From assembly GCF_041381155.1 (NCBI RefSeq), contig NC_091147.1:38256053-38320052 (forward strand): a stretch of 64,000 nt of DNA, given 5' to 3'. Source of the stretch: Argopecten irradians. Its lineage: Eukaryota; Mollusca; Bivalvia; Pectinida; Pectinidae. A program made the translations under genes and the position numbers. Every line of letters starts with the position of its first letter. Position 1 is the first letter of the stretch. The notes beneath the pieces were generated by a model, which was not told the origin of the DNA, searched no databases, and saw only the letters and a list, made by a program, of their open reading frames with translations. This document shows positions 1 to 64,000 of this stretch, one piece after another.

Positions 1-609
1 CTCGAAAAAGGAAATTGGTCCAGAGACCAATCAGTTTAAGTGGAACGTCTTGCCATAATAAATAGACTAGAGTCTTAAAGCTAATTAATTATGAGGAAAG
101 GAAATCGACTTTTAAGTAAAACGTATCTACTGAAGAGAAAAACAAAACGAAAGATTGATAGTAAATCGACTTCTAAGCAAACATGCTAATTTACGAAAAG
201 GAAATAAACATTGCTTCCTTTCTGTACAGAGCATGCTCACCATTGAGTCTACATGTAAATGCAAATACTTCTACAACGAATCTCTGGGGACAAAGACAAT
301 CACTTACTTCGTTATATACATAGGACAGACACATTACTACATTATAACCATGGATTCTTGTTCGTTATAAACGTGTTTTAATGTATTGTTTAAAGAAAAC
401 CCTGTGAAATTTACAATGGTTCTCACATTTACAGCACGAATATTATTCAAAAATATACTTTTCCCAGTTCGCATGAAGTATGAATTTTCACAGAGTTTAT
501 GTCTTATTGTGGCTGTAATAATTCAGTCCGAAGACTTGATGTTAGAATTGCGCTCGCTGCCTTACAACAAGAAGGCGGCTAAATTTGATATCTTATTTCT
601 CCATCCTAA

Positions 610-880
610 CATCCCCGTAGCACCGCTTACGTTGAGCGCACCAAAGTCTATAAAAGTGGTAGTTATGCTCCTGCTTAGCACTCAAAGAGTGGGACGACTG
701 GTTTGCCCGTTGCCAGTAAAATATGACTGGGTGGAGTGTGTTGTGTGTTGTCTTCGCGGGGATGCTTCATGGAGAAAGCATTGTAAAAAAAGTTCCACTA
801 ATACAAGACGACACAGCACGAATAATCATCACGGTCCCTCAAAACACATGTCTCCCGGAAGTTTACGAGGTTGTTTTATT
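610..880 (+). repeat. Dispersed repeat family A, partial copy
   Basis: Shares the run 'AAAGTCTATAAAAGTGGTAG' and the following 200 bp with copies near 4680 and 7110. Long open frames here are part of the repeat. Confidence 0.7.
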
Positions 881-1445
881 ATTTTTGCCGTAGGAACGTG
901 TCTCTGTAGGTCTAACAATAAGTTTGTCTGAAATTTCAGGGATTTGGATTATTTTCTCAAGTTTATATATTATCACTTGGGTACCAATTTATTTCTCTGT
1001 ATTTAACCGAATCCTTTGGTAGTTCCTGTCGCATCTGTTGAATCATTGGAAACAACAGCTACTAACGTATAAGCTTCTTCAACTGGCGTACAGTATATCT
1101 TTCAGCTAATTATCATTTAAATTGTCTCCAGCATGTCTCGTTCATTCAATCCAATTAGTCTGCTGGCGATAATTGAATTTTCTGTTTCAAAACGAATAAA
1201 GTCAAATTAATTCTCTAAAGCTTTGGAAACTTCGGTATACTTTGTAACCAAACAATCACCCCAAGACAAAATCAATATAAGAAACAAATATTTGACAATA
1301 AATTCAGCGTGTGTACGATTTCTAAAAATAAATAGCTTTCCACAAAAAGGTGTATGCTTGATAAAAATACGTGACTCTAGTAAACCAGGCGGCTTCGATT
1401 TGAAATAAATACAGCGAAGAAAATCGTAAGCATGATTAAATTTTG

Positions 1446-1610
1446 TTTGTTTGATTATTTAACGTCCTATTAACAGCTATGGTCATGTAAAGACGGCCTC
1501 CCATGTATGCTGTGTGTTGCGTGTATGTTGTGCGAGGTGCGTGTTTTGGGAGACTGCGGTATATTCGTGTTGTGTCTTCTTGTATAGTGGAACTGTTGCC
1601 GTTTCTGATC
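1446..1610 (-). repeat. Dispersed repeat family A, 3' part, inverted
   Basis: Begins with a T-rich run and ACGTCCTATTAACAGC, the reverse complement of the 3' end of the copies at 4466 and 6907. Confidence 0.75.
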
Positions 1611-2096
1611 GTTAATCTAGTCCAGCAGCCAATTAGAATTTAGCGGGAGCCATAGTACATTTTATTACTTCACAATATGGTATCTGTGAACTCAATGGTC
1701 ATGAATTTCGTGATAAATTGACTATTTACGGGCAGTTTATTTTATCTAGACATACCAAATAGAGATACTATTTTTTACCCTCAAAATGATCGCAAATGAA
1801 AAACAGTGTCATTAAGTAAGAAAGTACGCGACATTTATTATTTTGAAATGAATAGTCAAACATGTAAGGTGCGTGGCAGAAGTCTTTAAATAACTTCATC
1901 TTGTCCGTTTATCGTTTTAAGTCGAACCACAGTTATCTTTTTCAAGTTGAACCTAGTTTACTCGAAATCATATAGCTCAAAAACCATACTGATTATAAAT
2001 ATGTATTGCATCAAAACTAAACACGATATATATGAAGCATTTTTTAAACGTTGATATTTTATGGGATTTAATGTTGATTATTTATTTATTTTACAG

Positions 2097-2179
2097 GTAT
2101 GTAACTCTACAAGTGAATGCGGTTCTGATGATGAGGCGGAAGTGAAATACATCGACATACCCGAAGGGGTGCCTATCAG
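2097..2179 (+). CDS. Exon a of cupredoxin-EGF gene
   Basis: Acceptor TTTTACAG before 2097 and donor GTAATA after 2179. It must begin in phase 0, because the other two frames meet stops. It ends in phase 2 (split Arg). It encodes residues 1-27, including the [10 protein letters not shown] strand that matches the phytocyanin 'GD-x-L-x-F' strand. It is the first exon recognised, not the true first exon. Confidence 0.75.
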
Positions 2180-5100
2180 GTAATAGAATGACGAACGAGA
2201 AGTTTAAATTTTAATTTAATGCTTTAGAATTATTTTCATACCGTTGGTTTGAACTGTTTTTAATCGGCGTCGAAACAAACAAGATTCAATTACGACCGTT
2301 CTGGTTTCGTTTAGCAATTATTAACGTTAACGTCCTTTTGATATTAACAGCCAAAGTCATGTAAGGACGTGCCGGAGAAAAACCACCGATCAGCACCTGG
2401 CAACTTCCCTACAAAAAATTCCAAGTTATTTGGTGTGGTTGAAGCTTTGTTTTGGGAGGCCGTCCTTAAATGACCCTGGTTCTTAAAGATGCTCCATCGC
2501 CGACAGAGCATAAATAATATTCATCACTTGAACAATAATTGGTGTTTAATCGTGTATACATGTGTCTAATTAATACAAAAAAAATAATATAGAATAATTT
2601 TTTTTTTTGGTGCATGCGCAATCAGTACTTCATTCCATATAGGATATAGTGCCACGTAATTTTTTCGGGTTGCAATTACTTTTTTAATTTTAACTTGAAG
2701 TAAAATTAGAAGCTCAAACTTTCCAATGGTGGTAATGGTGAGAAATAAGTAACTTTTGTAACTGAAGAAAAATATTTAAATCGTCTACTACTGTTTTTGA
2801 TAGTGAAAAAATACCATTTGTCAGCGGTGGAGCATCTTTGATAAACCAAACCAAAGGTTGCTATTTGTTGTGATGTCATCACTTTGTAAGCTTATTTTAC
2901 GTCGTTGTGCATACACAAAAGTTGCCGTTACACTCACAAAAAGATGACGTAACAATAAATACCTACCCGGAAGGACAAGAATCTCTGAGATATGCAAATG
3001 CATGGTATATAGATGAACAAAAGACCGTCATCCACTCTGCGGGAGTCGTCATTGACATTATTGTCCGATCTAGGCCAGTCTACTTTTCCATTCACTATAA
3101 TTCCATTCAAGTGCCACATTTCTCTATCTATAGTGGTTCTTTGTTATGAAAATATGATGTCAATCGAGACATTCCGTTTTACCCCTATATAGACAAGAGA
3201 AAAATATGACTTTGCCAGTTTCATCTCGATAACAAGCGATGTGATCTGACTCGCAACATTCAACTCTGAATGAGGTTAAAAAGAGACACCGTGTCCCGCA
3301 TCATGTATCGACCTCCAAGAATAGCATTATATGTGCTAGATTTTAATGCATATTTGGTATCAGAAGTCTTACGCAGGAATGTTATATGACCGGCCTCAAT
3401 CTAAAGCATTAATGCATACCAGGTTTGAATTTCGCCTTTTACGCTAATAAAAATTTTCAAATGCATTTAAGCATTCAAGGTGGGTGTTCTCGGGGTTTAC
3501 CAATTTCTAGTGTAATGCGAGAGAGTAGGTTTTCGTGTGAAATATCTATTTCAAACCAGACCAACAGACAATAAACGACATGTGATGGCTGACAACGACA
3601 AATTGAAACTTTTGTACCTTGTAGGGCTTACATGCAGTTTAGCTTTAATTTAAAGATGCTCCACCGCTGACAAATGGCATTTTTTCTCTATCAAAAACAG
3701 GACCAGACGATTTTTCTTCAGATACAAAAGTTACTTACTTCATACGATTATCACCATTAAAAAAGTTTTCAAATTTTACTTCAATATAAAAATATTAAAA
3801 ATAATTAATTGCATCACGAAAAAAATCCGTGGCACTACTACATGTATGTCCTATATGGAATGCAGTAATGATTGCGTATGCACCGAAAGCAAAATAAATT
3901 ATTTTAAATCATTTTTTATGTCAATTAGTCATAAATATACGATGAAACACCAATTATTGTTAAAATGATGGGTATCATTAATGCCCTGTCGGCGGTGGAC
4001 CATCTTTGTTTAGTGATATGGAGACAAAATACAAAGATCAGAGTGCACTTACAATGAAGCTCTCAAGTTCTGAACGTTATATCTTCTTTTGTGTTAATGA
4101 AATTAATTAAAATCAACTATTATAAAAAAAGTTGATTGTAATTCAATCGAAAACTGTAATATTCACATCTTCTTGGTTTTTTGGGTTTTTTTTTTTCAAA
4201 GAAACTGTTACGCTGTTCTAAAAGCAAATTAGACCTAACGCTCCAAATTCGACAACACGTTCACACTATCACATGAAAACATACATTCTTAATCCAATGA
4301 ATGTGGTTGATATGAACGTGGCAAATCAAATTTGTTGTTATCAATTTAAATACCCATTTCTGAGTTAGTAGGTAGTTACAATGGCTGACCATGATGTGTT
4401 TCTTTGACAATGTGTCAGTTATAAGTTAATTGGTAAATACAATGTATAGATAAAGTCTTTGTAACATGGCCCTGCAGGTAGGGCGTTAGAATTGTCCTTA
4501 ATGTCCCATGATCGTTTTGCATGATTGGAAAAGGCGACCAAATTAAGTATTCTTATATTTTCTCTTGTTCCTAACTGAGTTTGCTCTTCTTAGCGTCTTC
4601 CTTGACACCTCCCCACTTTTGGCCTTCTGTTGAGCGCTCACCCCTATGAGGCAAGCTCTGTCCCCTGGCCGAGACACACCGAAGTCTATAAAAGTGGTAG
4701 TTTCTGCTCCTGCTTAGCGCTCAGCATACAGAAAGTTGGACGACTGGTTCGCTCATTTGTCAGTATAATGTGACCGGGTTTAGTGTGTTGCTTGGTGTCT
4801 TCGGCAAAAGGGCAACAGTTCCGCTATACAATAAGACACAACACAAATATACCACAGTCTCCAAAATCACGCAGCTTGCACCTCATACACACTACATACC
4901 GCAAACATGGAAGGCCGTCCTTATATAACCTGAGCTGTTAATTGGACGTTAATTAACCAAACAAATCTTAGAAATAAAAGCAAAATGGAATTCGGAAGAA
5001 AATTATTTAAGAATATACTTGCATATACCTGGTGGAGTGTTTTAGATTACGTTTGTTCCGATTTCTCTCTTTCCGTTGAGAGCCTAGCAGACATTCAGCT

Positions 5101-8100
5101 TCTCTTTCCGTTGAGAGCCAAGCAGACATTCAGCTTCTCTCTTTCCGTTGAGAGCCTAGCAGACAGTCAGCTTCTCTCTTTCCGTTGAGAGCCTAGCAGA
5201 CAGTCAGCTTCTCTCTTTCCGTTGAGAGCCTAGCAGACATTCAGCTTCTCTCTTTCCGTTGAGAGCCTAGCAAACATCTAGCTTCTCTCTTTCCGTTGAG
5301 AGCCTAGCAGACAACAAGTTTCTCTGTTTTCGTTAAGAGATTAGCTTTCCCAAAACATTATATTCATTCGTCGGTAACATGAAAACTCAGTTCTTTTCTA
5401 TGTCGACAGCGCTTGTAGTATAATACATGTATATTATTATTTGATATTTTAACAGTTTTCTCTTGTAAGTTGTATATTAATTGGCAAAATATTCTTAATT
5501 TTCATAATAAAAGGACATACTGATTAATTTAGAAAATTTTGGCATATATCAATCAAGCTTTCTTGAGCTAATTTCACTTTTCTGATACAGTTTTTATGTC
5601 AATGTTTCATTTTTCTTTTTCAGAATATATCGAAACGTGTCAGAAAATGACAACTTGGCACTGTGGGAAGTTCCAAAAGACGTATTCGATTCATGTGAAA
5701 TACCTTCCAGCAAAAATACTAACGGAAGTACACAGTCCACAAATTATACGGCAATGAAATGGTCAGATGATTTCAACCTTGATATTGGAGCGCATTTCTT
5801 TATAGGTAATTTGTTTCTCGACAATGTTTTAAAATGTATTTTAGAATATAGAATGTGTTGAATGTTCAATAGCTGTTGATGTCAACTTCAATCAGAAGAC
5901 AGACAGCATAACTAGATATGGACAAATAATAAAGAATGTGTTGAATATATATGAATGTGCTTCTAGCAACCTAGATATATGTACTTTGTGTCTTAGAATA
6001 ATTGAACTAGCAGCCCGGCGTATTGGTTGTACTGTTCTTAAGTAAGTTCTGAATACTTCTCGCTTGATAAACTCATTACAATTCATAGATTTTATACGAA
6101 TTTTCATTAATAAAATGGTAACATTCGGGAAAAATATTCGTTCTGTACTGGGACGCGGCCACTTACCGCGATGTACCAGTTATCGTGATTTCTGCTCACC
6201 TCGATCTACCGCACAATTTTTTGAAAATTTTTTAAAATGTTCATTTGCAACCGATATTGCAAATAAATCTACGTTTTCCTTTTGAAATCAAAGTTTGCAA
6301 CACTCTAAAATAATGGCCTGAACCGGAGACTAAGATCGAAATCAAGACTTTCAATTATTTTTTCGCAGAAAAGTGGAAAAAAAATTAGGGTCGGAGGGGG
6401 GGAGGAATTAGGGTCGGTCGGGTAACCCTTAACAGGCATGTGTTTTGGCCTTTTCAAAAAGGCTAATCATTGAGGAAAAATATTCATACTGGAAATGCAA
6501 TAAGACATCACCTTCCATACAAGGGCGTGTTTTTATTATCCTCTATTTTATTCATTGTCATTTAAAACCTAATAAATACCGTCGAGTTGGGTATTTTATC
6601 GAATATGATGTTTTCGCAATTTTGCAGGGATATCATCGCGAAAATTCCATCCGCGAATTATTTGGAAATTGTTGAACGATACATATCCTGAAAGTCAGAT
6701 TGCAAAAATGAAGTTCTCATTTTATTATTAAATCGCAAACATTGGTATAAATGATAGACTATATGATATGAAATAGAAATATACATCACATGTATACTCA
6801 CCGAAACACTGACTTTTTCAATGTACACAATGTATAGTGATTTTAAGATAACACAGGGCGTCACATCCTCGAAACTCAAGAATATACCAGCTATCTTATA
6901 GTAATAATGGCCGGAAGGGCGTTAGAATTGCACCTGCTGGGCTATTGCATGATCGTAAAAGGCGACTAAATTTAGGATCTTATCTTTTCTCTTCTTCCTA
7001 ACTGACTTTACCTTTCCTAATGCCTCCCTTGGCACCGCCTCACTTTTGGCCTTGAGTTGAGCGTTCGCTCCTGTGAGAAAGGCTCTGGGTTCTGTCCACT
7101 GGCCTTGACACAAAGTCTATAAAAGTGGTAGTTTCTGCTCCTGCTTAGCTCCCAGCATACAGGGAGTGGGACGACTGGTTCGCCCGTTGTCAGTATAATG
7201 TGACGGGGTAGGATGTATTGCTTGTTGTCTTCGGCGGCATACTTCAGTGATATAGCGCTATAAAAGGGCAACAGTTTTACTATACAATAAGACACAACAT
7301 GAATATACCACATCCTCCCAAAACACGCATCTCGCACAACATACACGCAACGCACTGCATACATGGGAGACCGTCCTTGCATGACCATAGCTGTTAATAG
7401 GACGTTAATTAATCAAACAAACAAACAAACAAATAAAGTAATAATGGAGGCAACAGAACAGAACAAGTCGTTTAGTAATTTGATGTACATCAAAGGAGCC
7501 GCATAACGGTACTATGTAGTTGACTGTGTGGTTTTGAAGTTGGGCTTCGCTCTCTCTGCAGTCTTCAAAGGAAATTTTTACAGGCCTGTGACTGGTTCAA
7601 ATTTGTTCTCCTGAGCTGCCTTCAATTTTACTAGCAGATCGCCCAGGGGTGGATATAAGTTATAGTAACCGAGGATGGGGGTTTTATTGGTTTCAGTAAA
7701 ACAACAAGACCCTCATTTAAACTCTTACTCAACCCCATTCATCTTCCTGGGATCTTTGATCTGCTTCTTTCCCTTTTCTTTCAATGTGCTTCCCATTTTA
7801 ACGACCTGGTCGAGACCAAAGCAACAGTCACACGACGACTGTTCAACTTCCCTAATGCAGTAGAATTATCAATTTAGACTCCGTTACGTTTAAGCCTAGC
7901 AAAACCAAACAAATAAAAAGACTTCCTGCTTGTAGTTTCACAATGTACTTAAAGTTAGATTTATTTCTCTGTTTTCTGTCTCTCTCACCATTTTGTCTGT
8001 GCTTACAAATTTACTGACTGGTTTGAAGTCTGAATAGCCATTCTGTGATCAATATAACCGTTTGAAAGACGCCACCAATAGTTTGTAGATTCGTCTTGTA

Positions 8101-11100
8101 CTACTTAAATTAAATGTGATGGAAAATTCAACTTTATTTTGCCTTTGAAAAAATTTCCATCGATGATCAACTAATGAGTCACTTGTTCTGACATAAAGAC
8201 TTCTATATCCATGAAAATGTCTCCATGCTTAAGAGCTAGTGTTCCAATGATATAAATAAACCCCATTTATATAGTCTTAATATTCCACTGGGCTTATTTT
8301 GCCTGAGTGTTCATAACTGCTTCAATAAAGACATTATTTCATTATATATGTAACGGAATGAAACTTTATTCAATGGACATATAAAAGTTTTCCTTTCACA
8401 GAAGGACTCTCACGTCAATTTACATTGATTATTCTAATTTTGTACACAACATTTCACCACTTTCACATTAATTTCAGATATATTCATCATTTAGTCTTTG
8501 TTACATTTCATCCATTCATATCCTTTCAAAATAGATTGATATATAATGACTTTAATTACTGTATAATTAATTTCCAAATTTTCCACTAAATACGTCAAGG
8601 GAGACAACTCTCATATAAAATGACTAAAAGGAAGACTACTTAGTTCCACATATTAAGTTACACAATGGAATGAAACTCATACAATTTTATTTCACAGCCT
8701 CCATTATTGATTAAAACTCCGAACCTCTGAGCGTTAGACTAGCAAGCACGCGCAATGTTTTCCATAAGCATTGCCTCTTGTAGGGTTCGAACTCGGGACC
8801 GTTTGCTTATTAGTGCAATCTACTGACTCTTTACAACGGTTCCAGGCTCTCTCTCCAGGAACGACCACATCCTAGAGATCCCAGATGTTAATAGCAATGG
8901 AGGCAAAACTGTGCATCATCCTCGAGCTCTTATGTAGCTGCCAATATAATAAAGCACAGGAGTAATTATTCATTAAGATTTACGAGTCGCATGCAGAAAT
9001 GATCCTGTTCTAGCTGACAGATAGGCTTATGTTGCGTTTAGTATTCACAAAGGTTTCCCTTTTCCACTCTGTTGGTATTTTTCTGATTAACCTAACCTTA
9101 CTTTACTAGTAAGCCTGAAAGATGGCGCCCTCGAACTCGAAACACAGAGGTGAAAGTTCACTCGGTCACCATGATCACCTGTCTGTGGTGAACGATAACA
9201 TGTGTTAATAAAACAACTGTTAATGTCAACTTTAATTTTAAAACAGACAGCATAACTACATTTGTGTGAATGATGAAGTGTTATGATACCACAAGACATG
9301 TATAAACAAAAATAATAATGGTGCTCTAAAAAATCACCAAATAGGAAGGCTCTGTGTGCGGAAACAGATGAGATAGAAAGTTTCGTACATCAGAAGAATC
9401 GATTAACTTTGAAGATGGACGTCGACCTCTACATAATCTTTTAAAGGAATTCATGTAGGCCTGTGATTAATCTTTTTTCCCCTGTGATGCCTTCAGTTTT
9501 GCTATGGCAGTCCAGGGGTGGATATTACGACGGTGATAGTAGCCACTAGAATATCGGGGATGCCCGAAACATTTTGAAACTGTTAGTAGAACAAAAAAGA
9601 TACATGGTAACCAACAGGAATATACGAATTTTTAGTCTTTTCACGAACCGCATTTGTTTGTATTATACACTAGGGAATAAACAAATATCTTCATTACCCA
9701 GGGGTACAATATAGTTACTCTAATTGAACGAAAATCAAAAGTGGAGAATCGGAGCTAAATATTGTTTTCATGCACGAAACATGTTTATTGCTAAAATTAC
9801 TACGCCTACCATTCAAATAAAAACTTTAAGGTATATCTGTTTTGACATTTCGTGTTTGTGTCAATTACCATAATACCATAGACATTGCCATTCCCACTGT
9901 TCATCCTTCGTTGGCCGTTAGTTATCACTTTCCTTGTTAACACAAGAATCATTTTGATTTTTAAAACATGTAGCCTTAAAATTGCTATTTGAAATTTGCA
10001 TCTGTGCTTTTATTGCCATCTGCCATTCGTTTTCAATCACCATTTCAATCGGTCGGCCATAATACATAGGCAATTAGCCACTAATAACCCTTGTGATAAT
10101 CTCTCGATAATCTCACGAGGCTATCGGAAGGTAAAGCATTGACTGATATATGCGAGATCTCGAATGTAATTTCAAGTCTATATAGCATTATATATATATA
10201 TATCAAAAGTGTCATGAATTGAACTAGTGTCTAAGTTAAACTGGCATACTATACAACCTTTGGTTTTCGGAGGAGAGGGGGGTATTTTCTCGATTCCGCG
10301 GAAATTCGATCAGTAAAAAGATGGGAAATATGTAATTGTATAAATCTATATTGCTTAATTATATGTTTCTTCTTTTATATATTTTTTCATTAAATTGAAA
10401 AAAAAAATTCTTGCTCTAGGTGGAACTGCGAAGTCTTTAGACAAGGAATAGCTGACGCTACTGCTGTAAAATTAGTCCGATGAACTGGTAAAATATAAAA
10501 TTATGGCATATAACAAAATTTGTCTATCTGATGCCGTTAATACATATCCGACATTAGTAGCTATATAGTTAATGCTGGTGCCTTCACACAATGGAAATGA
10601 AGATGATAGCAGTCTCCGTTTTATAACTCAATACGCAGTCTTTAAGATCTGCCTTTACGGTGGCAACATCTACTCTTTCCAAAAGGTTTTTCGTGTTATT
10701 GACGTCGTAATATGTTTAGCAGTATGCCGGAAATCAATGTAGTCTATTAGTATATTAGGATTTCCATAGAATATTGACTGATATTAAGGCCAACAATATT
10801 ATTATGATTAATTTAATCTTATACTTAGGCCTGACAAATAGACAGGGATATCCAAACCCGAGGGCTTGCAGAATGTTAACGGCCAAAAACCTTTTTTATG
10901 AATGTGGAGATATACATGTAATTTCCAAATTTTTCACCAATGCTTAATAGAAAAACATGAGATTTCTGTTGCTTTCCAGCATCATACCATCATCAGATGA
11001 ACGTCGTTTTGCGTCGAAATCGACAATGCACGCCGCGATTAAGCCATCTGTATTGATGGCGTCATGTAATTGCTCACAATATAATTTCTAGTGCGTGTGA

Positions 11101-14100
11101 ACTGTCTAACACACCATGTGCTTTTCTCTAGCAACCACGGAATATCCTTGTGATGTATGGGAGAAATAAACGTCCTCAGTGTAGTTAACATTTTCCATTC
11201 TCTAGAAAGCTCTGGATTTTGTGGGGGAACATCCAGATTCTAACATAAAACCCAGAGGTTGATGATTATGCAGGCTAGTGATAATGTGTCGGAATATGTA
11301 TTTTTTGTGCAAAAATATGTTTATTTCCAAGACATATCTTTAAAGAAATAACTGTCAGGGGTGGAACCCAGAATTCAGTAATCGTACAAAATTATGTTTA
11401 TCATTCACTCATTCTTTCTGTCCTCCATATATCTTATTTGTCGCTGTACTATCTTCTTGTGCTATCGAGATAAGTTATAACGTTAAAATTTTACACAAAA
11501 CTTTTTGCGTCGGAAGCGAATTGTGGCTTTAATGAGGTAACATTATAAAGAAGTTCACATTATCACAACGAGATAAATCAAATATACTGCAGTCTCACAA
11601 AACACGGACCCACAACACTCTTTAATATCACAAATAGGGGAGACACAACTTTCCTTGAATTAATTTCCTGAATTAATAGTAAAACCTTAAATAAAATGAA
11701 AACCTTCATCTTTAAGTTATGTCACATAAGTACAAAATGGCCTTTTTTATGAAAGGATAAATACTAAAAGAACACTAGAACATGAGCATTTTCTTGTTTC
11801 TGCTTTATGGTAGGGGAAATACTTCTTCAGTTCCCTTTGATGGAACACTTGCACGTGAAAATTCTCTTGTTTCTGCTCTTGCGGCATTTCTTTCATATGT
11901 TTTATAATCTTTATCGATTGAAGATATATATAAGCTACGAATTATGTGCTTCAACTGTATTTGAGGACATATGGAACCATGCACATGCCACTAAGTATGT
12001 GTTTGAGATATTGATTCTATGAAGCTAACGAACTTTGACTAGATCTTCAGACTAATTGCAGACACCCAGTCACGGTGATATCATTACACGAACAATCGGA
12101 TGTCTATAACTCTCCATATGTTTTTACAGTCAAGACGAGATGACTTTAAGTCTACCATATCTTGGTCCGGAGCATCTGATATCGATATCTTTAATGAAAG
12201 AAATATCATCAACCCTACGTCAATACAGAAATACAGACGCCAGACGGATGTTAAGCTGCTTGTTTAGAGGAGCAACACTTTACTTTACTACATTCTTTCA
12301 ACTACATTGTCGTCTTATCGTGACATTTTTTAAAATCCTGATATGTTTTCCTCTAGCAAAAGATTTTTTTTTCTTTTCAAACTAAATCTGGCTTTCTGAT
12401 TGGCCAACCTATGAAAGTAAAATCCGAGAATAGCACATAAAAACGGCGTTATCGTGACGTTATAATGGAGACAATTATCCTTTGGAAAACCAATGGATTA
12501 TACGTTTAAACGTATTTTATTTTATCATAGGGTTTTGAATAATATTTATATGTACTGAAGTCACTATTGTAGCGGTTTCACAAAGTTTGCAAACAAAATT
12601 TCTATCATACCTTGATGAAATTTAAAGATAGTGGCATCCATGCTAAAATACATTATTATTCATATACTTCAATCTTCCTTCCTCTTGCCTGACCATGCCA
12701 TCCTACATACTTTTAACAAAATATGCTAAATGTAAAAAAACTGTATAATATTCTACCACTCTGACTATTTTCTTCCTTCGTTCCTCTCGCCTAACCATGT
12801 CATCCTATTTCATAAAGGCAATCTTTACGTATCCTCTTTCACTCTGTTCTGTCAATCTTACCCTCTTCTACAGACCATTTTCCCTAAGGCTTTTCTTACT
12901 TTTTTATCCTATCTTACTGTCGTCCAAATCACCCTTCATCTTCCACTCTCTTCTGGCTATGCTCACTCTTTTTTTAGGAGTTTCCATCATCTTCCATTTT
13001 CTACGAACTGGTTCCTTTTCGTCTGAGAATTTCTATCCACTTGTTCTTTTTCCCACCTTTAAGTCTCGTCTGTCATTTCCACTCTCTTCTGACCTTTTTC
13101 CTTCTGATCTTCCGATATATACATCCTTCATCTTCCAGTCTCTTCTAACCATTTCCATCCTCATCTTTTCTTGCCATTTTCATTATCTTCCACTTTTAAT
13201 GGATCATTTCATTCTCTTCTACAACACTCTCTTCCGAGCATTTCTATCCTCTTCCACTTTGCCTGACCATTTTTTACCACCAAGTTTTGTCATTTTCACT
13301 CTCTTCTGGCCCTTCCCATTATCTTCTTGTGATCTTTAAACATATCTTAGTCTTTTTCTATTGTTAGTAGTGTATCTTTGATGTCCGTTGACCAAACAGA
13401 TATGTCAGAAAATGACGTGTGATTACAATAATTAGATCATTTGAGAAAGTCTGCCTCCTAAAGTACAACCTAGTTAATTCCTATCAGTGTCTTTATTGGA
13501 AAACCATTGAAAACACCAAAACACATTAATTGTTTTTTTCAATAACAACATTATCAAGTAATTGTGGTGTGTTTTCTCCTTTCGAAAGAGGTTTACTTGT
13601 CATCTCATATGAAATGTTCAATCTTGCATTAAAACAACCAGTGAAGACGTTAAATCTGATCAAAATACATATATGTAGATTGAATGTCATTTGATTGAAA
13701 AATTTAGGAAGTCAAGGGTACAGATAAAAAAGATTTTGCGGTCCTCTACTCTAATAAATTTCCTTAATCAACAACAGTACTTTTGTACTATTATCACCGC
13801 AGTCGGGAAGAGATATCTGACTACGAGTTCCAAAATGATGTACTTAGTATCAGTTATGAATATTAATATTTCGTACTTCATAACCATCCTCTAGGTGTCT
13901 TAGTTTTCAGCACGATTTGAATTATTATCATCATAATGTAATTATGTAACACTCCAGACTGGTATCCCCACTCTCTGTTCTATTACTATGTAAATCCACG
14001 TTAGGTTTGTACAGTACTGTTTTCTCATTTATGAACTGCTATGTTTATACTGAAGGAAATGTATAACACTAATTCAATTGCCACCAAAATTCAATTATCA

Positions 14101-17100
14101 GCGGAGCATTAATATATAAGGGAAACATGTACTGCAAATGGTAAGCATGACTCATGAGACTCCGGCAGAGAGATCATGAAGTGCAGTATGAAAAGTATAT
14201 CCATTTTCATCGAATATATTAGCGTTAGGTTAATAGACACCAAAGAAAGTGGAGAGTAATCTTGAGAAAAATACTGACATATGAACCACAACTTCTCAGA
14301 ACCGATACACCGTTGTATAAATTCTATTTGGAATCGTAGTTGGTTGGAAATATAATACGACGGATAACGAAATCAGATGTGTAGGTGTACTTCTACCATT
14401 ATCCCTCAATTAAACCATGTAACCACTTTCTTTAAGCCAAGAGCCAAAGCGAAGACTCTGACAACGGAAAAGCAAACACAGCCAAACACAGCTACACGAG
14501 ATAAAACATTTAGTGCAAGAATATTTTGGAAATAAAACTTTATGGCAATTGCAAACCATTAGGGCTTTTGCAGAATTGTTTTCCATTTCAAAAGCGGAAA
14601 TTTACACAAGGGAGGATATACGCGAAGGCGCATGGTTGCGAAAATTGCCCTCCGCGCGTAATATTTTGTGATGTGTTTAAAAACTTTACGAAGGAAGTCG
14701 GACTAGTTACACCTTCAGATTTATTTTATTCGGCAATCAAGCACGCATCCTCGATACTCCAGGGGTTACTACTATCTCATAGCAAAACTGGAGACAGCAG
14801 AACATAACCAGTGTTCAATCTACAATTATTTTTCGTTGGCCCTTTTCAATGGTTTTTGTGAAAACAATGGGTCCCACAGTGTTATAGATACCCATTCCCA
14901 GATATTTCATGGGTCCTTTTAAAATTCTGTGAGTCCAGATCTCGGGATGCGCACGTAGATTTATCACTGCATAACAGGTTGTTTAGTGATTTGGTATACA
15001 TCAGAAGAATCATAAAACGGCACACTGTAGTTGACTTTGTGGCTTTGAAGTAGGGCGTCGGTCTCTTTGTAGTCTTCAAAGGAAATCTTTGCACGCCTTC
15101 GATTGGTCAGAATTTTTCTCCTGGACTGATTTTAGGTTTACTATGATATAGTCTAGGGGTGGATATAACGTCAGTAATAGTAACCCCTGGAGTATCGCGG
15201 ATGTCAATCACGTAACATCAAAATAAATTATTATTTACAAAATGTTCTAACATAATCATAATAAATATTAAAATTAAAATAATAACTGATATATGTATAT
15301 TTAATGAGACACCAACTTGTACTTATAAAGCAAACTGTTTTGTAATCTGAACTATATTCCGGCCTATATTAGATTCCAATGTTTATCGACAACAAGCTTC
15401 TAAATGCATCACCTAATGCAATTGTTTTTAATCCACGTTGACTAAAATCCATTACTGAAATGCGATTGCTTATAATCAACGTCAACGTTTAATGCAGCTT
15501 CCCAGACGGGACCATTTTCATACACTGTAATCAAATTGTAAAGCGTGCTGTTGAATTGTTTAGCAGATGTATACATACGTAGATGTATCGTATTCGTCGC
15601 GATGTTCTTAATCTCTTTAAGACACGAGAGCTTTTCTTAACATTAGAGATGACATCCGCTCCCTGTTACTACCAGTAAACACACCAGAACAGGCCACGTA
15701 ATGATGGTATCAGTGTGTTAAATGTTGATAAAATATATGGGAGAGAACGATCAAAGTCTCAACTCGATGTGCATCCGTTAGAAACCGTCTTTGTAATTCA
15801 ATGCTGATTAGCACGAAAAGACGCCATAAAATAAATAACAACTCTGCAACTCTGAGAAAATCCCATTCACATTTTCCCCTACACTATCAATATAACGTAA
15901 CTTATAAGGTAAATTTTATGTTAAATTCCGTGTTAATGACGATTTCAAATGCTCTTGATTCATGGAAATAAGCTCATGAAAAATTTCCAAAGAGCAAATA
16001 TTGCACCCGAAAAATTTAGCAATTGCACAGTAAACAAATCAATTGTGTTGATGTGGAAATGTACCACAGAGGGACTAACAACCCTAGTTTTTCTAAATAA
16101 TATCAATTTGAATATCAATTTCTAAATATGTTTATTGATAAAAAATAGGATTAGACATCAGGCATAGTCTATCTTAGTCTTCTCCTAGGTGGTACAAACA
16201 AAACAGATATGAAACATATATACATGATATGGTTTACGAAAATAGGGGAAGGTGACTCCCTAATAAAGTTGGGTATAATAATCAATTATATCTATTCCGT
16301 CTTTGCATATTACAGAGTTAGCTCCCTGGCGGGTAGGTATCGATTGTTACGTCATTATTATTTTGTGAGCGCAATTTACGTCGTTTTCGCCGAAACGTAT
16401 GGCGTTACGCTCCCAAACACATGACGTCACAATCAATACCTACCCGCAAGGACAGATAATTCTGTAATATGCGAATACAGAATTGTAACTCTATAAATCA
16501 GCATTTTATTATGTCACCTGAGACGAAATCTCAAGTGACCTATTCTAATCGCCTTTTGTCCGTCGTCGTGCGTCCGTGCGTCGTGCGTCGTATGTCCGTA
16601 AACAATTTACATTTTCGACTTCTTCTCCAAAACTGCAGAAGCAATTTCAATTAAATTTTGCACAAACCTTCTAAGGCATAAGGCCAATCAAAATTGTGAA
16701 TTATATGGTCCCCACCCTCCCAGGGGGCTGTGGGAGGGGCCAAAAGGGGTAAAATTGAGTAAAATTTCAAAAATCTTCTTCTCTACTCACAGATATTGTA
16801 GAATCAAATACTCTTCATAGATAGAAAGGTCTTAAGGTCCTTTACAAAAATTGTGAACTATATGACCCTGGGGTCTCTAGTTTCCCCCTGGGGAGGGGGT
16901 TAAGTTTACTATAGTTTATATTGGGAAAACACATTTTTGCGCATTATTTGGTCATTTGTAATAGGAAATGAGTCAAATGTTGTCAGAATTATCAGTATGA
17001 GATGGCCATGTAATCCTATTAATTAATTATCTATGACTGACCCCTAAGGGCCTTAGGGACGGGGTCAAAAGGGGTCAAATACATTGTAGGCTAAAACTTC

Positions 17101-18543
17101 AAAAATCTTCTTCTGAAATTCTGGAAATGGTAGAATAAAATACTTTTCATAAATAGAAAGGTCTTAAGGTCCTTTACAAAAATTGTGAATTATATGACCC
17201 TGGGGTCTCACGTTTCCCCCTGGGGAGGGGGTCAAGTTTACTATAGTTTATATAGGGAAAACACATTTCTGAGCATTTTTTGCTCAATTTTCATTGGAAA
17301 CGAGTCAAACTTGGTTAGAATTATTAGCCAGAGATAGCATTTTAACATCATATCCATATTGGTCCAGGCCGACCCCCTGGGGGCAGAGGGGCGGGGCCAA
17401 AAAGGGACAAATAGGCTAAAACTTCAAAAATCTTCTAAAATTCTGGATATAGTAGAATCAAATAATTATAGATGGAAAGGTCTTAAAGTGTTTTATAAAA
17501 ATTGTGAATTATATGACCTTGGGGTCTCACGTTACCCCCTGGGGTTTGGTTTGTTTATTTTTACGTCCTATTAACAGCCAGGGTCATGTAAGGACGTGCC
17601 AGGTTTGTTGGTGGAGGAAAGCCGGAGTACCCGGAGAAAAACCACCGGCCAGCGGTCAGTACCTGGCAACTGCCCCACATGGGATTCGAACCCGCTTCCC
17701 AGAGATGGAGGGATTGTGTGGTAATATGTCGGGACATCTTAACCACTTGGCCACCCTGGGGAGGGGTCAAGTTTACTTTAGTTTATATAGGAAAAACATA
17801 TTTGTGAACATTATTTGCCCAAATTTCGTAGGAAATTAGTCAAACTTGATTAGAATTATTAGCCTAAGATATAGCATTTTAACATCCATATCCGTCCTTA
17901 AAATTTCAAAAGATACCTCTAAGTTCACAGGTTTGATGGACGCAAATACTCTTCATAGTCTAAAAAGTCAAATTTATAAATCACTGACCAACTTCAAGGC
18001 CCAGCATATAGTGTTTATATGTCTTTAATTTGTTTCATTATTTGTTTCATTATATATTCTAACTCAGGTGACCGTTAAGGCCCATGGGCCTCTTGTTTTT
18101 ATTTAATATGTCAACCGAATTATAGTGCCATGATTCTAAATACTGTATACTTGATAGTATGTCTATTTCGTGATTTTGTTACTGTTCGCCACAACAGACT
18201 GTGGCAATCTCAGTGATAGTAGGATTTATGTTGCATTGCTACCCATTATTTAGAAACATCTGCCATACTGAAATACAGCCCAAAACAGTAGTTGTATTAC
18301 TAGAAAGTGCCGGAATGCTAAACTGTGAAAACTGATAGAGGTTTGCGCAAAAGGATATTTCTGTGCCTGTAAATGTCGTTTTTTTATTTAAACATATTTT
18401 ATTGTGTAATATTTTTATACAATGGGATTGGGCACAAATTTTCCAACTTATATGAAGCCCTCTCCCTACAGAATTATAATTAATTATATAACAAAGAATA
18501 CAAAAATCGTAAAAATATACATATTTACATATTTACAAGATTT

Positions 18544-18607
<64 letters not shown>

Positions 18608-18650
18608 ATTTTAATAATTGTATATAATTACTTAAAATAAACTATCCCTC

Positions 18651-18681
<31 letters not shown>

Positions 18682-21600
18682 AAAATATTGTAAATATGTA
18701 TAAAAATGTCATTGAGGCTGTTCATAACGCTTAAGGATAATTACATTTCAAAGTGTTTCTCATTGTGTTGGTTTTATTTGTGCAAGCGTTGAAGGTATAA
18801 TGTTACAAGATGATGAAAAGATGCAGTACATACTCAACGTCTTCTCTGAAACCTCATAAGTCCTGTAATTGAACTCTGAAAATTAAAAATTTATCTCCAT
18901 AAAGAACACTTGTGGGAATTGCCTGAGGCTTCATGTCTTTTAATTACATTTTAATTTTTTTCTTTCTTTCGATATATTTTTTTTATTTTTATTTTTCTTT
19001 AAGAAATCAAACAAATGATTGTTGATGAGGGAGTATTCTGTTTTCTTGGTTATTTAAAGAATATGGATTAATTAAAGCAAATATGCCGTATATTCTTCAG
19101 TTATTTTCTAATTAAAAAAGTACTACTTTTGTCACACTAGTAATTGTGCATGTTTCAGTTGTAATTTAATCAATTGAAAGTGCTTTTGTAATCTAAAATA
19201 AAAAAAAATGTATCGTTTTTATTAATTTCTGAATGTAGTTTATATTGCAATAATAAGAGTGTGGTTAAATTAGGCCTATTTGTTCGCGAATTGTTCACGC
19301 TAGAAATTGAACGAACCAAATAAGTGCTGAGAGTAACGTAACCTTGAGTTACAAAAACATAAGGCCTTCTTTAAAACACTGACCACACTATAAATTTAGA
19401 TAAATTTGTTGATTTCTTATCAAGGTAGGTATAGGAGGCATCGTTTTGACGACGGGTTAATCTTAATACATTTCAATCCTCGTCACGACTCTTTTCCAAT
19501 AAGGGTTTAGTTTTGTTTTCCCACTCATAAGATTACCCACAATTCCCTGCACTGTAAAGATTCCTAGAACCGTTAATTACCACAAGGTTTTTTTCTCCTG
19601 GCAGCAGACCTTGTTTCAATTTCCTATTACGGATTCTTGTCGCGAAAATTTCTCATCAACTCCAATTCCATTTTGTAGTTGACAAATACCTTCTTTTTTC
19701 AGTTCATTCGACAGATAATTGCTTTAGAGGGATGCGTATAGCTGTGACGATAAAAACAAATCTTTGCTGGTCGTTACCCGGGAATCATTCCAGACTTTGT
19801 GGTGGAAATGGCAACTGCGTCATCGATTCGTCAGAGGTAATGTAATTGACATATGTTTCCGGTTTTAACGTCCTGAATGTTTCGGAAACGGATTCATCGT
19901 CGACGTGACCGCTGAATCGCATTTCTGCAATAGACAACCTAACGTTATTTCACTTTCTAAAAAGTTGTTTTGTTTATTCAAGTAGGATAATTGAGACAAA
20001 TATGAGACGACCTACCTTGTGAAATAATTAAAGGTTATCGTTCGATTTAACATAGAACTTACCATTACGTGATTAAGATTTGATTATCTAATTATCTTAA
20101 CCCATTGGCGGTAACAAATTTAGACGGATCGATCAGCTGCAACGAACTAATGGGAATAAATGTTGGCATGTAGACGTAAGCGAAAAGAAAGAAGCGTAAA
20201 TGGCGCAGCCAGATTACGAAATCAATCAATGAACTAAAAAATACTTCCACCTTTAAAATATCTCCATCTGCCAAATATTCGAAGTCGATATAGAATGCGG
20301 TATTTGCGTATTCATGTTACGGTGACCTTATATGCAGTGGCCACAATCACCAACAAAATACAGAATAAAACAATGTCTCTAAGTCACAAAAGTTCGAGTT
20401 AAAGAAGTCGACTCTCTTTATGCTGTTTATTACTTTAGATTTGAAAACAGAAGCAAATCGTTATGTATTTTTTTTCAGCCACTCAGAGAAGGCGTAACAA
20501 ACGGTGACGTCATTATGAGATGATAACATGATTGGTTATGCTATTGAAAAGGCTTGAACCAAGAAAGATTAAATTAATACTTTAGTATTTATATTTTTAT
20601 TTTGTTAGCACATGGTACATTGGTTGAATTTCTTGATGTATTCTATATCTGATCAATGTCCTGTTTTACATTTATCAGGAGACCTTTACATGTGTGTGCT
20701 GTCCTGGATACACCTCCACCTACTGTGATAAAACATACCAAGGTAATGTCATCTCTTTAGCAATCCAAAAACACGCAGACGTCCACGCACTTTTGCAGTT
20801 TACACACACTGTTGGCCATCCTTAAATAACCCTGACTATTAATAGGACGTTTATTTACTAAAACATACCGCTACACGTTGCACACTTGGGAGTCCATCCT
20901 TAAATAACACTGGCCGTCAATAGCGGCCATACTAAACCAAACTTTAAAGATGCTCTACCACCGACAGAGCATAAATGATATCAATCATTTGAACAATAAT
21001 TGGTGTTTAATCGTGTATATATATGTCTAATTAACACAAAAAATAATATGAAATAATTTATTTTGACTTTGGTGCATGAGCAATCAGTACTTTTTAGTAG
21101 TGAAAAAATACCATTTGTCAGCGGTGGAGCATCTTTAACAATAATTCTGGCACACTATTTTTACTATACCCGGTAATTTACTCTTGTTGCCAAGAGGAGG
21201 TGTCTTTGATGTAATAGAAACCATGAATGCGTTATGAAAACACAAGTGATTTAGCGTTTGACTCAAGACATCATTTTATCATTTGTTAAAGGAAGCCCGC
21301 ATGTCGATTTTTGCCATGGACTATTAAGTTAGTATAATAAAAAAAATTGACAAAGATGTGTTTCAACAATCGTTATTTAATCCAAAGTAGTTAAAAGTCT
21401 CAGGCGATTTAAATTATAACAAAGTGTGTTACGGGGAAATCAGGATGCCAACAATAAAAGAATATTAAACCACAACACACCAAAAACATGTTTGTTACCC
21501 AGCACAACACACCAAAAACATGTTTGTTACCCACAAACACCAAAAACATGTTTGTTACCCCACAACACACCAAAAACATGTTTGTTACCCACAACACACC

Positions 21601-24600
21601 AAAAACATGTTTGTTACCCACAACACACCAAAAACATGTTTGTTACCCAGCAATACTTTATCAACACAGGAAACAGGCGAATGTACTTACATGCATGGTA
21701 TTTAGTTTGTTTGTTTGATTAATTATTGTCCTATTAACAGCCAGGGCCATGTAACGACGGCCTTTTATTTATGCAGTGCGTAGTGTGTATGAAGTGCGGG
21801 ATACGTGTTTTGGGAGACTGTGGTATATTCACGTTATGTCTTCTTGTATAATGGCATTTAGAATCGAGACAAAACAAAACATGTTATTGCCTTGAAAGGT
21901 TATCTGTGTAAATCTGTGGATTTTTAAAACTATTTTTGCAAATTAAATTGTGGATTTTATCTTTTCTTTTCATCGTAACTAACTTAAGGTGTCTTTCACA
22001 CCGCCTCACTTTTGGCTTTCTGTTGAGCGCTCGCCCCTGAGAGGTTAGTTCTAGGTTCAATTGATTTAGACGACTAGTTTACCCATTGTCAGTATAATGT
22101 GACCGGATTTGGTGTGTTCGGCAGCATGCTTAGCACTATAAAAAGGCAAAGGGTTCCACTATACAAGAAGACACAACACGGATATATCACAGTCTCCCCC
22201 AAAACACGCACCGTACACTATATACACACTTCACACCACATGCATGGGAGTCCTTCTTTTCATTGCCCTAACTGTTAATAGGGTCGTTAATTAATCAAAC
22301 AAACAAATCTAAATCTTCTTAAAAAGTTTTCATTTATATTTGAGCTTATCGTCTCCCTTTCACAAGTTTAACTATCAAAATGCTCGTCATTTGTTTCTCT
22401 CCGTGTTCAAACATAATCGTTATTTCATATGGTATTTCTTATGAAAAAACACACATGTTATAATTCATCTCTAGCTGTTACGGTTAATCTTACAGCATCG
22501 CGTGATGAATGCTCGTGAATGCGTTCTACATACCAAAGTCTTGGCCTGATTTTTGATAAGCCTGAAGTGCGGTCCTGAAGTAGACCAATCGATAGCCCGG
22601 AAGTGGTGTTCTGGTTGGTATTTTATCGGCGGTGTAGATTGTTGTAATCATTCATCTCTTGAATGATGATCTGAACAGCGAAAATAAGTTAATAATGACA
22701 CGCAATCCACAGAGGCCAAGTCATGAAGTACGCGTCGGATTATATAGTAAGTGTTTAGTTATGTTCAGGGCGCATTCGATTGACCCCAGACAATCACACT
22801 GATCATGATTCATTTATTTTCGTAGAAGAAATAGTCGGTCACATGAAAAATGGCGAATTCGTTTTACTCTGATTTCTTTACAGTATCATTAAAGAAACCT
22901 TTCTAGATACATAAATTCGCATTTGTTAACGTTTATAGTTGTCTTTTGACGCCTGTTATCATTTGATCCTATCTGTTTGTATTTAGTTACCATCTGTCTG
23001 TCCTTGACCCTCGCTGTTGGAGTGTCCTTGACATTTCTTCTCAAAACTCTTCGCATCGTTTGGGTAATCGTCCTCGTATAGTATATAGTAATTACATTAC
23101 GCGAGGAGAATGTTTTGAGATCTTTTCTTTATTATGAAATATAGGAACGTAAATCCATCGCGAATAAAATTCTTTATACAGTAACTCGGGTGATAGATGT
23201 CTGTGATCCCATGCCTACGATGATTTTGACTATCGGTAATTGCTATGCATTTGGACTCTGAAGGTTATGGCTGTTGTTGATCTTTTGGTTCTGCTATGGA
23301 TGTATTCCTGAAACAGGTTCTTTGATAATACTTCCTTTATCTGTCCTCAAATAGAGCTAGCTGTTAAGTTATTAGAAGGAAACAATCCCTGAAATTCCCG
23401 CTCTTTTTCACGTGAGGAATTTTCAAGTCTTCTTTAGAATGTAAGAAAATATATTAAGGTCAAAAATTAAATAAACGTTTTTGTAATATTTTTATTCATC
23501 GCGACAGTATTTAAACAACTATTTAGTATCTTTTATTTATTTAGGTATCATTTTGTTTTTGTTGGGTTTTTTCCCTAAAAGACATATATAAATGTACTTA
23601 AATGAACAACAAAGCAAACAAAACCATTTAACTCTTATTGCTTCAGCGATCATTAAAATCAAAAGTTACTTTTGAACGTCAGAGTTACGCCATCTTCTAT
23701 TTTGTTTGTATTACAGAGGTGATTAACTCGACGATTGATGAACAACCAACGAGCATATGTCAGACATCACCGTGTTCGAATAACGGCACGTGCGTGGAAG
23801 TAGATAAATCCATCTACATTTGTATATGCGCGGAAGGATATACTGGTGCAAAGTGTCAGAATATAGACCTCTGTACACCGAATCCTTGTGCATCTGGTAT
23901 CTGCCAGACAAACAACGGCACAAGACAATGCTATTGTACCCCAGGTATGTATAGAACACAAGACAAATACAATAAATAATTTGTGATTTATTGGGTAAAA
24001 TGTCCCTTTTCTCAGAAAACGCAACTTATATTCTTATTTATTTTACACCTGCGCTTAACATATCAAGACGTAGCTTGGCATATATCAATTATATTTTAAT
24101 TGAGAAACAAGGTAACGATGTGGTTTGAATCATACAGTTATGGTATAACACACATCTTTAAAGAAGCACAGTATTAAGTTTTTACAATTACATTTAATCC
24201 TAACACGCTTCGAAATTATCAGAAAAAATTAGATAAAAAGATAGATTTTCCTTAAACAAAACGAACATAATCAAGAACGTTTGGCACAAAACAATTTACA
24301 ATACTGTATACTATACTATATTTAGAATGACAAATATGCTAGAAATATAACAGAAGCAACTTGCGTTTATAGCAACTGTTAATTTAACATTTTTCACAAA
24401 CCATCAATGCGTATGTCTTTTCATTTTAAAGGTTATCATGGTGAATTGTGTGAGAAAGATTACAATGAATGTCAGTGTAAACCCTGTCAACATGGCGGAC
24501 ACTGCGTCGATAAACAGGACAAATATGAATGTGTATGTCCAAGAGGTTACACGGGCACAAACTGTTCTCAGAAGGTGAGTTAACATAAGGATAATCTGAT

Positions 24601-27600
24601 AGTATCGAAGGCTTGAGATATGTTGAACTTACCCACCTGACAACTAACGGATAATATGATATAACCCAAAGATTAGGAGGAGTTTCTAGAGCTTATATTG
24701 GATCTTATTTCAAATGGAAATTACTTAAAATTGAACAAAGGAGGCCTTATTTATAAAAGAAATATTTCAAGTTGTAGCTGAACTCCCTCAGTTTACGCCT
24801 AAAAATTGCCGTCAGAGATGAAGCCACAGAGCCCTGGTGTCTGTTCGTGAAACCCAGGAATAATCCAACAGGGGGAATTCCAACGGTTACTAGTATTTAT
24901 AACCATTTCACGTAACAAAGTTTAATGGAATCCTCTTGCCTGCCTGTCTGTCCATAGAAAACAATTGTCAATTCAACTCCTCTTTAACTACTGGGCCCAG
25001 ATTCAGTAACATTCCTTAACTTCAAGGAACTCCTTAACTTATGAAGAATTTTTAGTTGAAAGTTCCTTAAAATTAAGGAATATTCATGAAACTGGGACAA
25101 GGATTAATTTCAATGAAACATGGCAATGTAGAGGACCATGTATATTTGTTTGGTTTTTGTTGTTGTAGTTAGGGTTGTAATGGAAACCAGGTCACTATAA
25201 ACAGGTTTTGAAAACTGACCAATAACGTCTGATCTCCTCGATCAATTTTGTTCAAACTTGCTCAATTGGTGCAACATATGAATGTCTATAATTTTACACA
25301 TCACATGCTTCAATAACGGTTACGAAGGAAACATAATGGAGCGTTTGTAGTGTTTGAAACATTTGATTGATATTGTCTTAAATAAGGGGTAACAGGGTAT
25401 TACTTAACTGTTAGCTTACAGATTCAATTATCCACAGTTGCTGAATAGGTGGTTTTATTAAATTTCTCCCAACAATTGACTTATCAACCCAAAGCTTCTC
25501 AAAGTTTAGACTATGGGAAAGGATAAGTCGAAACATTTACCTAGCGAAGACAAAATCGCTTGAGAGAACCTCTGTCAGAATTGTTTAGTCTAGATTCGTT
25601 CGCTCTTTTTCAATTCTGCAAATTGGACATTGCAATTTGAAAATACCATAATGTTCGCAGACAATTTAGGAAAATTAGAATAAGTGGTTGGAAAAATGGC
25701 ACAATATCACACAAGGCTATTGAAAGTAAACCGTAGTAAATAGAGATTCATCGGGTCATCCATTCTCAAGGGACGGTAAAGCCAATTAGAACCACTTAGT
25801 TAGAGAATTTTGTCTAGACCTGTACCAGAATAGCTCTCTCCCCACTTTGGATTGCAAAGGGTGTGCTATAACGATACGGGGAAGGTCATACAATCAAATA
25901 TATAAAGCTTAAGGATATTTTCATCAGGTTTTCAGTCCCTTGCCGGTGACTATAGTGTTTGTGTCCATCTGCCTATCTTTCTGGCTCTCTGTGTCTATCT
26001 GTCCATCCGGATTTTGGTTTTCAGACGGTAACTTGAGAACTAAGGGAAGGATTTTTAAGAAACTTCATACAATGGTACTTTAAGAGGTAACGCAGGTTGG
26101 GCTTGTATTTTGGGTCAAAAGGTCAATAAGAAAAGTACTATTACTAAAACAAAGTTAAAATCTCACTTAACTAGCTCGCGGGGTAAATGTATTACTTCAT
26201 CAATGCTCAGAGTGTTTGTTCTTAAACTTTTTCTCTCATTGTGGATTTTCATCATTGCTCAATAAGATATTGTATTTCAAATCTAGGTAAACCTCTGTGC
26301 CCACAACCCATGTAGAAACAATTCAGCCTGTATAGACCTCGGGACCAGTATCAGATGTCTGTGTCGTCCAGGGTATACAGGTAAGAAAAAATACTGTGTG
26401 AGGCCCCCTCGATACTCCATGGGTTACTATCACTGCCGTCATTTTCACCCCCTAAATTCAGTCATAACAAAAATCAAAGCAGTTCAGGGGGGGGGGGGGG
26501 GATTACCAATCAATGACCTGCATAGATTCCACGTGAAGATTTTTCATCATGAGGGACGACGCCTAACAACACTCAGTCAACAACAGTGTACCATTATTGA
26601 ATTATTTTGATTACATCAAATGATTAATCTATCTGCTCGTCTGTTGTGACACACATGACCTTCAGTTTTTGATTGTATTCCCTATAGTATCGAGGTTGTT
26701 TGTTTAGCGACGTACCTGTGAAATACCGATGATATTTTCTTCTGTTAAAGATAAGTTCCTGCGTATTTGCGCTCAAATTTGCATTCTCCGTTTACTGTTA
26801 CACAAACATGATATGAGTATATAAATACTATGAAGCAATATGTTCAGATAAAAAAAAATCGGATATTAGTAATTACATATCAATTATGGACCATTGTTCA
26901 GATCCACATTATGGTGTTATATCGCCAGTGCAGAATAAGTATTTATTATTTTAAATTCAACAAGGGATATATAACAACATAAAGACCGAAACAAAGGTCC
27001 TTAATTTATATATATTACATATGATTTTTCTTTAACAAATGTCAAAAATAATCTGTTTATACAAGAAAAGTATTGTTTAAAGAACGCCACCCTGAAGAAT
27101 GCAGCGTTTGGGCAACGACGTTCGCAAAGGAATATTGACCCAGTGTTATAAAAATGGTATCACCGAGTCAGTATGCTATAAATTGAACTTAGTATAGTGA
27201 AAAATCATAGCATATCTTTTCATGTATCAATATTTCCAGGTCACAACTGTGATATTAACATCAATGACTGTTCGTCAAATCCATGTCTTCACATGGGCAC
27301 GTGCCATGATCGTGTAAATGGGTACTGGTGCGCGTGCACGGAACCACACGCCGGCTTCAGCTGTGAATTCACGTGTAAGTTACCAAGATTCAACCTAACA
27401 AAGGTAGTAAATGCATGGTTAGTATTTTACAATACAAGAATTATTTTGGTGCGAGACATGCGAAAGCCGAGATGACGAAGCTCTGACGAGTCATCTTGGT
27501 TTTCATTTCGATCACCAGAACATTGCATTGTAAGATACTGACCGTGTATTCTGTTTATCCTGCAACCATTTCATTTTAGGCGATGTTCAAAACGAAGGCA

Positions 27601-30063
27601 AATTGCCGTTTTTGCATTGTTTCATTTGCAGCTAGAAGCTACTTTGTCACTATTCCGTCTATGTATATTGCAGAGTTAGCCCCCTTGCGGGTAGGTATTG
27701 ACTGTTACGTTATATTTTGTGAGCGCAATTCACGTCGTTTTCTCCGAAACGTATGACGTTATACTCGCAAATACATGACGTCACAATCAATACCTACCTG
27801 CAAGGGCAAATAACTCCTTTTTACTGCCACGGGAAATATATAAGCTTTATTGCAAACGTTCCAGTAACTCTGTTTTAAATGTTCATAGTGTAATAAAGCT
27901 GAAACATTGGAATACTAAAAAGCAATAATTTCCCAAACAAAGTTACAATACAAACCTTTGTTGTAAGCCAAGAAAAAGATGATACCTCATTACGGTCGTT
28001 TGATACGGTAAAAAAATGCCATCCCGGTGAATGTGACGTCACGTTTTCACGGGACTGAATAACGTTACAATCACGAAATAGTAAACGTGCGGGGTCAAGT
28101 CACAAAAAAGCGTTCCGTCAGATGTGAACAAATTATTGGCGGATGAAACCTTTCGTATTGATGGAAAAGCACAACTTTGTCCGACCAACGTTTTGGTCAG
28201 TATTTGCGGGAAATTGCATGATAAAAATGACCATTGTGTTTGCCCTGTGCAACAAGCAAATAGATGTATAATATTATGTCTTAACTTTTTTAGTTTACTT
28301 GTCATTTTTATTAACATAACCAACGTTTACAATATATTATTTGTCTAATAAACTAAAGTCCCGTTTTATTTATGACTTCAAAAAAGCTCTTCACGCTTCA
28401 ACAACTAGTCTTTATTTAATCTTTACAAATCTTCACCTTGCCTAGAATGTAATTGAGGCACATGAAAAAGGATTTCATGACAGAAAACGAAGGTCTGAAA
28501 TTCCCATTCTCAATATTGTTGTGTTATCAGATATCGGCATTAATTAGGTTATAAACTCTATCATTATATGGATTTTTCTTTTGGAAATACAATCTAGTAT
28601 TATTATATAACTAAAAAGCATCGTGGAACTAATATGTTATTAATTTGCTTCGAAACGTTGAGTGCTGAACATCAAAGATTTAATGTTTTTCGTAACCCTG
28701 CTATTCACTCAGATAATATTTTATTTGCAGTCGATGTTTTCGCACCTCCTATGGAAACTGAAATCACAGAGGAAGCCAGCAAAAGTTATCTCCATAACTT
28801 ATACATAGTGGCCGGAACGTTAATGGGCGCCATTTGTATTGTGGTTACCGTGGTAACCACGTGTTATTGTCGTCTGCACGAGCCCTACAAGAAGATCAGA
28901 TGGAAGAGATTAAGGTATGACCAACAATAGTATTCCATCTTTTTATATAACAGAGTTACTTCCCTTGCGGGTAAGTATCCATTGTGGCGTCATTATTTTT
29001 TCAAAAAAACTTATGTCGTTTTCTCTGAAAACTATGACGTTTTCAACAACAAAAAACTCATCAACTCAAAAAATTGACATCACAATCAATACCACCCAGA
29101 AGAGCAAATAGCTCTGTAATATGCAAATTTAGAGGTACTAGTAGCTGCAAAATTTTCAATTTAAAATTATAATTTGATTTTTGTCGAAAGAAATTTTCAA
29201 ACTTTAAAAATGAATAACGAACACAATTTGTGGATGGAAAATTTTCATAAATACACCAATGTCATACAACTGCAATATATGTTTTTCTTTCATACCTATG
29301 GGTGTAATACTGGCTGGTCTAGGGCAATACACTCATGCCGCCTGAGGCTGTATTGCATGGCTACCCATGCAATAAAGCCTCGTGACATCACGGCGTCAAC
29401 AAAAATTCTACTTCTTCGGTAAAATTTTAACATTTTTTCACCATCTTGACTGGTTTTACTATAAAAGATGCAAACAGCGGAATTTTTGTTGAAAATATCA
29501 CGAAAAATTGTTTTTCAGCCGTGGATTTCTTCGAATTTATTTCAAAATGGCGAGATATTATAGTTGTAAAATTGCAATAAAACGTCGAGGTATGAAAGAA
29601 AAATACTCTTTCATAAGTGGATATGAAGGATAGGGATATTCTACCCTCGGGATCACAAAATGTTGCAAAACCCTCGGCAAGCCTCGGGTTTTACTACATT
29701 TTGTGACCCTCGGGTAGAATATCCCTATCCTTTATATCCACATATGAAAGAGTCTTATAATATAGTATATGGTTCTGTACTATATACAGGCATGTGTTTT
29801 GGAAGACGGTGGTATGTTCATGTTGTGTCTCCATGTAATAGAAGAATCTGTTATCGTTGTATAGTGCTATTTCATCGCTGATTTTGTTGGAATATTTACA
29901 TTGCAGATCGTTCGAGTTTAAAGCGCCTAAAGGAAGTCTAGAAGTATCCAGCCTAAACAAGCCTCGCCTGTCATGTGACGCCATCATGGAAGCCACGTCG
30001 TTAACGAGAGACATGCATCCTAGTTCATCTTATAGTGAGACACTTTCTACAAAACTGGTGTAG
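2097..30063 (+). CDS. Cupredoxin-like / six-EGF single-pass membrane protein, 5'-partial, 10 exons found
   Basis: Exons 2097-2179, 5624-5805, 19703-19836, 20679-20742, 23717-23944, 24432-24574, 26287-26380, 27240-27374, 28731-28914 and 29907-30063 join in one frame (1404 nt, 467 residues plus stop). Residues 1-105 resemble the C-terminal two thirds of a phytocyanin-type cupredoxin: an FDSC motif (Cys52), then a G-x-HFFIV stretch, then [13 protein letters not shown] (Cys95, Met99). Six EGF-like modules follow at about 110-149, 169-201, 207-237, 244-275, 282-313 and 320-351; numbers 4 and 6 fit the calcium-binding pattern. A hydrophobic helix at about 378-398 is followed by a basic stop-transfer stretch and a Ser-rich cytoplasmic tail. 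This suggests a cell-surface receptor or adhesion protein; function unknown. The signal peptide and the first part of the cupredoxin domain are missing, so at least one exon lies upstream. I know no named orthologue. Confidence 0.85.
2483..2841 (-). mobile_element. Family C inverted-repeat element (MITE-like)
   Basis: About 359 bp bounded by TTAAAGATGCTCCATCGCCG and the complementary GGTGGAGCATCTTTGA. The interior matches copies at 3650, 20943 and 51538. No coding capacity, so a non-autonomous DNA element. Confidence 0.8.
2880..3010. mobile_element. Family B inverted-repeat element, partial
   Basis: The right half of family B: AACAATAAATACCTACCCGG ... ATATGCAAATGC. The left terminus is lost. 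Confidence 0.6.
3650..4008 (+). mobile_element. Family C inverted-repeat element (MITE-like)
   Basis: Bounded by TTAAAGATGCTCCACCGCTG and GGCGGTGGACCATCTTT. Opposite orientation to the copy at 2483, 800 bp away, so the pair can fold into a long hairpin in RNA. Confidence 0.8.
4466..4975 (+). repeat. Dispersed repeat family A, near full-length copy
   Basis: About 510 bp from 'ATGGCCCTGCAGGTAGGGCG' to an A/C-rich tail (AACCAAACAAAT). The tail and lack of clear inverted ends suggest a SINE-like retroelement, though no tRNA promoter boxes were recognised. Confidence 0.75.
5061..5346 (+). repeat. Tandem repeat, 37-bp unit x 7 plus a degenerate eighth
   Basis: Unit TTCTCTCTTTCCGTTGAGAG followed by CCTAGCAGACATTCAGC. 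Copy 2 is 35 bp; the last copies diverge. A frame stays open through part of the array, but no coding function is supported. Confidence 0.93.
5624..5805 (+). CDS. Exon b: core of cupredoxin-like domain
   Basis: Acceptor TTTTTCAG, donor GTAATT; phase 2 in, phase 1 out. It encodes residues 29-88. The stretch [14 protein letters not shown] aligns with the phytocyanin block around 'HNVVEV..YDSC', with Leu or Ala where the first copper-binding His would lie. Three Asn-x-Ser/Thr sites (at Asn32, Asn57 and Asn63) suggest a glycosylated ectodomain. Confidence 0.85.
6907..7433 (+). repeat. Dispersed repeat family A, near full-length copy
   Basis: About 527 bp, starting ATGGCCGGAAGGGCGTTAGA and ending with an (AAAC)n tail. 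The best-preserved full copy in the window together with 4466. An open frame on the opposite strand (7017-7388) belongs to the repeat. Confidence 0.8.
7450..7680 (-). repeat. Dispersed repeat family E copy
   Basis: Shares GTCTTCAAAGGAAAT, then CAGGGGTGGATATAA and GTAACC with copies at 9330 and 14970. Confidence 0.65.
9330..9560 (-). repeat. Dispersed repeat family E copy
   Basis: Same order of blocks as at 7450 and 14970: ACATCAGAAGAATC ... GGCCTGTGATTAA ... CCAGGGGTGGATATTACG. Confidence 0.65.
12660..13340. repeat. Degenerate pyrimidine-rich tandem array
   Basis: About 680 bp almost entirely C/T on the + strand, built from variants of 'TTCCACTCTCTTCTGACCAT' at about 30-40 bp spacing. It creates a 180-residue hydrophobic open frame (12797-13339) that is a by-product of composition, not a gene. 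Confidence 0.75.
14740..14810 (+). repeat. Family E fragment, inverted relative to the next copy
   Basis: CCTCGATACTCCAGGGGTTA then TCTCATAGCAAAACTGGAGA, matching the reverse complement of the right end of the 14970 copy with an internal gap. Confidence 0.6.
14970..15200 (-). repeat. Dispersed repeat family E copy
   Basis: Full set of family blocks, ending CTAGGGGTGGATATAACGTC and GTAACCCCTGGAGTATCGCG. Confidence 0.7.
16293..16484. mobile_element. Family B inverted-repeat MITE, full length
   Basis: About 190 bp, almost wholly palindromic: TATTCCGTCTTTGCATATTA / TAATATGCGAATACAGAAT at the ends and GGGTAGGTATCGATTG / CAATCAATACCTACCC inside. Contains TGACGTCA at 16422-16429. No coding capacity. 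Confidence 0.85.
16511..18096 (+). mobile_element. Family D dispersed element, full copy with internal repeats
   Basis: About 1.6 kb (1.4 kb without the SINE inside). It starts ATGTCACCTGAGACGAAATC and ends TCAGGTGACCGTTAAGGCCC then ATGGGCCTCTTG; the GTCACCTGAG and CTCAGGTGAC ends are complementary. Inside, a roughly 320-340 bp module (AAGGTCTTAAGGTCCTTTAC ... GACCCTGGGGTCTCACG) recurs about four times. No transposase. Superfamily not assigned; I recall similar repeats as common in bivalves. Confidence 0.75.
17537..17761 (-). mobile_element. tRNA-derived SINE nested in family D, with 8-bp target duplication
   Basis: The 209-bp body (17545-17753) is flanked by CCCTGGGG at 17537-17544 and 17754-17761. 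On the - strand it begins with a tRNA-like head: GGTGGCCAAGTGGTTAAG (box A) and GCGGGTTCGAATCCCATG (box B), resembling a Ser/Leu tRNA, and ends in an A-rich tail. Confidence 0.9.
18529..18698. repeat. Long hairpin with (GA)n and (CT)n arms
   Basis: CATATTTACAAGATTTTAGA then about 30 GA units, AGTTTATTTTAA, a short loop, TTAAAATAAACT, CT-rich repeats, and TAAAATATTGTAAATATG. Every block on the left has its complement on the right. Confidence 0.9.
19703..19836 (+). CDS. Exon c: end of cupredoxin-like domain and start of EGF 1
   Basis: Acceptor CTTTTTTCAG, donor GTAATG; phase 1 in, phase 0 out. It encodes Val89 (split) to Glu133. The domain ends [13 protein letters not shown], close to the phytocyanin ending GHC..GMKLAVTV. 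Val89 replaces the copper-binding Cys and Asn94 replaces the second His, while Cys95 and Met99 are kept. EGF 1 starts at Cys110. Confidence 0.85.
19837..20678. other. Intron c-d, nothing recognised
   Basis: 842 bp of AT-rich sequence without a recognisable repeat, RNA gene or ORF of interest. Confidence 0.6.
20679..20742 (+). CDS. Exon d: second half of EGF 1
   Basis: Acceptor TTTATCAG, donor GTAATG; phase 0 in, phase 1 out. It encodes [16 protein letters not shown], the C-terminal loop of EGF 1 with one extra Cys next to the fifth cysteine. Confidence 0.85.
20943..21138 (-). mobile_element. Family C element with internal deletion
   Basis: About 196 bp; both termini kept (TTTAAAGATGCTCTACCACC and GCGGTGGAGCATCTTTAA) but the middle 160 bp of the full copies is missing. 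Confidence 0.8.
21470..21655 (+). repeat. Tandem repeat, 28-32-bp unit x 6
   Basis: Unit CACACCAAAAACATGTTTGT + TACCCACAA. Each unit contains the palindrome AAACATGTTT, so six copies of it are spaced about three helical turns apart. Frames stay open on both strands because of the repeat. Confidence 0.93.
21702..21862 (-). repeat. Family A fragment, inverted
   Basis: TTAGTTTGTTTGTTTGATTA then GTCCTATTAACAGCCAGGGC: the 3' end of family A in reverse. Confidence 0.75.
21960..22310 (+). repeat. Family A copy, 5'-truncated
   Basis: CACCGCCTCACTTTTGGCTT through AACTGTTAATAGGGTCG and an (AAAC)n tail. It lies 100 bp from an inverted copy at 21702-21862. Confidence 0.75.
23717..23944 (+). CDS. Exon e: EGF 2 and most of EGF 3
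   Basis: Acceptor TGTATTACAG, donor GTATGT; phase 1 in and out, the symmetric phase usual for EGF exons. It encodes EGF 2 (Cys169-Cys201) with the GYTGAKC ending, and EGF 3 from Cys207. Confidence 0.92.
23945..24431. other. Intron e-f, nothing recognised
   Basis: 487 bp, AT-rich, no repeat or RNA gene seen. Confidence 0.6.
24432..24574 (+). CDS. Exon f: end of EGF 3 and EGF 4
   Basis: Acceptor TTTTAAAG, donor GTGAGT; phase 1 in, phase 0 out. EGF 4 (Cys244-Cys275) has DYNEC before it and an Asp-x4-Tyr-x-Cys pattern, which fits a calcium-binding EGF. Confidence 0.92.
24575..26286. other. Intron f-g
   Basis: Contains the short palindromic element at 24992-25098. The rest shows nothing I recognise. 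Confidence 0.6.
24992..25098. mobile_element. Short palindromic MITE-like element
   Basis: About 107 bp. GGGCCCAGATTCAGTAACAT plus TCCTTAA at the left; the right end, ATTAAGGAATATTCATGAAA plus CTGGGAC, is its near complement. CCTTAA motifs repeat inside. Confidence 0.7.
26287..26380 (+). CDS. Exon g: EGF 5
   Basis: Acceptor AAATCTAG, donor GTAAGA; phase 0 in, phase 1 out. It encodes EGF 5 from Cys282 ([14 protein letters not shown] ... CRPGYTG). Confidence 0.92.
26381..27239. other. Intron g-h
   Basis: Contains a family E fragment (about 26398-26500, with a run of about 14 G near 26487) and a family F copy. Nothing else seen. Confidence 0.65.
26880..27155 (+). repeat. Dispersed repeat family F copy
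   Basis: Runs from TCAATTATGGACCATTG to GCCACCCTGAAGAATGCAGC, GGCAACGACGTTCGCAAAGG and AATATTGACCCAG. Its inverted counterpart is at about 31295-31545 in the intergenic region. Confidence 0.6.
27240..27374 (+). CDS. Exon h: end of EGF 5 and EGF 6
   Basis: Acceptor TATTTCCAG, donor GTAAGT; phase 1 in and out. EGF 6 (Cys320-Cys351) has ININDC and D-x4-Tyr-x-Cys and probably binds calcium. Confidence 0.92.
27375..28730. other. Intron h-i
   Basis: Contains a family B element. TGACGTCA also occurs at 28034-28041 outside it. The two overlapping short ORFs at 28039-28348 show no recognised domain. Confidence 0.6.
27651..27812. mobile_element. Family B inverted-repeat MITE
   Basis: TATTCCGTCTATGTATATTG at the left, CTTGCGGGTAGGTATTG and CAATCAATACCTACCTGC inside; the far right end is lost. 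TGACGTCA at 27777-27784. Confidence 0.8.
28731..28914 (+). CDS. Exon i: stalk, transmembrane helix and basic stop-transfer
   Basis: Acceptor TTATTTGCAG, donor GTATGA; phase 1 in, phase 2 out. It encodes a short acidic stalk, a helix [19 protein letters not shown] and then a Lys/Arg-rich stretch ([10 protein letters not shown]). This fixes a type I topology with the EGF repeats outside. Confidence 0.9.
28931..29135. mobile_element. Family B inverted-repeat MITE, diverged
   Basis: TATTCCATCTTTTTATATAA then CTTGCGGGTAAGTATCC; right end AGCTCTGTAATATGCAAATT. It starts only 16 bp after the exon i donor. Confidence 0.75.
29605..29753. repeat. 149-bp near-perfect palindrome
   Basis: ACTCTTTCATAAGTGGATAT ... 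CTACCCTCGGGATCACAAAA on the left is complemented by TTTTGTGACCCTCGGGTAG ... ATATCCACATATGAAAGAGT on the right. Arms of about 70 bp with few mismatches and a very short loop. Confidence 0.9.
29787..29885 (-). repeat. Family A fragment, inverted
   Basis: GGCATGTGTTTTGGAAGACG ... TGTTGTGTCTCCATGTAAT matches the reverse complement of the central part of family A. Confidence 0.6.
29907..30063 (+). CDS. Exon j: cytoplasmic tail and stop
   Basis: Acceptor TTTACATTGCAG; phase 2 in. It encodes 51 residues rich in Ser, Thr and Leu and ends ETLSTKLV followed by TAG at 30061-30063. No signalling domain or standard class I PDZ ligand was recognised. Confidence 0.88.
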
Positions 30064-30171
30064 GACAGAGGTTATAGTCAATATCCACGCCGTGGAAGTG
30101 AGAAAAGTGCAATACTTCCCACCAAAAATGGTGTATGCATGCGGCCATACATGATACCCATCATATCGGAG

Positions 30172-30177
30172 ATTAAA
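30172..30177 (+). other. Candidate poly(A) signal, variant ATTAAA
   Basis: ATTAAA lies about 110 bp after the stop of the cupredoxin-EGF gene. No AATAAA was seen closer. Weak evidence on its own. Confidence 0.3.
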
Positions 30178-30424
30178 TTTATCTTTGAGACAAATAGTCA
30201 TCTTGCCAGAGAAGAAGTCTATCTTTCAGTGACACTTTCCCAAACATTGGTGTCGACTCGGGATCATAGAAAATATCAACTGAGTGAATTCAGCTGAGAC
30301 ATTTCACAAGACTCAATAGACACTGGGACTTCCAAAATGTAATATCCGCCATTTTGGAGGGTATATTCATCATAAACTATTAAAGTGAGACACTATTCAA
30401 AACACTTGGCATGATGCCATGGAA

Positions 30425-30600
30425 AATATTCAATGTTTGCATATTACAGAGTTATCTGTCTTTGCTGTTTGATATCGATTGTGTCGTCATTATTTTGTGA
30501 GCAAAAGTCAGGTCGTTTCTCTGAAAAATATGACGTTGTGCTCATAAGCACACGACATCACAACCAATACCAACTTGCAACAGCAGATATGCAAATAGGA
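30425..30600. mobile_element. Family B inverted-repeat MITE, decayed
   Basis: TTTGCATATTACAGAGTTAT at the left and CACAACCAATACCAACTTGC at the right. The CRE-like core is mutated (CGACATCA). A further, more decayed copy seems to lie at about 30690-30960. Confidence 0.7.
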
Positions 30601-31294
30601 TATGTTCGACTCGCCACAAGACTGTTGTAAACAAGGGTACCTCATTGATAACCAACTAGTGGCAGAGTAACGTAATATTTTTCGTAAAATTCCTACAGAG
30701 TTATCTGTTCTTGTGTATAGATATATTGATTACTTTGTATGTTTGTAAGCGTAAAGTCATAACTTTACGAGAGAAAACGAGGTAATATTTCGTATAAAAC
30801 CTAGATACGTAAAATGTCTACTTGCTAGAGTAAAAAAACAGAAATGTGTAAAGGAATAGCGGAGAATCTTCACAGAATTGGTGTTAGCCCGACTTCACAA
30901 CATATATTTTGTAAGTGTAACGTCATATGTTTAAGAGAAAACGTAATTTATCTTCCAAATAGAAAAAAAAAAATGTGAATTATTATCTAACTAGAGTAGA
31001 AAACTCTGCAATTGGCAAAGGAATGGCGGACACTATTTATAAAATTGGTGTTAACATGATAAAAGTACCGTGGCCCATATCGGCCGTAAAATTATTTTAC
31101 CCGCTTGAAGTAGTTGTACACTTTATCATTATCCATTTAGGGTGAGCAGAGCAAGACATCGTCGTGAATTAATGAAAGAAATTTCAGACCGTTTTGTATC
31201 TGTAATAGTATAAAGGATGTGTGACATGTATGCAAATTTTAGATATGTTCTTATTTTACATTATTCTCATTAGCTAATACATGTTCATGTCAGG

Positions 31295-31545
31295 TTCGAT
31301 CTAGACGGAACGTTGAGTCAATATTCCTTTGTGAACATCGTTGCCAAAACGTGGAGATCTTCAGGGTGGCGCCCTATGGCCATCGTTTTTCTTGTAACTA
31401 ACATGCTTTATACAATCGGATCATAATTTTGAACATTTTCAAAGAAACTACATATCAACGCCACCTGTAATTTTTTTTTTTATAATACCATGGCAATTTA
31501 ACACCATACCGATCTCAGCAAAGGCCCAAAATTGATAAAAAATCA
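31295..31545 (-). repeat. Dispersed repeat family F, inverted copy
   Basis: TGAGTCAATATTCCTTTGTG and TTCAGGGTGGCGCCCTATGG mirror the 26880-27155 copy. Confidence 0.6.
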
Positions 31546-31639
31546 ACTAATTGTCCGAGCCAGCCTTCTTTCCCTCAATAACTACCAACCCACCCAACCT
31601 TAGTTTCCCTCACAACCGCATTCAAAAACTCCCTGTCTC

Positions 31640-31715
31640 ACCCTCATCGATACTCCTGGGGTGGATATAACGTCAGAGATAGTAACCACTGCAGTATAGA
31701 GGACACACACTCTCC
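31640..31715. repeat. Family E fragment, rearranged
   Basis: CATCGATACTCCTGGGGTGG directly joined to ATATAACGTCAGAGATAGTA: two ends of the family fused. A further small piece is at 33678-33720. Confidence 0.5.
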
Positions 31716-32099
31716 CACTCCATAATTTGGGGCCCCAACGAAACAACTATTACCGACAGGTGTAACATATTAAATATAAATATTAACTTAATTTTTTTAA
31801 AAATACCTACAAAAGTGGGAATTTCAAATGTACAGACACACCTATCAAGTTGGAGTACCCAGAGGAAAGTTTACAAATATACTAGATGTAAGTGTAGTAC
31901 AATATGCACACTGTATCAATCTACATTTTAAGCAGAGTGAAGATGCGAGAAGGCCAATCAGGATTAGGGGAGCGTTGATTACACGTTGGCGCATATCATA
32001 CCTGTGTTTGGTTACATTTAAAGAATACAACTTCCCATTTCAGGATATTATTTTATAATAAAAACCGTCGATCTCACTAAATATTCATATTTTTCAATA

Positions 32100-32950
32100 T
32101 TGTCCTCTTGAAGTGTTTTCTAATTGGTTAAACCATGTTTGTATAAATTGGTCGTGTTTTTTTAGTAATAGTTAAATGTAGATATTTAATATTAGGTAAA
32201 CAATTTCTCTGATGTATCCAAACAAAACTTAATCCAACACTGTCTAAAATATTTTTAACATATTTCATCCATTTAAACTCAATCTGACCAGTTACATGGA
32301 GAGTATACATCAATTTGTACATAAAACTTGACAGTTTGCTTTCATTGGATAGAAGAGTATACCAAAATTTTATCATTCTTAGTTTGATATTGACAGTAAT
32401 AGGATACCTGCCAGTTTCTCCGTAAATCATGAAATTAGAGGTATTTTTTCGTAGACCAAGAATTCTTTTACAGAACTGCAGATGTATTTTTTCCAACAAC
32501 CTTGTATTTTCGTACCCCCATATTTCACATGAAAATAATAATATTGGGGTAACTAATGAATCGAATAACTTAAGTTGTATATCAACAGGTAAATTAATAG
32601 TTCTTATCTTACGGTAAAGAGCAAAAAGTGTTTTATTGGCTTGAATACACAATTGTTTTTGGCAGCCATAAAGCTTCCATTATAGTTAAATAGTACACCT
32701 AAGTATGTTGAATATCTCGTTGCTTATTGAACACCAAAAATCGCTTTCTTCCTGTCGGCTTTCGTTTTGCAAAAATTACGACTTATGTTTTCTTTGTGTT
32801 AACCTCAATTTTCCATTTTTGACAATATTCTTCAAACATATTTAATATATGTTGTATATTACAGTTAATCCGCCTATCACTAAGTACTGATTTCTTCATA
32901 TGGTCACTATCGAAGTCGACAGTGGCAGTACAGGTACGTGTAGAATAGCT
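32100..32950 (-). mobile_element. LINE (non-LTR retrotransposon) reverse transcriptase C-terminal remnant
   Basis: On the - strand the frame 32652-32128 encodes ALYRKIRTINLPVDIQLKLF, SLVTPILLFSCEIWGYE, LEKIHLQFCKRILGL and YGETGRYPITVNIKLRMIKF. This is the post-palm and thumb region of jockey/CR1-like LINE reverse transcriptases in aquatic invertebrates. Upstream on the same strand (32950-32660), broken pieces read CQKWKIEVNTKKT and YLGVLFNYNGSF, the end of the palm. The frame is interrupted by stops and a frame change in that part. 5'-truncated dead copy; no endonuclease or catalytic YxDD seen. Confidence 0.85.
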
Positions 32951-33210
32951 CAACTAATCAACTAGCGTTCAAATTTTACAAAATATTAACATAAGTTTAT
33001 CGTTTTATTATCTATTTAATCTAATCTAACAATTAATCAAACAATTCACTAGTCAGTTATCTTTTTTTTTCTTCAAAATATGTATTAATTGTATTTTAAT
33101 ATCACACAATACACTATATATATATATACAGTCACTGCAATAGCAATCAAACTCTATCTTAAAGTCAATGACCAGTCTCCCATTTATGAACGACGATATC
33201 TTACGCTGCT

Positions 33211-33301
33211 CACAGGTTTACGACGCGCAAAAAAAAAGAAAATTAAAAAAAAAGTACTATTTTTTTTATTTTTTTTTTTTTGCGCGCGTCGTAAACCTGT
33301 G
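33211..33301. mobile_element. 91-bp foldback element
   Basis: CACAGGTTTACGACGCGCAA plus A-run at the left; T-run plus TGCGCGCGTCGTAAACCTGT + G at the right. Arms of about 24 bp enclose an A/T homopolymer loop. Confidence 0.85.
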
Positions 33302-35931
33302 CGCTGCCCACCCTAAAAAGTCATGTACACTTTGTCAATTTATAAAATATACGAATGTTTCGTTTACTTGGAGTAAAGTGATATGTACAATTTGAGTACG
33401 AAGTGTACAACTACTTACTAAGAGTAACAACTTGACAGCTGGTATGGGCACTATAGCTAGTTTGTCTACTCTGTCAGAGAATGAATTCATCTTTTCGCGA
33501 GAAGCTCTTAACAAAACCTGTCCTAGGCAGATGTGGGGACAAAATTGAATATCCGCTATGTATAAATTATATAGTACAATGAAATCTGGCATCTTTTTTC
33601 ACAAGAAGACATACATAAATGTACCAATGCCATCCATAACTACATGACAGACTACGTGTATGTTATCATCGTTAACCCATGGGTTACTACCACTGTCGCT
33701 ATACCCACCCCTGTAACTAAAATTATTCATGCCACATACACTGGATCCGTTCGATCAATGGATATCGGCGCTGAATGCTAGCACAAAAGCATTTAATTAG
33801 AAAATTACACTTCGGCTACCTGTCGTGTTTTTTTGACTGTAAACAAACGTATCGCGCCTTTCATTAAAAGGGAATGTTTAAATCGTACACATAAGCTTAA
33901 GTTTACCTTATTTTAAATGTGACAGACGATATCACCTTATCACCTGAAATAACGTCCATGTTTCATCATATTGTTATCATACATCGGTACCTGAACGAGT
34001 GTTGTCTGAAAATTATAAAGCATGTAGGTGAACGTTTAATCAAATCACAAATTGAAAAAAAAATCGTGAAGTTAAAATGCAACTTAACGACGTATCAGAA
34101 ACAATTGAATATGACTTATATTGCAAAAGTAAACAGGGTTTCGACCTTGAAATTTTCTCACAGTATTCATTCTACTGCATCTCGCACCAGCTTATCATTT
34201 AATTTCTTCGCCATCACGAAGCATCTATCATAAAAACGTTTGTGATTGGAGCAAGGCATTGAGTCATGTACATACATTCTACGTTTGAGATGCATGGACG
34301 TTACTATCTAGAAACAGAACATTCATGGAGATGTAAAACCCGTCAAATGACGCAAAACTGTAATCTGCTTTCAGTGGCTTTTTGCGCTCAACAAATGCTT
34401 ATTCGAATGCAGCACTGTATATCCACAAACCCCTCCCTATTTTTGTGATATACACAACAAAAAAAGAGATTAAATTATATATCTGTTCCATTAATGAAAT
34501 TAAACAACACCAATTGACTTAAAACACAATCAAAGCACAATTCCCAAGAATGAATTAATTTGTGTACAATGTGTATGTGTAATTAAAACGTGAAAGGGTT
34601 GCACTGATTTATATGGAAACGGCTAACATGTCGGAGTTTCTTAACTTATTTTCTTTTTTGATGTTCCGAATTGACAAATGATCGACCATTCCATCAAAAC
34701 TTCTATTTTTATTATTACTATTCTGATGTTTAATAATTTCACACGAATCACAATTTGAATTTGAAATGAATGTGACTTATATTGTGTAAATATACACTGC
34801 GACTCTGTACAAAATCACTTGAAATGTAAATAAACAGATTTGTTCAAAATGCTGCGTGTTGTGTTTTACTGTATTCGGAGATCTTGGTTTAAATGCTTGC
34901 ATAACATTCACGCAGACAGTATTATTATACACGAAAACGCAGTTCTGTTAGACCCTAGAGGCAACGAGGTGTCAAATTTAATTGTTATCTGATATTATTT
35001 TATTGATTCTATATATACCACAAGCCTCGAAGTTTAGTCATAAACTTATTTCTTGAATATGTATTCCCACTTTTGACATAAATACCACCTTTAGCAAAAT
35101 AACGTCTTCAGTTTTAATACCAACTTCAGTTAAAATGTCAAACAGATAGCAATCTTCCAAAAACGACAAACCTAGGGAAACATTTTATACTGAAAGTTAT
35201 TGCCGAACATTTCGGAAGTAAACCGAGTTTTAGTATTTCGAGTGTGAATACCACCTTAAGAAAACAAAATCGACACAAAATGTTTGTTTTTTTTCATTGA
35301 AGTATGTCGTTGCTCAGTAATACCAATTAAAAGGTTATAATGACAATGTCCAACTCGTATCAGATGCAAATATTAACAAACCCAAAGAATAAAAACCAGA
35401 GATCCTAAATGACCTTGAAAAAAGAGCAGGGTCAAGGACAAAACGCTAAAGGATCTTGTGCAAAAAGCTTATTTAATAAGGTGACTAAGGCAAAGAGCTT
35501 TAGGAGCATAGGGTAAAAACTAATAGTACAAATAAGTAAGGATGAGGGGCCTAGAATAATGAGCTTCAATTAGAAAAAAAAAAGACGAAAAGCGCTAATT
35601 ACAGAAAACTTAAAAAGATATCAGGGAAAGAAATTGCACAACTGATGAGACGAGGCGACCAATTTTTATACTTATAAGCACAAAAGTGTGTAAATAATGT
35701 TCAATACTTGTAAATACCTTCCATTTTTTAAGTAAAATAGCATTTTCATGCGAGCAAAAACCCAAGAATTTTCTTCGTTTCTTTTGTAACTTTCTCTAAT
35801 CAGCATTTGTCATCATTCTTACTCAAAGTAAGGTTTAGAAGTACGGTTCTAATGCAAAGAACTTATTCCCAAAACCAAGTCAATAACACTATTCAAACTC
35901 ACACCGACAATTTCTAGTCATCTGGTTTGGT

Positions 35932-36285
35932 TTTTAGGGTCCTATTAACAGCCAGCGTCATCTAAGGAGGCCTCTTATGTAGGCATGCTTCAGTGTAATA
36001 GCACTATAAAAAGAGTAAGAGATCCACTATACAAAAAGACACAACACGAATATATCACAGTCTCCCCGAAACACGTACCGTGCACTTTATAGACGCTATA
36101 CGCCGCATACATGGGAGGCCGTCCTTACATGACCCTAGCTGTTAATAGGACGGACGTAAATTTAAACATACAAGTATACAATGTTTTGTGGTGTGTAAAT
36201 GGTTTGGGAGGCTGTGGTATAATACTGTTGTGTCTCCTTGTAATAATAGAACTCCTGTCCTTTTTATAGTGCTATCTAACTGAAA
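35932..36285. repeat. Family A foldback: two inverted 3' ends
   Basis: GGGTCCTATTAACAGCCAGC (inverted 3' end) is followed by a + part ending TGACCCTAGCTGTTAATAGG, then another inverted piece (36178-36285, GGTTTGGGAGGCTGTGGTAT). Confidence 0.65.
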
Positions 36286-37476
36286 TAGCAAACACCTGGG
36301 TTAATGGGAGGATGGCTAATTTCAAGACTAAACATATTACAGAATGTCGTATCATGGTGTTCTATTCATACAAATAAATGGAACATTATTCGAACCCAAA
36401 ATTGATGAAGTTAATTAATTTGAACAAGTTAACACAAAAAAGAGATACACGTTATCTGGAAATAAAGCATTTCATGAAATTTCACCGAGAATTGTTTCCC
36501 ATCCTCTTTGTATATGATAGCTTTAATTCATTTTGGAATATAGCGTTAAATTGAATTATCCGAAATTAAATACGATATATCTAATGCGTTACGATTCACC
36601 ACCTTACTGATTGAATTGAAACCGTGCCCCATTGGTGATTAACTTATTGATTCAGTCTTAAACATCAATGAAGCTGGAAAATTGTCTGCTTTAAATGTCG
36701 AACAGCTGAACAAAGTACACACTAGAGAAAAGCAATATCGAATGATAATTTAGTTATGGACATATTATATATCATATTATGAATTTGCTATCTCACAGTT
36801 GTTGCCATCATAGCATTAGTCTAAAACTACTATTGACATAATACTGAATAAGTCTTTTAGTTTGTTTATTTACTTTTTTCTTTTACATTTTATTATTATA
36901 TATTTTGTCTCTTCACAAACGATTTGCTTAATAAAAAGGCAAAGTATGTTAATTTTGTATGAGATTAGTTTTCTTTTTTTCCCCTTTAACTTTGAGCTGA
37001 AAGCCTTACTATAACCAAATGTAATTTATGTATTGTTAGACGATATTGAAATAGCAGGTTGAAACACTTTTAAACCACTGTCGGGTAACTGAAAAAATAA
37101 CAGCTTACGAGGTAATATTTATTCTCCTTGTTTATTATAAAGCTGTTTTTCTTTCATTTAATTTATTAATGACGCTACTATGTACAAACATTTACATAAA
37201 CAATATCATTATAATATACAATACATACTCTTTATATAAAAAATCTGTCTTAAAATGCTGAAACACGGAATTCATTCAGCATAATACCACGACAAATCAT
37301 CGAAATCAAATACATATACTGTAAACGTTAGCGATAATCATATTAATTTAAGTTTTTCAAACGAATTACGCGTGCACTAAATAAAATGAAATAAACTAAA
37401 TAACACTGTTTGTATACAGTAGGTCTCACAACATTCCGCAAATTTCTCCAAACAACCAATTTATCGCTTATATTTC

Positions 37477-37602
37477 ATTGCGAACAAAATCCAATTTATT
37501 ATGTTTTATTTATTATTTATTATTTTTTATTAATTCAAATTGCGAACAAAATCCAATTTATTATGTTTTATTTATTATTTATTATTTTTTATTAATTCAA
37601 AT
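37477..37602 (+). repeat. 62-bp tandem duplication
   Basis: TTGCGAACAAAATCCAATTT... to ATTTTTTATTAATTCAA occurs twice, period 62 bp, nearly identical, so recent. Confidence 0.95.
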
Positions 37603-39015
37603 TCTTATTTAAGTCAATTTCGCTGCATCATATATTCAAACAAACAATTTAACAGAAATGATACGAATACGTTGCAGTAGTAATATAAAAATATGACGTG
37701 AACATGTAATTGACTGACTCACTCAGAGAATGCATTAAAATGAGAAAACATTAGAATCATACAATAGCGCCCTAGCACAACTATCAATATCTACCAGATG
37801 CACGCTGCATGCATAACACGATAATTTTAGTTATTATTATTAGAAATAAATGGTTTAAGAATTTAATGACTATTGATAAGGACATGAAAGCAGAAATATG
37901 TTTTATGAAGAATGAATATTCAGTCGATAATGAAATAAAGTCGATAATGAAATAAAACGAAACTATTTTAAACATAAATTACCACAATCACTTGCATAAT
38001 TAATTGTTATATTTAGATTCCAAAGTTTAGAATGCAAAAAAAGCAGCAACATGAAAGCAGCTTCATGTTTTCTTCATTTAAAAAAACCTTTCTCGTAGAA
38101 ATAAATATGACGTAGAAATCCTACTTTCTCAGGCTATTCGTTTTTTATCCATAACCAACTACATGTACGAAGGAATATCCTCTAAAAATGTAAAAAAAAA
38201 TTTGCAGATGAAATAAAATGAAAGCAGATGAAGAAATTCTTGAAAGATTATTATTTGCTTGTGTTTATACATTCAAACATCTTAGATAGCATGATAAAGT
38301 TTAATGCTAATTAAATCAAATCGATACTAACGATGGGGAAAATCCGTCTTATTTTTCAAACTTGATGCGTGCTACCATGACATGTCGCCACAAACACCAA
38401 CATCTGAGTGAAGCACGCGGATATAAATTGGTGAGTAGATTAAACGGACCTTTAGCATTAGATATAAGAATATTATCTACATTGTCAGATCTTTACCATA
38501 TGGTTTGACAAACTCTTAATAAAATGTTCTGTGTTCATAAGGTAAAGCACTATAGATTTGGCAAACTGATGAAAACTATTTTTCGAAATTGAAAGGTCAT
38601 TAAATCTACATTATACAATAGATGTTGTTTCTTGCATTGTATATCAAAACTAGTTGACATCTAATAATCTTAAATCAAATATAGCTCAGTATCTTCAAGG
38701 CCCATGTATATCATGTTACCCTGTAACTGTATATGGATGTTAGCTCCTACTAAAGCAATAAAATTGTACACGGATCATGACACAGCTACAATTTGACATA
38801 CAGCTGTATATCCGCTATTACAATGGTGATGTGTTGTATAGTTGTTCAATTTCGCGAATGTTGGAATTTTCGCGAATCTTTTTTTGTAGCCTTTAAAAGT
38901 CATATCACTGGGATATAGTTTGAAATGTAAAACCACGCTTTTTGAAAACATCGCGAGGTAATAAATTTCGAAAATTTTGCGAAGTTGAAATCCTTGCTAA
39001 TATTAGCAACTATAC

Positions 39016-39021
39016 TTTATT
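39016..39021 (-). other. ANKRD42: Candidate poly(A) signal AATAAA for ANKRD42
   Basis: TTTATT on the + strand is AATAAA on the gene strand, 55 bp past the stop codon. This implies a very short 3' UTR unless a later signal is used. Confidence 0.45.
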
Positions 39022-39076
39022 GCATTGTATTCTTCTCTTTAGTCCATTTTACGGGGGTGTCGATGAAATTCTATTT

Positions 39077-54551
<15,475 letters not shown>

Positions 54552-54882
54552 TTTGGTTGCCAACACTGCTTCTAAATTTGTTTACACTAATTTGCAGGAC
54601 CGCACTGGCACTTCCAAAGGAATTTTATTGGCTTAAAATATGTCAGTAATATAGAAATAAATAGTCAAAAATATTTGAAACAGTACGCTATGATTATTTT
54701 TATTAATATGAATCTTGTGAGACAATCAAAGCATGTTGAAATTAATAATATGAATTAATGAGTAATAGCAGGTGCGCGCTCGAGAAGCCGCAATGACCTT
54801 GACCTTAGACAGCCATCGGAGATCCATAAAACACGTGTTTATGTTTTGACTGGCAGAACAGAAAATAAATCTATGTAATGAG
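54552..54882. promoter_or_regulatory. Probable bidirectional promoter of ANKRD42 and NUFIP1, with 5' UTR sequence of both
   Basis: The ANKRD42 start codon (- strand) and the probable first NUFIP1 exon (+ strand) lie about 330 bp apart and point away from each other. The part near 54770-54840 is richer in CpG than its surroundings. It contains TGACCTTGA (54794-54802), on the other strand TCAAGGTCA, a nuclear-receptor monomer site (ERR / FTZ-F1 type), and a palindromic E-box AAACACGTGTTT (54829-54840). No TATA box was seen. Transcription starts are not visible, so the extent is inferred. Confidence 0.6.
54840..54882 (+). other. NUFIP1: Probable non-coding first exon of NUFIP1 (3' end at donor)
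   Basis: AATGAG followed by a good donor GTAGGT at 54883 pairs with acceptor TTGTTGCAG ending at 55465, 17 bp before the start codon. The 583-bp intron would sit in the 5' UTR. The left end is arbitrary. Confidence 0.4.
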
Positions 54883-55482
54883 GTAGGTTCTGTAACTTGA
54901 ATACCTCAGTTGATGAATATGTATGTCAATTTCATATCGTTAGTTAAAATGTTAATTCTTAGATACAATGCATGAACTGTAAAGACTTCAATATGTAAAA
55001 ATAAAAATCTCGGATAAGTTGGAAAGTTCATCGCATGTTTTATCATTGGATCTATTTTGCATGTAATTATTGTACTCGATCTACGCTTTATTTCTATCTT
55101 TCATAATATACATCCAATTTATTGTCAATATTGATGATATATAATTATAAAAAAAAACAAGTTTGAAATGAAACTGTACAGATCAGCTGCAGATCATATA
55201 TTAATTTGTAATGTAGGCCTAGAACATTTTACAGTTGTAGGCCTACTACTTACAATTCTATGTATATGTACTGTACAATGTACAATTTATATAAAACTGC
55301 ATTAAGAATATTAAGTTTAAACTCACTGTAAACTGACTTCAGAACTACAATTAAAACCACAATGTATTTGTATATGTCTGCAAAAAAAATCCAGAAATAG
55401 ATTCACAAAATATCAAAATATTGATTAACTAAATACAATAAAGAAGATTTCACAATTTGTTGCAGGCTTCTGCTGAACTAAG

Positions 55483-56001
55483 ATGTCTGGACCTCGTTTA
55501 CCTTGGAGAGGAAATAACCCTTGGGGGATGGGTCGGTTTTCTGCCCCGCCCCCAGGGCCACGACCTCCAATGATGCGTGGACAGCAGCCCAACAACTGGC
55601 GAAGCCCCAACAGTCGATCTATTATTCGCTACGATATGGGACCATTTGATACGGCACCAAGAGGGATGAGACCAGGATTCTTCCCAAATTCTGGGCCTCG
55701 TATGATGAATATGTCCGGCTGCAGACCGCCAAATCCAAATAATTTTCAGCAAAAACCTCCAGATCGAAACGATTTTGGAAATCACAAAATAAACTCTCAA
55801 TCCTCAAATTACACAGACAATTGTACTGGAAATATGAACAAACAGTCAGATAATCATCAAAGAGGAAACTTTAAAAATGGTGAAAATTTTGGTGATAAAA
55901 GATTTCCTGGAAATGGACAATTTAAACAACATAATGGTGGCCAATCAAGCAACTTTCAAAAAAACAAAGGATTCCAAGGAAACTGGAATCAAAACAAGAA
56001 G
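55483..56001 (+). CDS. NUFIP1: NUFIP1 coding exon 1: Pro/Gly/Asn-rich N-terminus
   Basis: ATG at 55483 begins MSGPRLPWRGNNPWGMGRF; donor GTAAAA after 56001, phase 0. The 173-residue segment is low complexity: Pro, Gly, Met and Arg first, then Asn, Gln and Gly with Phe, which suggests disorder. Confidence 0.92.
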
Positions 56002-59000
56002 GTAAAAAATCTTCATTAGATTATAAGTGGCCATCTATACTGTATAATTGTTAAATCTTATGTTGTAAACTTTTTGGATTAATGGATGAAAATTATTCGC
56101 TTGGAATCATTTTCGAGATTTTTTTTTTTGCCTTTGAAAGCATCATTCACTGATAAAGTTTGACATGTAAATATCATGCTGTTTGGAAAGCTTCTTGAGG
56201 TATTAATTGAATTTCGTGAATATGTCTCGATTTACAAATTTTGTGAAACTAACGCCCCAGTGAATAATGGCATTTTCATACATACCAGGTATGGCCACAA
56301 GTCTTTATCCTTTTTATTGTCTTTATTGTGTAGTTCCAGACAAACAATCTACAAGACAGGAATACCTTTAATCTTTTTATATACAATCAGTTTTTATTAA
56401 ATCAAATTACATAAAAAGGTATTCAATTAAAAAAAAAACATTGCTTACACTATTTTCAATATCTAACTGAAATGTTATTTGATTGATTTGTTCTACAATC
56501 TTAGCCAAAGAAGCAGAAGATTGACAAGAGAGAGTTACCAGAAAATAACAAGTTTTCCTGTGATATTTGTGAAAGAGGTTTCAAAACAGAGGAGAAATAC
56601 AAAGAACACACGGATGGTCATGTGAAGGTATACCTGTTATAAAGTAAATTAGGATGTTAAATAGATCTATACGCATTGTCTAAAATAAATATCAATATAT
56701 TGATGTGTAAATATAGCAAGTTTTAATTGTAAATACTACTACAAGCCTTTAGCTCAGACAGTAGAGTGGTGGACCAGTAATTATAAGTCCGTGGGAACGG
56801 GTTCGAGTCTAATTGTCTTCTCACCACTTACACCCTGTTTCATAACTACAATAATAAGGTAATCTGTTTCATGTAACGGATCAATTGCACGCCTATACAT
56901 CGTTTCAAGCTCCAGACAATCTTAATTTAGCCATTTAGATTTGGAGATACCATACTGAAAATTCATGAACGTATTATGTGTCCGGTTATGAACACATGTA
57001 CTCCCAAAACGGACTTTCAAGGAATTAAAGGCAGGGATTTTCCTACAGTTTTTTTACAGGGTTCAGGCTCCATCGAATTGGGAAATTTTACGTGGCATAA
57101 CATGAAATTGGGAAAAATGGCTAAATAAAGAAAAACACAATTTTATGATTTAACTGTTTATTTATTGTACATCTGAAATATTTCAAGTTGACTGTAGTGT
57201 TCATTCAATCATTGTAGTCGACTTTTATTTGGTTTTTAGTATTCAACATATCATGACAATTTCATACCAAGAATGACATTACTCAGACTTTCAATTTTAG
57301 ATTCCGATTGGGAATTTTTAGCTACAAATTGGGAATTTTAGCTAATTTTTCAGAGAGGAATGGGTCCCTTATTCGGCCCCAGATTCTACTGTAGGAAAAT
57401 CCCTGTAAAGGATATAAATTTCAAGTGATGTTTTTGGATATATGCATTGAATATTGACTTAAAGATCCAAGTATTTAATCATACCTAACCGTATCACGAC
57501 AACATGTACAAAATGTTACTGCACACTTTAGCCAGGACCTGCTGGTCAGTGATCATGATTCATGACCCAGGGCCTGGGAATGCCTTGTACCTGGGTATAG
57601 TGTGCACCCCAACTTTTCACTAGATAATCTATGAAAAAAAAGTGTGCACCATATGTGCAAAAATACAGTATCTATCATACAAAATATGTTTTGGGTAAAC
57701 GTTTTACTAAATACTGAAAAATCTTTAATCTAATATAAATTAATTATGATTTGGTGTTGCCTTAGTCGGACAAAGAAAACCAGTCTAAATGCGTTCATTG
57801 GCCTTCCAAAAGTTCTCACATAGTAATACGACAGTCAAGTTCTGCTAACGTTTCCCAGTTCTGACCATTGAAATTAAGAAAAATTGAAAGCGAGGCTGCG
57901 TGGAAATGTAACCACAGACATAGTCAGCCGGGAGGATGTTTTATGATTCCTATACTTTAAATTAATTTCTTTGTACGCAGACAGATTTTGGCGAGAGATT
58001 TTATTTTTCCATTTCATAAGAAATTATACTGGATACATTCACACCATTTTTACCGACTTTAGCCATCCTTGCCCGTCTATTCACTTTAATGTGTAACATC
58101 ATATAAATTGAGGTAAAATGAAATTTTTGCTGTCATTTTTTCCAGTGTACATATAAAGATTGCACCTATGTAGCTGCTCCTAAACTGGTACAACTACACG
58201 TCAGAATGGTAAAATAAAATATTCCATGTGTACATTTTCTTAACGAGACAATCCCGATCTTATAAAATCTAACTCTGGTCAAATTCTGCATGTTTCATGT
58301 ACATTTCTAAACTTGCATCATTTAAAATTGATATTATCATAACCAATGTTCATAATTATTGACATGTAAGCCTATATGTCATATAGACGGGTCAATATTT
58401 AGCTAAATTTAGCTTTCTGGAAACTTTTGGAAAGAAAAATCACCTTTGAAATCTATTTTACTTTTTACCGAATAAAAATATTCCCTTTCAGCAACATTAC
58501 TCTGGTCTTGCAAAGAAAATTTGGTCCCTAGAATCTCAAGAGGACATTGAAAAATGGCGAGCTGAGAGACGAAAGTAGGTATATATACGGTGTGACATGG
58601 TTCTTTGTTGAAAAGGAGAGTATAAAATTGAGCATTATTGGCAGGCAATTAGACGATAGTGACTATAATACAGGTATTGTGAAATTGCTAATTAGTCCAA
58701 GCATACTTTTGTTTTAACTTGATCAAATTAGGTTCGTCCTATAATATTATTTGCTATTATTTGATACATCACGTTTCCAGGGAAACAGTTGATGCTACTG
58801 ATTTGTCAAAAATAAAATATTGTCAATTAAGCTTAAAATTGTTTTATCGGGTTGAAGAATGACAAAAGCTATAGTTATAAAACAATAATTTAAAACAAAA
58901 CATCAAATGTCATTTTTTAAATAATTTGTTACTAATTTGATGTTTTCTTCCATAGAAATTTCCCTACAGCAGAAAACATTGAAAAGAAACGAGCACTGGG

Positions 59001-62000
59001 TGCAGAAAAGAGGGCTAGGGGAGAGGTTTTGGAGACAAAAGAGTTTGGGTAAATAGTGAATTCAATTTAACAATATCTTACCTTGTCAAAATTGTTGAAG
59101 ATGTTTCCACAAAACTTGCATGAAATTAAAATGTGTGAAAGTTATTGCTTGTAGCTATATATAGGTGACTGTGACTTTGAAGTGAAGATCAAAAATAAAG
59201 ATATTTCCTGATATTTTGTCAGGATTTTAAAGATGAATGAAGTTTTACTAAATATAAACAACATAATTTTATAAAAGAAAATGTTATGTGCAATATATTA
59301 TATTTTCATAAAAATCTGGAGCCAAAGGTCAAAAGTCAACTTCTGATCATCCTTAGGTGTGTACCAGGGTGATGTGATTTGTCCCTTTATTTTCATTGTT
59401 AAAATGAAATTAAACTTTTTACAGTTCTGATGTTGTCTGTGTTATTTGACAGTAAAATGAATGAACAGAAGAACAGACGAAACAGAAGGAAGAGAAAAGG
59501 TCAGGGGTCAGAAGATCAGAGGTCAGAGGACAAAAATGAGGCAAAGAAGGCTAAAGTTGATTGCACAAAGGTAAGAATTCTCTTCAATAATCAATAGGAA
59601 GAAGAATTAATTTGTGTGATGCACATTTCATTTTCTATTGTTCCAGCTGCTAGATTTTCTATTCTTTATAGTGTTTGTATTTGTGATAAAAGCATATCAA
59701 ATTTCTCATTTTTCTTATTTCTTTAGGGTGAGATATCTACAGAAAATGGACCGGTGAAAGCAAAGTCTGGCAGTAATACTACTACTGCAGGGAATTCAAT
59801 GGACATTGGAATGGAGAAAAGACAAGCTGATCTTAAGACGTCCACTACAGCGGATCCTTTGTCTGTCCTTCTAACAGATTCAGATTCTGGTAAGTATTTA
59901 GTTGTGATTAAATCATGGCTCTCTCATTTCAAGATTTTAAAGATCAACTTGTCTGGTAAAAAGATGTCGTACATGGTAATTATATAATAAAGTAATGTCT
60001 AAAAAATCACTTACAGCATAGAAAAAATACAATGTATGTTTATGGACCAGGCTCCGATTTCTCGAAACAAAAGTGCAGACTTAAGTCAAAACTTAAGTTT
60101 TTCGCCTTAAGTAACTTATATGAAAACTTTAGACTTAAGTCGGTTTTGGACTTAAGTATGTTTCGAGAAATCAGGGCCAAGTCCAGATAAATGTTGACCT
60201 TCATTAATTACGTATATGACTTCTTCTCTATAACCTAAAGACAAAGGGAGATATTTGATCTGTTGCATGCAATTGATCACTCGGTAGCAGCATAGTAATA
60301 AAAGTACTTTAAGGCCACAAAAGAATTATTAGCCTGAGATAGTATTTTAACATCATAGCCATATTGGTCCTGGCCGACCCCTGGGGCAGAGGATGGGGCC
60401 AAAAGGGGGTCAATTAGGCAAAAACTTGAAAAATCGCCTTTTAAAATTCTGGAAATGATAGAATAAAATACTTTTTTTAGACGGAAAGGTCTTAAGGTGT
60501 TTTATAAAAAGTGTGGTTGAATTATATGACCCTGGGGTCTCACATATCCCCCTGGGGAGGGGGTCAAGTTTATTTTAGCTTATATAGGAAAAACAGATTT
60601 ATGAACATTATTTGCTCAATTTTTGTAGGAAATGAGTCAAACTTGATGATAATTATTAGCCTGAGATATAGCTTTTTAACATCCATATTGGTCATCACTG
60701 GGGGACCAGATCTAGAGGGGCCGGGCCAATTCAAATAGGGTCAAAATGACAAGATTTTCAAAAAATCTTCTTCTGAGTTCTCAGCTTTGATGGAAGCAAA
60801 TGCTCTTCAAAGATCAAAAAGTAAAATCTAAAATATCACTGACTGATTCAAGGATCATTATGTAGTGTTTATATATCTTTGTTTCACTCTATATTTGAAC
60901 TCTGGTGACCGTTAAGGCCCATGGGCCTCTTTAAGCTTGTTAGTTAATATGAAGAGAAAAAAGATTTTGAAAAAATACTTACTGACCCTTCTGTTATAAA
61001 GGTTGTAACCAGAAACACACATGTAATTTTACTTGGCCTAATGATTATATCTTGCGTTACAGACAGTGGTGATGATGGTGAGACTAAGTCTGCAGGGGAG
61101 ACAACTGGACTCCAGGGAGGATTAGGTATGATTCTGGCCTCGTACAGTAACGACCAGGACACAAATACTGACAACATGGACAAAAAGGACGAGAACATGG
61201 ATGACGGTCAAGTTGCAGACACAAATAATGAAAGCAAGGTCAACGGTAAGTATCTTTTAATTTCTGCTGCCAATGAAAAGGGATATACTCTTACTGTGAA
61301 TGTATCTGGCTCTGTTTCATCCAATTCTTGACCGGGCTATACTTAAAAAAAAAAACTAATTTGATTTCCGTATGCATTTAATATTGAGGGTGACAAGAAA
61401 TCCTGAAAATAAATCACCGCAAAATTGTTTAAAATAAAAATAAAGTAGAAGGCATCAGTTTAGATCATGAAACTAAAATCTAGGTATAAAAAAAACATGT
61501 GAAATTAAGATGCTGTGAAAATATATTGTTTACAGTAACCTCTAAATTGTTGATGAAATCTTGATTAAATTTTATATATACATGGATTACCTTTTACCCT
61601 TTATGCATTACAGGCATCCTTGATATGAAAAGTCAAAATAAGCATATGTTGTTATGAAAATTTAAAGTAAACTGAAATCACACATATACAATGAAAAAAG
61701 TTACATCTTCTTTGAAGCAATCAATATTATTCCTAGCTATTTGATCAATATTGTCCCTACAGTATATGAGTTTGGATACAAAAGTTGTACAAATGTTCAG
61801 ACTGGCGACATAGAGCTATGATTGAAATATTTTGTTATTTTGCTCAGACAGTAAATGTGAACAAATTCAACAAAGATTTCTTGAGAAATACCAATATGTT
61901 TTAGACTTATGTACAATTTCACAGTGTAGTCAGGTATCAAACTGGAAATTGTTTGTTAAATAATATGCTAAAAATATGGTCTTGCTATGTTACTGAAATG

Positions 62001-63267
62001 TTCAAGTGAGTTATACAGGCCCATAAGGACTTTTTAATATTCCTTTTATTGACTTTTGGTTTATTTTAGATCTGGATGGAATCAATGATAGCAAGCCCAG
62101 TGAGAAACATAGCCCTAAAAGGAACAGGAGAAGAGGAGGAGGCAAAGTACGAGGGAAAAACTCCAAAGTTGAGAAGAAGAAGTGGAAGCATAATAAATTG
62201 TTTAATAATACGAAATCATCCCTACTTGAGAAGGTGAGAATCTAATCATATTGCTTTGTCACTAAATCAAGATTAATTCATAAATTTTATTGTTTGAAGT
62301 AAAATTTATGAATTTTTCTACCTGGAAAAACAGTCTACTACATTTTGTGCCAGATATTTAAATGTAAATATGGTGAAAACTACTGAATATCTAATAGTAT
62401 AACTGTCAAGTTGAGACCTGACGACAGAATCATACAGCGTTTTTCAGACCAATATTTTTACAGAAAAAAAATCACCTTTACAGTTTGTGTAGACTAAAGT
62501 AGGAGCATGGTGAATTGGCGTTGGTGCTGAATGTCTGAAAACTAGAATTAGAACTGTGCAATAGTACAGTCAAACGTGTCTTTAAAAAAGCTCAAGGTAC
62601 AGTCATAACAGACAAACTTGTCTATAAAGACCACTCTAGTTACAGTCAAACCTGTCTATAAAGACCACTCAAGGTACAGGCGAACCTGTCTATAAAGTCA
62701 ATTCAAGGTACAGACAACCCTGTCTATAAAGACAACTTCAAAGGAAAGAAAAAGGTCTTAATTGCCAAATGGACTTTATACAAAAATTATTCTGATATTG
62801 ACTGTTTGGAATCCCTAGCCTAACTCGATTTGCCCTCTTCTACTTCTAGAATATAACTTCAGGACACTTGATTTGTAGCTCTTCTGCTTCAGGAAGCTTT
62901 TCCGTCTACATGTATGATTTGGAAGATCTTCCGAGAAGACTTCTTTTCTTAGAAGAGCGCAAATCGAGTTGAGCTCTGAGAAAGTGACCTTATAAAGCAG
63001 GTAGTCTTTATACAGAGTTAGTCACTAAGGCAGGCTTTACATGTATTAAGTATAATGTACTTATTTTCCCTTACATTATCATTTCAGTTGCTGGCCAAAG
63101 AAATCCGACATGAAAGGAATGTGATTCTCCAGTGCGTTTATTACATTGTGAAAAACAATTTCTTTGGAGCTGGCAAGTCCACCTCCTCTAAGGATGTTAA
63201 GAAAGACAAGTTTGTTGGTAAAGCTTCGAGTGTAAACTTTGCTATTGACGACACAGCTTGTATGTGA
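55483..63267 (+). CDS. NUFIP1: Nuclear FMR1-interacting protein 1 orthologue, complete, 10 coding exons
   Basis: Exons 55483-56001, 56505-56627, 58146-58208, 58492-58574, 58956-59048, 59453-59570, 59727-59889, 61063-61245, 62070-62233 and 63088-63267 sum to 1689 nt, 562 residues (human about 495). Residues 1-173 are Pro/Gly/Asn-rich low complexity. C2H2 finger 1 is Cys192, Cys195, His208, His212; finger 2 is Cys215, Cys220, His232, His237. The NUFIP signature follows (DIEKWRAERRKNFPTAENI, about 253-271), then basic and acidic linkers. The conserved C-terminal block is EIRHERNVILQCVYYIVKNN, near 510-530. NUFIP1 (yeast Rsa1) helps assemble box C/D snoRNPs through SNU13 and binds RNA; in mammals it is also reported as a ribophagy receptor. 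It acts mainly in the nucleus. Confidence 0.94.
56002..56504. other. NUFIP1: NUFIP1 intron after coding exon 1, nothing recognised
   Basis: 503 bp; a short in-frame extension of the exon ends at 56017. No repeat seen. Confidence 0.6.
56505..56627 (+). CDS. NUFIP1: NUFIP1 coding exon 2: C2H2 zinc finger 1
   Basis: Acceptor CAATCTTAG, donor GTATAC; phase 0 on both sides. It holds FSCDICERGFKTEEKYKEH, preceded by a basic patch PKKQKIDKR that could be a nuclear localisation signal. Confidence 0.94.
56744..56819 (+). repeat. tRNA-like sequence, tRNA pseudogene or SINE head
   Basis: TAGCTCAGACAGTAGAG (56750-56766) resembles box A and GGTTCGAGTCT (56800-56810) box B at normal spacing. The acceptor arms do not pair and the anticodon loop is not clear, so a working tRNA is unlikely. 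Confidence 0.55.
57032..57405. mobile_element. hAT-like MITE with target-site duplication
   Basis: 374 bp with inverted ends CAGGGATTTTCCTACAGT and ACTGTAGGAAAATCCCTG, flanked by TAAAGG on both sides (57026-57031 and 57406-57411). CAGGG ends suggest hAT, though hAT usually duplicates 8 bp. Inside, AAATTGGGAA motifs repeat. Lies within a NUFIP1 intron. Confidence 0.85.
58146..58208 (+). CDS. NUFIP1: NUFIP1 coding exon 3: zinc finger 2
   Basis: Acceptor TTTTTTCCAG, donor GTAAAA; phase 0 on both sides; 21 codons. Pattern Cys-x4-Cys-x11-His with the last His in the next exon. Confidence 0.93.
58492..58574 (+). CDS. NUFIP1: NUFIP1 coding exon 4: finger 2 end and NUFIP signature
   Basis: Acceptor CCCTTTCAG, donor GTAGGT; phase 0 in, phase 2 out. 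It encodes QHYSGLAKKIWSLESQ and DIEKWRAERR, the start of the family signature. Confidence 0.94.
58575..58955. other. NUFIP1: NUFIP1 intron, nothing recognised
   Basis: 381 bp AT-rich, no repeat seen. Confidence 0.6.
58956..59048 (+). CDS. NUFIP1: NUFIP1 coding exon 5: end of NUFIP signature
   Basis: Acceptor CTTCCATAG, donor GTAAAT; phase 2 on both sides. It encodes KNFPTAENIEKKRALGAEKR. By analogy with yeast Rsa1 this is the SNU13-contacting region (inference). Confidence 0.93.
59049..59452. other. NUFIP1: NUFIP1 intron, nothing recognised
   Basis: 404 bp AT-rich, no repeat seen. Confidence 0.6.
59453..59570 (+). CDS. NUFIP1: NUFIP1 coding exon 6: basic linker
   Basis: Acceptor TTTGACAG, donor GTAAGA; phase 2 in, phase 0 out. 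It encodes NRRNRRKRKG, a likely nuclear localisation signal, then a charged stretch. Confidence 0.9.
59727..59889 (+). CDS. NUFIP1: NUFIP1 coding exon 7: disordered Ser/Thr-rich linker
   Basis: Acceptor TTCTTTAG, donor GTAAGT; phase 0 in, phase 1 out. It ends DPLSVLLTDSDS, a short conserved-looking block before the acidic exon. Confidence 0.88.
60048..60179. mobile_element. Short palindromic MITE-like element
   Basis: About 132 bp. CAGGCTCCGATTTCTCGAAA + CA at the left and TGTTTCGAGAAATCAGGGCC at the right, with ACTTAAGT motifs repeated inside on both arms. Confidence 0.8.
60323..60932 (+). mobile_element. Family D element, 3' part
   Basis: Same modules as 17330-18096: GGTCTTAAGGTGTTTTAT, GACCCTGGGGTCTCACA, and the end GGTGACCGTTAAGGCCCATG. 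The left end is missing. No SINE is present at the site matching 17545. Confidence 0.8.
61063..61245 (+). CDS. NUFIP1: NUFIP1 coding exon 8: acidic linker
   Basis: Acceptor GCGTTACAG, donor GTAAGT; phase 1 on both sides; Asp/Glu/Asn-rich with GGLGMILASY in the middle. Confidence 0.88.
61246..62069. other. NUFIP1: NUFIP1 intron, nothing recognised
   Basis: 824 bp AT-rich, no clear repeat. Confidence 0.6.
62070..62233 (+). CDS. NUFIP1: NUFIP1 coding exon 9: basic segment
   Basis: Acceptor TTATTTTAG, donor GTGAGA; phase 1 in, phase 0 out. It encodes SPKRNRRRGGGKVRGKN and ends SSLLEK, leading into the conserved C-terminal block. Confidence 0.91.
62569..62742 (+). repeat. Degenerate tandem repeat, about 35-bp unit x 5
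   Basis: Variants of CAAACCTGTCTATAAAGACC + ACTCAAGGTACAGT. Divergent copies, so older than the ANKRD42 arrays. Confidence 0.8.
62822..62970. mobile_element. Short inverted-repeat element
   Basis: AACTCGATTTGCCCTCTTCT + A at the left is complemented by TAGAAGAGCGCAAATCGAGT + T at the right; about 149 bp, no coding capacity. Confidence 0.75.
63088..63267 (+). CDS. NUFIP1: NUFIP1 coding exon 10: conserved C-terminal block and stop
   Basis: Acceptor CATTTCAG; phase 0. It encodes LLAKEIRHERNVILQCVYYI, the C-terminal motif of the family, and ends with TGA at 63265-63267. Confidence 0.93.
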   Translation: MLAKEIRHERNVILQCVYYIVKNNFFGAGKSTSSKDVKKDKFVGKASSVNFAIDDTACM

Positions 63268-64000
63268 TGTAACGGTTCAAATTTGTAGTGTTTTAGCTTC
63301 ATATTAGAACAGATTAAAAAAGGAACCCGGTCACCACGCAGATTGCTATTAGTAAAAAGTGTTGTTAGAACTACACCTTGCTTATAAATTTTGTGCGCTG
63401 GTAGTTTTCTCAAAGATTACTCAAATTCTGCTAGGGTTGAGACACTCGGCTTTCAAATGAAACTCTTACAGAGAATTTAAACACAGGTATCCATATTGCA
63501 GATTTTTCCAGTTAAAATTTTAGATTTACCTGTACAGTGGACCGACCCCCAATAATCCGGACACTGATGATTTTGGAAACTCGCAGTCGAAATGGAACTG
63601 TCAGGGACTGAATTACCATACTGTTATATATTGACTAAGATCACAAAATTTGGCAGTCCAGAAAATTTGTAATCCAGACGGTTTAAGCTGGGATCGAAGG
63701 TGTCCACATTATCAAGGGTTCCTGGTATAGGTGTACCCAGGTGTATACTAAATTGGTTGTATGAAGAAGTAACATGTCTCGTAGTTCTCAGATTTCCCTA
63801 TGGCTACCGCCTTTGTGAATGAATGTTTATTGTTTCACTGTTTAGCAGTGAAAAGTTCAACCTTGTTGAGTATAATCTGATGTCTAGACTTCATCATACA
63901 AATTATAAAGTGTTTTGTCTGAGTGAAGTTACATTTATGTCTTCAGTGCCAAGCAATAGATACTTGTTATAATTGCATTAGCTTTATGCTATTTGAAGTA
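63268..64000. other. NUFIP1: 3' flank / 3' UTR of NUFIP1
   Basis: No AATAAA was seen in the 730 bp after the stop; ATTAAA at 63313-63318 is the nearest variant. A probable DNA-transposon remnant is listed separately. Confidence 0.5.
63534..63729. mobile_element. Possible pogo/Tigger-like MITE, decayed
   Basis: ACAGTGGACCGACCCCCAAT + AATCCGGACAC at the left resembles pogo/Tigger ends as I remember them; the right GGTGTCCACATTATCAAGGG is an imperfect complement. Confidence 0.45.

Follow-up and report, generated by a model that had tools for sequence, protein, structure and literature searches.

A locus in the genome of Argopecten irradians raises the question of whether an animal gene for EGF modules and a membrane helix also carries a domain of the plant phytocyanin type that has lost its copper site, and of what such a domain would do. 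The locus was studied in a window of 64,000 nucleotides, which is the whole stretch of DNA that was analysed.

Gene model and domain organisation

Within the window, the gene has 10 exons at 2097-30063 on the forward strand. Joined with GT-AG junctions, consistent phases and no stops, they give a product of 467 residues, in which an N-terminal domain is followed by six EGF modules, a membrane segment and a short tail. The features are as follows.

2097..2179, + strand: coding exon A, N-terminal domain (VCNSTSEC...GVPIR); phase 0 in, 2 out; acceptor ttacag, donor CAG/gtaata
5624..5805, + strand: coding exon B, cupredoxin-like core with the first disulfide Cys (Cys52 of 467); ends ...GAHFFI, phase 1
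19703..19836, + strand: coding exon C, last strand of the N-terminal domain (Cys95, Met99) and start of EGF1
20679..20742, + strand: coding exon D, end of EGF1
23717..23944, + strand: coding exon E, EGF2 and most of EGF3
24432..24574, + strand: coding exon F, end of EGF3 and EGF4
26287..26380, + strand: coding exon G, most of EGF5
27240..27374, + strand: coding exon H, end of EGF5 and EGF6
28731..28914, + strand: coding exon I, juxtamembrane stretch, membrane segment and start of the tail
28799..28855, + strand: hydrophobic segment of 19 residues, presumed transmembrane helix (coordinates counted by hand)
29907..30063, + strand: coding exon J, cytoplasmic tail; stop TAG at 30061-30063

A first-pass annotation of this DNA had built the domain from exons A, B and C. 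All three exist at the positions claimed. Their splice sites are canonical, the phases are 2 and 1, and together with the seven further exons they yield the 467-residue translation that it had given. Cys52, Val89, Asn94, Cys95 and Met99 are likewise where it had placed them.

Because exon A opens with a phase-0 acceptor, a first exon must precede it outside the window. A candidate for it, with a putative signal peptide and a fitting phase-0 donor, lies at about -7225 (7.2 kb upstream of the window). The distance from this candidate to exon A is 9 kb. No second copy of it was seen in the genome. The open frame at 723-868 (MTGWSVLC..., signal-peptide-like, weak donor) was rejected as the first exon because its first part belongs to a dispersed repeat copy (677-788, 77% identity to 7154-7265). 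By eye, the remainder of this frame resembles the same dispersed repeat.

The Pfam search of the 467-residue product found six EGF stretches (E 1.8e-27). A 19-residue segment has a mean hydropathy of 2.45, the highest in the 527-residue product, and it is the one strongly hydrophobic segment besides the candidate signal peptide. The six modules and the membrane segment of the first-pass annotation were thus recovered. All 10 N-glycosylation sequons are located before the membrane segment. The tail comprises 66 residues beyond the CYC that follows this segment, and no kinase domain was listed by the Pfam search of the product. With such a tail, the former label of EGF receptor is a misnomer.

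No paralogue of the gene was seen in the genome. A genome search with the domain and EGF1 gave eight matches, half of which are the gene's own exons; two others are in other EGF genes (E 0.185 and 0.289) and the last two are nothing recognisable (E 1.73 and 9.77).

It is very improbable that the gene model is wrong, with exons A and B being pseudo-exons or foreign to the EGF gene. The exons were predicted from the DNA sequence and the inferred first exon is as far as 9 kb from exon A. However, all phases fit, the splice sites are canonical and no stops occur. Moreover, the domain ends and EGF1 begins within exon C, and exons B and C match neighbouring columns of the profile described below.

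Similarity of the N-terminal domain to phytocyanins

The domain was compared by hhalign with a phytocyanin profile of five plant sequences. The alignment over 52 columns had a score of 36.8, a P value of 5.4e-6 and a probability of 86%. All of the 2,300 composition shuffles scored lower, the best values being 24.4 (400 shuffles), 21.9 (1,500) and 24.9 (400). When each of the five plant sequences was left out in turn, P stayed at 2.5e-6 to 2.2e-5. Among 140 native open frames, exon B itself was at the top (25.7), followed by a frame at 21.5 that had been retrieved by a PF02298 search. None of 300 shuffles of exon B reached its score (best 20.5), while the exon C part alone obtained 15.6, a narrow margin over the best of its 300 shuffles (15.2). 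Taken separately, exons B and C match the adjacent profile columns 43-78 and 83-94, though they are 14 kb apart. The phytocyanin similarity of the C-terminal half exceeds that obtained by shuffling.

On the other hand, the N-terminal half (residues 1-74 of 140) did not match the phytocyanin profile, and 83 of 300 shuffles scored as high. Residues 48-86 gave a weak match that was reached by 5 of 300 shuffles. The order, spacing and Cys pair of phytocyanins, which had been claimed for the whole domain, therefore hold in its C-terminal half, and the N-terminal strands (GDxLxF, HNV) are left without clear profile support.

Plant phytocyanins that lack the copper ligands are named early-nodulin-like. 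In the alignments of the scallop domain, the first His is replaced by Leu or Asp, depending on gap placement, the Cys by Val89 and the second His by Asn94. Met99 at the axial position and the disulfide pair Cys52/Cys95 are retained. The loss of His, Cys and His with a kept Met, as proposed earlier, can thus be read off the alignments. According to an excerpt of PMC3184959, 24 of 62 rice phytocyanins are without copper ligands.

The Pfam search is less decisive. PF02298 was listed for four of seven domain-bearing constructs, at E 0.05-0.16 and 12.4-14.0 bits, so that even the best construct was under the gathering cut-off of 20.8 bits. With the domain alone, in constructs of 88, 108 and 140 residues, it was the family that Pfam listed. 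It was absent from the listing for the 203- and 467-residue constructs and for the 168-residue construct with the signal peptide; for the 203-residue one, which bears a repeat-derived stretch, Hirudin was listed at E 0.061. Two of four shuffled decoys matched unrelated families at E 0.011-0.048. The Pfam E-value was rejected as proof because the decoys score similarly. Of the profile searches that the first-pass annotation had suggested, hhalign gave a phytocyanin match above all shuffles and Pfam one below its cut-off. A PDB sequence search gave no match at E up to 10. The monodomain copper cupredoxin families PF00127 and PF13473 were not listed for the domain and had no genome match at E up to 1. 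Two genome matches to PF02298, both to the first part of the model, were judged from their reading frame to be due to chance: L002 (21.8 bits, above the cut-off), which has an in-frame stop, and L003 (19.1 bits, under it).

Alternatively, this could be a Cys-rich extracellular domain of unrelated origin, in which chance or convergence accounts for the phytocyanin likeness of the C-terminal 60 residues. The PF02298 match is borderline after correction for all families, about 25,000 (E 0.05-0.16 where listed), and the two decoys had similar E-values with unrelated families. In addition, the N-terminal half is unmatched and has four additional Cys, of which the inferred first exon supplies two. 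Nevertheless, the spacing from GxxFFI to CxxGMxIAV is exact with both disulfide Cys present, the two exons match in register when taken apart, and shuffles of the whole domain score far lower. We therefore consider a chance likeness unlikely, and the N-terminal domain probably has the cupredoxin fold, as judged from its sequence. An AlphaFold2 model, which covered exon B only, reached pLDDT 53 with a single four-residue helix and no strands, and was uninformative.

Comparison with ephrins

Ephrins are thought to derive from a cupredoxin after loss of copper, as stated in part of PMC6485061. A highly diverged ephrin-family domain, arising from duplication of an ephrin gene and fused to EGF modules, would be another explanation. 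The B/C intron interrupts the codon after ...GAHFFI in phase 1. In position and phase it agrees with an intron that follows ...GHKYYMI in the ephrin gene on C8 of this genome, where the splice sites were read by eye. By a rough count of 9 intron pairs in about 315 slots, such a coincidence is expected at about 3% by chance. The remaining introns of the domain are at other places than in the ephrin gene. A 15-residue stretch of the domain is similar to YYSIFLVSKQEYETC. This stretch was aligned by a four-sequence ephrin profile (hhalign 19.8-20.0, P 0.013), and 2 of 400 and 4 of 400 shuffles did as well in two settings. However, a two-sequence profile score was equalled by 3 or 38 of 400 shuffles, depending on the setting, and the hhalign probability against ephrin profiles was 0.8-7.4%. 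PF00812 was unlisted at E up to 10 in all constructs, although the same model detects the C8 ephrin. The excerpt of PMC6485061 gives the disulfides of ephrin-A1 as C51-C92 and C80-C140. As read by eye, Cys52/Cys95 correspond to the second pair and no Cys stands at the ICP or WxC positions, so that one of the two ephrin disulfides is absent. The C-x-x-G-M spacing is phytocyanin-like, and this genome's ephrin is less close in sequence to phytocyanins than the domain is. Overall, an ephrin origin is rather improbable.

Closest known proteins

Phytocyanins (PF02298) share with the domain the C-terminal order and spacing, the disulfide Cys pair and the axial Met, and some of them also lack the copper ligands. 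They differ in that the domain here belongs to an animal protein that also carries six EGF modules and a membrane segment, and the N-terminal half of the domain is unrecognisable. The ephrin ectodomain (PF00812), like the domain as proposed here, is animal, copper-less, at the cell surface and of the cupredoxin superfamily, with one intron alike in place and phase and a weak local likeness near the first disulfide Cys. In contrast to it, the scallop protein has an EGF stalk, another spacing before the last strand and one disulfide fewer.

Delta/Jagged-type Notch ligands have a beta-sandwich head, an EGF stalk, a membrane helix and a short tail, and the arrangement predicted for the scallop protein is alike. 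However, no DSL module was listed in the product by Pfam, only Jagged/Delta-type EGF models, all below the cut-off.

The first-pass annotation had named ephrins as the only widely known animal relatives. This was too narrow, since excerpts of PMC6485061, PMC4890752 and PMC9395347 also describe cupredoxin domains in multicopper oxidases, mollusc haemocyanin and ascidian tuphoxin. Tuphoxin, as far as the excerpt of PMC9395347 goes, is an animal family that includes members with EGF modules and other members with a copper-less cupredoxin-like region; it is a tyrosinase with TSP1, and a membrane-anchored EGF stalk is not described in that excerpt. Choanoflagellate Cu_bind_like and non-bilaterian monodomain cupredoxins are reported in parts of PMC6485061 and PMC6993872, with at least one of them, S. 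rosetta F2URU3, in PF02298, and the former source states that copper-binding monodomain cupredoxins were lost early in bilaterians. By these descriptions, the holozoan monodomain cupredoxins bind copper, whereas the domain here is copper-less and in a lophotrochozoan. A Hox cluster with Lox5- and Lox2/Lox4-like signatures, read among 8 of 11 homeobox loci of this genome, points to a lophotrochozoan as well; a search with the mollusc haemocyanin model PF14830 gave no match, and no control responded in it. These holozoan cupredoxins are a possible source of the domain. Among the open-licence papers listed, no animal protein combining a phytocyanin-like domain, EGF modules and a membrane helix was found, in agreement with the earlier statement that this architecture could not be matched to a named family.

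Proposed function and implications

The reading that we slightly favour over all others together is a single-pass cell-surface protein in which an EGF stalk carries a binding head that is cupredoxin-like and copper-less. Such a protein would be composed of a signal peptide, the copper-less phytocyanin-like domain, six EGF modules, a transmembrane helix and a non-catalytic tail. The N-terminal domain would most likely be a cupredoxin beta-sandwich held by a Cys52-Cys95 disulfide. Because a domain without a copper site would be unable to carry electrons, it would most likely serve as a protein-binding head, kept off the membrane by the EGF stalk. If the cupredoxin fold is correct, a role as a binding head is quite probable by analogy: in excerpts of PMC6485061 and PMC9395347, the known copper-less cupredoxin domains of ephrin and mollusc haemocyanin bind proteins or maybe assemble subunits. 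The protein may act in the manner of an ephrin or a Notch ligand, as a tethered ligand or in adhesion, without being classed with either.

A further proposal, which is speculative and unlikely as a whole, is that the gene represents a second type of ephrin-like cell-contact ligand. In this view, a line of the holozoan Cu_bind_like cupredoxins would have survived in bilaterians, lost its copper independently, kept an ancestral intron common to ephrin genes and been mounted on an EGF stalk to bind a receptor of its own. If this is true, it would correct the published view, by which no trace of functional non-ephrin monodomain cupredoxins persisted in bilaterians after their early loss, and a copper protein would have turned into a ligand on two occasions. 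Another cupredoxin-like head that lacks copper, on a very different lophotrochozoan protein, would bear directly on how the ephrin step arose. The exact coordinates of the gene make the reading testable, and protostomes would gain a candidate family of ligands or adhesion proteins.

Results

The 846 Mb genome was searched, with the window at C14:38256053-38320052. Ten joined coding exons give a product of 467 residues and a stop codon.

Coding exons of the gene (window positions; GT-AG sites and phase-consistent joins throughout)
Exon A: 2097-2179, +
Exon B: 5624-5805, +
Exon C: 19703-19836, +
Exon D: 20679-20742, +
Exon E: 23717-23944, +
Exon F: 24432-24574, +
Exon G: 26287-26380, +
Exon H: 27240-27374, +
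Exon I: 28731-28914, +
Exon J: 29907-30063, +, stop codon at its end

Exon C contains the final strand of the N-terminal domain (the head, exons A-C) as well as the first cysteines of EGF1. Therefore, their link requires no splicing assumption. Six EGF stretches were recognised by Pfam (E 1.8e-27), which together with the splice sites and phases bears out the first-pass annotation of three exons for the head, joined to six EGF modules in a 467-residue product. No catalytic family was listed by Pfam for the product. The top hydrophobic segment comprises 19 residues at 28799-28855, and the tail has 66 residues beyond the CYC that comes after it. In a by-eye count, EGF1 (exons C/D) and EGF4 (exon F) each hold a seventh cysteine; a bond between these two, or to the head, is possible. 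A 37-base unit is repeated seven and a half times in the A/B intron (5063-5339, ending about 280 bases 5' of exon B), and dispersed-repeat copies occupy the upstream region and introns (677-788, 4551-4965, 6945-7421).

Exon A opens at an acceptor in phase 0. An in-window candidate for the first exon, 723-868, partly inside a dispersed repeat, was dropped. A scan of 30 kb upstream and 2.1 kb of the window for an ATG, a hydrophobic stretch and a phase-0 donor, with thresholds of our own choosing, returned three rows at two places. One of them is a convincing candidate signal peptide:

Candidate exon 1 with signal peptide: C14:38248827-38249006 (window -7225 to -7046), MMTTQEAWSLSVLGTLVLCFVLCGTVEG..., donor CAT/gtaagt

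No second copy of it was seen in the genome search. The predicted product including it has 527 residues, and all of its sequons (10/10) are N-terminal to the membrane segment. The gene may have additional small exons.

The proposed Pfam match to phytocyanin (PF02298) fell short. It was listed for four of seven domain-holding constructs, always under the cut-off (13.1, 13.4, 14.0 and 12.4 bits for 136, 108, 88 and 140 residues), and was absent for those of 203, 467 and 168 residues, Hirudin being listed instead for the 203-residue one (E 0.061). Such a listing alone proves nothing, because decoys behave alike, two of the four hitting other families at E 0.011-0.048. A profile was built from five aligned PDB phytocyanins (2cbp, 1f56, 1ws7, 1x9r and 1jer; the aligned part only for four). 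Against it, hhalign gave the 140-residue domain a probability of 86% and P 5.1e-6 over 52 columns. The score was 36.8 versus best shuffles of 24.4 (n=400), 21.9 (n=1,500) and 24.9 (n=400); among 140 native open frames the top was exon B itself (25.7), followed by 21.5. Leaving out each plant sequence in turn changed little (P 2.5e-6 to 2.2e-5). By itself, exon B aligned to columns 43-78 with 25.7 (best shuffle 20.5, n=300), and the exon C part to columns 83-94 with 15.6 (best shuffle 15.2, n=300). The N-terminal 74 residues gave no hhalign match to this profile. The phytocyanin likeness is above chance and limited to the C-terminal strands; the pattern first described across the domain has profile support in that part alone. 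Homology to phytocyanins is not taken as proven, because P multiplied by about 25,000 families possibly tried leaves about 0.1.

AlphaFold2 on exon B only gave pLDDT 53 and no strands, and a PDB sequence search with the domain returned zero matches. No paralogue was seen in the genome, where PF00127 and PF13473 had zero matches at E up to 1. The genome-wide PF02298 search gave two matches, one above the cut-off yet with an in-frame stop; both were judged chance.

In the phytocyanin alignments, the copper ligand cysteine is replaced by Val89, the second histidine by Asn94, and the first by either Leu or Asp, according to where the gaps are placed. The axial Met99 is retained, and Cys52 and Cys95 are compatible with the phytocyanin disulfide. 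The ligand loss described earlier is thereby reproduced, except that its Leu/Ala for the first histidine is only partly recovered. With these ligands replaced, blue-copper chemistry of the head would be excluded if the alignment holds. In this respect the head resembles 24 of 62 rice phytocyanins, which lack key copper residues according to passages of PMC3184959.

The ephrin family (PF00812) was also compared. Genome-wide, its model had three matches, clustered within 1.6 kb of contig C8, two above the cut-off (39.2 and 34.6 bits) and one under (16.7); joined, they matched ephrin-B2 at E 3e-18. The window domain matched a four-sequence ephrin profile weakly (P 0.013; 2/400 and 4/400 shuffles reached the score in two settings), and 3/400 and 38/400 shuffles scored as high against a two-sequence profile. 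The aligned part is the stretch round the first disulfide cysteine. Ephrin has two disulfides, whereas the window domain is without one of them, and the C8 ephrin did not match the phytocyanin profile (score 14.3, P 0.09). An intron follows GAHFFI in the window gene and GHKYYMI in the ephrin (splice sites by eye), both in phase 1 of the next codon. Roughly counted, with 3 x 3 introns over about 315 slots, such a coincidence has a chance of about 3%; the remaining introns differ in position. Taken together, the weak profile likeness and the common intron position and phase hint that the head and ephrins descend from a common animal cupredoxin whose gene bore introns.

Other features of the window and genome

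55483 to about 63270, +: gene of several exons, recognised by eye; the first is PG-rich (MSGPRLPWRG...) and another is of C2H2 type, FSCDICERGFKTEEKYKEHTDGH
43585-44999 and 46250-47697: arrays resembling satellites; one unit has 25 bases, another 90 bases (x16, 97% match)
32128-32652, -: 174-aa open frame

The first resembles NUFIP1; its first exon alone had zero Pfam matches at E up to 0.1. The open frame, which resembles the final part of a reverse transcriptase protein from a retroelement, likewise had none at E up to 0.1. Contig C4 holds nine consecutive homeobox matches (46.77-47.66 Mb). KLTGP follows the homeodomain in one gene (Lox5-like) and IKELNE in two (Lox2/Lox4-like). These are lophotrochozoan motifs, so the source animal is very probably a lophotrochozoan.

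Discussion

The product of the gene combines EGF modules, a membrane segment and a head; in its C-terminal half, the head is phytocyanin-like and without copper ligands. No protein of this architecture was found in the literature searched. Passages of two papers describe a Cu_bind_like cupredoxin in a choanoflagellate (PMC6993872) and ascidian tuphoxins, in which a tyrosinase carries EGF modules or cupredoxin-like regions lacking copper (PMC9395347). PMC12549020 yielded no pertinent passage. The protein is filed neither as an ephrin nor as a phytocyanin, because tests for defining features of the two families were negative. The head would bind a protein partner and be presented by the EGF stalk, and the short tail may serve as an anchor or in adaptor recruitment. 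The protein would act in the manner of a tethered ligand.
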